DNA of 64,000 nucleotides from positions 138,701,172-138,765,171 of the forward strand of contig NC_058337.1 of the NCBI RefSeq assembly GCF_905475395.1, read 5' to 3'. The stretch comes from Chrysoperla carnea. Taxonomy: Eukaryota; Arthropoda; Insecta; Neuroptera; Chrysopidae. Shown piece after piece: positions 1 through 64,000 of the stretch (positions within the stretch are counted from its first letter, which is position 1; the number at the start of each line of letters is the position of its first letter). The translations under genes and the position numbers were made by a program. The notes under the pieces are model-generated. The model was given only the letters and a program-made list of their open reading frames with translations. It made no database searches and was not told the origin of the DNA.

Positions 1-1
1 A

Positions 2-163
2 AAGCGAAAAGTGGACTATCCATCGGATGGCTTTTATCTGATTCGCAATTTTGCTAAATGCAAAACTCCTGAAAGTGTTATGTGTACTAATATCAGCGAA
101 CTGTTGAAAAAGGATTTTTGTAGTCATTTTGTTTGTATAAACCACTGTAGTTTTGATAAATAA
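2..163 (+). CDS. C-terminal fragment of an unrecognised protein
   Basis: An open frame enters from the left window edge and ends at a TAA, giving about 53 residues (…YPSDGFYLIRNFAKCKT…ending SFDK). There is no recognisable domain. It stops just before an IS256 fragment, so the stop could be native or created by the junction. I do not recognise it. Confidence 0.3.
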   Translation, partial: KRKVDYPSDGFYLIRNFAKCKTPESVMCTNISELLKKDFCSHFVCINHCSFDK

Positions 164-171
164 GGAGTCTT

Positions 172-677
172 TCCAATTAACTGTGTAAATTTTTTCAAAG
201 CCCTAGATTCTCCCTTCAAATTTAATTAAAAAATGAGCCATAGCCGCGTTCCAATTTGGGACAGGCATAGACCATTTTCTAGTCATATAATCAATTGCCA
301 AATATAAGCTTTTAAAAACAGCATTATCATTTGGGAAAACTCTCTTATTTTTAGTCACCTTACGTAACTGACTATTGACAGATTCCACAGCATTAGTTGT
401 ATAAATTATTTTCCTTATTTCTTCAGGATAGCCTTAGAAAATTATTAAATTATCCCAATTGGCATACCAGGACTTAGCAATTTGAGGATGTTGTTTATTC
501 CATTTTGCTTCAAAACTTTCCAAAGCAATGTGCTTCTTCTTCAGTACTAGCAGTATAAATAGGTTTTAAATCACCTGCAAGTTCTTTACGGTCCTAATAA
601 GATACATATCTTAAACTATTTCTGATTTGATGTACAATACATAATTGATGCTCAGTCTTTGGAAAAATGCTCCTATA
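172..677 (-). pseudogene. IS256-family transposase, broken C-terminal fragment
   Basis: The minus strand encodes the C-terminal part of a mutator-type (IS256) transposase: the stretch after the catalytic glutamate (AVESVNSQLRKVTKNKRVFP) and the typical ending NWNAAMAHFLIKFEGR. The upstream part runs to about 677 in several frames with stops. The same end, CTTTCCAATTAACTGTG, recurs at about 36712, so this is a repeated IS. The 5' half is missing: it is cut by the end of the IS21-like element at about 678. Confidence 0.7.
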
Positions 678-863
678 GTGTCATTGTCAATTAGAAAGGG
701 CCCAGTAAATTACGTCAAAAAGGAACCACTATGCAACGACAGTTTTCTTTGCCTAGGGTTGACAGTTTTCTTTGCCGGTTATGGTGGTAGTGCATTGCTC
801 ATCTCAATCACCTTGTTATCTATTGTATTACTTCAGTTTTAAATTGTTTGAATGTTGTCATCC

Positions 864-1655
864 CTAATTCTTATTAGGATTTAAATCATAATTAAGCATT
901 ATAAATAACTCATTTAGAGCATCTTTAGCAGAATAATTATTATTGCCTTCGTAATGTGCTGTAGCAACTAATTCCTTTATCACTGCTCTTATTGATAACC
1001 ATACAATTAAATTGTCATGTTTTTGCCTATTATAATGTATTGATATCCTTTCAAATTCAGGATAATTAGCTATATCTTCTTCAACATATGGCATGAACAT
1101 TTCTAATGATTCATTTACCATTGCTTGATCTGAAGAGCTTGATAATCTTTTTGTTCCTACTTCATCGTTGAGATTTATCACATGATTAACATTATGGATT
1201 TTACTATCAAGAAAAATGTGATCAAAATTCTGATCTAATAGTGCTTGTATCTCTTGTCTATTCTGGATTACAGTGAATTTATTAGAATGAGCAAAACTAG
1301 TTATTTCCATAATGGTTTGGGGTATGTGCTTTCCTAAAAAATTGATTATACATACTGCTCTCTGTAACGATTTTAAGTCTGAGTGTAATATAGAGCCTTG
1401 CTTAATACATCCAGTTGCTAAGATTACAGGATAAAACTCTTCTGGTACATCTTGATACTATACCTCTAAATCCAAATTTTTGGCTTCTTTATAATATAAT
1501 AATACAAAATTCCTTTTATTCTCAAATCCTATACATTTTAGTTTTTTTAAAGCTCTGACTAGCAAATCTTCATTGTGAACCTTATAAATCATTGGCTCAT
1601 TGGTAGTGGTATGGATTACTGTATAATTATTATCATTAACACCATTAGTTATCAT
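864..1655 (-). pseudogene. third gene of the IS21-like element (function unknown), broken
   Basis: The frame starts ATG-ATA-ACT just after istB and runs to 864; it is interrupted by an in-frame TAG at about 1455. The N-terminal part lacks a few residues (TNEPMIYKV) compared with the second copy (TNEPMMPVRLYYKV). The total is about 264 codons, with no domain I recognise. Because both IS21 copies carry it directly behind istB, it belongs to the element and is not a chance neighbour. It could be a passenger or an accessory transposition gene. Confidence 0.6.
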
Positions 1656-1661
1656 ACTATT

Positions 1662-3293
1662 TATTCTCCTCCACCTGTTTTAGTAATGCACTTTTTCTTC
1701 TATAACTATCTGATTGAATTTCTAAAATCGTAGCATGATGGATGAGCCTATCAATCGCTGCTACAGTCATAGAATTAGTAGTAAAATACTGTCCCATTCA
1801 CTAAAAAGTTGGTTAGCAGTTACAATCATACTACCAACCTGAATTCTGGATTAGCTAATTTTGATATATAGCAGGTTTATTAGGTTTCATACAGTATGCA
1901 ATTAGGGCGGATAAGATATGTACGAAGGCATTCCAAATTGATCTATGTCTTGTATGTTCGATCTCGAAAGAACCCTTCAGCAGACTAAATACTGTTTCGA
2001 TAATTGAGCGTATGCGTAATAATATTTTTTCAAATAATGGCATAAGTTTATTCTTCATTTTCTTCTTTATGCCAGTTACTAACTTGAGTCCTTTACTGTA
2101 TAGATCATCAAAAAGCTCTTGTTTGATATAACCCTTATCGCCAAACAATAATCCCGTGATATGTTTGGTGATTGTCGAAACCGGTGCTCTATCATCTACA
2201 TTACCAGGCGTTAGTTTTAGACCTTGAATCTAACCTTTTTCGTTAATAAGCAAATGTAATTTTAGACCAAAAAACCAACTTTTTGTTGTTTTACCCAAAG
2301 CAGCAATACCAGCAAATACTTTATTATGAGAGATTCTTTTTGGATGACAAACTTCTAAAGATGTGGCGTCAATAGAGTTACAAAGTCTGATTTATATAAT
2401 TGTAGATAGGACATATAAAAATATTTAAAGTTTTTACAAGGTGATTGATAGTATAAAAGCACTATTGTTAACAGCTCAGAATAGCTTATTTTAGGCTTTC
2501 TTGTAGGATTTTTATTAATTAATGGTAAAAATGATTTATTAATCCATTGCTCGCTAATTTTACAAAAATCATCGACAAAACAAAATAATGCAGTAATATC
2601 TTTCTTCATGGGGATACTCTTGTTTTTTTTTGCTAAAAATTATATAGAGTATCTTCTATCCCTTGTAAATACTTACTTCCAAACCTGGAGTAATCCAGAA
2701 TTCAGGTTACCAGATTCATATCGTTGAGAAATCAACTCAAGCAATACATGTGTTTCTCCTTCATCTTTACGTACATAACCAATATCATCAAGGATAATAA
2801 CATCATACTTATCTAATTTGGTCAGTTCATTTGGTAATCTATACTTTTTACGTGCAGCTTGTAAAAGCTGTACTAATTTAATAGTAGATATAAATAATAC
2901 CTTAACATGGTGCTCCACTAAAGCATATCCTATTGCAGCCGCTAAGTGACTTTTGCCTACTCCAGACGGACCGAAGATTAAAAGATTTTCTGATCTCTTT
3001 ATCCAGGCAGTATTAAAAGCTAATTCCTCTACCTTAGCTTTATTAAGTGGCTGTACTTGGCTAAAATCAAAAGTGGTTAAAGATTTACCAGGTGGTAAAT
3101 GTGCTTTCCTAAGATAAGCTTGTACTTTTTTCCTATGACGTGTCTCTACCTCCTGTTTTAAAAGAATAGAAATCAGTTTATTATAACTCCATCCTTCAAT
3201 TTTTGCCTTCTCTAAAAATTTTTCCCATGTCTCAAGTATAGTCAATAATCCTAATTCTTTTAGAAGAATTGGTAAAGTTGCAGAATCATGCAT
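1662..3293 (-). pseudogene. istB: IstB-like ATPase of the IS21 element, split by IS982
   Basis: IstB is the AAA+ ATP-dependent target-selection partner of the IstA transposase. The start overlaps the end of istA (3286-3293). Visible motifs are Walker A GPSGVGKSHLAAA (about residue 107) and Walker B VIILDDIGY. The frame ends at the IS982 copy at 2708, and the last quarter (MIVTANQ… to EEN) resumes at 1835 on the far side with further damage. Flanking ACC is duplicated around the IS982. The gene is not functional. Confidence 0.85.
1836..2708 (-). mobile_element. IS982-family element A, internally deleted
   Basis: It is bounded by the inverted repeats AACCTGAATTCTGGATTA / TAATCCAGAATTCAGGTT and flanked by a 3-bp duplication ACC inside istB. 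The transposase start (MKKDITALFCFVDDFCK, 2609) and its end (…IAYCMKPNKPAI, 1855) are both present, but a middle piece of roughly 100-plus bases between the FVTL and the DATS regions is missing. It cannot make its own transposase. Confidence 0.88.
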
Positions 3294-3908
3294 AACAACC
3301 TCCTACAGCAAACACAGATAAAAGATGATCATATGTTTGTAGCGAATGTTGTGTTACTCCTATAGATGGTAATAATAAATTATTACTACAAGATTGAAAC
3401 CGTATTTGCAATAAACTCAAAGAAGGTATCTGACCTTTAGCAAAAGATGACAGCACAAATTCGCCCAGTGCCAGTTCACAATCATAATCAGCAGCTAACT
3501 TTAAAATACCTACCATTAATTTATTCGCATGCTTTTGCTTACAATGCTGATTAATCAAATTCCAAACCTGAATTCTGGATTACTCCAGGTTTGGAAGTAA
3601 GTATTTACAAGGGATAGAGATACTCTATATAATTTTTAGCAAAAAAAAAACAAGAGTATCCCCATGAAGAAAGATATTACTGCATTATTTTGTTTTGTCG
3701 ATGATTTTTGTAAAATTAGCGAGCAATGGATTAATAAATCATTTTTACCATTAATTAATAAAAATCGTACAAGAAAGCCTAAAATAAGCTATTCTGAGCT
3801 GTTAACAATAGTGCTTTTATACTATCAATCACCTTGTAAAAACTTTAAATATTTTTATATGTCCTATCTACAATTATATAAATCAGACTTTGTAACTCTT
3901 CCATCATA

Positions 3909-5020
3909 TACCTCTAGTAAATGAATAATTGCTTAGAGTAAGATAATATGCTAATCAAGTAACTATGGAATATAAAAAACTAGCAGTAATAGAAAGACAA
4001 GAATTAAAAGCCCATCATAAGCAGGAGAGAGATAGTAGGATTAGAGACCGGATCAAAGCTGTTCTTATGTATGATAATGGATATAGTATTGCTGAGATAT
4101 CAACAGTGTTATTACTGAGTGATGAGGGGATAAGAAAACATTTAATAGATTATCATAAAGATAAGAAGCTTAAGCCTGAAAATGGTGGTAGTTACAGCAA
4201 GCTTACTGTAGTTCAGGAAGCAGAGTTAATAGTTCATTTTGAAGATAATAATTATGTTTATGCTAGAGATATAGGTTTGTACATAGAACGTCAATATGGA
4301 GTAATCTACACATTAGCTGGGGTAATCAAGCTGTTACACAGATTAGGTTTTAGTTATAAAAAACCTAAGTTAATTCCTGGGAAAATAGATTTAGCCAAGC
4401 AGGAGGAATTTAAGCTGCAATATAGTTTATTAAAGAATAATTTAGCTAAGGATGAGTCTATTTACTTTATGGATAGTGTTCATCCTCAATATCAGACTAG
4501 AGCTAGATTTGGTTGGATTAGGAAGAATACAGTTAAAACGTTACCAAGCTTTAGTGGATGGAAACGTAAGCATATTATGGGTGCAATTGATATAAAAAAT
4601 CTAAATTTAGTAACAACTGATAATCCTAAAGTTAATGGTGATTACATCATTGAATTTTTAAAGAAATTGGAAGAAAATAACCAAGAGAAAAGCAAAATTT
4701 ACTTGATATGTGATAATGCAGGATATCATAGGTCAAAAAAGGTAAAAGAATATCTACAAAACAGTAAAATAGAACTATTATTTTTGCCACCATATAGTCC
4801 TAATCTTAATCCAATTGAACGACTGTGGAAATTATATTTTAATTGTATTCTGTTGTCAGTAACAATAAATTTTATTAAAATTTTGATGCATTTACTGAAT
4901 CTATAAGAGCATTTTTTGAAAATATTGAAAAATATAGAAGTAGAATTTCTTCATTGGTAAATGACAATTTTCAAACCATTGGTCCTAATCACTTTACCAA
5001 CTCTTCATGTAAAAGAAGTA
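3909..5020 (+). mobile_element. IS630-family element (type A) inside IS982-B
   Basis: It sits in the IS982 transposase and leaves a TA duplication, as IS630/Tc1 elements do (host sequence ATCATATACTCG is reconstituted). The ends are imperfect inverted repeats starting TACCTCTAGTAAATGAA and TACTTCTTTTACATGAA. This is the only copy of this type in the window, and its sequence is distinct from the type B IS630 copies. Confidence 0.75.
3965..5020 (+). pseudogene. IS630-family transposase (type A), frameshifted near the C-terminus
   Basis: About 313 residues are open. The N-terminal HTH is followed by the DDE core: YFMDSVHPQYQTR, ICDNAGYHRSKKVK and PPYSPNLNPIERLW (D, D and E). After IERLWK the frame is lost around 4835-4890, and the normal C-terminus (FTESIRAFFENIEKYRSRISS…) continues in another frame up to the IS end. 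Probably inactive. Confidence 0.8.
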
Positions 5021-5934
5021 TATACTCGTTTTGTAGCTCTAAAACCAATAGTTTTGAGTTATTTAGTTTTATTACTTGAATGGTATACGCAGAAAGCTAA
5101 ATCTACAGGAGTTTCTTATATTGACGCCACATCTTTAGAAGTTTGTCATCCAAAAAGAATTTCTCGTAATAAAGTATTTGCTGGTATTGCTGCTTTGGGT
5201 AAAACAACAAAAAGTTGGTTTTTTGGTCTAAAATTACATTTGCTTATTAACGAAAAAGGCCAGATTCAAGGTCTAAAACTAACCCCTGGTAATGTAGATG
5301 ATAGAGCACCGGTTTAGACAATCAACAAACATATCACAGGATTATTGTTTGGCGATAAGGGTTATATCAAACAAGAGCTTTTTGATGATCTATACAGTAA
5401 AGGACTCAAGTTAGTAACTGGCATAAAGAAGAAAATGAAGAATAAACTTATACCATTATTTGAAAAAATATTATTACGCAAACGCTCAATTATCGAAACA
5501 GTATCTAGTCTGCTGAAGGGTTCTTTCGAGATCGAACATACAAGACATAGATCAATTTGGAATGCCTTCGTACATATCTTATCCGCCCTAATTGCATACT
5601 GTATGAAACCTAATAAACCTGCTATATCTCAAAATTAGCTAATCCAGAATTCAGGTTCCAAATGTTTTTATATGTCTCATTTGGTAAAATATCATCCCGT
5701 AGAATAGAACCACGAAATGCTACAGACTTCTTTATCAAAGAATTTACTAAATGGCGGTAATTAATACATCTAGATCTTTGCCATTTTTTTTTTTTATCAA
5801 CTCTTACTTTCGCTAGATTTAAAACATGATCAGCACCTAAATAACATGCAAGATAACTATCATAAATATGAATCTTCAGTTGATGACCAACCAAACGTGA
5901 TGGTACAGTATACATAACTTTTTGTACCGATATA

Positions 5935-6052
5935 GGGACTGTTGTGAGATGAATTTTTGTTTAAAATTTTCAAATTTTAGGACGAAAGTATCAGGGTTTC
6001 GGGGTATATATTTTATAATTTTATCAAAAATTTTTCATCTCGCAACAGTCCC
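5935..6052. mobile_element. 118-bp MITE in istA
   Basis: The ends form inverted repeats, GGGACTGTTGTGAGATGAA and its near complement TTCATCTCGCAACAGTCCC. A 5-bp direct repeat ATATA flanks it (5930-5934 and 6053-6057). Removing the element and one ATATA restores the istA frame exactly. There is no coding capacity. The family of its mobilising transposase is not visible here; the GGGNCTGTTG ends are reminiscent of IS5-group elements, which is inference. Confidence 0.8.
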
Positions 6053-6738
6053 ATATAGTACTAGACGTTGTTACCCTTGCAGTGATCTCAGTAAAATCAA
6101 TCGTTCTTTTTTGACGTAGTAATTGTAAATAAGGTCGCTCAATATTAAGTTGTGCTTCATGACGGTTATTGTGTTTTTGAACTATCACATCTATAATATC
6201 TTGATATTCTTCAACTGATTTAAAATCATATGAACCACGGAGTAAAAGAGCTTGTGCTAACCTTCTTTTTAGATGCCCATGTGCTGCTTCAACACTGCCA
6301 TTTTCATGTCCTTTACCTCGATTATTTCTGGTAGCAATCATACCATAATGGATACATATTGCTTCATAACTTTTAGTTATATCTTCTGCACTATTTGAAT
6401 AGAGATTTTTAAAAGCTGCTGATAAACTATCTGTTCTATGCTCACGTGGGCAGCCACCTAACTTCCATAAAGCATCCTGTAGTGATTGAGATAAAGCAGT
6501 AAAGCTCTCTCCACCTTGAATAATTTTCATAAAAGACCAATTGCTATAAGCTAAGCGAAAGTGATATAAAATATGCTGAAATACCTGACCTTTAATTGTA
6601 ATATTAATACCTTTTAAGACAGTGAAATCTGATAAACATTGATGTCCCGGTTCATGTAACTGACGTAAAACAATTTCTTTCTCCGGACCATGTAGTGCTT
6701 TCCACTTACTAACACGTCTTTGCATAGTTCTTAATATA

Positions 6739-7700
6739 TAGCAATAATCATTAAGGTACTGACAAAATGAAAGTATCATGTCATACTAAGCAATTATTAA
6801 TAAATATATAAAGAGATATGGCACGAGCATATGCAATAGAACTAAGACTAAGAGTTATAAAAGCTGTAGAAGCAGGGATACGAATAAGTAAGGTAAGAAA
6901 ATTATTTAATGTAAGTCGTGATACTATATATAAATGGAAAAAATTAAAGGATAAGCAAGGTACTTTAGAGGCAGCTACTGGTTATCAGAGAGGTCATAGT
7001 CATAAGATCAAAGATTCAGAATCTTTTAAAGAATTTTTCAAAGCTAATATGAATAAAACATCAAAGGATATAGCAAAGCAATGGGGCAATATTTCATCTG
7101 TAACTATTTTAAGACATATCAGAAAGCTTGGTTATAGCTATAAAAAAAACATATTATCATCCGAAAAGAGATATTGAATTAAGAAATGAATTTATTGCAA
7201 AGATAAAAACCATTACAAAAGATAAATTAGTATATCTTGATGAATCTGGAATAGAGGATAATGTTTGCAAAGAGTATGGATGGAGTATTATAGGACAAAG
7301 ATGTTATGGAGCAAAGGTATATCAACATAAATTGAGAATAAGTATGATAGCTGGTCTTTGTAATGGCAATCTTATTGCTCCTATTATATTTGAAGGTAAT
7401 TGTAATACAGAGGTCTTTAAAACTTATATTAGGGATGTATTAATTACAGAATTACAACCTGGGCAAACCGTCATTATGGATAACATTAATTTTCATAAAA
7501 ATTCTAAAGTTAAGGAGTTAATCGAATCCGTTGGTTGTAGCATACTGTTTTTACCAACTTACTCGCCTGATTTGAATCCTATAGAGCATTACTGGTTTAA
7601 GATAAAAAATGAAATTAGGAAAGTTGTAGGAGATTTTAAAACATTCTATGATGCTGTTTTTAATACTATTAAATTGTCAGTACCTTAATGATTCTTGCTA
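6739..7700 (+). mobile_element. IS630-family element (type B), copy 1
   Basis: It is bounded by TAGCAAGAATCATTAAGG-type inverted repeats (left end with one change, TAGCAATAATC). It is 962 bp long and flanked by TA. It abuts the truncated istA on the left. Near-identical copies lie at 30723, 43526 and 46668, with fragments at 59945 and 63765, so this IS amplified recently. Confidence 0.9.
6818..7688 (+). CDS. IS630-family transposase (type B), two overlapping frames
   Basis: Frame 1 (6818-7177) gives the HTH half (MARAYAIELRLRVIKAVEAG…LGYSYKK). Frame 2 (7128-7688) gives the catalytic half: LVYLDESGIED, VIMDNINFHKN and YSPDLNPIEHYW (D, D, E). They meet at a run of eight A's (7142-7149). Three copies in the window have the same eight-A run, so slippage or frameshifting to make the full protein is plausible, as is known for some IS630 elements. 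The protein ends TIKLSVP. Confidence 0.8.
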
Positions 7701-7714
7701 TATAATATAAATAT

Positions 7715-7741
7715 TTATTAACTATTTTTAGCAGTTAATAA
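7715..7741 (-). terminator. stem-loop downstream of mutS
   Basis: TTATTAACT and AGTTAATAA form a 9-bp stem with a 9-nt loop seven bases past the mutS stop codon. The stem is AT-only and the following T tract is poor, so it is a weak terminator candidate. Confidence 0.4.
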
Positions 7742-7747
7742 TTGTTA

Positions 7748-10423
7748 TTATTTAATAAAATTGCTTTTTAATTGATATAATAGCTCTAAAGCTTCTTTAG
7801 GCGAGAGTTTATCAGGATCTATGGTTTTAAATTTTTCTTCAAGTTTAGAATTCTGCATCTGTTTAGGAGGCTCAAGAGCAAATAAACTTAAATTATTTGA
7901 CTCTGTCGATAAAATATTCTTTCCTTTACCTGCTGCATTTTTTTCAAATTTGAGCAGAATCTGCTCGGCTCTATTAATAACGCTTGCAGGAAGCCCTGCT
8001 AAGGCTGCAACAGGGATGCCATACGATCTATCAGCTGCACCTGCTATAATATTATGTAAAAATAAAATATCTTTGCCTGATTCCTCAATAGCAATAGTGT
8101 AATTTTGCATAGCTGGCAGAAAATTATCCATAATAGTTAGCTCATGATAATGAGTTGCAAACAAACAGCGACATTTCAATTTATCATGGATATATTCCAG
8201 CACCGACCAAGCAATAGATATGCCATCATAAGCTGAAGTACCTCTGCCGACTTCATCTAATATAATTAGGGAGTTTTTGGTAGATTGTGCAAGGATCGCC
8301 GATGTCTCTAGCATCTCTGCCATAAAAGTCGATTGTCCTTTAATCAGGTCGTCAGCTGCCCCGATTCTGCTAAATATCTTATCCACCATCCCTATTCTAG
8401 CACTTTTAGCAGGCACAAATGAGCCTATTTGAGCAATGATGGCGATTATGGCATTTTGCCTCAGGAAAGTACTTTTACCTGCCATATTAGGACCGGTAAT
8501 TAGCCAAATACGCTCCGCTTCCGATAAATGACAATCATTATGCACAAAGCTTTTTCTTTCTTTATTCAAAGCTTCTTCGACTACCGGATGACGCCCTTTA
8601 ACGATGTCAAAGCTTAAATCATCGGTAAATTCAGGTCTGATATAATCATTTTCACTTGCAATATAAGCAAAGTTACAAAATACATCAATATCACTTAGAG
8701 AACTGGCAAGAATCCGTAAATAATCGGATTGCTTCGTTACCCGCTTGCATATATCTTCGTATAACTCTTTTTCTAGACTTACTACTAAGGTTTTAGCATT
8801 AACTAGATCGCTTTCTAGTTTTTGCAGCTCAGCCGTACTATAACGCGCGCTGTTAACAGTCGTTTGACGATGAATAAATTTAGGATCATTAATCTTATTA
8901 GCATTTTTAGCGGTGATATCGATAAACAGCCCTATCACATTATTGTGAGATATTTTTAAACTATCTATTCCCGTTTCTCTTTTATACTGATCTTTTAGTT
9001 TTTCAATATGTAATTTGCCGTTATTAATCAAATCATGCAACTGTAATACTTTCGGATGGTATGAGTGTTTTATAACACCCCCATCATTTAAATTATTCGG
9101 AGCATCTTCACATATGCTTTCTTCTATTAAATTATATAGCTCATCATTTCTTATTAATGGCTTAACAATTTTTTCAATAAAGCTTGGTAGCTCAAAACCA
9201 TAATTATCAAAAAATATTTCTTTGATAGAGTTAGCCGTCTCTATCGTATATTTAATACTAAGCAAATCACGCCCCGAAGCTCTATTCATAGTAATACGGG
9301 TTAAACAACGCTCTTCTAAGTTCGCTCAACTAGTTTTCTTTAGTAGCTCACAGACTTTTGCGGTTATATCTAGATTAGAATGGAAAAACTCCGTTATATT
9401 TAAACGCTGATTTATTTTATGAGTATCAGTTAACGGGCTTGATAGGAAGTTATATAACAACCGCCCACCTTGTTTAGTAACAGTGTGGTTAAGGGTGCTA
9501 AGCAAGCTTCCTTTATTCCCTCCGCATGAATTTGTGACGATCTCAAGATTGCGTCTTGTTGAAAAATCAATTGTCATGTAGCTATGAAAATCGATAATCT
9601 TTGGCTTTGGTAAATTGGGGATATTCTCTTTTTGCGTTAGGGTAAGATATTCCAAAATACTACCTATCGCACAAATTTGACTGCTAGATATTTCCCCTAC
9701 CCCTTTAATATCTCGCATTTTATAAAAATCTAGAATAATTTTTTCACACTTATTAGCGGCAAAAAAGCTATCGACTTGGTAAGTGATGCGGAAATTTTGT
9801 TGCTTGGAAATATTACTTGTAAGGTCGGATGACCTTAAATGCTCGCTAAGCAGAATTTCACGAGGTTTTAGGCGGGCAAGTTCATTAAGAATTTCAAGCT
9901 CAGGAACATTAACCACAAAAATCGTGGAAGTAGAAAGATCAGCATAACAAAGTGCTGACGTATCTTTGTTTTTCGGCACAACAAGACTTGCTAGATAATT
10001 CGGCTCAGCTGTAGTAATCAGATTTTCTTCAATCACTGTGCCAGGTGTTATAATACGGGTAAAATTTCTGTTAACTACTGCCTTATAACCGCCTCTATTC
10101 TTTGCTTCTTCTGGAGTTTCGAGTTGATCGCAAATAGCGACCTTATAATTTTCTTCGATTGATTTAGTTAGGTAATTCTCAAGAGCATGGTAAGGTACGT
10201 CGCACATCGGGACTTCTTCATTACCATTCTTACCCCTCTTAGTTAGAGCAATACCGAGTACGCCGCTAGCAAGCACGGCATCTTCATAAAACATTTCATA
10301 AAAATCACCCATTCTAAAAAGCAATAAGCAATCTAGGTGAGCAAATTTAATATCTAAATATTGCTGCATCATTTTAGTAGCAGCATCATAACCATATTTA
10401 TGCTTAAACTCTTGAAAATTCAT
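7748..10423 (-). pseudogene. mutS: DNA mismatch repair ATPase MutS with an in-frame stop
   Basis: MutS recognises mismatches as a dimer and recruits MutL. The N-terminus has the mismatch-reading motif RMGDFYEMF (about residue 38). The ATPase part has Walker A GPNMAGKSTFLRQ, LIILDEVGRGTS and FATHYHELT. The total of about 891 codons matches the family. A single TGA at 9326-9328 (codon 366, between ELLKKTS and ANLEERCLTR) interrupts the clamp/lever region, with the same frame on both sides. No other break is visible. A truncated N-terminal product would lack the ATPase. In a living genome this would be a mutator allele. Confidence 0.92.
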
Positions 10424-10500
10424 ACCAAGTAAAATTATTTATATACTGGCTTATGACTATATAAGAATGTGCTAATGAATTAAATATATATTTTTTATTA

Positions 10501-10655
10501 TCAGATATTTAGATAATCATTGCCGTATTTTTCAACATATTCTTCATATTTACCTTTAAAATCGATAATATTTCTTTTATGAGAAAGAGCGATAATTCTA
10601 GTTGCTAGGCTTGTAAAGTCACGATCGTGAGTAACTAATATTACTGTACCCTCAA
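10501..10655 (-). pseudogene. ABC-F type ATPase, C-terminal remnant
   Basis: About 51 codons remain, ending at TGA: VILVTHDRDFTSLATRIIAL, which contains the switch histidine (H-loop), then DFKGKYEEYVEKYGNDYLNI. This fits the second nucleotide-binding domain of ABC-F proteins, soluble ATPases acting on ribosomes. Everything upstream is cut off by an IS200-like element at 10656. The sequence on the far side of that IS (13479) is a different gene, so the locus was rearranged. Confidence 0.7.
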
Positions 10656-11345
10656 ATCAACCACTTTCATCTGAGAGATAAAAATTTGATTATAGCGACT
10701 AGAAGTCGCATATCAAGCTAAAGCTTATTCGAGTCTTATGTTAGAAATCATGTCTAACATAATGCTTATTAATATATTCATTAATTATATCATCAGTCAC
10801 ATTACCACTAGTAACCTGAATTCTGGATTAGCTAATTTTGAGATATAGCAGGTTTATTAGGTTTCATACAGTATGCAATTAGGGCGGATAAGATATGTAC
10901 GAAGGCATTCCAAATTGATTTATGTCTTGTATGTTCGATCTCGAAAGAACCCTTCAGCAGACTAAATACTGTTGCGATAATTGAGCGTTTGCGTAATAAT
11001 ATTTTTTCAAATAATGGCATAAGTTTATTCTTCATTTTCTTCTTTATGCCAGTTACTAACTTGAGCCCTTTACTGTATAGATCATCAAAAAGCTCTTGTT
11101 TGATATAACCCTTATCGCCAAACAATAATCCCGTGATATGTTTGGTGATTGTCGAAACCGGTGCTCTATCATCTACATTACCAGGCGTTAGTTTTAGACC
11201 TTGAATCTGACCTTTTTCGTTAATAAGCAAATGTAATTTTAGACCAAAAAACCAACTTTTTGTTGTTTTACCCAAAGCAGCAATACCAGCAAATACTTTA
11301 TTACGAGAGATTCTTTTTGGATGACAAACTTCTAAAGATGTGGCG

Positions 11346-12010
11346 GTCGGGCAGAAACCATAACACTTACTCTATATTTAAAATGCTATGGTAACCCCCA
11401 CAGAACCGTGCTTGCGATTTTCCCGCACACGGCTCTTCAATAAAACATTTACTATCAAAACTAGAATTAATACATCTTTGCTCTTTTAGCTATTTGATTG
11501 GGTTTAACCTGCAGCACTATTATAACCTCAGCGTGTTATCTTGAACGGTACTCAACCAAACGTTCTATTGCTGACCGCTTCCCCATGTACATAGCTTTCC
11601 TATGCTCCGAGTACTATCAGTCAGTCCGACTTTTTCTGTATCATTTGTCAGTTCTTGCCTGTTTTGACTTGTTCCAACATACTCTTGCAAGAACACAGAA
11701 GATCTCCCAAGTTTACATAAACTCCATCTCATACCATGCCACGGACTTCGACCCCGATAGAGTGAGTGGTGACTTACCATTGCATCACCCTTCATGCTGC
11801 CTTCGGCACTATGGAGAACATCGACCTCTATGATCTTGTATATTTCGGGGCTCAACACCTTCACTTGCGTTGTAGCCTAATATGTCGCTTCTATTGGCTT
11901 CATCACATTTGTCACCTCCTGCAATGCAATAGTTGCCTCTATGCTGTTGGTTAGACTTTGCATAGATCGGATTCTCACCGACTGATTTTTACGCACTTCC
12001 CTTGGCGCAC
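11346..12010 (-). ncRNA. ORF-less group II intron
   Basis: On the minus strand the element begins GTGCGCC, the group II 5' consensus GUGYG, and ends …CCCGAC, the AY 3' end. The exons join to TATATTGA|CGCCACATC, which restores SYIDATSLE of the IS982 transposase. A domain V hairpin precedes the 3' end. At 665 nt there is room for domains I-VI but no intron-encoded reverse transcriptase, so mobility would need a protein from elsewhere. The open frames inside it are chance frames in the RNA. Confidence 0.85.
11403..11435 (-). ncRNA. domain V of the group II intron
   Basis: The minus strand reads GAGCCGTG…GAAA…CACGGTTC: an 8-bp lower stem with the catalytic AGC-type triad (GAGCC), a bulge and a GAAA-type loop, about 33 nt as expected. 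Domain VI follows to the 3' splice site at 11346. Confidence 0.82.
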
Positions 12011-12064
12011 TCAATATAAGAAACTCCCGTAGATTTAGCTTTCTGCGTATACCATTCAAGTAAT

Positions 12065-12646
12065 CAATTACTACCGTCTAAAGCCGGTAGTTTGGTTTAC
12101 GCTTGCAAAGCAGATTAAAAGCGTAAACGCTAAAACTCTGATATTCTAAAATCATCTTTTTTATGATATTTTTCTTGTTGCTCTATATACTTCTGTACTG
12201 CTTCTGAATTCACATTACCAACTGTAACAACAAAATACCCGCTAGCCCAAAGATGTTGACCCCAATATCGCTTACGAAGTAGTTCAAATTACTGTAGCAA
12301 TTTACGACTACTCTTTCCTTTAATATATTGTAACTCCTTAGATATTGACATACTCGGTGGAACTGATACTAATATATAAACATGATCAGGACTTATGCTG
12401 CCACTAATTATATCTATGTAATTACCTGCACATATTTCCTGAATTACTTCCCTTGCTCTACTTGCTATTTGCCCAGTTAAAACTCTATACCTGTACTTTG
12501 TACAAAACACTATATGATACTTTAAATCATACAGGCTATGAGACCCTCTCCTATATTCCATCTCTTCCTGCAGTAACCTTTTAGATAGATTATACTAAAG
12601 TGTTCGCTAAAGGCGAGGGTGTTAACCCTATCCCACTTAACTACAT
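12065..12646 (-). mobile_element. IS200-like element (type 1), in IS982-C
   Basis: The left end CAATTACTACCGTCTAAAGC with a CTACCGTC…GCCGGTAG hairpin, and the right end …CTTAACTACAT, match the other type 1 copies. There is no target duplication: host CAAGTAAT|AAAACTAAAT is continuous once the element is removed, as expected for HUH/Y1 transposition. Its tnpA (start at 12561) carries an in-frame stop near 12289, so this copy is inactive. Confidence 0.85.
12130..12561 (-). pseudogene. tnpA: TnpA (Y1) transposase, type 1, with an internal stop
   Basis: It begins MEYRRGSHSLYDLKYHIVFC. The HUH motif region here reads SPDHVYILVSVPP: the second histidine is tyrosine, unlike HVH in the sister copies, so both catalysis and the frame (stop after KSSRKLLQ) are damaged. 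Confidence 0.8.
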
Positions 12647-13041
12647 AAAACTAAATAACTCAAAACTCTTGGTTTTAGAGCTATAAAACGAGTATATGAT
12701 GGAAGAGTTACAAAGTCTGATTTATATAATTGTAGATAGGACATATAAAAATATTTAAAGTTTTTACAAGGTGGTTGATAGTATAAAAGCACTATTGTTA
12801 ACAGCTCAGAATAGCTTATTTCAGGCTTTCTTGTAGGATTTTTATTAATTAATGGTAAAAATGATTTATTAATCCATTGCTCGCTAATTTTACAAAAATC
12901 ATCGACAAAAAAAAATAATGCAGTAATATCTTTCTTCATGGGGATACTCTTGTTTTTTTTTGCTAAAAATTATATAGAGTATCTTCTATCCCTTGTAAAT
13001 ACTTACTTCTAAACCTGGAGTAATCCAGAATTCAGGTTAGT

Positions 13042-13380
13042 AGCACTAAAGTAACCCCGTGCCCACAAATGTCTACCCAAGTATTTTTGTTTTAATATTG
13101 GAAATTCCTCTTGCATCTTCTTTGAAGATCTGACTTTCGCTTTTTGTACAAATTCACAGATTTTTATATGAGGTGGAATATTAGCAAAAATGTGTATATG
13201 ATCGCTTGATACTACTCCATTTTCTATTTTAATACCTAATTCTGTTGCTACCTGTGCAATAATTTCTCGAACCCTCTTTTTTATATCGTAAGTTAATACC
13301 TTATATCGATACTTTGTAATCCACACTATGTGATAGCGATGATAGTAAACTGTATGTGATTTCCTGCTGTAATGTGTCAT
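13042..13380 (-). pseudogene. tnpA: TnpA (Y1) transposase, type 2, cut by IS982-C
   Basis: It encodes the N-terminal about 113 residues, including the HUH motif SSDHIHIFANIPP, up to WARGYFSAT. The C-terminus with the catalytic tyrosine region lies across the IS982, near 10740-10812. Confidence 0.8.
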
Positions 13381-13478
13381 AGTGCTTATGATGCTAACGC
13401 ATCATCGTGCACATGGCAAGCTAAAGCTTCTCCATCTGGAAGATGGAGGTTTGTACCTCCAAAGGGACTATCAAGCTT

Positions 13479-13917
13479 AATTGATCTAAAGATTATTAAA
13501 TTACTTATGAATGATGCAACCCTCACAAGTAGCCAAATAGGAGAATTAGTAGGTCTTTCTTCATCAGCTACAAACGAAAGAATCCGTAAATTAAAAAGTG
13601 AAGGTACTATACGAAAAATAGTAGCTCTTATCGACAGTAAATTTATGAATATGGATTTAGGAGCTTTGATTTTTGTATTAGTAGAAGGAAAAGAAAATAA
13701 TATTAATTTTCTAAAAAAATACTTACTCATGAAAATATTTTAGAATGTTATCATACAACCGGAGAATATTCTTATGTTTTAAAAATACGATGCAAAAACA
13801 CAAAAATGCTCGAATCTATAATAACAGATTTTTTAAAAGAACAAAAAGGGGTAATAAAAACCATGACACAAATTATCCCATCCTCTCATAAAGAAAATAA
13901 CTTGATAATAAATTAAT
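13479..13917 (+). pseudogene. Lrp/AsnC-family transcriptional regulator, 5'-truncated and frameshifted
   Basis: The frame opens inside the IS200 end and reads LIDLKIIKLLMNDATLTSSQIGELVGLSSSATNERIRKL, the winged HTH of Lrp/AsnC proteins, then IVALIDSKFMNMDLGALIFVLVEG from the RAM ligand domain. Near 13725 the frame shifts and the rest (HENILECYHTTGEYSYVLKI…) runs to a TAA at 13917. The native start codon is lost to the IS. Lrp-type proteins sense amino acids and bind DNA as oligomers. Confidence 0.78.
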
Positions 13918-14008
13918 AATAGAAAATTGTTGAAATGTGAATGTTCATGTTAGAATTTTAAGAATGAAAAAACTAGGATTGAATTAGAGTAAAAAATTTG
14001 CATTGCAA

Positions 14009-14127
14009 GCTTGGCAGCGACTTACTCTCCCATGCCTTATGACATAGTACCATTAGCACTATGAGGTTTCACGTTCGAGTTCGGGATGGGATCGTGTGTT
14101 TCACTCATGCTATAACCACCAAGCTAG
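14009..14127 (-). rRNA. rrf: 5S ribosomal RNA
   Basis: The minus strand reads GCTTGGTGG…GGTAGTGCTATGAG…AGTCGCTGCCAAGC. The two ends (GCTTGG / CCAAGC) form the closing helix, and the loop sequences CCCATCCCGAACTCG and GGGAGAGTA are typical of 5S. It lies downstream of 23S, with a 277-nt spacer. Confidence 0.9.
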
Positions 14128-14218
14128 CAATACAAACTTTTTAAATAGTAGATTTGTATTGGTTGCTGTTAGTGTGTTGTTGCATGGCTTTATTATCTTG
14201 TATTACAATTTGTATCCT

Positions 14219-14287
14219 GAGATCCCGTGGACAAGCCACGAGATGACATTATATTTTACTGGATCTCGTGGTCAAGCCACGGGATAA
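14219..14287. repeat. rickettsial dispersed palindrome pair
   Basis: GATCCCGTGGACAAGCCACG and a second unit, ATCTCGTGGTCAAGCCACGG, face each other, each with a GTGG…CCAC dyad. Related units occur at 23787, 26180-26275 and 30598. Confidence 0.65.
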
Positions 14288-14383
14288 CAATCATGCAACA
14301 ACAATTTTATTAATTGATAAAGCTATTTTAACCTGATAACTTTGTGAGTTGATACCGACATATTATAGAATAAACACTATATA

Positions 14384-14397
14384 CATGTGTAATCTCA
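14384..14397 (-). other. 23S pre-rRNA processing stem, 3' arm
   Basis: CATGTGTAATCTCA is complementary to TGAGATTACACGATG at 17181-17195 on the far side of 23S, with one bulge. Such stalks bracketing 23S are the known RNase III processing substrate. Confidence 0.55.
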
Positions 14398-14404
14398 CAG
14401 CAAA

Positions 14405-14701
14405 GTAAATCAATCGAGCTATTAGTATCAGTTAGCTGCACACATTACTGTGCTTCCACACCTGACCTATCAACGTGGTGGTCTTCCACGGCTCTAATGG
14501 GGAAGTCTAGTTTTGAGGTGGGTTTCCTGCTTAGATGCATTCAGCGGTTATCCCTTCCGTACTTAGCTACCCAGCTGTGCCGTTGGCATGACAACTGGTC
14601 CACCAGGGGTACGCCCACCTCGGTCCTCTCGTACTAAAGGCAGATCCTCTCAAACTTCCTACACCCACGGCAGATAGGGACCGAACTGTCTCACGACGTT
14701 C

Positions 14702-14752
<51 letters not shown>

Positions 14753-14753
14753 T

Positions 14754-14799
<46 letters not shown>

Positions 14800-14828
14800 G
14801 ATTTCGTCGCTATGGACGCTTGGAAATC

Positions 14829-14859
<31 letters not shown>

Positions 14860-15320
14860 TCGTTGAGCGATGACCCTTCCACTCGGGACCACCGGATCAC
14901 TATGACCGACTTTCGTCTCTGCTCGTCTTGTCAGACTCGCACTCAGGCTAGCTAATGCCATTGCACTCTAAAAGTTGATTTCCGACCAACCTGAGCTAAC
15001 CATCGCACGCCTCCGTTACTCTTTTGGAGGCGACCGCCCCAGTCAAACTACCCACCATGCATTGTCTCGGACCCTGATTCAAGGGTCTCGGTTAGATGTC
15101 AAGAACCAAAAGGGTGGTATCTCAAGGATGACTCCACAAAGGCTGACGCTTCTGCTTCATAGTCTCCCACCTATCCTGCACATTTGATTCTTAACACCAG
15201 TGCAAAGCTATAGTAAAGGTTCACGGGGTCTTTCCGTCTGACCGCGGGAACTCCGCATCTTCACGGAGAATTCAATTTCGCTGAGTCGATACTGGAGACA
15301 GCGGGGAAATCGTTACGCCA

Positions 15321-15391
<71 letters not shown>

Positions 15392-16081
15392 CACTGGGAC
15401 TTCAATTCAGAACTTGCACCCCTCCTCTTAATCTTCCAGCACTGGGCAGGCGTCAGACCCTATACTTCGTCTATTGACTTTGCAGAGCCCTGTGTTTTTA
15501 ATAAACAGTCGCTACCCCCTAGCTTGTGCCACCCACAAATGGTTGCCCATATGTAGGTCATCTTTCTTCCGAAGTTACAGATGCAATTTGCCTAGTTCCT
15601 TCAGCATCGTTCTCTCAAGCGCCTTGGTATACTCTACCTGTCCACCTGTGTCGGTTTCGGGTACGGTCTATAATGAAGGTGTTATTTCCTGGAAAATATT
15701 CGCTGCACAATCAATCCAATAAGACTATACAACTTACTACTTTCGTCACATCCTTCAGGTTCAGGAATATTAACCTGATTCCCATCGATTACGCCTTTCA
15801 GCCTCACCTTAGGGACCGACTAACCTTGCGCAGATTAACTTTACGCAAGAACCCTTGGACTTTCGGCGAGAATGTTTCTCGCATTCTTTATCGCTACTTA
15901 TGTCAGCATTCTCACTTCCGATACCTCTAGCAAACCTTACGGTTCACCTTCACAGGCTTACGGAACGCTCCGCTACCACTCACACCAAATGTGTGAATCC
16001 GCATCTTCGGTACATGACTTGAGCCCCGTTACATTGTTGGCGCAAGAAAACTTATTTAGACTAGTGAGCTATTACGCTTTC

Positions 16082-16113
<32 letters not shown>

Positions 16114-16700
16114 TAGTTGTTTTGGTCTTCTCACATCCTTTAACACTTAGTCATGTTAAAAAGATTTAGGGACCTTAGATGGCGGTCTGGGCTTTTTCCC
16201 TCTCGACTATGGACCTTAGCACCCATAGTCTGTCTGCTATGCTATACTCATCGGCATTCGGAGTTTGATTGAGTTTGGTAAGTCTGTTGGACCCCCTAGC
16301 TCATTCAGTGCTCTACCTCTGATGGTAACCGCTATAACGCTCTACCTAAATAGATTTCGCGGAGAACCAGCTATATCCGAGTTTGATTGACCTTTCACCC
16401 CTAACCACAGCTCATCCCCTACTTTTTCAACAGTAGTGGGTTCGGTCCTTCAGCGGATTTTACTCCGCTTTCAACCTGACCATGGCTAGATGACTCGGTT
16501 TCGGGTCTAATTCATCTAACTATAGTTGCCCTATTCAGACTCGCTTTCGCTACGCCTATACCTAACGGCTTAAGCTTGCTAGATAAACTAAGTCGCTGAC
16601 CCCTCATACTAAAGGTACGCCGTCACAAAACATAAATGCTTGCTCCGACTGCTTGTAAGCATTTGGTTTCAGATACTATTTCACTTCCTTTGTCGTGGTA

Positions 16701-16742
<42 letters not shown>

Positions 16743-17170
16743 TAGAGAGTACTTAGGCTTAGAGGGTGGTCCCCCTATGTTCAGACAGGATTTCACGTGT
16801 CCCGCCTTACTCAAGGAATTCAAACTTTTTACCTATACGGGACTATTACCCTCTACGGTCAACCTTTCCATGTTGTTTTAGTTATTTTTTTGAAGCCACT
16901 GGCCTGGTCCGCGTTCGCTCGTCACTACTAACGGAGTCTCGGTTGATGTCCTTTCCTCCAGCTACTTAGATATTTCAGTTCGCTGGGTTTGCCTCATATA
17001 GCTATGTATTCACTATACAATACCTAATAAATTAGGTGGGTTTCCCCATTCGGAAATCTTCGGATCAAAGCTTATTCGCAGCTCCCCGAAGTTTATCGCA
17101 GCGTATTACGTCCTTCATCGCCTTCTAATGCCAAGGCATCCACCAAATGCTCTTATTATATTTACTTACG
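14405..17170 (-). rRNA. rrl: 23S ribosomal RNA
   Basis: The 5' end has GGTGGATGCCTTGGC (17140 region). Conserved landmarks across the gene include the peptidyl-transferase area, the sarcin-ricin context CAGTACGAGAGGACC (about 14620 region in complement) and the 3' end region. It is about 2.77 kb long. There is no 16S gene beside it, which fits the split rRNA operon of Rickettsia. Open frames predicted over this stretch are spurious. End positions are approximate. Confidence 0.93.
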
Positions 17171-17180
17171 CTTTATTACT

Positions 17181-17195
17181 TGAGATTACACGATG
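17181..17195 (-). other. 23S pre-rRNA processing stem, 5' arm
   Basis: TGAGATTACACGATG pairs with 14384-14397. The 17196-17418 leader beyond is AT-rich and shows no gene. Confidence 0.5.
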
Positions 17196-17418
17196 CATAC
17201 AGAATTAATTTTACAATTTCTTCAGTATCTAACTCACGATATAAATTTTTATTATCGCGGTGTATTTAGTTTTTAGCTTTATCAACTTTTTAAACAGCTA
17301 CAAAGTTTTGTGTTTCAAACTTTGTGTGATTGATTTTATATCCATAATTTCGAATGTTGTCAAACATTATTTTAAATAATTTTTAATTTTTTTTTTACGA
17401 TAAGAATAAAATATTATT

Positions 17419-17787
17419 TTAACTTCTCTTAAGAATCAACTTTTTTGGCTTTCCATTAGGACTTATTGCACTTTTTGGAACTTTTACATCTCTACCTGAA
17501 TCTTCAGAAAAGAATCCATCTTTTTGTAAAATTTTATTCACTTTCTTCAATTCTCCTTGCCTATTTACTAAGCCTTTCTCTGTTTTAATAAACAATAACT
17601 TACCATTTTTCGTAATACTATCTCTTCATCGGCTTCAAAATTTTTAGATATTTTTAAATTACCCTCCTTATCAAACTTGCCTAAAATATCTTTTTGTAAA
17701 TCGGCAAATTCTGCAAAAGCGTATAATTTTAAATTTTGTTTTATCTGTTCAGGTTCAGTTATATATTCCCCAGCTTTATTAATCAAC
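17419..17787 (-). pseudogene. unrecognised lysine-rich protein, cut by IS200 and frameshifted
   Basis: The frame enters from the IS200 end (INKAGEYITEPEQIKQNLKLYAF) and breaks near 17610; the rest (KNGKLLFIKTEKGLVNRQGELKKVNK…KPKKLILKRS) ends at TAA 17419. No domain is recognised. The start is lost. Confidence 0.45.
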
Positions 17788-18382
17788 CACTTTCATCTGA
17801 GAGATAAAAGTTTGATTATAGCGACTAGAAGTCGCATATCAAGCTAAAGCTTATTCGAGTCTTATGTTAGAAATCATGTCTGATTCATGTGCATCAGTAT
17901 GCTTATTAATATATTCATTAATTATATCATCAGTCACATTACCACTAGTAGCACTAAAGTAACCCCGTGCCCACAAATGTCTACCCAAGTATTTTTGTTT
18001 TAATATTGGAAATTCCTCTTGCATCTTCTTTGAAGATCTGACTTTCGCTTTTTGTACAAATTCACAGATTTTTATATGAGGTGGAATATTAGCAAAAATG
18101 TGTATATGATCGCCTGATACTACTCCATTTTCTATTTTAATACCTAATTCTGTTGCTACCTGTGAAATAATTTCTTGAACCCTCTTTTTTATATCGTAAG
18201 TTAATACCTTATATCGATACTTTGTAATCCACACTATGTGATAGCGATGATAGTAAACTGTATGTGATTTCCTGCTGTAATGTGTCATAGTGCTTATGAT
18301 GATAACGCATCATCGTGCACATGACAAGCTAAGGCTTCTCCATCTGGAAGATGGAGGTTTGTACCTCCAAAGGGACTATCAA
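17782..18382 (-). mobile_element. IS200-like element (type 2), intact 601 bp
   Basis: Both ends are present. The right end (LE in tnpA sense) has the TTGATAGTCCC cleavage-site context and nested hairpins such as GGAGGTACAAACCTCC. The left end has the hairpin GCGACTTCTAGTCGC. There is no target duplication. Confidence 0.88.
17851..18288 (-). CDS. tnpA: TnpA Y1 transposase (type 2), intact
   Basis: 145 residues, a standard IS200 length. It is a single-strand HUH transposase with the motif GDHIHIFANIPP (here GDH rather than the SDH of sister copies), a conserved LGRHLWARGYF, and the catalytic tyrosine in helix NEYINKH. It acts as a dimer at the hairpins in the IS ends. The element has no tnpB. 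Confidence 0.9.
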   Translation of the reverse strand: MTHYSRKSHTVYYHRYHIVWITKYRYKVLTYDIKKRVQEIISQVATELGIKIENGVVSGDHIHIFANIPPHIKICEFVQKAKVRSSKKMQEEFPILKQKYLGRHLWARGYFSATSGNVTDDIINEYINKHTDAHESDMISNIRLE

Positions 18383-18457
18383 CAAGTAGATACTAAAGCA
18401 CTTGTAGAATTTCTTTCTAATTATGATGGCTCTACGCCTCACATTAGTGAAAATTAT

Positions 18458-19040
18458 CAATTACTACCGTCTAAAGCCGGTAGTTTGGTTTACGCTTGCA
18501 AAGCAGATTAAAAGCGTAAACGCTAAAACTCTGATATTGTAAAATCGTCTTTTTTATGATATTCTTCTTGTTGCTCTATATACTTCTGTACTGCTTCTGA
18601 ATTCACATTACCAACTGTAACAACAAAATACCCTCTAGCCCAAAGATGTTGACCCCAATATCGCTTACGAAGTAGTTCAAATTCCTGTAGCAATTTACGA
18701 CTACTCTTTCCTTTAATATATTGTAACACCTTAGATATTGAGATACTCGGTGGAACTGATACTAATATATGAACATGATCAGGACTTATGCTGCCACTAA
18801 TTATATCTATGTAATTAGCTGCACATATATCCTGAATTACTTCTCTTGCTCTACTTGCTATTTGCCCAGTTAAAACTCTATACCTGTACTTTGTACAAAA
18901 CACTATATGATACTTTAAATCATACAGGCTATGAGACCCTCTCCTATATTCCATCTCTTCCTCTAGTAACCTATTAGATAGATTATACTAAAGTGTTCGC
19001 CTAAAGGCGAGGGTGTTAACCCTATCCCACTTAACTACAT
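18458..19040 (-). mobile_element. IS200-like element (type 1), intact 583 bp
   Basis: It lies only 75 bp from the neighbouring type 2 IS200. Host codons GAAAATTAT|AAAGGCGAG join cleanly without duplication. End hairpins: CTACCGTCTAAAGCCGGTAG at one end and CGCCTAAAGGCG plus GGGTGTTAACCC at the other. Confidence 0.88.
18523..18954 (-). CDS. tnpA: TnpA Y1 transposase (type 1), intact
   Basis: 143 residues beginning MEYRRGSHSLYDLKYHIVFC, with HUH motif SPDHVHILVSVPP, YWGQHLWARGYF, and the tyrosine helix EAVQKYIEQQ. It catalyses single-strand cut-and-paste of the element. Four other copies in the window are nearly identical. Confidence 0.9.
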   Translation of the reverse strand: MEYRRGSHSLYDLKYHIVFCTKYRYRVLTGQIASRAREVIQDICAANYIDIISGSISPDHVHILVSVPPSISISKVLQYIKGKSSRKLLQEFELLRKRYWGQHLWARGYFVVTVGNVNSEAVQKYIEQQEEYHKKDDFTISEF

Positions 19041-19201
19041 AAAGGCGAGTTTATTCAGTATATGCCAGTAAAAGATTTTCATGAGCAATTAATCTCAAAT
19101 AACCTTGAAGCCCCAATATTAGAAACCAACATAAATGATGATATTATAGGCTTAGGCGAATCTATATTTGATCACGTAGAATTATACTCATAATTTTATT
19201 T

Positions 19202-19243
19202 ATAAGATAATAGTAGCTCAAAAGTTACTATTATCTTATTTTA
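19202..19243. terminator. bidirectional rho-independent terminator
   Basis: TAAGATAATAGTAG and CTATTATCTTA flank a short loop, followed by TTTTATT on the plus strand. It lies between the convergent ends of the split gene (stop 19192) and the minus-strand gene ending at 19318. Confidence 0.65.
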
Positions 19244-19317
19244 TTACCATTTACCTAAAAGCGGATTTGTAATATTTTTAGCGCATTTTCTTTTTATGTA
19301 AACACCTATTAAAAATG

Positions 19318-19692
19318 TTAACATGGTGGTTGGAACATAGCGGATAATCGTTGGTAAATCAAGGTTTTATTAGGAATTAAATCTGCAAACTGATCACTTA
19401 CACCATCTACTAGATTTCTACTTTTATCCCTTAACATATTTATTGTACAATATCTATTTTTGTATTTTAGATAACATCTGACAGCTTCAATAATAATAGA
19501 AATTACTATAGATGCTATACCGATATTCATAAGAAAACAAAATTTTACCGCATTCGCAACATAAAGATAATTAGCAGCAATTATTAAAGCTAAACCTAGA
19601 ACATAGAAAAAATATACAAACGGTTTACCGTAGATTTTTTTTTCCTGCTCCATGCTACTTTTTAATAACTCAAATATTAGAGATTTTAACAT
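19318..19692 (-). CDS. small membrane protein, unrecognised
   Basis: 124 residues with two hydrophobic segments, about residues 27-45 (FVYFFYVLGLALIIAANYLY) and 53-70 (FLMNIGIASIVISIIIEAV), then a soluble tail. It starts 8 bp after the stop of the DUF883-type gene, so the two are probably co-transcribed from upstream. YqjE-like phage-holin-type proteins occupy this position behind YqjD in other bacteria; assignment to that family is inference. Confidence 0.6.
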   Translation of the reverse strand: MLKSLIFELLKSSMEQEKKIYGKPFVYFFYVLGLALIIAANYLYVANAVKFCFLMNIGIASIVISIIIEAVRCYLKYKNRYCTINMLRDKSRNLVDGVSDQFADLIPNKTLIYQRLSAMFQPPC

Positions 19693-19700
19693 TGAACTAC

Positions 19701-19985
19701 CTATTTCATAAGAATAGCGGGTAACACACCTGCACCAAAAGCGTAGGCGAGATTCCGCAAAGGGTGGTCACGTGTCGACTCACATAAATCAGCTACATTA
19801 GCTTTACCTTTTTCTATTCCTTTATGTTTGTAATGATCCATAACAGATGATAAATTATCTAGTTGCTCGTCTAGGATATCACCAGATTTACCTTTTAAAT
19901 TATGTAACCTTGAAACTAAGCTCTCTATATCTTTTTTGATTCCTTCGATATCTTCTTTAGCAGAACCAACTTTTAAGTCTTTCAT
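19701..19985 (-). CDS. DUF883 (ElaB/YqjD-like) small protein
   Basis: 94 residues. An amphipathic, probably coiled-coil region (EDIEGIKKDIESLVSRLHNLKGKSGDILDEQLDN) is followed by the RDHPLRNLAYAFGAGVLPAIL tail, the short membrane anchor typical of ElaB/YqjD proteins (which usually read HP..A.G.A.G.G). Known relatives tether ribosomes to the inner membrane in stationary phase. It precedes the small membrane protein gene in an apparent operon. Confidence 0.75.
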   Translation of the reverse strand: MKDLKVGSAKEDIEGIKKDIESLVSRLHNLKGKSGDILDEQLDNLSSVMDHYKHKGIEKGKANVADLCESTRDHPLRNLAYAFGAGVLPAILMK

Positions 19986-20094
19986 AATTTACTCCGTTAT
20001 TAATTTATGTTTTATTAAGCAAATTATTTTGCTTATAGCTAGATGATACACCTCTAAAATCTTCTTTACAATAGCTTAATTACATTATTTTTAT

Positions 20095-20574
20095 TTAACG
20101 AAATTGCTTTTTCCATTGTCTCTTCATAGCTTTATATTTCCCATTTTCTTCCGCTTCTTGCCATTTTTTAAAAAATATCTCAGCACTTATAGCTTTTTCA
20201 GGATCACCTGTTCCTTTTTCTAACTGCTCGTAATCATGCTCAGCATCATATTTTTTACCCCCCTTATAATTAGTGTAACGTCTGCTTCTGGTAAAACCCA
20301 TTTGTAAATATTTACGAGCCATATCTGCCCCCACAAAATCATCATCATTTAAATACTCCAAAAACATATCATATATTTTTTCACTACTTTCTTTAGCAAT
20401 TTCAGGGGTTTTAAACTTCCAGAAAGGTAATATTTCATTTTTATAAGGCTGACAAATAAGCACGCCTTGCTCACCTTTCCCTACTCTATATTTTTCAGGC
20501 TCCTTGCGATAATCAATATAGTTTTTCCATCTATAATTTTTATTGTCAAAATTTAAATAACTTGGCTTCTGCAT
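20095..20574 (-). CDS. DUF4385 family protein
   Basis: 159 residues, MQKPSYLNFDNKNYRWKNYIDYRKEPEKYRVGKGEQGVLICQPYK…, with conserved FVGADMARKYLQMGFTRSRRYTNYKGGKKY and EKAISAEIFFKKWQEAE. This is the domain layout of DUF4385, whose function is unknown. The frame is whole and ends KKQFR. It is monocistronic as far as can be seen. Confidence 0.8.
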   Translation of the reverse strand: MQKPSYLNFDNKNYRWKNYIDYRKEPEKYRVGKGEQGVLICQPYKNEILPFWKFKTPEIAKESSEKIYDMFLEYLNDDDFVGADMARKYLQMGFTRSRRYTNYKGGKKYDAEHDYEQLEKGTGDPEKAISAEIFFKKWQEAEENGKYKAMKRQWKKQFR

Positions 20575-20620
20575 AAAAAATGATATTTATATTTATTATT
20601 TATTTTAATTAATTTGTTAG

Positions 20621-21674
20621 ATGTTAGCAAACCTAATAAAAAAGTTACTACCTTTAGTTCCTACTCTACCAGGAATATATTTAATGTATAATTCTGATAA
20701 GGAAATTATTTATATAGGTAAAGCTAAAAATTTAAAAAAAACGTTTAAACTATTATAGTAAAAATAATTTGTGTGGCAGAATAGCTAGAATGGTGCATCA
20801 AGTTTATTTAGTTGAATATAAAGTTACTACTTCAGAAAGCGAAGCTTTTTTGCTGGAAACACAATTAATTAGGCAACATCAACCACGTTTTAATATATTA
20901 CTTAGACGAGATAAATCAGCTAGCTATATAAAGCTACGATCAGACCATGACTTCCCTACATTAGTAAAATGTTATGTAGATAATTCAACAGGAAATAAAT
21001 TGTTTGGACCTTTCACCTCTGGACATCAAATCAACTTGATCATTACAGAGTTACAAAAAATCTTTAAGCTACGAACTTGTAGTGATAGCGATTTTGCCTT
21101 TAGAAAATGTCCGTGTTTAGAATATGAAATTGGCAAATGCTTTGCTCCTTGCACAGGTAATATTTCTAAAGAAGATTATGCCGAATTGATAGAGCAGATT
21201 AACGATTTTTTATCAAGCAATATAGAAAAATTACTAGGAAAATTAGCTCTTAAAATGCAGACCTCTAAGCGATGATTCTCATTTTGAAAAAGCAGCTTTG
21301 GTTAGAGATAGAAGTAATCTTATAAAATTATCTAAATTACGCATCGGAAAACAATATGAAAGGGTAATAGATGCTGATGTGCTTATTATTACTGAAGAAA
21401 ATGATAGATTTTGTATTAAGATTACACTTTACAGGGGAGGACAGAAATGGGGGAAGCAAAACTATTCCCCCATTTATAGCAGAACAAGCACTAAATTAAA
21501 AGTTTTAGAGTCTTTTATTGGACAGTTTTATCAAACAAGAAAACCAGCTAAAAAAATAATTATTAACGTGCCGATACAAAATCCTGAAGCAATTATCAGT
21601 TCTCTTAAAAAACTAAATTTATAATTCCAAAAAGAGGAAGCAAAGCCCAAATATTGAGAGATTTACTTACTACC
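20621..21674 (+). pseudogene. uvrC: UvrC nucleotide-excision endonuclease, broken and C-truncated
   Basis: The GIY-YIG incision domain is visible at the start (LPGIYLMY…IIYIGKAKNLKK). The frame breaks at an A run near 20745, resumes at LCGRIARMVHQVYLVEYKVTTSESEAFLLE, breaks again near 21270, resumes ALVRDRSNLIKL (the UVR motif region), and shifts near 21612 into IIPKRGSKAQILRDLL. The C-terminal RNase-H-like nuclease and HhH domains are missing, because the sequence runs into mlaD. UvrC makes both incisions of bacterial NER, so this allele is null. Confidence 0.88.
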
Positions 21675-22112
21675 GAATGAAGAAACAATTTTGTTAATTA
21701 AGGATTCGATATTAATTGCCGATTGAGTATATTTTATTTCCTCATTAGGTGTTAAATCATCATTATCGTTTCCTGGTACGATTGCAATATATTTACCTCC
21801 GAGTAAACCACTAGTAACTACTTGAGCTTTTGAGTCTTTAGGTATTTTAACATTCTCATTGACATTTAAATATACAGTAGCAAAATAGCTGGTTGGATCT
21901 AAGAAAATCTTTTTAACATTACCGATTTTTATACCTGAAATCATCACGTCACTTCCGACTGATATCCCTTCCGCACTTTGAAAGCTTGTAGTGAGCTGAT
22001 AGCCTTTGGCATTAGTCATAGAACTGCCAGTTTTATAAGCAAAAATTAGGCATAGGAAAGCAATAATTAATACTGCAAAACCAATAATTGTTTCAATAAT
22101 ATTTTGTTTCAT
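21663..22112 (-). CDS. mlaD: MlaD-type MCE domain lipid-transport protein
   Basis: 149 residues. An N-terminal membrane anchor (about residues 8-27, IGFAVLIIAFLCLIFAYKTG) is followed by an MCE domain: YQLTTSFQSAEGISVGSDVMISGIKIGNV … VTSGLLGGKYIAIVPG. MlaD forms a hexameric ring on the MlaFE ABC transporter that moves phospholipids between outer and inner membrane. Length is typical for the short alphaproteobacterial form. The gene overlaps the dead end of uvrC tail to tail and lies 24 bp after the NDUFA12 gene, probably in the same transcript. Confidence 0.88.
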   Translation of the reverse strand: MKQNIIETIIGFAVLIIAFLCLIFAYKTGSSMTNAKGYQLTTSFQSAEGISVGSDVMISGIKIGNVKKIFLDPTSYFATVYLNVNENVKIPKDSKAQVVTSGLLGGKYIAIVPGNDNDDLTPNEEIKYTQSAINIESLINKIVSSFGSK

Positions 22113-22136
22113 TGTTTTTTATACCAAATAGTTAAT

Positions 22137-22436
22137 TTATGGTTGCCATCTACTATATCTAACATTTGACGATTTAGATGATTTTTGGCTTATTTTGTTA
22201 CTTTCTTGCCAAGAAAAAAGCTTAACATTTCTCGGCACTTCATTTACTAAATGATGCAGCCATGCATGCCAACTTGACGAAATTTTTGTTGGTTCATTAG
22301 CATTTTTATAAATAACAAATCTTTTAGGACGCCCTAAATAGTCAAGCTTCTTACTTTCGTAATATTGGTTTAGTAACTCATCTTCTCCTACTTTTTTATG
22401 AAAAAAAGTAATAAAAAACTTATTTATCCACGACAT
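22137..22436 (-). CDS. NDUFA12-family NADH:ubiquinone oxidoreductase subunit
   Basis: 99 residues with the family pattern GRPKRFVIYKNANEPTKISSSWHAWLHH: the conserved R-R-(W/F)V-Y, PTK(I/V)…WH.WLH segment of the complex I accessory subunit shared by alphaproteobacteria and mitochondria. Its start overlaps the end of rnhA by 13 bp, and mlaD follows. Confidence 0.88.
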   Translation of the reverse strand: MSWINKFFITFFHKKVGEDELLNQYYESKKLDYLGRPKRFVIYKNANEPTKISSSWHAWLHHLVNEVPRNVKLFSWQESNKISQKSSKSSNVRYSRWQP

Positions 22437-22891
22437 TTTAAAATTTCTATAGCAGTTTGTCTTCCTTGTACTGCAAGTTTATCAGCAGCAATATTACCGC
22501 TATTACTTGCATGTCCTTTTACCCATTTCCAAATGATAGTATGTTTGCTTAATTCTTCGTACAAATTTTGCCATAAATCAGTATTTTTAACAGGTTCATT
22601 GTTGCTTTTACACCAGTTGTTTTTTATCCAATTATGGATCCAAACGGTAATACCTTGTTGTAAATATTTACTATCAGTATAAATTTCCACATGACAAGGT
22701 TTTTTTAGAATTTTTAGTGCTTCAAGAGCTGCTGTAATTTCCATACGGTTATTAGTAGTCTCAAGCTCATGTCCAAATATTTCCTTATTCACCTCATTAA
22801 ATTGAAGTAACGCTCCCCACCCTCCTGGACCTGGATTGCCAGAACATGCACCATCGGTATATATAACTACTTTCGATATATCTTCTTTCAA
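22424..22891 (-). CDS. rnhA: ribonuclease HI
   Basis: 155 residues, full length. Catalytic carboxylates are in context: YTDGACSGNPGPGGWG (D), NNRMEITAALEAL (E), IYTDSKYLQQGI (D) and HASNSGNIAADKLA (H/D). The basic-protrusion region NWIKNNWCKSNNEPVKN is kept. It degrades RNA in RNA-DNA hybrids during replication. It overlaps the NDUFA12 gene; sspB lies 46 bp upstream. Confidence 0.95.
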   Translation of the reverse strand: MKEDISKVVIYTDGACSGNPGPGGWGALLQFNEVNKEIFGHELETTNNRMEITAALEALKILKKPCHVEIYTDSKYLQQGITVWIHNWIKNNWCKSNNEPVKNTDLWQNLYEELSKHTIIWKWVKGHASNSGNIAADKLAVQGRQTAIEILKCRG

Positions 22892-22937
22892 TATTTTAAC
22901 TAGGTTTAATAGGTTTAGACTTAGAAGAATTGCGGAA

Positions 22938-23431
22938 TTAATCTAGCATAATAACATTTTTTGATAACAAAGCTTCATCAATTTTATCATTATTTTCTTC
23001 TTCCAGAATTTGCTTTTCTATTTTCAATATTTCAGCTGTATTATTATTTTGGATATTTAATTGCTGATTAAAAGTAAAACTATAACTATTGCTTGAATCA
23101 ACAAAACTAATAAGAGCATCAAATGGTATATAAATTGTTTCCTTAATGCCGCTAAAACTTAACATTACAGAAAATCCAGTATCTTTTACTACTATATTCT
23201 CAAATTGATTCTGAAGTACTATCGTTATTTCTTTTGGGTATGCTTGTCTAACTTTTAAAGGCAAAATGACAGCTGGATGATCGGTCTTATATGATATATA
23301 TATCGGTCGGTCTTATATGATATATATATTAATTGGTCCCAATATAAATTTTCATGCTGAATCCTTGCCAAAACCTTTTTTACAAATTCCAACATAGATT
23401 CATTTAAAAAATTTTTATATTCGATATTCAT
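22938..23431 (-). pseudogene. sspB: SspB-like ClpXP adaptor, frameshifted by a 25-bp tandem duplication
   Basis: The true start is MNIEYKNFLNESMLEFVKKVLARIQHENLYWDQLIYISYKTD (from 23431). A duplicated block TCTTATATGATATATATA… (23279-23330) shifts the frame, and the rest (PLKVRQAYPKEITIVLQNQFENIVV…FDALISFVD) reads from 23264. The acidic C-terminal tail ends in NVIMLD, the kind of peptide that docks on ClpX. SspB delivers ssrA-tagged proteins to ClpXP; the tmRNA gene is adjacent. Confidence 0.8.
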
Positions 23432-23462
23432 ATATAAAAGAACTAAATAATAGTAAGTAAGT

Positions 23463-23583
23463 AGACGAAGTTTTATTTGGAAAAGAGCAAAGCGTTTTGA
23501 AGCTTTTAACCGCAGCGTATACTTAATACGTGAGGATTAAAAGCAAAAAACAACGACGCCAATTTTTCAAATAAAACGAGTAT
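23463..23583. repeat. Rickettsia palindromic element (RPE-like)
   Basis: GTTTTATTTGGAAAA … TTTTCAAATAAAAC form the outer arms. The core CGCAGCGTATACTTAATACG followed by TGAGGAT matches the core of the RPE inside addA (29720 region). It is intergenic, between sspB and the tmRNA gene. Confidence 0.65.
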
Positions 23584-23584
23584 A

Positions 23585-23890
23585 CATGAGGGTTTTTCTG
23601 TTGCCCGGTAAACCCCCAAACCGCGCAGGTTTATGCTACAGCTAAAGCTGGAGTACCTGCAGAACGATAGTTATCGTTTGCGTTTCTTTGTTTTGACCCG
23701 TAAGGCAAAAGCCTGCGGCGGAATCATCCCGAGTAAAAGCAATTTTTTTATTAGGCACGTCGATCCTATTTCGCCCCCATACCTTATTGTCATACCGTGG
23801 TCAAGCCACGGTATGACAAATATAACATCGAGTATTGGTGGAGGCGTCGGGTACTGCCCCCGAGTCCGCAACGTCTATTCTAAATTACGT
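23585..23890 (-). ncRNA. ssrA: tmRNA, permuted two-piece alphaproteobacterial form
   Basis: On the minus strand the acceptor piece comes first and ends GACGCCTCCACCA (CCA at 23836-23838). After an intervening loop the coding piece begins GGGGGCGAAATAGGATCGACG (23778). GGGGGCG pairs with CGCCTCC as the acceptor stem. The tag frame reads ANDNYRSAGTPALAVA followed by TAA (about 23632). This gene order is the known circularly permuted tmRNA of alphaproteobacteria. It rescues stalled ribosomes and tags the peptides for ClpXP. Confidence 0.92.
23787..23820. repeat. rickettsial palindrome within the tmRNA intervening loop
   Basis: TTGTCATACCGTGG and CCACGGTATGACAA form a 14-bp perfect stem. It lies in the precursor segment between the CCA end and the 5' G of the coding piece, which is removed during maturation, so the insertion may be tolerated. 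Confidence 0.75.
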
Positions 23891-24063
23891 TTATTACTAT
23901 AGCTATATTAGCACTTACTATTATCGCTTAATTTGATTAATTTGTAAAGGTTTTTAGATTTATGTTTTAAATATACTCAATAATAAATATTATTTATATA
24001 CTTGTATGATAGTATACTTGTATACTTATAATCAATATTAGATTTTAAATTACAAACTATTTT

Positions 24064-24876
24064 ATGCTCCCAAATCTTGGAATTATTGCTGGTAAAGGTT
24101 CATTACCATCTTTAATATCAGGTAATTATAGAAAACAAGGTGGTAATTGTTATATAGCTGCGATAGAGGGCGAAGCTGATATAGAATTAATTAAGGACTT
24201 TGAGTATCAACCTTTTAAAATCGGTATGGTTGGAGCAGCTATTAAGTATTTTACACAATATAACGTCCAAAATATTATTTTTATAGGCGGAGTCGATAGA
24301 CCAAATTTTAAAAATTTAGCAGTGGATAAAATAGGTGGTTTATTACTTCTTAAAATAATTAGCCAAAAAATTCGTGGGGATAATAATTTATTAAGAATAG
24401 TAGCTAGTTTTTTTGAGAGTTATGGCTTTAAGATAATTTCAAGTAGTGAGATATATCAAAATCAACAATGTGATTCTAATATTATAACTGATACTAGCCC
24501 TACAAGTTCTGATAAAAAAGATATTGAATTTGGAGTAAAATTACTAAATCATTTAAGTAAATTTGATATTGGTCAGTCGGTTATAGTTGAAGATGGTTAT
24601 GTGCTTGGCATAGAAGCGGCTGAGGGAACGGATAATTTAATAGCTAGATGTGCAGACTTACGTAAAAACTCTTGCGGTGGAGTGCTTATTAAACTTTCAA
24701 AAATAGGACAAGATAATAGGCTAAATTTACCAACTATAGGCGTTAATACTATAAAAAATCTTGCTAAATATAATTACAAAGGCGTTGCAATTCAAAAAAA
24801 CCAAGTAATTATAGCTGAAGAAGAGAAAACTATAAAACTCGCTAATGAACATAAAATTTTTATAACAAAATGTTAG
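24064..24876 (+). CDS. lpxI: UDP-2,3-diacylglucosamine diphosphatase LpxI
   Basis: 270 residues. Family pattern: LGIIAGKGSLPSLIS at the N-terminus, FKIGMVGAAIKYF and IIFIGGVDRPNF, then the catalytic C-domain with DIGQSVIVEDGYVLGIEAAEGTDNLI and GGVLIKLSKIGQDNRLNLPTIGVNTI. LpxI hydrolyses UDP-2,3-diacylglucosamine to lipid X in lipid A synthesis, replacing LpxH in alphaproteobacteria. It overlaps the coaE start (ATGTTAG), as in an operon. The frame is whole. Confidence 0.93.
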   Translation: MLPNLGIIAGKGSLPSLISGNYRKQGGNCYIAAIEGEADIELIKDFEYQPFKIGMVGAAIKYFTQYNVQNIIFIGGVDRPNFKNLAVDKIGGLLLLKIISQKIRGDNNLLRIVASFFESYGFKIISSSEIYQNQQCDSNIITDTSPTSSDKKDIEFGVKLLNHLSKFDIGQSVIVEDGYVLGIEAAEGTDNLIARCADLRKNSCGGVLIKLSKIGQDNRLNLPTIGVNTIKNLAKYNYKGVAIQKNQVIIAEEEKTIKLANEHKIFITKC

Positions 24877-25442
24877 CAATAGGTATTACCGGTAGCTATG
24901 CATCGGGCAAAACTTTTATTTTGGATTATTTAGCAGAAAAAGGATAAGACTTTTTGTGCCGATAGATGTATAAAAGAATTATATCAAGATTCAAAGATCC
25001 AAACCGGTATTTTAAAATTATTGCCGGAGCTTGAAACTTTTAACATTGGAAAGATTAGTAATTTAATTTATAACAATGATCTCGCACGTGAGAAATTACA
25101 AAACTTTATTTATCCACTCCTAATAGATAAGCTAATTCAATTTAAACAGGAAAACATAAAATCGAAATTCGGATTTGCCGAAATACCGCTATTATACGAA
25201 GTTAAATTTGATAAATATTTTGATTTTGTCGTGACTGTGCATTGCTCTGAAGAAATAAGAATGCAAAGAGCAACAACCAGATCTTCTTTTGGTATGGAAA
25301 TCTATAACAAGATAAAGGAAATTCAGCTTTCGCAGGAGAGTAAAATAGCAAAAGCAGATTTTGCTATAAATAGTGGCGTTGATATGTTAGCATTAGAAAC
25401 TCAGATAGCAAAGTTAATAGAGGATTTGGAATGTCAAGTTTA
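24870..25442 (+). pseudogene. coaE: dephospho-CoA kinase CoaE, frameshifted
   Basis: The start MLAIGITGSYASGKTFILDYLAEKG has the P-loop GSYASGKT. An indel near 24945 then throws a stop, and the rest reads ADRCIKELYQDSKIQTG…LLPELETF…GFAEIPLLYEVKFDKYFDFVVTVHCSEE…RMQRATTRS. CoaE does the last step of coenzyme A synthesis and is normally essential. It lies between lpxI and dnaQ with overlaps on both sides. Confidence 0.88.
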
Positions 25443-26123
25443 AGAGAAATAATTTTAGATACCGAAACTACGGGACTTGATCCAAAAGGCGGTCACCGAA
25501 TTGTTGAGATCGGTGCTATTGAAATGGTAAATAAGGTACTAACCGGCAGACATTTTCATTTCTATCTTAATCCAGAACGAGACATGCCATTTGAGGCTTA
25601 TAGAATTCACGGCATTTCCGGCGATTTTCTAAAAGATAAACCACTATTTCATACTATTGCAGATGATTTTTTAGAGTTTATTGTCGATAGTAAGCTTGTC
25701 ATTCATAATGCACCTTTCGATGTTAAATTTTTAAATCATGAATTATCATTATTAAAAAGAGCTGAAATTAAACTTTTAGAACTTGAGCATGCTATTGATA
25801 CTTTAGTGATGGCTAGAAGTATGTTTCCTGGATCAAAATATAGCCTTGATGCTTTATGTAAAAGATTCAAGGTGGATAATTCCGGCAGGCAACTTCATGG
25901 TGCTCTTAAAGATGCAGCTTTACTTGCTGAAGTATATGTAGAACTAACCGGCGGTAGGCAGTCATCCTTTAAGATGCTTGATAAAGCTGCTAAGGTAAAT
26001 AATTTTAGCTATAATCGCTTGGATTCTCAGGTACATAGGAATATTCCCGTTATTAAACCAACAAAAGAAGAATTACAAAAACATAAGGAATTCTTAAGCA
26101 AGATTTTAAAACCTGCTTCGTAA
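25431..26123 (+). CDS. dnaQ: DNA polymerase III epsilon subunit (proofreading exonuclease)
   Basis: 230 residues, whole. DEDDh exonuclease motifs: Exo[11 protein letters not shown] (residues 8-17), Exo[19 protein letters not shown], Exo[18 protein letters not shown] (H and D). A C-terminal tail would bind the alpha subunit. It starts 12 bp before the coaE end, consistent with a lpxI-coaE-dnaQ operon. Confidence 0.95.
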
Positions 26124-26124
26124 A

Positions 26125-26275
26125 GCGTCATTGCGAGGAGATGCATAGCATCGACGTGGCAATCTTGTATAGTACTTTCGGTGTCATCCCGTGGCTTGTC
26201 CACGGGATCCAGAAAAACAACCTAACAATTTTATTATTTTTAACTGGACTCCGTGGACAAGCCACGGAGTTACAA
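26125..26275. repeat. composite of rickettsial dispersed repeats
   Basis: GCGTCATTGCGAGGAG…CGTGGCAATC is a short repeat common in Rickettsia intergenic DNA. It is followed by two facing palindromes, GTCATCCCGTGGCTTGTCCACG and CTCCGTGGACAAGCCACGGAG, in the same arrangement as at 14219. It fills the gap between dnaQ and the SURF1 gene. Confidence 0.65.
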
Positions 26276-26278
26276 ATT

Positions 26279-26934
26279 ATGACTACAAAAATTATTCTAA
26301 CAAATCTACTTGTATTCCTTACCTTTATAATCCTTGTCTCACTAGGTTTTTGGCAGCTTAATCGCTTAAAAGAAAAGAAGCTATTTTTATCATCGATGCA
26401 AGAAAATCTTACCTCCCCTGCAATCGATTTAGCTGAAATTCATGACAACTTACCTTATCAGAAAATCAAGATCCACGGACATTTTTACCTAATAAAGATA
26501 TATATTTGTATGGCAGAAGATCAATGTCGAGCGAGAAAGATGGTTATTATTTAGTAACGCCATTTGAAACTGATGATAATAAGGTTATTTTAGTAGCTCG
26601 AGGCTGGTTTAGTAACCGCAATAAAAATATTATTACGCAAGCAACCAATGACCAACCCCATGAGCTTATCGGCGTTACTATGCCATCCGAAAAAACTCGT
26701 AGCTACTTGCCTGCCAATGATATTAAAAATAATGTATGGTTGACCTTAGACTTACAAGAGGCATCTAAAGTTTTAGGCTTAAATCTTGAAAATTTTTATC
26801 TCATTGAAGAGAGTAAAGATATTAGCAATCTAAAAATTTTGCTGCCACTTTCAATAAATCACCTCGCTGCTATTAGAAACGATCATTTAGAATACGCTTT
26901 TACTTGGTTTGGACTCGCCGCATCTTTAGTTTAG
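26279..26934 (+). pseudogene. SURF1-family cytochrome oxidase assembly protein, frameshifted
   Basis: The start TTKIILTNLLVFLTFIILVSLGFWQLNRLKEK is a membrane segment plus the SURF1 hallmark G(F/T)WQ..R. Then LPYQKIKIHGHF; the frame shifts near 26490 into IYLYGRRSMSSEKDGYYLVTPFE … VARGWF, ending with the second membrane segment, truncated at AFTWFGLAASLV. SURF1 helps insert heme into subunit I of aa3 oxidase. Confidence 0.85.
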
Positions 26935-28862
26935 TAATTTATAGGATTTATAGGCGTTCTCTGTCATTCACACGCAAAAACAAATGAACAATCTACAACA
27001 ACAAGCTTCTGATCCTGATTATTCCGTTTGGGTGTCGGCTTCTGCCGGAAATGGTAAAACCAAAATCCTAACTGATCGATTTTTACGGCTATTAATCAAA
27101 GGAATAAATTTTCAAAATATATTATGCCTTACTTTTACCAACGCAGCTAGCGTAGAAATGCAGCTAAGAATTAGTAACAAGCTCAAAACTTTCTCTCTTT
27201 GTGATCCCAAACAACTAGAACAAGAGCTTTTCTTAATGAGTGGTCAAAAGCCGCTTGCTTTAGAGCTTGAAAATGCAAAAAAAATATATAGTAAATTGCT
27301 TGATAATAATGAACCTTTAAACATTTATACGATCCATGCTTTTTGCCAAAAAATCCTTAAAACTTTTCCCGTAGAAGCCGGCATAACACCCGAGTTTCAG
27401 ATTCTTGAAGAGACTCAATTACAAGATATCTTTCTAAAAATACGAAATAAGATTTATTTAAGCGATGAACATAATGATTTAATTAAAACTTTACTAAATC
27501 GTTTTCATGAAATAACTTTGCAGGATATTTTCAGCGAGATTATTGACCAAAAAATTAAATTCAAAAAATTATTCACTTATAAAACTATTCCGGCAGAAAT
27601 ACACAATAAGAGATTAGCACTATCCGAGCTAAATAATATCTATGATAAGGTAAAAAATTTATTTGCAGATTATGATTTAGAAATAGAGCCGAAAGAGTTA
27701 TTTTTTACCAAAGACGGAAAAAAACGTAAAAGCCTTTTATCGAAAGAGCTAACCCAAAAATATCCTAAATTACTGTTAGAGTTAGAGAAGCTAACATCTC
27801 AGATTTATAAATTAGATGAAGAATATCGCATAGAAGAGCTAGAATATCATACTAATTTACTTTGTAAACTTGCTTATATTTTGCTAGAGAAATATGAGAA
27901 ATTTAAAGAAGAAAATAACTTGCTTGATTATGATGATTTAATTTATTATACCGAAAAATTATTTGAGAATAAAGCTATACATGAGTGGTTATCGCATAAG
28001 CTTGAAAGTGAGATTAATCACATACTTGTCGACGAGGCACAAGATAAGAGCCGTAATCAGTGGAACATAATCACCACTCTAATAACCGAGTTTAATAGAC
28101 CTGATAGTAGCATCTTTATAGTTGGTGATGATAAGCAATCTATTTATAGTTTTCAAGGTGCTGATCTTGCGAATTTTAATTTAGTGAATGAGAAATTAGA
28201 AACGAATCTCGCTAAAGCAAATAAAAAATTTAAGAAAATTACACTTGAATATTCTTATAGATCATGGGGTGAAATTTTACAATTTACTCATCAGGTTTTT
28301 AAATATATAAAAGCTCATTACTCTACTCTTTTCCTATCCGATAATCCGGTAATTTCTGCATTTCGTACACATACCGGTTCTGTAACAGTTTGGTCTTTGG
28401 TAACAAGCGAAAAGCAGGAGGAACTTTTTTGGGCATTGCCACAAGATTATGCCAATGCTCTTTCATCAGCTGATTTACTTATAGAAAAAATTATTAGCTT
28501 CATAAAGGAAAAAATAGCCAGCAAAGAAATTCTACCAGCAACCGGTAATCCTATATCCGAAAAAGATTTTATGATTTTGGTAAGAAAGCGAGATGAATTT
28601 AGCAATAATCTTATAAAAGAGCTTAACAAAGCTAACCTTAAAGTCAAGGCAAGCGATAAAGTAAACCTTAAAGAGCATTTATCGATGATGGATTTAATTT
28701 CGGTAGCTAAATTCGTACTTTTACCTTACGACGATTTAAACCTTGCAGCCTTACTTAAATCACCGATTATCGGTATTAGCGAGCAACAATTATACGAACT
28801 TCTAATGAATAAAAATGATGAAAGTTTGTGGGAAAATCTGTCCTCATATACGGATATATATA

Positions 28863-29310
28863 AATATATAGGAGACTTTCTATAGATATAGATAGTCACT
28901 CATCACGATATCTCTGGAACTATAAGACCTAGACACTTGAAATTTGGCAGGAATATTCCTTTTGCCAAGTAGAGGTCCGCTAAGAACGGATTTTACGAAA
29001 TTCCACCCACAAGGGGGGTTGCGGGGGTGTTCATGAATAAAAAATTCATATTTTTCAATTATGGCTTTTAATAGTTCAAAACTTGGTCAGAATGTTTTAA
29101 ATTACATTTAGAAATTTTTTAAACTTCGGAGGGTAGAAAGGTGTAGCGAGAAAGTGGGAAGGAAATATCGAATATTTACAAATATACCTAAGTGGGGTAT
29201 CAAATAAAAGAGCATGACGTGTACATTACAAAACTGTTATCCAACGCAAGGAAATGTGGAGGGAGGGGTGCAAGTGGGGATGTTGCCCAGCAAAGCGGGT
29301 AGTTCCCAGC
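28863..29310 (+). mobile_element. eukaryotic (insect-type) non-autonomous repeat, Helitron-like
   Basis: The segment has no open frame. It contains CACTCATCACGATATCTCTG, CTTGAAATTTGGCAGGAA, GAAATTCCACCCACAAGGGG and a GC-rich 3' end, GCCCAGCAAAGCGGGTAG then TTCCCAGCTA. From memory this layout is typical of short Helitrons in insects; I could not search it. It sits at an AT/TA repeat in addA, so a target duplication cannot be told from the microsatellite. It has no resemblance to bacterial ISs. Confidence 0.6.
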
Positions 29311-29706
29311 TATATATAATAAACTTACTTCTTTTATTGAACTTTATCAAAATTCTACTCTTGATAATTTCTTTATCTTAGTCGCGAATACTCTAAATTT
29401 ACATATCGATGATATGGTAAATGAGCTGCTAACACTAAGCAGTAATTACGCAAATGATATGGATAATTCTCTGCAAGGTTTTGTAGCTTGGTTTGAGAAT
29501 AACGATATTTGGATTAAGCGTGATATGGAGCATTCCGATAAAATAAGAGTGATGACCGTACACGGTTCTAAAGGCTTGGAAGCACCAATTGTTATATTAT
29601 GCGACTCCACCACCCTACCTATCAGCAGTAGTAAATTTATTTGGCATGATAATGGGGAAATAGACCATTTGGAGAACGCAGCTAATAAAGAGGAATTTAT
29701 AGGAAA

Positions 29707-29805
29707 CACGGAACGCAGCACCGCAGCATATACTTTAGTACGTGAGGATGCGAGTACCGGATGGACGCATAAATTACCTTTAGAAGCAAGTTATACAAGT
29801 GGTCG
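29707..29805 (+). repeat. RPE1 element in frame within addA
   Basis: The translation [21 protein letters not shown] then [10 protein letters not shown] matches the known RPE1 insert peptide of Rickettsia proteins, between FIGNTE and [13 protein letters not shown]. It keeps the reading frame. This is an established class of palindromic repeat found inside rickettsial genes and a strong genus marker. Confidence 0.8.
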
Positions 29806-30031
29806 AATGTTCTTTTCTGCTAACGCTGCTGACACTCCTGAATTTCTACAAAAAATGAAAGATGCAGAAAAGCTAAAAGATCTACAAGAATATATAAGGC
29901 TGCTCTACGTTGCAATGACTAGGGCTAAAGATCATTTAGTTATATGTGGTTTTAGTAACAAATCAAATATCCCCGAAAACTGTTGGTATGAAATAACTAA
30001 AAATTTATTCAATTAGTAGTTGCTTTACTAA

Positions 30032-30080
30032 ACATAATATGCTATAAGACGCACATACAACCTACGGCAGCATATTATGT
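30032..30080. repeat. inverted repeat before the ankyrin gene
   Basis: ACATAATATGC and GCATATTATGT are perfect 11-bp arms around a 27-nt loop. The right arm overlaps the ATG of the ankyrin gene (30077). It may terminate addA or be a repeat unit. There is no T tract. Confidence 0.5.
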
Positions 30081-30448
30081 GGGACTTTTTTGAAAATAAA
30101 GCAAGAATTCAGATAGATCAATTTAAGCAATTACCGCCACTACATACAGCAGTTTTGGAAGATAATATCTCAAATGTAAGGATATATTTACATAGAAAAT
30201 GCGACGTAAACGAACAAGACATCTATGGTAAAACAGCACTACATTATGCTTATGAAAAAAGAAATATAGATATAATAAACATATTGCTAAAATGTCCAGG
30301 AATAAAAATATGTATAAAAAATAATGATGATTATACTCCAGTGGATTTAATTTGTTCAACTATAAGTTCATATGTAGCATCATCAGTAGAAAATAAAATA
30401 GATGCGGTAGACAAACTTGGTGAAACACCACATTGCGAGGATGGTTAA
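30077..30448 (+). CDS. ankyrin-repeat protein
   Basis: 123 residues. Two ankyrin repeats: LPPLHTAVLEDNISNVRIYLHRKCDVNEQD (about 16-45) and GKTALHYAYEKRNIDIINILLKCPGIKICIKNNDDYTPVDLI (about 46-90). A short C-terminal piece GETPHCEDG looks truncated. Ankyrin proteins are abundant in Rickettsia and act in protein-protein contacts, some in host cells. The start is uncertain because it lies in a palindrome arm; the frame is open upstream of it. Confidence 0.7.
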   Translation: MWDFFENKARIQIDQFKQLPPLHTAVLEDNISNVRIYLHRKCDVNEQDIYGKTALHYAYEKRNIDIINILLKCPGIKICIKNNDDYTPVDLICSTISSYVASSVENKIDAVDKLGETPHCEDG

Positions 30449-30722
30449 TATTCTATAGAGGCAGTTGTTGCATAGTTTGATTTTTTCATCATTATGAAAA
30501 TACATTGCCCGCGTGGATCGATTTTTCCCTTGTGTCATCTAGCTCACTTGTAGCGGGATTCAGCTTAAAATACTAAAATTACTAGTATTAAAAGTTGTTT
30601 TCTGGACCCCGTGGACAAGCCACGGGGTGACAGGGGGAAGTAATCCATGCAACAAAGCCCCACGTGGTCAATGCTAGCTAGGCGTACAAGAATAGTTGAA
30701 CACAGGCGAATCCCGAAATGTA
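30449..30722. other. intergenic with a rickettsial palindrome
   Basis: There is no gene. ACCCCGTGGACAAGCCACGG at about 30605-30625 is another unit of the dispersed palindrome family. The rest shows nothing I recognise. Confidence 0.5.
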
Positions 30723-31684
30723 TAGCAAGAATCATTAAGGTACTGACAATTTAATAGTATTAAAAACAGCATCATAGAATGTTTTAAAATCTCCTACAAC
30801 TTTCCTAATTTCATTTTTTATCTTAAACCAGTAATGCTGTATAGGATTCTAATCAGGCGAGTAAGTTGGTAAAAACAGTATGCTACAACCAACGGATTCG
30901 ATTAATTCCTTAACTTTAGAATTTTTATGAAAATTAATGTTATCCATAATGACGGTTTGCCCAGGTTGTAAATCTGTAATTAATACATCCCTAATATAAG
31001 TTTTAAAGACCTCTGTATTACAATTACCTTCAAATATCATAGGAGCAATAAGATTGCCATTACAAGATTCAGCTATAATACTTATTCTCAATTTATGTTG
31101 ATATACCTTTGCTCCATAACATCTTTGTCCTATAATACTCCATCCATACTCTTTGCAAACATTATCCTCTATTCCAGATTCATCAAGATATACTAATTTA
31201 TCTTTTGTAATGGTTTTTATCTTTGCAATAAATTCATTTCTTAATTCAATATCTCTTTTCGGATGATAATATGTTTTTTTTATAGCTATAACCAAGCTTT
31301 CTGATTTGTCTTAAAATAGTTACAGATGAAATATTGCCCCATTGCTTTGCTAAATCCTTTGATGTTTTATTCATATTAGCTTTGAAAAATTCTTTAAAAG
31401 ATTCTGAATCTGTGATCTTATGACTATGACCTCTCTGATAACCAGTCGCTGCCTCTAAAGTACCTTGCTTATCCTTTAATTTTTTCCATTGATATATAGT
31501 ATCACGACTTACATTAAATAATTTACTTACCTTACTTATTCGTATCCCTGCTTCTACAGCTTTTATAACTCTTAGTCTTAGTTCTATTGCATATGCTCGT
31601 GCCATATCTCTTTATATATTTATTAATAATTGCTTAGTATAACATGATACTTTCTTTTTGTCAGTACCTTAATGATTCTTGCTA
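30723..31684 (-). mobile_element. IS630-family element (type B), copy 2
   Basis: Both TAGCAAGAATCATTAAGG ends are present, flanked by TA; it is 962 bp, the same length as copy 1, in the opposite orientation. Confidence 0.9.
30733..31605 (-). pseudogene. IS630 transposase (type B), with a stop in the second frame
   Basis: Frame 1 starts at 31605 (MARAYAIELRLR…) and frame 2 begins after the eight-A run. Frame 2 ends early at YSPD (30849), immediately before the NPIEHYW glutamate motif, because of an in-frame TAG (N to stop). The catalytic E is therefore lost in this copy. Confidence 0.82.
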
Positions 31685-32158
31685 TATAGTAAACTTAGTT
31701 AAATTTTGTTGACAGGCGTGAGGATAGAACCTATAACAATAGACGAGACGACGAATAATTTGTAAGCGTCTTGTAAAGGCGGTCTAGACAAAATGTGACT
31801 ATTCCAGTTTAAGATTCCATGGTAATAAATCTACGATTTTCTTAGAATTATAATCCTGAATGATCTCAAGTACTTTTTGTAAATATTTCCAAGGATTGAT
31901 ATTATTTAATTTAGCGGTTTCAATAATCGAATAGATAATAACGGCAGTATGTCCACCATTATCTGAGCCAGCAAACAACCAGTTTTTTCGTCCTATCGCG
32001 ATTGAACGCATAGCACGTTCTGCAGCATTGTTATCAATTTCAATCTGGTCATTATCTAAAAATTTCAGTAAAGCTTTCTGATTGTTCAAAGCATAAAAAA
32101 TAGCTTTTGCTGTACTGCTTTTGTTTGGCAGTTGCTCATATGCTTTCCTGAAGCGTAT

Positions 32159-32750
32159 CAATTACTACAATTACTACCGTCTAAAGCCGTTAGTTTGGGT
32201 TACGCTTGCAAAGCAGATTAAAAGCGTAAACGCTAAAACTATGATATTCTAAAATCATCTTTTTTATGATATTCTGATTGTTGCTCTATATACTTCTGTA
32301 CTGCTTCTGAATTCACATTACCAACTGTAACAACAAAATACCCTCTAGCCCAAAGATGTTGACCCCAATATCGCTTACGAAGTAGTTCAAATTCCTGTAG
32401 CAATTTACGACTACTCTTTCCTTTAATATGTTGTAACACCTTAGATATTGAGATACTCGGTGGAACTGATACTAATATATGAACATGATCAGGACTTATG
32501 CTGCCACTAATTATATCTATGTAATTAGCTGCACATATTTCCTGAATTACTTCCCTTGCTCTACTTGCTATTTGCCCAGTTAAAACTCTATACCTGTACT
32601 TTGTACAAAACACTATATGATACTTTAAATCATACAGGCTATGAGACCCTCTCCTATATTCCATCTCTTCCTCTAGTAACCTATTAGATAGATTATACTA
32701 AAGTGTTCGCCTAAAGGCGAGGGTGTTAACCCTATCCTACTTAACTACAT
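32159..32750 (-). mobile_element. IS200-like element (type 1) inside IS66 tnpC
   Basis: It has the same ends as the other type 1 copies. The left end carries an extra partial repeat, CAATTACTACAATTACTACC. The host codons join cleanly. No target duplication. Confidence 0.88.
32239..32664 (-). CDS. tnpA: TnpA Y1 transposase (type 1)
   Basis: 141 residues; the last codons differ slightly (ends DDFRIS instead of DDFTISEF). HUH motif HVHILV and tyrosine helix KYIEQQ are kept, so it could still be active. Confidence 0.87.
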   Translation of the reverse strand: MEYRRGSHSLYDLKYHIVFCTKYRYRVLTGQIASRAREVIQEICAANYIDIISGSISPDHVHILVSVPPSISISKVLQHIKGKSSRKLLQEFELLRKRYWGQHLWARGYFVVTVGNVNSEAVQKYIEQQSEYHKKDDFRIS

Positions 32751-34171
32751 AAATAATTTCTCAATCAGTGGCCTAGATTCTTTCTGTCGCTTCTTAACTC
32801 TTACATCAGGATCTAGACCTCTAATTCGATTTTCAATCTTATAAATTTCACCAATCTGCTCCAATATGGCAATCGCTATATTTGCTTTATCATTTGCAAC
32901 TGTTATTTCATAAAATTTACGACGCAAATGGGCCCAACATGCTGCCTCTTCTATCTTATTGCTTGATTGCTCATCATTAATATATAATTGGTTGTAACCA
33001 GAGTAAGCATCAGCATGCAAAGTGCCAGTAAAATTCTTAAGATGCTCTAAGGACCTTACTCCTTTCCGATCAGGACTATAAAAATAACACACTGCAATAG
33101 GAGCTTCGTTACCATAACCTCTACCATCTAATACATAGGTCCATATTCTACCAATTTTTGTTTTGCCAATGCCAGGAGCTAATACTTTTACTGGTGTATC
33201 ATCACCATGTATTTGCTAACCAGAAAATATAAATTGTTGAATTGCTACTGCTATTGGCTCTAGTAGTTTAGCACATTGACCAGCCCAACTTGCCATAGTG
33301 GTTCTAGAAAGCTCGATACCTTCTCTTTGATAAATTTGTGACTGACGATATAGTGGTAAATGATTGCAATATTTCTGAATTAATATATGTGCTAGTAATC
33401 CAGCACCCGCCTTACCTTTATCAATAGTTTTTGATGGACGATAAGCTTGTACTATTAGTTCACAATTAGTACAAACACAGCGTGGTCTTATATGCCTTAT
33501 AACCTTAAATGATGACGGAACATATTCTAATGTTTCTGAAATATCATCACTTATTTTACGAAATTTTGTTCCGCCACAGGAAGTACATTGATCATCAACT
33601 TCTAATAATATATCTTCTCTTGGTAAATGCTCTGGTAACTTTTGACGTTTTGATTGTTGGTTACTACCATGATTATCTAAAGTAACTTGATCATGATTCG
33701 ATGCAATATGATCGATCTTACTTCTAAAACATGAAATAAGCTCATTTTCCTCTATTCTTAGCTCAATATTCTGTATTTGTCGCTCTAACTTTTCTGATTA
33801 TTGACCATATCGTTTAGATTTTAATAACGCCAGTTGTTCCTTTAAACTATTATTTTCTTCAGTTAATGACCTATTTTCTGCATTAAGAAATTTATTTTTA
33901 ATTATCAATGATTCTATATCAAGATTTAATGTTGCAACACTTTGATGCAACTCTTCTATTTCTGATAGTAAATTTTTATTAATCACAAATGATATTCCAA
34001 TATCTCAAATCAAGTACTAACTTTACAGAAGCCATTTTTTATAAATAGCAAATCCAGCTACTTCTTACTAAAACAGTACACAAATGACTAATTATTATAG
34101 TAAAACTTTATAGACTAAATTATCAAGTATATATTTGAAATTAAAACTACATTGATAAAACTAAAGCGAAT

Positions 34172-34522
34172 TTATCCAACATATTCAGGTCTATTAGACC
34201 ATCTTGGATTACGCCAATCTATACCTTCTATTAACATTGATAATTGTGCCTTGGTAATGCTAATAGATTGCTTCTCATCAACCTTAGGCCATGTGAACTT
34301 ACCACTATCAAGACATTTATAATACAAACAAAAACCTTGACCATCCCACCATAATATTTTTATTTTGCCTGCTTGTTTACCCCTAAAAACAAATAAAATA
34401 CTCTTATGAAACTGATTTAATAATATCGATTGTGCCAATATTGATAAACCGTTAATACCCTTACGCATATCCGTACAACCAGTGCAAAGATATATCCTAC
34501 TCTCTGAAGACAAATTTAACAT
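34172..34522 (-). CDS. tnpB: IS66 accessory protein TnpB
   Basis: 116 residues with the family core IYLCTGCTDMRKGINGLSILAQ, FVFRGKQAGKIKILWWDGQGFCLYYKCL and GKFTWPKV. It is required, with TnpA and TnpC, for IS66 transposition; its biochemical role is unclear. The frame is whole. Confidence 0.92.
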   Translation of the reverse strand: MLNLSSESRIYLCTGCTDMRKGINGLSILAQSILLNQFHKSILFVFRGKQAGKIKILWWDGQGFCLYYKCLDSGKFTWPKVDEKQSISITKAQLSMLIEGIDWRNPRWSNRPEYVG

Positions 34523-34564
34523 TGTAGCTCCAGTATTTTGATTATCTCCAGCAGTTTTGTACTT

Positions 34565-34861
34565 TTAATGTTGCCTACAAGTACCTAACAAAGAAAAATT
34601 ATTAAATACTAATTCTGCTTTATTTAATATTATATGCTCATTGTGCTGTACTGATAATTCAACAAATTGATTATTTGAATTATTAGATACTTCCTTTTTT
34701 ATCTTGTCACTCTTCTTTCTACTACGCCAACTGTATAATGTTTTAACAGATATTCCATAAGATTTTGCAAGTTGAGATATAATACATCCTGTTTGATATG
34801 ATTCACTAATGATTTGGTTCTTTTGTGCTTCTGTAATAGTGGGGATTTTGATATTCTTCAT
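34565..34861 (-). CDS. tnpA: IS66 accessory protein TnpA (HTH)
   Basis: 98 residues. The helix-turn-helix ITEAQKNQIISESYQTGCIISQLAKSYGISVKTLYSWR is of the IS3/IS66 OrfA kind. It is upstream of tnpB as expected. Confidence 0.85.
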   Translation of the reverse strand: MKNIKIPTITEAQKNQIISESYQTGCIISQLAKSYGISVKTLYSWRSRKKSDKIKKEVSNNSNNQFVELSVQHNEHIILNKAELVFNNFSLLGTCRQH

Positions 34862-35052
34862 ACTATATTATCCTTTGCTTATGCCACTATAGAATAATAT
34901 GTATTGCTCAATATTTACTAGACCGCCTTTACAAGACGCTTACAATAATTTGCTTCATGCGTTCAAATCATTTTACTGCAACTTCCAAAGCTTGAAATAT
35001 TAAAGGTACAAATACCCTACATATTATCTTATATAAATTCAATGAAAATTTT

Positions 35053-35080
35053 TTGACATAAAATTTTTTTTGTGTATAAT
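35053..35080 (+). promoter_or_regulatory. near-consensus sigma-70 promoter of a destroyed gene
   Basis: TTGACA (35053-35058), 16 bp, TATAAT (35075-35080): both hexamers are perfect. An inverted repeat in the leader and an ATG at 35153 (MSNTK) follow, after which an IS200 remnant cuts the gene off at 35167. The gene identity is unknown. Confidence 0.6.
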
Positions 35081-35086
35081 TTCCAT

Positions 35087-35125
35087 CAATAATAATTAAA
35101 ATACTAAAATTTTAAATTATTATTG
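35087..35125 (+). repeat. inverted repeat in the 5' leader
   Basis: CAATAATAATTAAAAT and ATTTTAAATTATTATTG form a long AT stem with one unpaired base, directly after the TATAAT box. It could be an operator or an RNA hairpin. Confidence 0.5.
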
Positions 35126-35166
35126 ATATTTATATTAATATGGGAATTAAATATGTCTAATACAAA

Positions 35167-35295
35167 ATCAACCACTTTCATCTGAGAGATGAAAGTTTGA
35201 TTATAGCGACTAGAAGTCATATATCAAGCTAAAGCTTATTCGAGTCTTATGTTAGAAATCATGTCTGATTCATGTGCATCAGTATGCTTATTAAT
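35167..35295 (-). mobile_element. IS200-like element (type 2), 3' end remnant
   Basis: It matches the RE side of the type 2 element (TCAACCACTTTCATC … CATGTGCATCAGTATGCTTAT) and stops after about 129 bp inside the tnpA C-terminus. The 35296-35590 stretch beyond contains an IS21-end-like segment (CATTGCTAAAGTAAAAGGGACC, 35377-35398) and the IS3 leader. Confidence 0.75.
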
Positions 35296-35590
35296 TCATG
35301 TTACGCAGTGAAGGTTGAAAGAAGTGTAAAATTAATATAAGAAATGAGGAGAAAAACAATAATCACGGGAACAAGTGTCATTGCTAAAGTAAAAGGGACC
35401 ACTAAATTGCTCGAAACAGGGACCAAAGAATTTGGTGTAACCTAACAAGGTTATAATGTGCAATATTCACTAGATAATTAATTAAAATAAATATCTAGTG
35501 ATATATAATGGACTGAAAAAATTGGACAAAAAAAGAGTTAGGTTATCTTGGTAATAAGTTAGAATAAAGAAATAACTTATAGGAGATAAA

Positions 35591-36705
35591 ATGACTAAGA
35601 AACAGATACGGAATTTCAGGGCTGAAGAGAAGACAAAGATAGTGTTAGAATTATTAAAAGAAGAAGTAACAATATCACAGTTATCGTCTAAATATGAGGT
35701 GAGTAGCAATAGTTTATCACATTGGAAGAAGCAATTTTATCAAATGCAGCAATAGCATTTGAACCAGCTAAGGTAGTGAGTGAATATCAAGAACAAATTA
35801 AAGAACTTAAGGAGCAAAATGATGCGTTGGCAAAGGTTTTCGGAAAAACTACAATTGAGAGAGATTGGGCTGTGGGAGAGCTAAGAAGCTTGGATTTATC
35901 AAATAGAAAGAGTCTTGTCATATCCAAGCTAGAACAGTTACCAAAGACAAGACGATGTGAATTATTAGGGGTTAACCGTTCTTCAACATATTATAAAGTA
36001 GAAGGACTTAGTAGCTATAATTTAGATATATTAAATAGAATAGATGAGATATATACAGATAATCCAGAATTTGGTTATCGTTATATATATATATATATCA
36101 GCAATTATTAGAAGATGGTTTTAAGATAGGTCGAGACCGAGTGCTAAAATATATGAGATTCATTGGTATTGAAGCGATATACCCTCTTAAAAAGAAGTCA
36201 ACTACTATAAAAGCTAGTGTGCATAAAATATATAGCTACCTACTTGATAAATACTGGAGAACAACTGACAAAACTAAGAAAGTAGTTGTTCCTACTGCTA
36301 ATGAGGTCTGGAGCGGAGATATTACATATATTCGCACTAACGGAGGCTTTGTGTATCTAGCATCCATTATAGATTGGCATAGCAAAGCCATATTAAGCTA
36401 TAAACTGTCAAATAGCATGGACGGACATTAGTAACTGATATATTGAAGGAAGCATTAAATAAGTATCAAGCTCCAGAGATATTTAATAGTGATCAAGGTA
36501 GTCAATATACCAGTAATGATCATATACAGATTCTTAAAGATTATAATATTCAGATATCAATGAATGGTAAAGGCAGAAGTATTGACAATTTTGTTATTGA
36601 GCGTTTCTTTAGGACGCTGAAATATAATTGTATATTTATTAATGATTATCAAAATATAGGAGAGCTTAAAGAGGGGATCAATGATTATATCAGTAAATAT
36701 AATTA
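35591..36705 (+). pseudogene. IS3-family transposase (OrfA-OrfB), broken and 3'-truncated
   Basis: OrfA (35591-35755, HTH, MTKKQIRNFRAEEKTKIVLELLKEEVTISQLSSKYEVS) ends at WKKQFYQMQQ. OrfB lies in the -1 frame (LSNAAIAFEPAKVVSEY…), typical of IS3 -1 frameshifting. The integrase core is VWSGDITYIRTNGGFVYLASIID, FNSDQGSQYTSNDH and NFVIERFFRTLKYN (D, D, E). Breaks lie in a TA run near 36090 and near 36425. The 3' end is replaced by an IS256 fragment. Confidence 0.85.
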
Positions 36706-36711
36706 TCTTTC

Positions 36712-36944
36712 TTTCCAATTAACTGTGTAAATTTTTTCAAAGCCCTACATTCTTTCCTCAAATTTAATTAAAAAATGAGCCATAGCCGCGTTCCAATTTG
36801 GGACAGGCATAGACCTTTTTCTAGTCATATATTCAATTGCCAAATATAAGGTTTTAAAAACAGCATTTTCATTTGGGAAAACTCTCTTATTTTTAGTCAC
36901 CTTACGTAACTGACTATTGACAGATTCCACAGCATTAGTTGTAT
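36712..36944 (-). mobile_element. IS256-family 3' fragment
   Basis: The same sequence as at 172-400: ESVNSQLRKVTKNKRVFPNENAVFK … NWNAAMAHFLIKFEER. It is cut on the right by a type 1 IS200 at AGTTGTAT. Confidence 0.8.
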
Positions 36945-37527
36945 CAATTACTACCGTCTAAAGCCGGTAGTTTGGTTTACGCTTGCAAAGCAGATTAAAA
37001 GCGTAAACGCTAAAACTCTGATATTCTAAAATCATCTTTTTTATGATATTCTGATTGTTGCTCTATATACTTCTGTACTGCTTCTGAATTCACATTACCA
37101 ACTGTAACAACAAAATACCCTCTAGCCCAAAGATGTTGACCCCAATATCGCTTACGAAGTAGTTCAAATTCCTGTAGCAATTTACGACTACTCTTTCCTT
37201 TAATATATTGTAACACCTTAGATATTGAGATACTCGGTGGAACTGATACTAATATATGAACATGATCAGGACTTATGCTGCCACTAATTATATCTATGTA
37301 ATTAGCTGCACATATTTCCTGAATTACTTCCCTTGCTCTACTTGCTATTTGCCCAGTTAAAACTCTATACCTGTACTTTGTACAAAACACTATATGATAC
37401 TTTAAATCATACAGGCTATGAGACCCTCTCCTATATTCCATCTCTTCCTCTAGTAACCTATTAGATAGATTATACTAAAGTGTTCGCCTAAAGGCGAGGG
37501 TGTTAACCCTATTCTACTTAACTACAT
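36945..37527 (-). mobile_element. IS200-like element (type 1), intact
   Basis: 583 bp with both hairpin ends. The left flank is IS256 and the right flank a chromosomal gene, so the two sides were not originally adjacent or the junction has been rearranged. Confidence 0.87.
37010..37441 (-). CDS. tnpA: TnpA Y1 transposase (type 1), intact
   Basis: 143 residues, HUH motif SPDHVHILV and tyrosine helix QKYIEQQ; nearly identical to the copy at 18523-18954. Confidence 0.9.
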   Translation of the reverse strand: MEYRRGSHSLYDLKYHIVFCTKYRYRVLTGQIASRAREVIQEICAANYIDIISGSISPDHVHILVSVPPSISISKVLQYIKGKSSRKLLQEFELLRKRYWGQHLWARGYFVVTVGNVNSEAVQKYIEQQSEYHKKDDFRISEF

Positions 37528-38028
37528 AAATGATTTCGACTAATTCTTGTTTCTCTGCCATTTCCTCAGAATGCTTTACTCCCCCATTATCCCAAAAATT
37601 TATAAGTTTTGAAGCGAATGGTACATATTTTTTAACTTTTATTATAAAATTTTGTAACAATGAAAATATAGGCTGCTCTATTAATTCAGGCTTTTCTTCA
37701 TATTTTTTTAATACATATTCAACAATTTTCGGGATATTGTCATCAGTTTCTTTACATGAATATTTTTTAATTTTCTTTTCAATGCTTTTATTTATTTTTT
37801 TAAAAAGAGTGTATTACCAATGTTTAAATATGTGATTGAAACAGTACCTAATGTAACAAATTTTATAGCTTGAATAGCTATTATAAATGGTAAAGAAATG
37901 AATTTTAATGTGTATTTAAGAATATTATATCTTGTTGGATGAGGTGTATCATAAACATTATGAAATTCTTTTATTTCTTTATATCTATTTTCAATGTGTA
38001 AAAAGGTTTTAGCTTCTAGACTCAGCAT
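37528..38028 (-). pseudogene. unrecognised membrane-associated protein, frameshifted and truncated
   Basis: It starts at 38028 (MLSLEAKTFLHIENRYKEIKEFHNVYDTPHPTRYNILKYTL), with a hydrophobic stretch FISLPFIIAIQAIKFVTLGTVSI. The frame breaks in an A/T run near 37795 and continues INKSIEKKIKKYSCKETDDNIPKIVEYVLKKY… to the IS200 at 37528. Small rickettsial proteins with this HNVYD…HP…YNI pattern exist as hypothetical families; function unknown. Confidence 0.5.
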
Positions 38029-38188
38029 TAAATTACTTATTTTTTAATATTACGAGGCAAAAAATATAAAAAACGTTAAATTATGTCAATTAGTTTTTAA
38101 ATTGGTTTCTCTATAGGCAATTAATACTTGCAAAGTTTCATAAGATCAATAGAATTATCTAGGAAAATGTTAATAAGGAAAAATAAAT

Positions 38189-39608
38189 ATGCTACATGTA
38201 AATTTTACTGAGGTAGAATCATTAAATACTCAAGCATTAATAGTGTTTATTGATGACAAATTAAAACTTGATAGTGAACTAATAAACCTTGACCAACAAC
38301 ATCATGGTTTGATCTCCAAGACTATTGCCAATAAATTACAATTTACTGGTGAATATGGGCAGATCAAAATTATTCCTTCTGTTGTTAAGTCAGGGGAAGT
38401 AAAATATTTAGTATTAGCAGCGCTTGGAAGTGAAGAAAAACTAACTGAGGTTAAGATTGAGGAATTAGGTGGTAAAATCTTACAAAATGTTACTAATGCT
38501 AAAATCGCTACTATTGGCTTAAAAATTAAGAATAGAATAAGCAGCTTTGCATCATCGCTTGTTGCATCTTTAATTGCTAGTGGTGCGTTACTTGCTTCCT
38601 ACAGATTCGATAAATATAGAACTACTTTAAAAGAAGCAGATAAGTTTGTTGTAGAATCATTTGAAATCTCTACAGATAATAACGTAGAAGCAGCAAAGTT
38701 GTTTGAAGTTAAAAAATTAATTGCTGAAGGGGTCTTTTTCACAAGAGATATTAGTAACGAGCCATCAAATATTAAAACTCCACAAATATACGCTGAAAGA
38801 ATAGCAGAAACACTAGAAGAATTAAATGTCGATGTTTCTATTCTTGGTGAAACAGAAATGAAAAATCTTGGCATGGGAGCTCTTCTTGGAGTTGGTCAAG
38901 GTTCACAAAATGAATCAAAGCTAGTGGTAATGGAATATCAAGGTGCAAGCAAAGATGCTCCTTATATTGCCCTAGTCGGAAAAGGAGTTATTTTTGATAC
39001 TGGTGGCATATCTCTAAAGCCATCGAGTAATATGCATTTAATGAGATATGACATGTGTGGTTCTGCCGCAGTAGTTGGTACTATGATTGCGGTTGCTAGT
39101 CAAGAATTGCCGGTAAATATCGTAGGTGTTGTAGGGCTTGTTGAAAATATGCCATCAGGTAACGCACAACGTCCTGGGGATGTTGTAACTACTATGTCAG
39201 GGCTAACTGCTGAAGTTTTAAATACCGATGCAGAGGGGCGTTTAGTTCTTGCCGATGCGATTTGCTGGTTGTTTTTCTAATAACGATGAGCTTGCTGATA
39301 AACTAATAAAAGCTGGTGAAGAAGTAAATGAAAAATTATGGAGAATGCCGCTTCATGAAGACTATGACGCAATGATTAACTCCGACATAGCTGATATGGC
39401 AAATATCGGTAATGTGCCAGGAGCTGCTGGAAGTTCTACCGCTGCTCATTTTATCAAACGTTTTATTCAAGAAGGGGTAGAATGGGCACATTTAGATATA
39501 GCAGGCGTTGCAAACAGTAATAAACCCTCATCACTTGGTCCGAAAGGGGCAGTAGGTTATGGTGTAAGACTACTTGAGAAATTTATAAAGGAAAATTATG
39601 AGCAGTAA
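38189..39608 (+). pseudogene. pepA: leucyl aminopeptidase PepA, internal deletion and frameshift
   Basis: An M17 zinc aminopeptidase. The N-domain is open. The catalytic domain has VGKGVIFDTGGISLKPS, MRYDMCGSAAVVGTM and NTDAEGRLVLADA. At about 39257 the sequence jumps to AGCFSNNDELADKLI, so roughly thirty residues (the segment usually reading WYAQEKF…DVATLTGA) are missing and the frame changes; the rest runs to 39608. The protein would lack part of its active-site region. Its stop overlaps the mipZ start by 11 bp. Confidence 0.9.
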
Positions 39609-40386
39609 GCCTTATATATTTGTTATAGGTATTGAAAAAGGTGGGGCAGGTAAAACAACCTGCTCTATCCATTTAATAGTGGCACTACTTTATCAAAAAT
39701 ATTCAGTTGTAAGTATTGACAGTGATTCTCGCCAAAGCTCTTTAACTAATTACCTAAAAAATCGAGACTTGTATAATGAGCAAAACCCTGACAAACCGGT
39801 ATTAGTCCCAAAGTATTTCCATGTCAAAGAAAGTTCTGAAGAAGAGCAAGCTAATAGTTTTGAGCAGATATTAAAGGATAATATGGATGCTGATTATATA
39901 GTAATCGATACGCCTGGTAGCCATACTGCTTTATCAAGGCTTGCTCATTCTTATGCTGACACCATTATTACGCCGATAAATGATAGCTTTTTAGATTTAG
40001 ACGTAATAGCAAAAGTTGATAGCAAAGATGAAATTATTAGTCCTTCAATCTATAGCCAAATGATATGGGAACAGAAAATGCAGCGTGCTAGTCGTGATAG
40101 AGGGAGTATAGATTGGATAATTTTGCGTAATCGTTTAAGTAACCTTGATGCTCTAAATAAAAGACGTGTTAGTAACGTATTGAACAAGCTTGCTAAAAGA
40201 ATTAATTTTAAACTCGCTGATGGTTTTAGTGAACGTGTGATATATAGGGAGTTATTTCTGCAAGGCTTAACTCTGCTTGATTTAAAAGTCGCAAATTATG
40301 ACCGAGTATTTAACAGCTCACATATAGTTGCTCGTCAGGAACTAAAAAATTTCTTAAAATTCTTAAATATTACTTTTGAATCCTAG
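39598..40386 (+). CDS. mipZ: MipZ-like division-plane ATPase (ParA family)
   Basis: 262 residues, whole. Deviant Walker A EKGGAGKTTCSIHL (residues 13-26), switch II DYIVIDTPGSHTALSRLAHSYAD, and the MipZ-specific SIDWIILRNRLSNLDALNKRRV and GFSERVIYRELFLQGLTLLDL. In alphaproteobacteria MipZ forms a bipolar gradient with ParB and blocks FtsZ polymerisation away from midcell. It overlaps pepA, so the two are translationally coupled. Confidence 0.9.
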   Translation: MSSKPYIFVIGIEKGGAGKTTCSIHLIVALLYQKYSVVSIDSDSRQSSLTNYLKNRDLYNEQNPDKPVLVPKYFHVKESSEEEQANSFEQILKDNMDADYIVIDTPGSHTALSRLAHSYADTIITPINDSFLDLDVIAKVDSKDEIISPSIYSQMIWEQKMQRASRDRGSIDWIILRNRLSNLDALNKRRVSNVLNKLAKRINFKLADGFSERVIYRELFLQGLTLLDLKVANYDRVFNSSHIVARQELKNFLKFLNITFES

Positions 40387-40427
40387 ATAATTTTATTGCA
40401 GGATTTAGCTATTTTGATTATAGTGAG

Positions 40428-41028
40428 TTGATAGTCCCTTCGGAGGTACAAACCTCCATCTTCCAGATGGAGAAGCTTTAGCTTGCCATGTGCACGATGA
40501 TGCGTTAGCATCATAAGCACTATGACACATTACAGCAGGAAATCACATACAGTTTACTATCATCGCTATCACATAGTGTGGATTACAAAGTATCGATATA
40601 AGGTATTAACTTACGATATAAAAAAGAGGGTTCGAGAAATTATTGCACAGGTAGCAACAGAATTAGGTATTAAAATAGAAAATGGAGTAGTATCAAGCGA
40701 TCATATACACATTTTTGCTAATATTCCACCTCATATAAAAATCTGTGAATTTGTACAAAAAGCGAAAGTCAGATCTTTAAAGAAGATGCAAGAGGAATTT
40801 CCAATATTAAAACAAAAATTCTTGGGTAGACATTTGTGGGCACGGGGTTACTTTAGTGCTACTAGTGGTAATGTGACTGATGATATAATTAATGAATATA
40901 TTAATAAGCATACTTATGCACATGAATCAGACATGATTTCTAACATAAGACTCGAATAAGCTTTAGCTTGATATGCGACTTCTAGTCGCTATAATCAAAC
41001 TTTTATGTCTCAGATGAAAGTGGTTGAT
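40428..41028 (+). mobile_element. IS200-like element (type 2), intact, between mipZ and aspS
   Basis: 601 bp with the TTGATAGTCCC start and …GTGGTTGAT end. It ends 18 bp before the aspS start codon, so it probably separates aspS from its native promoter. Confidence 0.88.
40522..40959 (+). CDS. tnpA: TnpA Y1 transposase (type 2), intact
   Basis: 145 residues, HUH motif SSDHIHIFANIPP; a few substitutions (VRSLKKM, HTYAHE) relative to the copy at 61266. Confidence 0.9.
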   Translation: MTHYSRKSHTVYYHRYHIVWITKYRYKVLTYDIKKRVREIIAQVATELGIKIENGVVSSDHIHIFANIPPHIKICEFVQKAKVRSLKKMQEEFPILKQKFLGRHLWARGYFSATSGNVTDDIINEYINKHTYAHESDMISNIRLE

Positions 41029-41046
41029 TTAAAAAACAAAGATAAA

Positions 41047-42854
41047 ATGCATAAATATAGAACTCATAATTGTAATGAATTAAAAATTTCCGATGTTGGG
41101 ACTGAAGTAAAACTGTCTGGTTGGGTACATAGAAGAAGAGATCATGGCAATCTAGTTTTTGTAGATTTACGTGATCATTATGGCATAACACAAATCGTGT
41201 TTACCGACCAAAATCCGCAGCTTATGGACGATGCTAGCCGTTTACGTTATGAGTCAGTTGTAACAGTAGTTGGGAAAGTAGTAGCAAGATCAGAAGAGAC
41301 TATTAATAACACACTTCCTACCGGTCATATAGAAGTTTTAGCTGGTGAGTTTATTGTTGAATCAGCTGCTGATACTCTGCCGTTTGTGATTAATACGGAA
41401 AAAGATGCACCTGAAGACTCAAGGCTTAAACATCGCTTTTTAGATTTAAGACGTGAGAAGTTGCATAATAATATAATGCTACGTTCACAAATTATTTCTT
41501 ATATTCGTCATTTAATGACTGCAAGAGGATTTACCGAGTTCCAAACACCAATTCTTACCGCTAGCTCACCTGAGGGAGCAAGGGATTTCTTAGTCCCAAG
41601 CAGATTACATCCGGGCAAGTTTTATGCATTACCGCAAGCACCGCAACAATTTAAGCAGCTATTGATGGTATCGGGGTTTGATCGCTATTTCCAAATCGCT
41701 CCATGTTTTGTGATGAAGACGCAAGAGCAGATAGGTCACCAGGTGAGTTTTATCAGCTAGATATCGAAATGTCGTTTGTTACGCAGGAAGATATATTCAG
41801 CACAATCGAACCTGTAATGTATGAGCTATTTACAAAATTTACAGATAAGAAAGTGTCAGAAGTACCCTTTATCCGTATTCCATATAATGAATCTATGCTG
41901 AAATATGGTTCTGATAAGCCTGATTTACGAAACCCTATTGTAATTGCTGATGTGACGGAAATTTTTAGAGATTCAGACTTTACTATTTTTAGGGAAAATA
42001 TCAAAAAAGGTAGTATTGTCCGAGCAATTCCAGCTCCTGATGCAGCTTCGCAACCTCGTAGTGTCTTCGATAAAATGATAGAATTCGCAATATCGGAGGG
42101 AGCTGGAGGACTTGGCTATATTCAGTTTAGCGAAAGCGGCGAAGCAAAAGGACCAGTTGCAAAATTCTTAAGCACTCAGCAATTAGAAGATTTAAAGAAT
42201 GCTGCTAATATTAGCAATGGAGATGCGGTATTTTTCGCTAACGATAAAAAAGATAAAGCAGCCAAACTTGCCGGTAAAGTAAGAATTAAGCTTGCCGATG
42301 AGTTAGATTTACTTGAAAAGGATTGCTTTAAATTCTGCTGGATTACCGATTTTCCATTCTATGAGCTAAACGAAGAAACCGGTAAAATTGATTTTAGCCA
42401 TAATCCATTTTCTATGCCTCAGGGTGGATTAGAAGCTCTTGAAAACGCAAAAACAACCGAAGAGTTGCTAGAGCTTATGGCATATCAGTATGATATTGTT
42501 TGTAACGCCATAGAGCTTTCTAGTGGTGCTGTAAGAAATCATAAGCCGGAAATAATGTATAAGGCATTTGCTATAGCTGGTTATAGCGAAGAAGAAGTGG
42601 ATAAACGATTTGGCGGTATGATCAGAGCTTTTAAATTTGGTGCACCACCACATGGCGGCATAGCTCCAGGTATAGACCGAATCATTATGCTACTTGCGGA
42701 GGCTACTAATATAAGAGAGATAATTGCTTTTCCATTAAATCAGCAAGCCGAAGATTTATTAATGAACGCTCCGAATTATGTGGAAGATAAGGCGTTGAAA
42801 GAACTAAGTGTCATGCTATCCCCATCTGCTAGAAAGAATACGGAAAAAAAGTAG
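41047..42854 (+). pseudogene. aspS: aspartyl-tRNA synthetase, one frameshift
   Basis: A class II synthetase charging tRNA-Asp (and tRNA-Asn in many alphaproteobacteria). The start [18 protein letters not shown] is followed by the OB-fold anticodon domain [19 protein letters not shown], then [22 protein letters not shown] and [11 protein letters not shown]. The frame shifts near 41712 (FQIAPCF then [22 protein letters not shown]) as if one base were lost, and runs on through [14 protein letters not shown] (motif 3) to KNTEKK. It is an essential gene in any free or symbiotic cell. Confidence 0.93.
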
Positions 42855-42881
42855 GGATTTATACTTATTACCGCATCAATA

Positions 42882-43525
42882 GGGTCTGTCAGATATTTTG
42901 TGTAAGTACGATTTCTCATTTTGCCCAATTTTATAAATTAGTATCACAAAGGATTGCAAATTGGTTTAAAGCCATGGTCCAATTCTTAATAGGCATTGTC
43001 CATTTTTTAGATGCATTTGTCAATGCCAAAAAGATTATTTTCTGAATCGATTTATCATCTGGAAACACTCCTTTATTTTTAATAATTTTACGAATTTGAC
43101 GGTTAGTGCCTTCAATAGCATTAGTAGTATAAATCGCCTTTCTGATGTCTTCCGGAAAGCTAAAAAATGGAGCGATACCAGACCAATTGCGTTGCCAAAT
43201 ATCAAAAATAACTGGGTATTTTTTATCCCATTTTTTAGCAAAATTTTGTAATTCTCTTAATCCCTCTGCTTCATTTATTCCAGAATAAACTGCTTTTAAA
43301 TCAGATGTTACCTCTTTTAAATCTTTGTATGATACGTATTTTACAGAATTGCTTATCATATGAACAATACATAATTGCACTATGGTTTTTGGAAAAATGC
43401 TATTTATCGCCTCCGGAAAACCCTTAAGACCATCAACACATGCAATATATATTTGTTCAACTCCTCGATTCTTCAGTTCTGTTATTACCTGCATCCAAAA
43501 TTTAGACCCTTCATTTATAATGGTA
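42882..43525 (-). pseudogene. IS256-family transposase, C-terminal half
   Basis: The terminal repeat GGGTCTGTCAGATATTTTG begins at 42882. The gene reads IYIACVDGLKGFPEAINSIFPKTIVQLCIVHM (catalytic D and C/H region) and AIYTTNAIEGTNRQIRKIIKNKG (E) to CDTNL. The N-terminal half is removed by the IS630 at 43526. It differs in sequence from the IS256 fragments at 172 and 36712. Confidence 0.87.
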
Positions 43526-44489
43526 TAGCAAGAATCATTAAGGTACTGACAAAATGAAAGTATCATGTTATACTAAGCAATTATTAATAAATATATAAAG
43601 AGATATGGCACGAGCATATGCAATAGAACTAAGACTAAGAGTTATAAAAGCTGTAGAAGCAGGGATACGAATAAGTAAGGTAAGTAAATTATTTAATGTA
43701 AGTCGTGATACTATATATCAATGGAAAAAATTAAAGGATAAGCAAGGTACTTTAGAGGCAGCGACTGGTTATCAGAGAGGTCATAGTCATAAGATCAAAG
43801 ATTCAGAATCTTTTAAGGAATTTTTCAAAGCTAATATGAATAAAACATCAAAGGATTTAGCAAAGCAATGGGGGCAATATTTCATCTGTAACTATTTTAA
43901 GACAAATCAGAAAGCTTGGTTATAGCTATAAAAAAAAAACATATTATCATCCGAAAAGAGATATTGAATTAAGAAATGAATTTATTGCAAAGATAAAAAC
44001 CATTACAAAAGATAAATTAGTATATCTTGATGAATCTGGAATAGAGGATAATGTTTGCAAAGAGTATGGATGGAGTATTATAGGACAAAGATGTTATGGA
44101 GCAAAGGTATATCAACATAAATTGAGAATAAGTATGATAGCTGGTCTTTGTAATGGCAATCTTATTGCTCCTATGATATTTGAAGGTAATTGTAATACAG
44201 AGGTCTTTAAAACTTATATTAGGGATGTATTAATTACAGAATTAAAACCAGGGCAAACCGTCATTATGGATAACATTAATTTTCATAAAAATTCTAAAGT
44301 TAAGGAGTTAATCGAATCCGTTGGTTGTAGCATACTGTTTTTACCAACTTACTCGCCTGATTTGAATCCTATAGAGCATTACTAGTTTAAAATAAAAAAT
44401 GAAATTAGGAAAGTGTAGGAGATTTTAAAACATTCTATGATGCTGATTTGAATACTATTAAATTGTCAGTACCTTAATGATTCTTGCTA
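43526..44489 (+). mobile_element. IS630-family element (type B), copy 3
   Basis: 964 bp with both ends, inserted at TA between an IS256 fragment and IS21 istA. Its A run is ten long (eight in copies 1, 2 and 4), an extra G lies near 43871, and a TAG replaces the W of HYW near 44382, so it is dead. Confidence 0.9.
43605..44466 (+). pseudogene. IS630 transposase (type B), broken
   Basis: The start MARAYAIELRLRVIK is normal. A frameshift near 43871 ends frame 1 early, and the catalytic half has YLDESGIED, VIMDNINFHKN and SPDLNPIEHY followed by a stop. Because of the ten-A run, the two halves would be in one frame but for the upstream indel. Confidence 0.85.
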
Positions 44490-44777
44490 TATAAAAACAT
44501 TTGGAATTTGATTAATCAGCATTGTAAGCAAAAGCATGCGAATAAATTAATGGTAGGTATTTTTAAGTTAGCTGATTATGATTGTGAACTGGCACTGGGA
44601 GAATTTGTGCTGTCATCTTTTGCTAAAGGTCAGATACCTTCTTTGAGTTTATTGCAAATACGGTTTCAATCTTGTAGTCATAATTTATTATTACCATCTA
44701 TAGGAGTAACACAACATTCGCTACAAACATATGATCATCTTTTATCTGTGTTTGCTGTAGGAGGTTGTTATGCATGA
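44490..44777 (+). pseudogene. istA: IstA C-terminal fragment
   Basis: Reads KNIWNLINQHCKQKHANKLMVG…LLSVFAVGGCYA; one residue shorter than copy 1 (KLADYD versus KLAADYD). There is no catalytic core. Confidence 0.8.
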
Positions 44778-45532
44778 TTCTGCAACTTTACCCATTCTTC
44801 GAAAAGAATTAGGATTATTGACTATACTTGAGACATGGGAAAATTTTTTAGAGAAGGCAAAAATTTGAAGGATGGAGTTATAATAAACTGATTTCTATTC
44901 TTTTAGAACAGGAGGTAGAGACACGTCATAGGAAAAAAGTACAAGCTTATCTTAGGAAAGCACACTTACCACCTGGTAAATCTTTAACCACTTTTGATTT
45001 TAGCCAAGTGCAGCCACTTAATAAAGCTAAGGTAGAGGAATAAGCTTTTAATACTGCCTGGATAAAGAGATCAGAAAATCTTTTAATCTTCGGTCCGTCT
45101 GGAGTAGGCAAAAGTCACTTAGCGGCTGCAATAGGATATGCTTTAGTGGAGCACCATGTTAAGGTATTATTTATATCTACTACTAAATTAGTACAGCTTT
45201 TACAAGCTGCACGTAAAGAGTATAGATTACCAAATGAACTGACCAAATTAGATAAGTATAATGTTATTATCCTTGATGATATTGGCTAAGTACGTAAAGA
45301 TGAAGGAGAAACACATGTATTGTTTGAGTTAATTGCTCAACGATATGAATCGGGTAGTATGATTGTAACTGCTAACCAACCTTTTATTGAATGGGACAGT
45401 ATTTTTACTACTAATTCTATGACTGTAGCAGCGATTGATAGGCTCATCCATCATGCTACGATTTTAGAAATTCAATCAGAGAGTTATAGAAGAAAAAGTG
45501 CATTACTAAAACAGGTGGAGGAGAATAAATAG
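44770..45532 (+). pseudogene. istB: IstB-like ATPase, multiple stops
   Basis: MHDSATLPILRKELGLLTILETW … Walker A GPSGVGKSHLAAA … ILDDIG, with a frame loss near 44865 and stops near 45043 and 45288. The C-terminus MIVTANQPFIEWDSIFTTNSMTVAAIDRLIHHATILEI is complete here and shows what IS982-A interrupted in copy 1. Confidence 0.85.
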
Positions 45533-45533
45533 T

Positions 45534-46340
45534 ATGATAACTAATGGTGTTAATGATAATAATTATACAGTAATCCATACCACTACCAATGAGCCAATGA
45601 TGCCTGTTAGATTATATTATAAGGTTCACAATGAAGATTTGCTAGTCAGAGCTTTAAAAAAACTAAAATTTATAGGATTTGAGAATAAAAGGAATTTTGT
45701 ATTATTATATTATAAAGAAGCCAAAAATTTAGATTTAGAGGTATATTATCAAGATGTACCAGAAGAGTTTTATCCTGTAATCTTAGCAACTGGATGTATT
45801 AAGCAAGGCTCTATATTACACTTAGACTTAAAATCGTTACAGAGAGCAGTATGTATAATCAATTTTTTAGGAAAGCACATACCCCAAACCATTATGTAAA
45901 TAACTAGTTTTGCTCATTCTAATAAATTCACTGTAATCCAGAATAGACAAGAGGTACAAGCACTATTAGATCAGAATTTTGATCACATTTTTCTTGATAG
46001 TAAAATCCATAATGTTAATCATGTGATAAATCTCAACGATGAAGTAGGAACAAGAAGATAATCCAGCTCTTCAGATCAAGCAATGGTGAATGAATCATTA
46101 GAAATGTTCATGCCATATGTTGAAGAAGATATAGCTAATTATCCTGAATTTGAAAGGATATCAATACATTATAATAGGCAAAAACATGACAATTGAATTG
46201 TATGGTTATCAATAAGAGCAGTGATAAAGGAAGTAGTTGCTACAGCACATTACGAAGGCAATAATAATTATTCTTCTAAAGATGCTCTAAATGAGTTATT
46301 TATAATGCTTAATTATGATTTAAATCCTAATAAGAATTAG
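45534..46340 (+). pseudogene. third gene of the IS21-like element, copy 2, broken
   Basis: MITNGVNDNNYTVIHTTTNEPMM…FLGKHIPQTIM, then TAA where copy 1 has GAA (EITSFAHSNKF…). The frame continues with two more stops to DLNPNKN and TAG at 46340. Comparing copies indicates an original protein of about 268 residues. Unknown function. Confidence 0.6.
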
Positions 46341-46470
46341 GGATGACAACATTCAAACAATTTAAAACTGGAGTAATACAATAGATAACAAGGAGATTGG
46401 GATGAGCAATACACTACCACCATAACCGTCAAAGAAAACTGTCACCCCTAGGCAAAGAAAACATTCGTTG

Positions 46471-46580
46471 CTGGACGTAAATTTTTTGCTGGACGTAAAT
46501 TTCATAGATATGAAGAATTAATACACGATCTTGCCAACTGGTTAAATAAGGCAAATAACCGAATACATGGCACTACTAAA
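46471..46580 (+). mobile_element. fragment of a different transposase (IstA-like C-terminus)
   Basis: The frame FAGRKFHRYEELIHDLANWLNKANNRIHGTTK resembles the region after the catalytic core in IS21-type IstA proteins (…WL…N.R.HGTT). It is not the same as the window's istA. It is cut by IS982-D. Confidence 0.5.
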
Positions 46581-46667
46581 AACCTGAATTCTGGATTAGC
46601 TAATTTTGAGATATAGCAGGTTTATTAGGTTTCATACAGTATGCAATTAGGGCGGATAAGATATGTA

Positions 46668-47628
46668 TAGCAAGAATCATTAAGGTACTGACAAAATGAA
46701 AGTATCATGTTATACTAAGCAATTATTAATAAATATATAAAGAGATATGGCACGAGCATATGCAATAGAACTAAGACTAAGAGTTATAAAAGCTGTAGAA
46801 GCAGGGATACGAATAAGTAAGGTAAGTAAATTATTTAATGTAAGTCGTGATACTATATATCAATGGAAAAAATTAAAGGATAAGCAAGGTACTTTAGAGG
46901 CAGCGACTGGTTATCAGAGAGGTCATAGTCATAAGATCACAGATTCAGAATCTTTTAAAGAATTTTTCAAAGCTAATATGAATAAAACATCAAAGGATTT
47001 AGCAAAGCAATGGGGCAATATTTCATCTGTAACTATTTTAAGACAAATCAGAAAGCTTGGTTATAGCTATAAAAAAAACATATTATCATCCGAAAAGAGA
47101 TATTGAATTAAGAAATGAATTTATTGCAAAGATAAAAACCATTACAAAAGATAAATTAGTATATCTTGATGAATCTGGAATAGAGGATAATGTTTGCAAA
47201 GAGTATGGATGGAGTATTATAGGACAAAGATGTTATGGAGCAAAGGTATATCAACATAAATTGAGAATAAGTATGATAGCTGGTCTTTGTAATGGCAATC
47301 TTATTGCTCCTATGATATTTGAAGGTAATTGTAATACAGAGGTCTTTAAAACTTATATGAGGGATGTATTAATTACAGAATTACAACCTGGGCAAATCGT
47401 CATTATGGATAACATTAATTTTCATAAAAATTCTAAAGTTAAGGAGTTAATCGAATCCGTTGGTTGTAGCATACTGTTTTTACCAACTTACTCGCCTGAT
47501 TTGAATCCTATAGAGCATTACTGGTTTAAGATAAAAAATGAAATTAGGAAAGTGTAGGAGATTTTAAAACATTCTATGATGCTGTTTTTAATACTATTAA
47601 ATTGTCAGTACCTTAATGATTCTTGCTA
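46668..47628 (+). mobile_element. IS630-family element (type B), copy 4
   Basis: 961 bp with intact ends and a TA duplication in IS982-D. The transposase (46747-47557) has the eight-A run. A one-base loss near 47552 (AAAGTG instead of AAAGTTG) ends it at EIRKV, after the DDE residues. Confidence 0.9.
46747..47557 (+). pseudogene. IS630 transposase (type B), shortened C-terminus
   Basis: Frame 1 46747-47106 and frame 2 47057-47557 overlap at the A run. All three catalytic motifs (YLDESGIED, IMDNINFHKN, NPIEHYW) are present; the last about 20 residues are lost. Confidence 0.8.
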
Positions 47629-48529
47629 TACGAAGGCATTCCAAATTGATTTATGTCTTGTATGTTCGATCTCGAAAGAACCCTTCAGCAGACTTAATAC
47701 TGTTTCGATAATTGAGCGTTTGCGTAATAATATTTTTTCAAATAATGGCATAAGTTTATTCTTCATTTTCTTCTTTATGCCAGTTACTAACTTGAGTCCT
47801 TTACTGTAGATCATCAAAAAGCCCTTGTTTGATATAACCCTTATCGCCAAACAATAATCCCGTGATATGTTTGGTGATTGTCGAAACCGGTGCTCTATCA
47901 TCTACATTACCAGGCGTTAGTTTAAGACCTTGAATCTAACCTTTTTCGTTGATAAGCAAATGTAATTTTAGACCAAAAAACCAACTTTTTGTTGTTATAC
48001 CCAAAGCAGCAATACCAGCAAATACTTTATTACGAGAGATTCTTTTTGGATGACAAACTTCTAAAGATGTGGCGTCAATATAAGAAACTCCCGTAGATTT
48101 AGCTTTCTGCGTATACCATTCAAGTAATAAAACTAAATAACTCAAAACTCTAGGTTTTAGAGCTATAAAACGAGTATATGATAGAAGAGTTACAAAGTCT
48201 GATTTATATAATTGTAGATAGCACATATAAAAATATTTAAAGTTTTTACAAGGTGATTGATAGTATAAAAGCACTATTGTTAACAGCTCAGAATAGCTTA
48301 TTTTAGGCATTCTTGTAGGATTTTTATTAATTAATGGTAAAAATGATTTATTAATCCATTGCTCGCTAATTTTACAAAAATCATCGACAAAACAAAATAA
48401 TGCAGTAATATCTTTCTTCATGGGGATACTCTTGTTTTTTTTTTTTTGCTAAAAATTATATAGAGTATCTTCTATCCCTTGTAAATACTTACTTCCAAAC
48501 CTGGAGTAATCCAGAATTCAGGTTTTTAG

Positions 48530-48766
48530 AAGTCAATAAGGTTGCGAATATTTTGATATTTTTTATCTTTAATAGCAATAGATAAAAAAACCAAAAAATA
48601 ATTTTAAGTATCCGTTTAAAATTTTGTACTATCGCAATCATGAGTATTTGAATCTGTGTTTTCTGCACACTTCTAAATTTTGCTCTTCGTAAAACATTAT
48701 GCTCTTTAGCTTCACCAAATAGATCTCCTATTTTGTACTTTCTCTCAATTAGTTTTTTCTTAAAAG
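48530..48766 (-). pseudogene. IS1182/IS5-type transposase, C-terminal fragment
   Basis: Reads KKLIERKYKIGDLFGEAKEHNVLRRAKFRSVQKTQIQ, then ILMIAIVQNFKRILKIIFWF…NIRNLIDF. The F(G)E.K..H.LRRA.FR…Q.L..A..QN.KR pattern is the C-terminal signature of these DDE transposases. It is cut by the IS6 end. The N-terminal fragment at 63459 may belong to the same type. Confidence 0.6.
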
Positions 48767-48839
48767 GCTCTGTCGCATCTATACATCATACCCAAGATTT
48801 TCATTAAAACCTAAGATTTTAGATGTTATGATGCCATTA

Positions 48840-49491
48840 ACATTTTAAAGTTTTCAAAAGTAGATACCTGATTGTTGCTTCTGATACCTGACTATTTGTC
48901 CTTTTTTAATCATACGGATATTTTCTATACCAGCAATGGTAATCTTAGCACTACGAAAACTCTTAAAACCCAGCATTGGCTTAGTTCGCTTCTTAATAAA
49001 TCTATGATCTTGCTCTATCAAATTGTTCAGATATTTATTTTGAAGTATTTGTATCTTTTGTTTTTTAGGTAAGTTTTTATTAAAGTCAGCAAGAGCGAAG
49101 TATTACTACCACTCTTATCTATTACTACCTTTTTAGGTATATCGTTACTCTTAAAGGCTTTTCTGAAAAATGCCTTAGCAGCTGCAGCATCTCTACGTTT
49201 TCTTAGCAAGAATTCAATAGTATCACCACGAGGGTCAATAGCTCTATATAGATATACCCATTTACCATTAACCTTGATATATGCATTAACCTTTATATGT
49301 CTCGTCCATTCTCCAGCTATGACCAATCGGTCTCTTGCTTTTCCTAACCTCTCGATCTATCAAAGGAGAACACTTAATTAACCATCTTTTAAAGTAGCAT
49401 GATCTATTTTAGTGCCTCTAATACTTACCATCTCCTCAAGTTCTCTGTAACTTAATGAAATTCTACATTTCATATACACAAATAACATTAT
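48840..49491 (-). pseudogene. IS6-family transposase, main part, broken
   Basis: SYRELEEMVSIRGTKIDHATL, then (M)DETYIKVNGKWVYLYRAIDPRGDTIEFLLRKRRDAAAAKAFFRKAF (first D region), VVIDKSGSN (second D), and NNLIEQDHRFIKKRTKPMLGFKSFRSA (E). Frames change near 49380 and near 49085. IS6 elements transpose by replicative cointegrate formation. Confidence 0.85.
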
Positions 49492-49852
49492 CATTCTGCT
49501 CGTGACTTCTGAACTGGCCGGTTGTGTGCTTCTAAATATACATCGTAAAATATATCACATTTTTGTTTTTTTTATTGAAACAATTATTGATTATATGATA
49601 TTAGTATACTTAAATTCAACTTAAAAAAGAAAAAATATAATATATAATATTTTTATTAACACTGCCATTATTAATATTTAATAAATAAACTTGTTATTAA
49701 TAAATTTGTTTATTGGCACTGTTTGTTTGTCGTGTTACATAGTCAACCGCATGTTTTTATTCAAGATAAGTACATAGTTTTAATTTCAATAAACTTTATT
49801 TAATATTTTTAATTATAAATTTTCTGTTTTTATATTTTAGAAATTAAACAAA

Positions 49853-51277
49853 ATGAAGAAATGTACTTTTCCGATTTTACGACAAACCAGAAGTGCCATT
49901 AAATCCTCCACACAGTCGGCTCCAGATAATAAATTAAACATTAGTTATAGTACTATTATTGTTGAAGACGATGCAGATGGTAGATTTATAAAACATGACG
50001 AAGTTGCAATGGATCTTCGAAATAAATTAGTTCAGGTGCAAAATTCTAATAAGGAGTGTGAACAGAAAATAATGGACTTAGAAGCCATAATAAAAGAGAA
50101 AAATTCAACTATTGAATTTTTAGATAAAAAACTTGATTTGTATTTAAATGGTAAAGTAACTGTAAGTAGTGTAGGTTCCCAAACGGAGAAAATTCAGAGA
50201 ATTTGTGCTGCCACGCAATCTGAGATCAGGGAATTGGAGGTGGTAGACTCATTCATGCAAACTGAAATAAATATAGCAAACAATATAATTGACTTGTGCC
50301 CTCAGTTTGATGTTTCTAACGACACCATTCTTTCGAAAAATGTTGAATCGCAACCACTAGAAGTACCTTACCAGGTTGATAATAATGAAAGTGGCTCTAG
50401 CTCAGTCAATATTCATAATATGGAACAAAAAAATAACAAAACAAAATTAATTAAAAAATCGAAAATATCTTTGAAAAGATCGAAAAAAAGTAAGTTTGCC
50501 AACGTTAGTAGTGGGTTATCATCTTCAAATATGACGAATGAAGTCTCTAATTCAAGTACTCATGTTACCCCTCGAATTACCCCGCGTGTATTAATTGTAT
50601 CTGACCAAATTGGTAAACAAATGTCTATTTGTTTGAGAGAATTGTTGCCTCACAACTTTTCGGTTTCCGCTTTAATTAAAAGTCATGATACTCATGAAAA
50701 TATTATTAAAGCCGTAAAAGAACAAGTAAATAGTTTTACGAAATCGGATCACATAATTGTTATGCTTAGCTCATACCATGTGACTTCAAACAATGAAAAC
50801 GACATTGGTATTAAATACTTGAAAAAAATTTTACTTGAACTATTGAATATCACGAAAAATACAAATCTAATTCTGTCCACACTGCCTTTTAGAAAAGACA
50901 TAAACGAATTCAATGATATGATTTTCAATATTAATCAGTTTATGGAAAATGAATTATTTAGATGCGCCGATACTTTAACTTTATATACTAACAAACTTTT
51001 GATTTTAAATACTGACTTCCACAAAAATGGTAAAGATATTAACTATAGTGGTACACGTCGGTTAGCACGAACTATTAGAAAATACATTGCACAGGAATTG
51101 AGCGACGATCGTATACTCCCTCTGACAGAAGCAAATGCCGTTAAAAAAATTCCTGACAAAAATATACCCCAGTTTCCTTCGACAACTGGTTGTACAAAAA
51201 CTGTTCCGACTTCTAAAAGAATAAAAACTAATAAATTAAAAAACTTACTAGACAAGCTTCTAAAAGTTCTCAAGTAG
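49853..51277 (+). CDS. LINE ORF1 protein
   Basis: 474 residues. A coiled-coil segment (about 55-95, LRNKLVQVQNSNKECEQKIMDLEAIIKEK), a low-complexity basic region (about 195-225, KTKLIKKSKISLKRSKKSK), then an alpha/beta domain RVLIVSDQIGKQMSICLRELL … IIVMLSSYHVTSNNENDIGIKYLKKILLELLNITKNTNLILSTLPFRKD resembling the SGNH/esterase-like domain in ORF1 of CR1-type LINEs. Such proteins coat element RNA. No frameshift. Confidence 0.8.
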   Translation: MKKCTFPILRQTRSAIKSSTQSAPDNKLNISYSTIIVEDDADGRFIKHDEVAMDLRNKLVQVQNSNKECEQKIMDLEAIIKEKNSTIEFLDKKLDLYLNGKVTVSSVGSQTEKIQRICAATQSEIRELEVVDSFMQTEINIANNIIDLCPQFDVSNDTILSKNVESQPLEVPYQVDNNESGSSSVNIHNMEQKNNKTKLIKKSKISLKRSKKSKFANVSSGLSSSNMTNEVSNSSTHVTPRITPRVLIVSDQIGKQMSICLRELLPHNFSVSALIKSHDTHENIIKAVKEQVNSFTKSDHIIVMLSSYHVTSNNENDIGIKYLKKILLELLNITKNTNLILSTLPFRKDINEFNDMIFNINQFMENELFRCADTLTLYTNKLLILNTDFHKNGKDINYSGTRRLARTIRKYIAQELSDDRILPLTEANAVKKIPDKNIPQFPSTTGCTKTVPTSKRIKTNKLKNLLDKLLKVLK

Positions 51278-54200
51278 TAAATCCCAACTTGCTATCAAGA
51301 TCTATTTTGCACGTAAATATTCGTAGTTTGAGAGCCAATCATCTTCACTTAGAGGAATTTGTTGCGAATAAGTTCACTATTCAACCCAGTTTTGTCTGCT
51401 TAACGGAACACTGGCTAAATGAGGATGAATTGAGTTTTTATCAGATTAAGAATTATGCTCCCATATCATACTTTTGTAGACAGGATTTTAAGAATGGCGG
51501 GTGTTTAATTTTAACTTCGAACAACTTTGTTGGAAAAATAAAAGTAAAAGAGAATCTGAATAATTTAAGCATTGAAAAAGTTTTTGAATGCGCAGCTATC
51601 GAAGCTTCTATTGACGATAAGTCTAAAACGATTCTCAATTTAATTAAGAGAAACGAACTATGAAGGTGTCGCAGTGGAAGTCTTTTTGGATCGGTCGGAA
51701 TATGGCGCGTAATTTCAAATGGAAATCACTAAATTTATATTGGTTATGTGATGTTGGCTCTACTGTGAACGACTTAAGTGTCAACATGGATTTGAACAAA
51801 CGTAAGTAATCTCAATTAAATTTCAATATTCTGTTTATTCAATTTCTTTTTTTTTGTAAAATTTTTGTAAAACGTTTCTACTATTCACAATTACATTTCT
51901 TTCGGTTTTATCAAACGTATATTGCAAAACAATGGTAAATTTAGCATAAATTATTTGACATGTGAATGAGTAGATAACCTAGGTTTTTGTATTTAATAAA
52001 ATTAAAAGGAATTTAAAATTTGTTTTAGGACAACACAGCTTAATACTAATCTGACAGCGATGATTCCTGGTGAGATTCTGTTAAAAGTAAGGGTGCATAC
52101 AGAAATATTATTATATTATTTTTCTATTAATAGAAGGATATATACATATACACATTCGGTCAAGGGCCGTTTGCCGTTACAGTACGGGCGAGATGTATGG
52201 ATCTTCGAATCAATTAGATCGTCTTCACCACCACCTGGTGCCGCGAAATGGAGAGTGGCTGTCCCTTGTCGTTAATAGGCGGCTATTGGCCAGCACCAAT
52301 GTGACAAGGGGCCACTCGACGGCTTGATTAATGGATGCACCAGGAATCACCACACACGGTAATTAAAAAAAAACTTAACTAATATTATTTCCTAAATTTA
52401 AAATGTTTGTTAAAACCCCCAACCTTTTATTAACGTCACTTTCCCCATTTATTTTAGATTATGTCCTTTGGCCGGCAAATTAATTGATAAAGAGGAAAAG
52501 ATAAATACAACTTACATAGTCATTCATGAATGGAACCGGGGTCGAACAACCGGACGGCCAGGTGAGAAACGCAGCAGCACACAGCGGAATCACTGGGTGA
52601 TCCTTGAGGTATACCAGATTTTCTTCCATAATTTGTGTTGATCGAATCGGCCTGCATGCGGTGGTGTTGCCGCTGATGGGCGATGTTGAATTTCCAGACA
52701 ACAAAGGATGAAATAACCATGCGGTCGTCCACTCGAAACTTGTATCACCAGGACACTACACGTGAGTACCGGTCGTTGTGTTTTTTTTGTTTTATTGTTT
52801 CTGATTAATAAGTCGTGGTCGATCCATTAATTATAATTACGATGTTGGTCCGATTTTTTTTTATGTTTAATAATCGTTGTTGATTTATTAATTTTTTAAA
52901 TACGATGTCGTTCCAATTTGATTTATGTTCGATTCTATTTTATTTTTATATTTCACCACGAGATGAATATAATTCCGAGCTCTTCACTTGCTCGATGCAA
53001 AGGTTAAAGTATCTTGTTTTTTCATCAAGAAAACCATCAGGTCACTTGTTGACTCGTTGTTTTTGTTTTTTTATAGTGCCTGGTGCCGCCGTGATCCAAT
53101 CACGACCTTTCGCGCCGTGTTTACCGCCTGCGATGCTGCGTGCGATTCTCTGTTTGTGCGTCGTGTGCCTGGCCACCCGGGTATCCACTTTCGGCCATTT
53201 TTTTATTTTTATGATTTGTAATGAAAAGAAATTGTATTTTAATTTTAAATAAATTTTAAATATTTTACTGACATTTTGTTTTTTGTTTTTTTTTGTAAAT
53301 TTTTTGTAAATTTTTTTTTTTCCTTTTTTTTTTTGTTCGGTGGGTATAATGTAGCCTAAGCCGAACTCCTTGTGTGAAACCAAATATGAGTATCGTCTCA
53401 TCCACCCCCACTGGCTAAAATGCTACGGCATTTCCTCTACTCTTTCATTATAGGGCTTAACGCTTCAATGTGGGCTTTATATCGCGTACGAGTTGTCTAC
53501 GCACTCGAGCTCACATGAGATTGGTGACGTGGTAAAGGGACATTATTATGTTTCTGATGGCTTTGGGGACGGAAATTCGTCTTAGGCGATGTTTCCCCAC
53601 GAGTTTCACCAGGAGGTCAGATTTGAGGGCATATCCTGTGACATCTTCCCCAGATTCAATTCTGGAGAGGATGAGTCTATGCTCTTCATCTTCCTCCTGA
53701 TGTTTTCGCAGAGAGGCACGGCTTTGGGGACGGAAATTTTCTTAGGCGATGCTTCCCCACGAGTTCCACCAGGACGTCAGATTTGAGGGCATAACCTATG
53801 ACATCCTCTCCAGATTCAATTCTGGAGAGGATGAGTCCATGCTTTTCATCTTCTTCCTGATGTTTTCGCAGAGAGGCAAGGCTTTGGGGCACTTCGTCCA
53901 AAGGTGAATTTTAGCGTCATCAGAAGGTGATAGGGTTTCTAAAGGTTTTTTTGTGTTTTTGGAGGTTTTGTAATGACCCTGAGCGTGGGGCGATTGGAGA
54001 ATATTTCGGCTTAGACTACATAACCACTCACCCATATTTATTAATTGGTTCTCCATGGCCTGAAGACGGTGTTGTTTGTCAGCATGTCAGCACTAAGTTC
54101 GGTTTGGGTTCTTATAGGGTTAAACACACGTGATGGAGGAGATTGATGTGTCGAAGTTGGTGGGGCTGTTGACGTTGAGGATGTGGTGGCTGTTGTGGAT

Positions 54201-57200
54201 GTCGATGTTGAAGGCGCCGTCGTGAAATCGAGCCATGGAAGTTGGTTGACTACTGTAGTTGGCGGCGGTGCGACGGGTACTGACATTGTTGTTGGCGGCG
54301 TTGTGAAGCCCGGAGAAGTCACCTCGGGTTGTGGATTACAGCTGGTGGTGGGTGTGAATATGCGTCCGCTCCTGGTGCCCGGCATGTTAGACTCCACGAT
54401 TGTTCAACGATTATATGTAAGTGTTATAGAAAACAGAAAAAGATTTGTAGAAATAAGCTTAATTAAAGTTAACAAAAAATATTGAAAAAAATTAAATTTA
54501 TAGGATTATACGATTAATAGTTGTTTATTTTCAAGTTGTCTTAGATAACGCCGATTGAAAATTACGCCATTTACCAAACGCTCTGTTACCATAAAACGAT
54601 TCTCAATTTAATTAAGAGAAACGAACTATGAAGGTGTCGCAGTGGAAGTCTTTTTGGATCGGTCGGAATATGGCGCGTAATTTCAAATGGAAATCACTAA
54701 ATTTATATTGGTTATGTGATGTTGGCTCTACTGTGAACGACTTAAGTGTCAACATGGATTTGAACAAACGTAAGTAATCTCAATTAAATTTCAATATTCT
54801 GTTTATTCAATTTCTTTTTTTTTGTAAAATTTTTGTAAAACGTTTCTACTATTCACAATTACATTTCTTTCGGTTTTATCAAACGTATATTGCAAAACAA
54901 TGGTAAATTTAGCATAAATTATTTGACATGTGAATGAGTAGATACATAACCTAGGTTTTTGTATTTAATAAAATTAAAAGGAATTTAAAATTTGTTTTAG
55001 GACAACACAGCTTAATACTAATCTGACAGCGATGATTCCTGGTGAGATTCTGTTAAAAGTAAGGGTGCATACAGAAATATTATTATATTATTTTTCTATT
55101 AATAGAAGGATATATACATATACACATTCGGTCAAGGGCCGTTTGCCGTTACAGTACGGGCGAGATGTATGGATCTTCGAATCAATTAGATCGTCTTCAC
55201 CACCACCTGGTGCCGCGAAATGGAGAGTGGCTGTCCCTTGTCGTTAATAGGCGGCTATTGGCCAGCACCAATGTGACAAGGGGCCACTCGACGGCTTGAT
55301 TAATGGATGCACCAGGAATCACCACACACGGTAATAAAAAAAAAACTTAACTAATATTATTTCCTAAATTTAAAATGTTTGTTAAAACCCCCAACCTTTT
55401 ATTAACGTCACTTTCCCCATTTATTTTAGATTATGTCCTTTGGCCGGCAAATTAATTGATAAAGAGGAAAAGATAAATACAACTTACATAGTCATTCATG
55501 AATGGAACCGGGGTCGAACAACCGGACGGCCAGGTGAGAAACGCAGCAGCACACAGCGGAATCACTGGGTGATCCTTGAGGTATACCAGATTTTCTTCCA
55601 TAATTTGTGTTGATCGAATCGGCCTGCATGCGGTGGTGTTGCCGCTGATGGGCGATGTTGAATTTCCAGACAACAAAGGATGAAATAACCATGCGGTCGT
55701 CCACTCGAAACTTGTATCACCAGGACACTACACGTGAGTACCGGTCGTTGTGTTTTTTTTGTTTTATTGTTTCTGATTAATAAGTCGTGGTCGATCCATT
55801 AATTATAATTACGATGTTGGTCCGATTTTTTTTTATGTTTAATAATCGTTGTTGATTTATTAATTTTTTAAATACGATGTCGTTCCAATTTGATTTATGT
55901 TCGATTCTATTTTATTTTTATATTTCACCACGAGATGAATATAATTCCGAGCTCTTCACTTGCTCGATGCAAAGGTTAAAGTATCTTGTTTTTTCATCAA
56001 GAAAACCATCAGGTCACTTGTTGACTCGTTGTTTTTGTTTTTTTATAGTGCCTGGTGCCGCCGTGATCCAATCACGACCTTTCGCGCCGTGTTTACCGCC
56101 TGCGATGCTGCGTGCGATTCTCTGTTTGTGCGTCGTGTGCCTGGCCACCCGGGTATCCACTTTCGGCCATTTTTTTATTTTTATGATTTGTAATGAAAAG
56201 AAATTGTATTTTAATTTTAAATAAATTTTAAATATTTTACTGACATTTTGTTTTTTGTTTTTTTTTGTAAATTTTTTGTAAATTTTTTTTTTTTCCTTTT
56301 TTTTTTTGTTCGGTGGGTATAATGTAGCCTAAGCCGAACTCCTTGTGTGAAACCAAATATGAGTATCGTCTCAAGTCAATTGTACTAGTTTGTATTTATA
56401 GACCACCTAGTGGTAATATTGAAACGTTTTTTAGTAGATTGGAACAATGTCTTATTATTATTAAAAGTGAAAAAAAACACTTTGTGGTTTGTGGTGATTT
56501 TAATATAAATCAATTAGATAAGCAGGATGAGAAGGTTAAGACATTAGTTAATTTGTTAACAACCTTTGACAGTAAATTGGCTATTACTGATAAGCCAACA
56601 AGAATTACTACAAGCTCTTCCAGCTTGTTAGATAATTTTTTCGTTAATTTACCAAACTTCTATGCTTATGTGGAAGATTGCGCATTTTCCGACCATGACG
56701 CCATTGTTCTGCAATTTAGTGCTTTGAAACCACAATCTAAGAAATGTAAAATAATTCAAAAGCGTCATATAACTCAGGAAAATCTTGTTAAACTAAACCG
56801 GCATTTGGAAACGGAAAAATGGGAGCTAGTCTTTGAGAGTAACGATATTAATAATAAATTTAATAGTTTTTTAAATACCTTCGTGTACTACTATGATTTG
56901 ACATGTCCTTCCTCAAATGTTAGAATTTTTAATTATTCCAGACCTGAATGGATCACCCCTGGTATCATAAAATCGTCCCAAAACTTGAAAGTACTCAATA
57001 TTCGGAAAAAAACGGCAAAAAATAAAAATTTCTTAAATTATGTCAAAAAGTACAAAAAAATATACAAGAAAGTTATTACAATGGCCAAGAAAATTTCCTT
57101 GATAAAAAAATTAAAAAACACGAATAACAATCCCAAAGTTGTATGGAACATTATAAAAAATGAAACTTTAAACATATCTAGGGGCATTAAACACATAAGT

Positions 57201-58883
57201 ATAAATAATATTGAAATATGCGACCCTATGTCCATGGTCGACACTTTAAATGAGTGTTTTATTAATTTGGGCTCTGCTATTGGTCAGGATAATAACGCCA
57301 AAAACATAATTGAAATAAAAAATTTTGAAAAAACTATTTTTATTGATGAAATCGATTCCCGTGACATAGAACAAATTATTGGAAATATGAAATCCAAAGA
57401 CTCCATGGACTACTTAGGCATTTCCAGTAATGTTTTAAAATCGGTTTCAAAAACCTTATTGGCTCCTCTAGTCGAAATTGTTAATTGTATGCTAAGGGAG
57501 GGAATCTTTCCTGATCGTGGCAAATTAGCACGAATAGTACCCCTTCAAAAGAAACCCAATAATATGGATGTCAGTAATTTTCGTCCGATATCATGTTTAC
57601 CTATCTTCAGCAAAGTTCAAGAGAGAGTTATATTTAATAAAATTTCAAATTTTCTAACTCGGTTCAACATATTGACACCCGATCAATTTGGATATCGAGA
57701 GAATACAGGAACTACAAATGCAATTTTTGCCGTCACGGATCATATTCTCACGAAAATTAATGAAGGTTTTAAAGTAGCCTCTTTATTTTTTGATTTTTCT
57801 AAAGCCTTCGATCGCGTGAATCATAATTTACTCCTCTCCAAAATTTATGCATATGGTATTCGTGGCCAATGTTATAAACTTATAGAGTCATATTTATCTA
57901 ATAGAGCTCAATTTGTTGAATTAAACATAGACGGAAATACTTTCAAGTCAAGTTGGGGAGCAATCAGGTCTGGGGTCCCACAAGGGTCTATTCTTGGGTC
58001 ATTGCTGTTTCTCATATTTATTAATGACTTGCCAAATTCATTTAGTAAATTATTTTGTAAAGTTGCACTCTTTGCCGATGATACGACCATCGTCGTTTCA
58101 CATAAAGATACCGATGAGCTTATGAAAGTCATTAACAATGTACAGGAATTAATGGACAGCTGGTGCCATGAAAACGATTTGCTTCTAAATCGTAACAAAA
58201 CAGCAATTGTGTGTTTTGGTGGTGGAGTCGCCTTTACGCATAATCTGTTTGTAAGTAAAACGACATTTCTAGGAGTTGAAATAGATTCAGGAATGAATTG
58301 GAAATCTCATATTGACACCTTATGTGTAAAATTGAGCAGAGTGTGCTTTCAATTAAGAGCGTTAAGATCAAGAGTTGACCAAAAGACACTACTGTCAGTT
58401 TACTATGCAAATTTTGCTTCAATTATGACATATGGCATAGTAATATGGGGTGCTTCAGTAAATGCCTCAAAAATATTTAAAATACAGAAAAGAGCAATTA
58501 GAATTATTTTTAACTTAAAAAGAACTGAAAGTTGTAAAATATTCTTTCTGAACAACAGAATACTGACATTTCACTCTCATTATATTTTTGAAATCTACAA
58601 ATTTTTTATCCAAAATAAAAATGTGTTCGAAATTAATATAAATCAGGGCAATCGTTATATGATTCGAAATCCATCTGAATATGTTAATCCCAGGTGTAAA
58701 TATTCATTTTTTAAAAAAAATACGAGGTATCTTGCAATTCTTTTTTATGGTAAAATCAGTAAAGGGTCAACCGTTAATGACATTATGAGAGATAATAGAA
58801 TGGCTCCGATCAATGCAGTTCGTAGGTACCCGCAACAGCAGTGTTTCTATTCATTGGAGGAAGGACTAAAAAGTAATTTTTAA
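51260..58883 (+). CDS. LINE ORF2: apurinic-type endonuclease and reverse transcriptase, interrupted by an LTR element
   Basis: The first part (51260-51620) gives the endonuclease start ILHVNIRSLRANHLHLEEF … LTEHWLNEDEL … GGCLILTSN … ECAAIEASIDDK. The second (56376-58883) continues SIVLVCIYRPPSGNIETF, VVCGDFNINQLD and FSDHDAIVLQF (catalytic D, N, SDH), then the RT: LARIVPLQKKPNNMDVSNFRPIS, SLFFDFSKAFDRVNH, GVPQGSILGSLLFLIFINDLP, LFADDTTIV. The frame is the same on both sides of the 4.75 kb insert. No ATG opens the frame; it overlaps the ORF1 end, suggesting reinitiation or frameshifting. Confidence 0.9.
51624..53400 (-). repeat. LTR (3' LTR in element orientation)
   Basis: 1777 bp, near-identical to 54592-56373. 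It contains intron-like GT…AG stretches and several short frames that also occur in its twin; I take none of these as genes. Confidence 0.8.
53401..54591 (-). other. interior of the LTR element
   Basis: It contains about two tandem units of roughly 160 bp (from about 53558 and 53720, sharing GATTCAATTCTGGAGAGGAT) and, on the minus strand, a short proline/threonine/serine-rich frame (54041-54397). No reverse transcriptase, integrase or capsid signature is seen. Confidence 0.6.
54592..56373 (-). repeat. LTR (5' LTR in element orientation)
   Basis: 1782 bp; differs from the other LTR only by a few short length changes, so the pair diverged little since insertion. Confidence 0.8.
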
Positions 58884-59583
58884 ACTTAATATATGTATTA
58901 AGTAATTGTATTTATAATTTTTAATTTCTGACACTTTCCGTGTTGATCTTAATCACCGGAATTCGATAATTTTATATTAATTAATTAATTAATTTATTTA
59001 TTTTTTAATTAAATGACATTTACCGTGGAAATTTTTTATACACCGGTAATCAATTTTTTTTTTCTTTTTTATTATATAACATGTACCGTGGAAATTTTTA
59101 TACACCGGTATCAATATTTTTTTAATTAAATGACATTTACCGTGGAAATTTTTTATACACCGGTAATCAATTTTTTTTCTTTTTTATTATATAACATGTA
59201 CCGTGGAAATTTTTATACACCGGTATCAATATTTATTTATTTTTTATAATATTTGACACTTTCCGGTAGATTTTTTTTTATCACCGGAAAAAGAAATTTA
59301 ATTAATATATTATTTTTTGTTTTTAGGTAAACAAATTTCATATTTATTTATTTTAGACATTCTTACTTTTTAAGGATGTCAACTATCCTACTCGTGAGTT
59401 TTTGATGGTTTTCCACGATGTTTAAGGTGAATACCGGGATAGTCTACGAAAAGTCGGCCATCACCGCATTATCTTTTAATATTATTATTATAATTATAAA
59501 TTTTTTTTTTTTTTTTGACGAATTCTATGTATACATTGTATATCGAAAGAACGAATAAAATATTATTATTATTATTATTATTA
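58884..59583 (+). other. LINE 3' UTR with tandem hairpin repeats and (ATT)n end
   Basis: A unit of about 107 bp containing TTTACCGTGGAAATTTTTTA then TACACCGGTA is repeated about twice (59011-59225), with diverged relatives before and after (GACACTTTCCG…CACCGG). A poly-T tract, GACGAATTCTATGTATAC and (ATT)n close the element. Confidence 0.75.
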
Positions 59584-59589
59584 TTTCAG

Positions 59590-59640
59590 GCGATGAGCAA
59601 AACCCTTTAAAGTTTCTCAAGTGTTACTATTTGTTTAGCT
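59590..59640 (-). pseudogene. IS6 transposase N-terminal part, right of the LINE
   Basis: The minus strand reads NFKGFCSSPEII, the start of the IS6 transposase; the stop-bearing segment out to 59686 is the IS end. It continues left of the LINE at 49491. Confidence 0.7.
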
Positions 59641-59686
59641 CCATATAACACATATCATCATACTTTGCAATAGATGCAACAGAACC

Positions 59687-59861
59687 TTTAAAATTGCCAA
59701 CATAATACGTATCCTGACACCCTAAGTAACCTGGATGCTGCGTATCTATTTCACCATATGCTTCTTTTTCATTACGTCGTTTCTCTAGTACTTGCAACTG
59801 AGTTTCAGTAAGAACAATACCATCTTGAGCCATTTTTGCTTCTAATGCTTTAAGTCTTTTA
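59687..59861 (-). pseudogene. IS481-type integrase-like transposase fragment
   Basis: TINKRLKALEAKMAQDGIVLTETQLQVLEKRRNEKEAYGEIDTQHPGYLGCQDTYYVGNFKG: the start of the integrase core (H PG.L…D) of IS481-like transposases. It is cut by IS6 on one side and an IS200 end on the other. Confidence 0.65.
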
Positions 59862-59944
59862 TTGATAGTCCCTTTGGAGGTACAAACCTCCATCTTCCAG
59901 ATGGAGAAGCTTTAGCTTGCCATGTGCACCATGATGCGTTAGCA
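59862..59944 (+). mobile_element. IS200-like element (type 2), 5' end remnant
   Basis: The left end TTGATAGTCCCTTTGGAGG through TGATGCGTTAGCA, stopping before tnpA; an IS630 fragment follows directly. Confidence 0.8.
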
Positions 59945-60190
59945 AGTAAATTATTTAATGTAAGTCGTGATACTATATATCAATGGAAAAAATTAAAGGA
60001 TAAGCAAGGTACTTTAGAGGCAGCGACTGGTTATCAGAGAGGTCATAGTCATAAGATCAAAGATTCAGAATCTTTTAAAGAATTTTTCAAAGCTAATATG
60101 AATAAAACATCAAAGGATTTAGCAAAGCAATGGGGCAATATTTCATCTGTAACTATTTTAAGACAAATCAGAAAGCTTGGTTATAGCTAT
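59945..60190 (+). mobile_element. IS630 (type B) internal fragment
   Basis: Encodes SKLFNVSRDTIYQWKKLKDKQG…QIRKLGYSY only; both ends of the element are missing. Bracketed by type 2 and type 1 IS200 sequence, which creates a chimeric open frame. Confidence 0.85.
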
Positions 60191-60773
60191 CAATTACTAC
60201 CGTCTAAAGCCGGTAGTTTGGTTTACGCTTGCAAAGCAGATTAAAAGCGTAAACGCTAAAACTCTGATATTCTAAAATCATCTTTTTTATGACATTCTTC
60301 TTGTTGCTCTATATACTTCTGTACTGCTTCTGAATTCACATTACCAACTGTAACAACAAAATACCCTCTAGCCCAAAGATGTTGACCCCAATATCGCTTA
60401 CGAAGTAGTTCAAATTCCTGTAGCAATTTACGACTACTCTTTCCTTTAATATATTGTAACACCTTAGATATTGAGATACTCGGTGGAACTGATACTAATA
60501 TATGAACATGATCAGGACTTATGCTGCCTCTAATTATATCTATGTAATTAGCTGCACATATTTCCTGAATTACTTCCCTTGCTGTACTTGCTATTTGCCC
60601 AGTTAAAACTCTATACCTGTACTTTGTACAAAACACTATATGATACTTTAAATCATACAGGCTATGAGACCCTCTCCTATATTCCATCTCTTCCTCTAGT
60701 AACCTATTAGATAGATTATACTAAAGTGTTCGCCTAAAGGCGAGGGTGTTAACCCTATCCCACTTAACTACAT
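60191..60773 (-). mobile_element. IS200-like element (type 1), intact
   Basis: 583 bp, both hairpin ends; inserted between an IS630 fragment and an IS4-type fragment. Confidence 0.88.
60256..60687 (-). CDS. tnpA: TnpA Y1 transposase (type 1)
   Basis: 143 residues with a few substitutions (QIASTAREV, IIRGSIS). HUH motif HVHILV and the KYIEQQ helix are present. Confidence 0.88.
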   Translation of the reverse strand: MEYRRGSHSLYDLKYHIVFCTKYRYRVLTGQIASTAREVIQEICAANYIDIIRGSISPDHVHILVSVPPSISISKVLQYIKGKSSRKLLQEFELLRKRYWGQHLWARGYFVVTVGNVNSEAVQKYIEQQEECHKKDDFRISEF

Positions 60774-61171
60774 AAAAGGCATTAATTTACTATCGTGTTT
60801 GATTCGTTATGGAGATATCAGTTTTCCTGTAAGTTATGAAGTTATAAAAAAGGAGATAAAATTTTGTGATATAGAGACTAAAAAAGAAAAACGTAAATCC
60901 AGCGTTAATAAAAATGAGTTATTTCGTAAGCTAGTTAAACAAGCCATAAATAATGACATAAAATTTGCTTACGTGCTTGCTGATAATTGGTTTTCATCCA
61001 AAGAAACAGTAAAATTTATACACTATGATTTAAGCAAATATTTTATTTTTGGTATTAAGTCCAATAGGACAATAGCTTTTTCGGAAGATGCTAAACTACA
61101 AGGATATTTTAAACGAATTGAATCATTAGATATGCAAGATAATACTACTTTAACAGTTTGGCTCAAAGAGG
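60774..61171 (+). pseudogene. IS4-type DDE transposase, internal fragment
   Basis: RYGDISFPVSYEVIKKEIKFCD…VLADNWFSSKETVKFIHYDLSKYFIFGIKSNRTIAFSEDAKLQGYFKRI: the D(N/S)WF.S…IK.NR pattern of the second catalytic region in IS4/IS701-like transposases. Both ends are cut off by IS200 elements. Confidence 0.7.
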
Positions 61172-61772
61172 TTGATAGTCCCTTTGGAGGTACAAACCTC
61201 CATCTTCCAGATGGAGAAGCTTTAGCTTGCCATGTGCACGATGATGCGTTAGCATCATAAGCACTATGACACATTACAGCAGGAAATCACATACAGTTTA
61301 CTATCATCGCTATCACATAGTGTGGATTACAAAGTATCGATATAAGGTATTAACTTACGATATAAAAAAGAGGGTTCGAGAAATTATTGCACAGGTAGCA
61401 ACAGAATTAGGTATTAAAATAGAAAATGGAGTAGTATCAAGCGATCATATACACATTTTTGCTAATATTCCACCTCATATAAAAATCTGTGAATTTGTAC
61501 AAAAAGCGAAAGTCAGATCTTCAAAGAAGATGCAAGAGGAATTTCCAATATTAAAACAAAAATACTTGGGTAGACATTTGTGGGCACGGGGTTACTTTAG
61601 TGCTACTAGTGGTAATGTGACTGATGATATAATTAATGAATATATTAATAAGCATACTGATGCACATGAATCAGACATGATTTCTAACATAAGACTCGAA
61701 TAAGCTTTAGCTTGATATGCGACTTCTAGTCGCTATAATCAAACTTTTATCTCTCAGATGAAAGTGGTTGAT
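61172..61772 (+). mobile_element. IS200-like element (type 2), intact
   Basis: 601 bp, TTGATAGTCCC to GTGGTTGAT; inserted after KEV of the IS4-type fragment. Confidence 0.88.
61266..61703 (+). CDS. tnpA: TnpA Y1 transposase (type 2), intact
   Basis: 145 residues, HUH motif SSDHIHIFANIPP, LGRHLWARGYFSAT, helix NEYINKHTDAHE. It is the consensus copy of the type 2 family here. Confidence 0.9.
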   Translation: MTHYSRKSHTVYYHRYHIVWITKYRYKVLTYDIKKRVREIIAQVATELGIKIENGVVSSDHIHIFANIPPHIKICEFVQKAKVRSSKKMQEEFPILKQKYLGRHLWARGYFSATSGNVTDDIINEYINKHTDAHESDMISNIRLE

Positions 61773-61999
61773 ATGCTGATTACAGGTTTAGGCAGTATGC
61801 TTGAAGTAACGTCTAAGAATTTTGTTATAGAACAAGACTTTTCTATAAGAGGATGCAGACTCGTAGGATCATCAATAAACCCTTCTCTATAATATTTTAT
61901 GTCCGAGTATATGTTAGAATTGCATTTAAATATTCTGTCTTTAATTTTTTGAGGAGAAGCAAATGTTCTATTTAATAAAATAAGGAAAAAGTTATTCAT
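61773..61999 (-). pseudogene. unrecognised gene, 3' end cut by IS200
   Basis: The start at 61999 reads MNNFFLILLNRTFASPQKIKDRIFKCNSNIYSDIKYYREGFIDDPTSLHPLIEKSCSITKFLDVTS, then the IS200 end. No family recognised. The 62000-62212 gap shows no gene. Confidence 0.4.
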
Positions 62000-62212
62000 T
62001 GTATCAAATTTTAATTAAAATTAAAAAATATTGTATTAGATTAATATCATCATGCTGTAGAAGTAAAAATACAGTCTTTATAGTCAAGACTCATTTTAGA
62101 TTTTTTTAAGCAATCCATCTTGACTCCTACAATTTATACAAGTTCTAGGACAGAAGCATCTATAGCGTAAGTTCTATCTCCTTTTTATGGGTAACAGCGG
62201 TATCCACCTTTT

Positions 62213-62872
62213 TCAAATATCACTACAAGATTTACCATAATTCATACAAATTCCTATCATTTCACTACCACTATCTACACAATCTTCAGAATATACTGAA
62301 GATGTAGTGGCTTGTGTATTGTGTAGTTTTAATTGTTCTAACCTGTCTATTATTGAATTAATAGTTAATTCAGTTTGGGTGCTGATGTTTTTAACTTGGC
62401 TATCTTGGGATTTGGAGTTTATCTTAATCCCATCATCAGTATCCAGCATAATTTTTGGCAAGTTATTACAAGACTTATTCTGAAGAAAACTGCTTGATAA
62501 TAGTGGTGATGGGATTGGTATATGGTTATTACTTGAGTTAGATAATATTGAACTTTAACTAGTAGTAGAATCACAGTTTAATTGATTTTGGTGATGATTT
62601 AAGTCAGTTTTCTGAGAATCATTTGCACATGACTCATCTTTATATTCCGGTCTGTTTTTTTGATTTAAAAAGAATGCTTCTAACGCTTTGTGGGCCTTTG
62701 CATAATTAGTATTATTAGAATTTAAAATATCCAAAGAAGGCTGCTTAGATGTTACTTTTACTCCTCCCGCTGTATCTTTCGGTTGTAAAAAAAATTGTGC
62801 CTTTTCACGTACATTATGACTCTCTTTTAGTGTTATTGAAAGATCGTGTGTGTTAGTAGGTTCTGTATTCAT
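62213..62872 (-). pseudogene. unrecognised hydrophilic protein with an in-frame stop
   Basis: The frame from 62872 (MNTEPTNTHDLSITLKESHNVREKAQFF…) is interrupted by TAA at 62555 and continues in the same frame (SNNHIPIPSPLLSSSFLQNKS…ISTQTELTINSIIDRLEQLKL…) to 62213; about 219 codons. It is rich in S, N, K and Q, with no signal peptide or membrane segment. An effector-like or structural role cannot be judged from sequence. Confidence 0.5.
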
Positions 62873-63458
62873 ATTATATATCCTTATATTTAAGACCTGA
62901 CATAGGTCTATTATGACATGATATTAATTTGTAGAAAATAAAAGCAATCTCCACCGCAAGCAGCTGGGAATTCAACCAAAAAAGGATTAAAATCAATACT
63001 ATAAATCGCTTCGTTTATTGATATTTAAGACTCCCAATTCTTCAGGTAAAAAGAAGTATACTACTATTTAGTAAGTTAACTATATTAAAAATTCATAGCA
63101 AAAATAGCATGCAATTTTTGGTAATTTCATTACAAAACTCACCTTACGCAAACGCGTTGTCATTGCTACAGTAAAAGGGACCAGTAAATTACGTCAAAAA
63201 TGGAACACTATATTTTAAAATTTTTATACCATATTACCCCCAGATTTAGATTTATTAATACACGCGAGTTTCGTATTAAGATGCCTAAATTATGGTTAAT
63301 TAACTTGCTAAAATCCTTATTATGCCAAGCTTTTAACAATTTGATAAGTTTCGCACTTCAATAATTGACATAAAAAAATGCAATTTATGCATTTTTAGGG
63401 GTTGTTGAAAGATGACGAGTAAAAGGTTATAATGAGATAAAAAATAAATAAGTAAGGA
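62873..63458. other. intergenic with an IS21-end remnant
   Basis: No gene is seen. CATTGCTACAGTAAAAGGGACC and GTAAATTACGTCAAAAATGG (63160-63203) match the IS21-like end at about 680-735. AAAAAATGCA…TGCATTTTT at about 63375-63398 is an AT-rich hairpin upstream of the next transposase. Confidence 0.5.
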
Positions 63459-63764
63459 ATGTCAGAGCATCAAATAACAATGGTCAGTTTAGATGAATTA
63501 GTTAGCCCCGATCATCAATATCGTAAATTTAAAAGTTTATTTAAGTTTAAAACAGTTGAAAGAGAGTTATTAGCGATAGAATCTGAGGCTAATTATAAAG
63601 GTTACGGGATATTGCGGTTATTTAAATGTTTACTTTTACAATTTATGCAAGACTTATCTGACCGGGAATTAGAACGTTATTTAGCTGATAGTAATGCTGG
63701 TAAAAGGTTTTGTGATTTTGCTCTTACAGAGAAGACGCCAGATTATAGTGTGTTTAGTAAAATA
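63459..63764 (+). pseudogene. IS1182/IS5-type transposase, N-terminal fragment
   Basis: MVSLDELVSPDHQYRKFKSLF … YKGYGILRLFKCLLLQFMQDLSDRELERYLADSNAGKRFCDFALTEKTPDYSVFSKI: the DUF772-type N-domain (LV…H..R, G.…L.K..L.Q…LSDRE…D…RF…L…PD.S.FS). It is cut by an IS630 copy. The C-terminal piece at 48530 could be from the same family. Confidence 0.75.
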
Positions 63765-63956
63765 TAGCAAGAATCATTAAGGTACTGACAAAATGAAAGT
63801 ATCATGTTATACTAAGCAATTATTAATAAATATATAAAGAGATATGGCACGAGCATATGCAATAGAACTAAGACTAAGAGTTATAAAAGCTGTAGAAGCA
63901 GGGATGCAATAAGTAAGGTAAGTAAATTATTTAATATAAGTCGTGATACTATATAT
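63765..63956 (+). mobile_element. IS630-family element (type B), copy 5, cut by IS200
   Basis: The left end TAGCAAGAATCATTAAGG and the transposase start MARAYAIELRLRVIKAVEAG are present. A small deletion near 63905 shifts the frame. A type 1 IS200 begins after ATATAT. Confidence 0.85.
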
Positions 63957-64000
63957 AAATTACTACCGTCTAAAGCCGGTAGTTTGGTTTACGCTTGCAA
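63957..64000 (-). mobile_element. IS200-like element (type 1), start only
   Basis: AATTACTACCGTCTAAAGCC then GGTAGTTTGG and onward is the end of a type 1 copy that continues beyond the window. Confidence 0.8.

What the first reader, a model, noticed from the sequence alone, without database searches (positions are those of the whole stretch)
48767..59686. An animal LINE sits inside a bacterial IS6 transposase gene
Both halves of one IS6 transposase are kept, left (MLFVYMKCRISLSY…) and right (NFKGFCSSPEII) of a full-length CR1/Jockey-group LINE with 5' UTR, ORF1, ORF2 and an (ATT)n tail. A random assembly join would not rejoin the same IS on the far side. LINE insertion needs eukaryotic target-primed reverse transcription, so the Rickettsia DNA is most simply explained as lying in an arthropod nuclear chromosome. 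The alternative, a LINE transposing into a living bacterial genome, would be unprecedented as far as I know.
Basis: partly seen in the sequence, partly recalled or inferred. Interest (0 to 1): 0.92.

Follow-up and report, generated by a model that had tools for sequence, protein, structure and literature searches.

The report
Rickettsia genome inside an animal chromosome
A stretch of Rickettsia bacterial DNA spread over about 1.1 million bases lies inside a chromosome-sized piece of an animal genome, where the animal's own jumping genes, including this LINE, have since landed in the bacterial genes.

Summary
A complete non-LTR retrotransposon (window ~49494-59585) splits an IS6-family transposase gene. 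Its ends match those of three other full-length copies in the same assembly, and no target bases are visibly lost. The window comes from a 559-Mb assembly, at 138.70-138.77 Mb of a 139.98-Mb scaffold. Rickettsial DNA, nearest the Bemisia symbiont Rickettsia sp. MEAM1, is spread over about C1:138.272-139.408 Mb, mixed with host mobile elements; 0.21 Mb of this was read, without N. The borders run from satellite into a recG-like helicase and from dnaE into AT-rich sequence. A 16.35-kb Polinton with a perfect 6-bp duplication splits a RelA_SpoT domain just outside the window. Bacterial aspS and 23S each occur once, and aspS is frameshifted. Best explanation: a recent nuclear Rickettsia insertion later colonised by host elements. 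This is known for Wolbachia; my searches listed none for Rickettsia. Raw reads were not available.

The parts
48766..49493 (-). Left (3'-coding) piece of the IS6-family transposase gene with its outer terminal repeat
   Evidence: DDE_Tnp_IS240 in two ORFs; alignment to IS6 in L001 and L002; single copy in the assembly
59586..59686 (-). Right (N-terminal) piece of the same IS6 gene with the other terminal repeat
49494..59585 (+). Complete LINE (non-LTR retrotransposon, CR1/Jockey-group-like), itself interrupted by an LTR element
   Evidence: 5' and 3' ends coincide with those of three other full-length copies in the assembly; 65 match pieces on C1-C6
49853..51277 (+). LINE ORF1, 474 aa: predicted N-terminal helix (coiled-coil-like) and C-terminal SGNH-hydrolase-like domain
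   Evidence: low-confidence model, mean pLDDT 45
51289..51623 (+). LINE ORF2, 5' part (start of the endonuclease region, by position; no Pfam match on its own)
   Evidence: reading frame resumes at 56378
56378..58883 (+). LINE ORF2, 3' part: endonuclease and reverse transcriptase
   Evidence: Exo_endo_phos_2 and RVT_1
58986..59252 (+). Repeats in the LINE 3' UTR (about 61/115-bp units)
   Evidence: also in other copies
59561..59585 (+). (ATT)n tail of the LINE
51620..51623 (.). Target-site duplication AGTC of the LTR element (left copy)
56374..56377 (.). Target-site duplication AGTC of the LTR element (right copy)
54592..56373 (-). 5' LTR (1.78 kb) of the LTR element; primer-binding-site-like TGGTAACAGAGCG follows it at 54591 downward
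   Evidence: 99.66% identical to the other LTR
53401..54591 (-). Internal region of the LTR element, about 1.2 kb, with a tandem 160-bp repeat and no ORF above 120 aa: non-autonomous
   Evidence: its 120-aa ORF has no Pfam match
51624..53400 (-). 3' LTR, preceded by a purine-rich tract
41047..42854 (+). Rickettsial aspS broken by a 1-base deletion; the only bacterial aspS found in the assembly
38189..39620 (+). Rickettsial pepA broken by an 89-base deletion against MEAM1 (end coordinate approximate)
7748..10423 (-). Rickettsial mutS split by a stop codon near 9326
14401..17167 (-). Rickettsial 23S rRNA, the only full bacterial copy found in the assembly
60188..60777 (-). IS200-like element used to map the Rickettsial block: 42 listed match pieces, all on C1 138.279-139.385 Mb

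Best explanation
A stretch of a Rickettsia genome (close to Rickettsia sp. MEAM1) entered the germline nucleus of its host and joined the end part of chromosome C1, next to a satellite array, where it now spans about 1.136 Mb, host elements included. Freed from selection, its genes began to break. Host mobile elements then landed in it by their usual routes. A LINE copied itself into the IS6 transposase gene by target-primed reverse transcription, its (ATT)n tail ending on the target's own ATT-rich stretch. A non-autonomous LTR element later integrated into that LINE's ORF2, leaving a 4-bp duplication. A Polinton integrated into a RelA/SpoT-like gene, leaving a 6-bp duplication. Shown in the assembly: the nesting, the element ends, the duplications, the borders, the span and the gene breaks. 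Inferred: the integration routes (from the known kinds of element), the single entry event, the dates, and that the host is an arthropod.
For: Window placed at C1:138701172-138765171 of a 139,979,878-bp scaffold in a 559-Mb assembly. The LINE has 65 match pieces on six scaffolds, and three full-length copies about 98% identical to this one whose ends equal the IS6 junctions. The left IS6 piece is single-copy, so a misjoin through another IS6 copy is unlikely. LTR element with 4-bp duplication and near-identical LTRs. Polinton 138,684,397-138,700,749 with 1.35-kb inverted repeats and ATTATA on both sides; the left flank matches RelA_SpoT profile positions 2-32 (E 0.00085, below the curated cut-off) and the right flank positions 31-112 (E 2e-23). 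IS200: all 42 listed match pieces (40 of 75 candidates scored) on C1 between 138,279,412 and 139,385,371. Borders: satellite to a DEAD-box helicase (recG by my reading) near 138,272,165, and dnaE to AT-rich sequence near 139,408,140. No N in the window or in L093-L146. aspS present once and frameshifted, pepA with an 89-base deletion, mutS with a stop.
Against: No reads or coverage could be examined. About 0.21 Mb of the 1.136-Mb span was read; gaps elsewhere are possible. Most changes on the window's branch look like bacterial evolution: 28 replacement to 63 silent changes in three genes, against 13 to 42 on the MEAM1 branch (Fisher p 0.45), so neutral decay is not shown by substitutions and the transfer must be recent. 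A living Rickettsia contig could have been removed before deposition, so its absence does not show the animal was uninfected. That the right flank is host sequence rests on its composition and lack of long bacterial frames, not on a match.
Confidence: 0.95

Rival explanations
1. A contig of a living Rickettsia symbiont was wrongly joined into chromosome C1, and the host elements in it are chimeric joins.
For: Most gene sequence still looks bacterial and constrained. Chromosome assemblies can misplace symbiont contigs (general knowledge).
Against: A complete LINE, an LTR element and a Polinton each have their exact termini in bacterial genes or in one another, two with perfect target duplications. 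Both borders and all stretches read are free of N. The only bacterial aspS found is frameshifted.
Confidence: 0.03
2. The LINE retrotransposed into the chromosome of a living Rickettsia.
For: The junctions look like a true insertion. A human LINE fragment in Neisseria is known to me from memory only; one search did not list it among the 6 of 26 papers shown.
Against: An LTR element and a Polinton, which by general knowledge use different integration enzymes, lie in the same block, and the block is joined at both ends to non-Rickettsial-looking sequence in a chromosome-scale scaffold.
Confidence: 0.01
3. The block is nuclear but was built by several transfers or later rearrangement, not by one entry of most of a genome.
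For: Only about 0.21 of 1.136 Mb was read, mobile elements are frequent in it, and gene order was compared with MEAM1 over only about 4.9 kb.
Against: Listed IS200 copies are spread over the whole block and lie on no other scaffold. pepA, mipZ and aspS keep the MEAM1 order. aspS and 23S were each found once.
Confidence: 0.25

Closest known systems
Nuclear Wolbachia insertion (nuwt) of Drosophila ananassae, PMC4299567 (3 of 3 passages for my terms read)
   Same: Large symbiont-derived DNA in a host chromosome, with numerous host retrotransposons integrated inside it.
   Different: Here the donor is Rickettsia, not Wolbachia; single copies of aspS and 23S were found rather than many copies; a Polinton is also present and the borders can be read.
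f element of Armadillidium vulgare (Wolbachia DNA in an isopod), PMC5541319 (search listing only)
   Same: A large symbiont insertion in an arthropod nucleus.
   Different: The f element is linked to female sex determination; no function was tested here.
CR1/Jockey-group LINEs with esterase (type IV) ORF1, PMC4120745 (12 of 15 passages read) and PMC3905857 (search listing only)
   Same: Endonuclease and reverse transcriptase in ORF2, SGNH-like domain predicted in ORF1, short repeat tail.
   Different: Clade not tested by a tree. PMC4120745 found the esterase type in the Jockey superfamily only in vertebrate subgroups; this host is probably not a vertebrate (inference).
IS6 (IS240-type) insertion sequences
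   Same: DDE_Tnp_IS240 domain; among plasmid records the best-covering matches are Cardinium (two records, 68.8%) and Megaera (70.8%).
   Different: Split by the LINE and frame-broken; no 8-bp target duplication seen at its outer ends (by eye).

Membership tests
Nuclear insertion of endosymbiont DNA | Bacterial sequence continuous with host chromosomal sequence | tested here: met
   Both borders read without N on scaffold C1; the right flank is taken as host by composition only
Nuclear insertion of endosymbiont DNA | Host transposable elements inserted in bacterial genes | tested here: met
   LINE in IS6, LTR element in the LINE, Polinton splitting a RelA_SpoT domain with 6-bp duplication
Nuclear insertion of endosymbiont DNA | Decay of bacterial genes | tested here: met
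   aspS frameshift and pepA deletion, mutS stop. The replacement/silent ratio is not raised
Nuclear insertion of endosymbiont DNA | Spanning reads, host-level coverage, inheritance without infection | not testable with these tools
   No reads or animals available
LINE, CR1/Jockey group | Endonuclease plus reverse transcriptase in ORF2 and an upstream ORF1 | tested here: met
LINE, CR1/Jockey group | Short-repeat 3' tail shared by dispersed copies | tested here: met
   (ATT)n in 5 of 5 copies whose 3' ends were printed
LINE, CR1/Jockey group | Placement in the clade by an RT tree | not tested
   No labelled reference elements were at hand
LINE, CR1/Jockey group | Target-site duplication | tested here: inconclusive
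   The ATT-rich target and tail hide any short duplication
LTR retrotransposon (Ty3/gypsy-like) | Paired LTRs, 4-bp target duplication, primer-binding site and purine tract | tested here: met
   site and tract by eye
LTR retrotransposon (Ty3/gypsy-like) | pol genes | tested here: not met
   Internal region only 1.2 kb, no ORF above 120 aa: non-autonomous, so its superfamily is not assigned
Polinton/Maverick | Long inverted repeats, 6-bp duplication, double-jelly-roll capsid and rve integrase | tested here: met
   the list of features is recalled, and its DNA polymerase was not matched (575-aa ORF, 0 Pfam families)
IS6 | IS240-type DDE transposase and inverted terminal repeats | tested here: met
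   (repeats by eye)
Rickettsia | Closest relatives are Rickettsia | tested here: met
   C-terminal 383 aa of AspRS 96% to Rickettsia sp. MEAM1 and 91% to the Pyrocoelia symbiont, first two of 80 loci kept; no tree made

The most novel reading that the evidence does not exclude
Most of a Rickettsia genome entered an animal chromosome in one recent event and is now a young fossil genome being colonised by three classes of host element, whose nested order and termini can be used to time the transfer.
Probability: 0.6. Interest if true: 0.75.

Novelty: new member of a known kind. Interest (0 to 1): 0.68.

Why it matters
Very large symbiont insertions are documented for Wolbachia. A Rickettsia block spanning about 1.1 Mb would show that the process is not special to Wolbachia. 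Because both borders are readable and host elements with datable LTRs sit inside, it is a good case for timing the transfer and watching bacterial genes decay in a nucleus. It also warns that Rickettsia sequences found in such an animal need not mean infection.

Tried and rejected
Plasmid searches with the IS6 pieces and 23S gave only distant relatives. LINE ORF2 in bacterial genome contigs and in viral contigs: none confirmed (the window's own genome is left out of those). LINE ORF2 and ORF1 protein searches found relatives at 39% and 41% for the best hit, from unnamed sources, and one named butterfly protein at 32% (120 of 955 ORF2 hits listed), so the host was not identified. A RING-type ORF (my reading) from inside the block gave no homologue. 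ORF1 model: low confidence, yet the top PDB matches are mainly GDSL/SGNH-type hydrolases. Test of relaxed selection on three genes: no significant difference. Planned but did not complete: copies of the LTR element, COX1 for host identity, a second mutS. Rejected: misassembly through IS6 copies (left piece single-copy) and a LINE jump into a living bacterium.

Full report
What is in the window. The IS6-family transposase gene lies on the minus strand. Its 3' part, with two ORFs matching DDE_Tnp_IS240, is at 48766-~49493 and its N-terminal codons with the other terminal repeat are at ~59586-59686. In relatives (Megaera plasmid L001, Cardinium plasmid L002) the codons on either side are continuous, and the window's two pieces meet without visible loss in an ATT-rich stretch. 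Between them lies a LINE with ORF1 (474 aa), an endonuclease and reverse transcriptase in ORF2, 3' UTR repeats and an (ATT)n tail.

ORF2 is interrupted between 51623 and 56378 by an LTR element on the minus strand: LTRs at 51624-53400 and 54592-56373, differing by one substitution and two indels; AGTC duplicated at both ends; a primer-binding-site-like TGGTAACAGAGCG next to one LTR and a purine-rich tract next to the other. The internal part is only 1.2 kb with no ORF above 120 aa, so the element depends on others. It most likely inserted after the LINE was in place, because it splits the gene the LINE needs to move.

Where the window lies. One search placed the window at C1:138701172-138765171 of an assembly of 559,487,470 bases in 337 contigs; C1 is 139,979,878 bases. 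The LINE ORF2 query gave 65 match pieces on scaffolds C1-C6 (53 of 2392 candidates scored, so a lower bound; some rows are relatives at 34-44%). Nine other copies were examined. Three are full-length, beginning at the window equivalent of 49491-49494 and ending at 59580-59585. Of the nine, seven end at 59580-59585 and two matches stop earlier, at 59571 and 59083; of seven read upstream, four are shorter at the 5' end. The printed ends show the same 5' start in 3 of 3 and (ATT)n tails in 5 of 5. The IS6 junctions are therefore the ends of a complete LINE. The three full-length copies are 98.0-98.2% identical to it, a shorter one 98.9%.

Extent of the bacterial block. The left piece of IS6 occurs once in full. 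An IS200-like element has 42 listed match pieces (40 of 75 candidates scored), all on C1 between 138,279,412 and 139,385,371. Sampled stretches inside carry rpoB, rpoC, a ParA-like ATPase, parB, sucA, uvrB and an ABC transporter by Pfam, mixed with mobile elements of eukaryotic kind: Polinton pieces, a weak gag-like ORF below the curated cut-off, tandem repeats by reading. The left border runs from a satellite array into a DEAD-box helicase, recG by my reading, near 138,272,165; the right border runs from dnaE (PHP, DNA_pol3_alpha and finger domains) into AT-rich sequence near 139,408,140. dnaE is itself in at least two overlapping frames. The span is thus about 1.136 Mb, mobile elements included; the MEAM1 chromosome is 1,378,618 bases. 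About 0.21 Mb of the span was fetched, window included, with no N. How much of the span is bacterial was not measured.

A second, independent insertion. Just left of the window a 16.35-kb Polinton (C1:138,684,397-138,700,749) has inverted repeats of about 1.35 kb at 97.8% identity, a double-jelly-roll ORF and an rve integrase ORF, and ATTATA on both sides. The left flank matches RelA_SpoT profile positions 2-32 (weakly, E 0.00085) and the right flank positions 31-112 (E 2e-23) of 113, so the element sits inside one bacterial domain.

State of the bacterial genes. Against MEAM1, aspS has a 1-base deletion and pepA an 89-base deletion; mipZ is intact. mutS is split by a stop codon. uvrC, surf1 and addA are also broken or short by ORF and profile coverage, although homopolymer errors were not excluded for these three. 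dnaQ, rnhA and lpxI are open. The bacterial aspS, searched with its C-terminal 383 aa, occurs once; the other two matches are weak, 35-48%, elsewhere on C1. The bacterial 23S occurs once in full; the other 40 rows are short, 70-79% matches (40 of 173 candidates scored). Over pepA, mipZ and aspS, 28 changes on the window's branch are replacement and 63 silent, on MEAM1's 13 and 42, not different. So these genes spent nearly all of that branch under bacterial selection, and the transfer, if nuclear, is recent.

Mechanism. The simplest history is entry of Rickettsia DNA into the host nucleus, loss of gene function, and insertion of host elements by their ordinary routes: target-primed reverse transcription for the LINE, integrase for the LTR element and the Polinton (established knowledge of these element kinds, recalled). 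The nesting and termini are shown; the entry step, single or multiple, is inferred.

Comparison with what is known. Large Wolbachia insertions with numerous host retrotransposons inside are described in Drosophila ananassae (PMC4299567, passages). Seven searches listed no paper that, by title and start of abstract, reports a large nuclear Rickettsia insertion; four of the lists were capped (15 of 84, 12 of 16, 15 of 235, 10 of 24 shown). PMC7992394 says a nuclear origin cannot be ruled out for some Torix Rickettsia detections (2 of 2 passages). The library lacks most subscription journals, so this is not proof of absence. I rate the finding a new member of a known kind.

After a first attempt at filing I recounted the calls, added, and corrected statements on the right IS6 piece, the LINE copies that do not share the ends, the fraction of the block read and the capped lists.

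Noticed in passing
C1:138,684,397-138,700,749 (L101, L100), just left of the window: Polinton of 16.35 kb with 1.35-kb inverted repeats and ATTATA target duplication, splitting a bacterial RelA_SpoT domain.
   Followed up: yes
L144 1576-3000 (C1:138,271,575-138,272,999): One open frame of 475 aa runs from the satellite repeat straight into the recG-like helicase across the left border.
   Followed up: partly
G000 scaffold C6 (38.6 Mb), first 14 Mb: 40 of the 65 listed LINE match pieces lie on C6, all below 14 Mb: a LINE-rich region, perhaps a heterochromatic or sex-linked arm.
   Followed up: no
G000 C5:49945395-49945546: An IS6 remnant of about 150 bp at 80% identity outside the block, possibly from an older transfer.
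   Followed up: no
window 49853-51277: LINE ORF1 is predicted, at low confidence, to carry an SGNH-hydrolase-like domain, a type that PMC4120745 found only in vertebrate subgroups of the Jockey superfamily.
   Followed up: partly
window 11346-11975; C1:138,450,000 (L121): Group II intron pieces in the Rickettsial block, with a reverse-transcriptase-like ORF in L121 by reading.
   Followed up: no
window 1-64000: Many IS copies in the window differ from each other by about 1-4% and are often truncated or nested.
   Followed up: no
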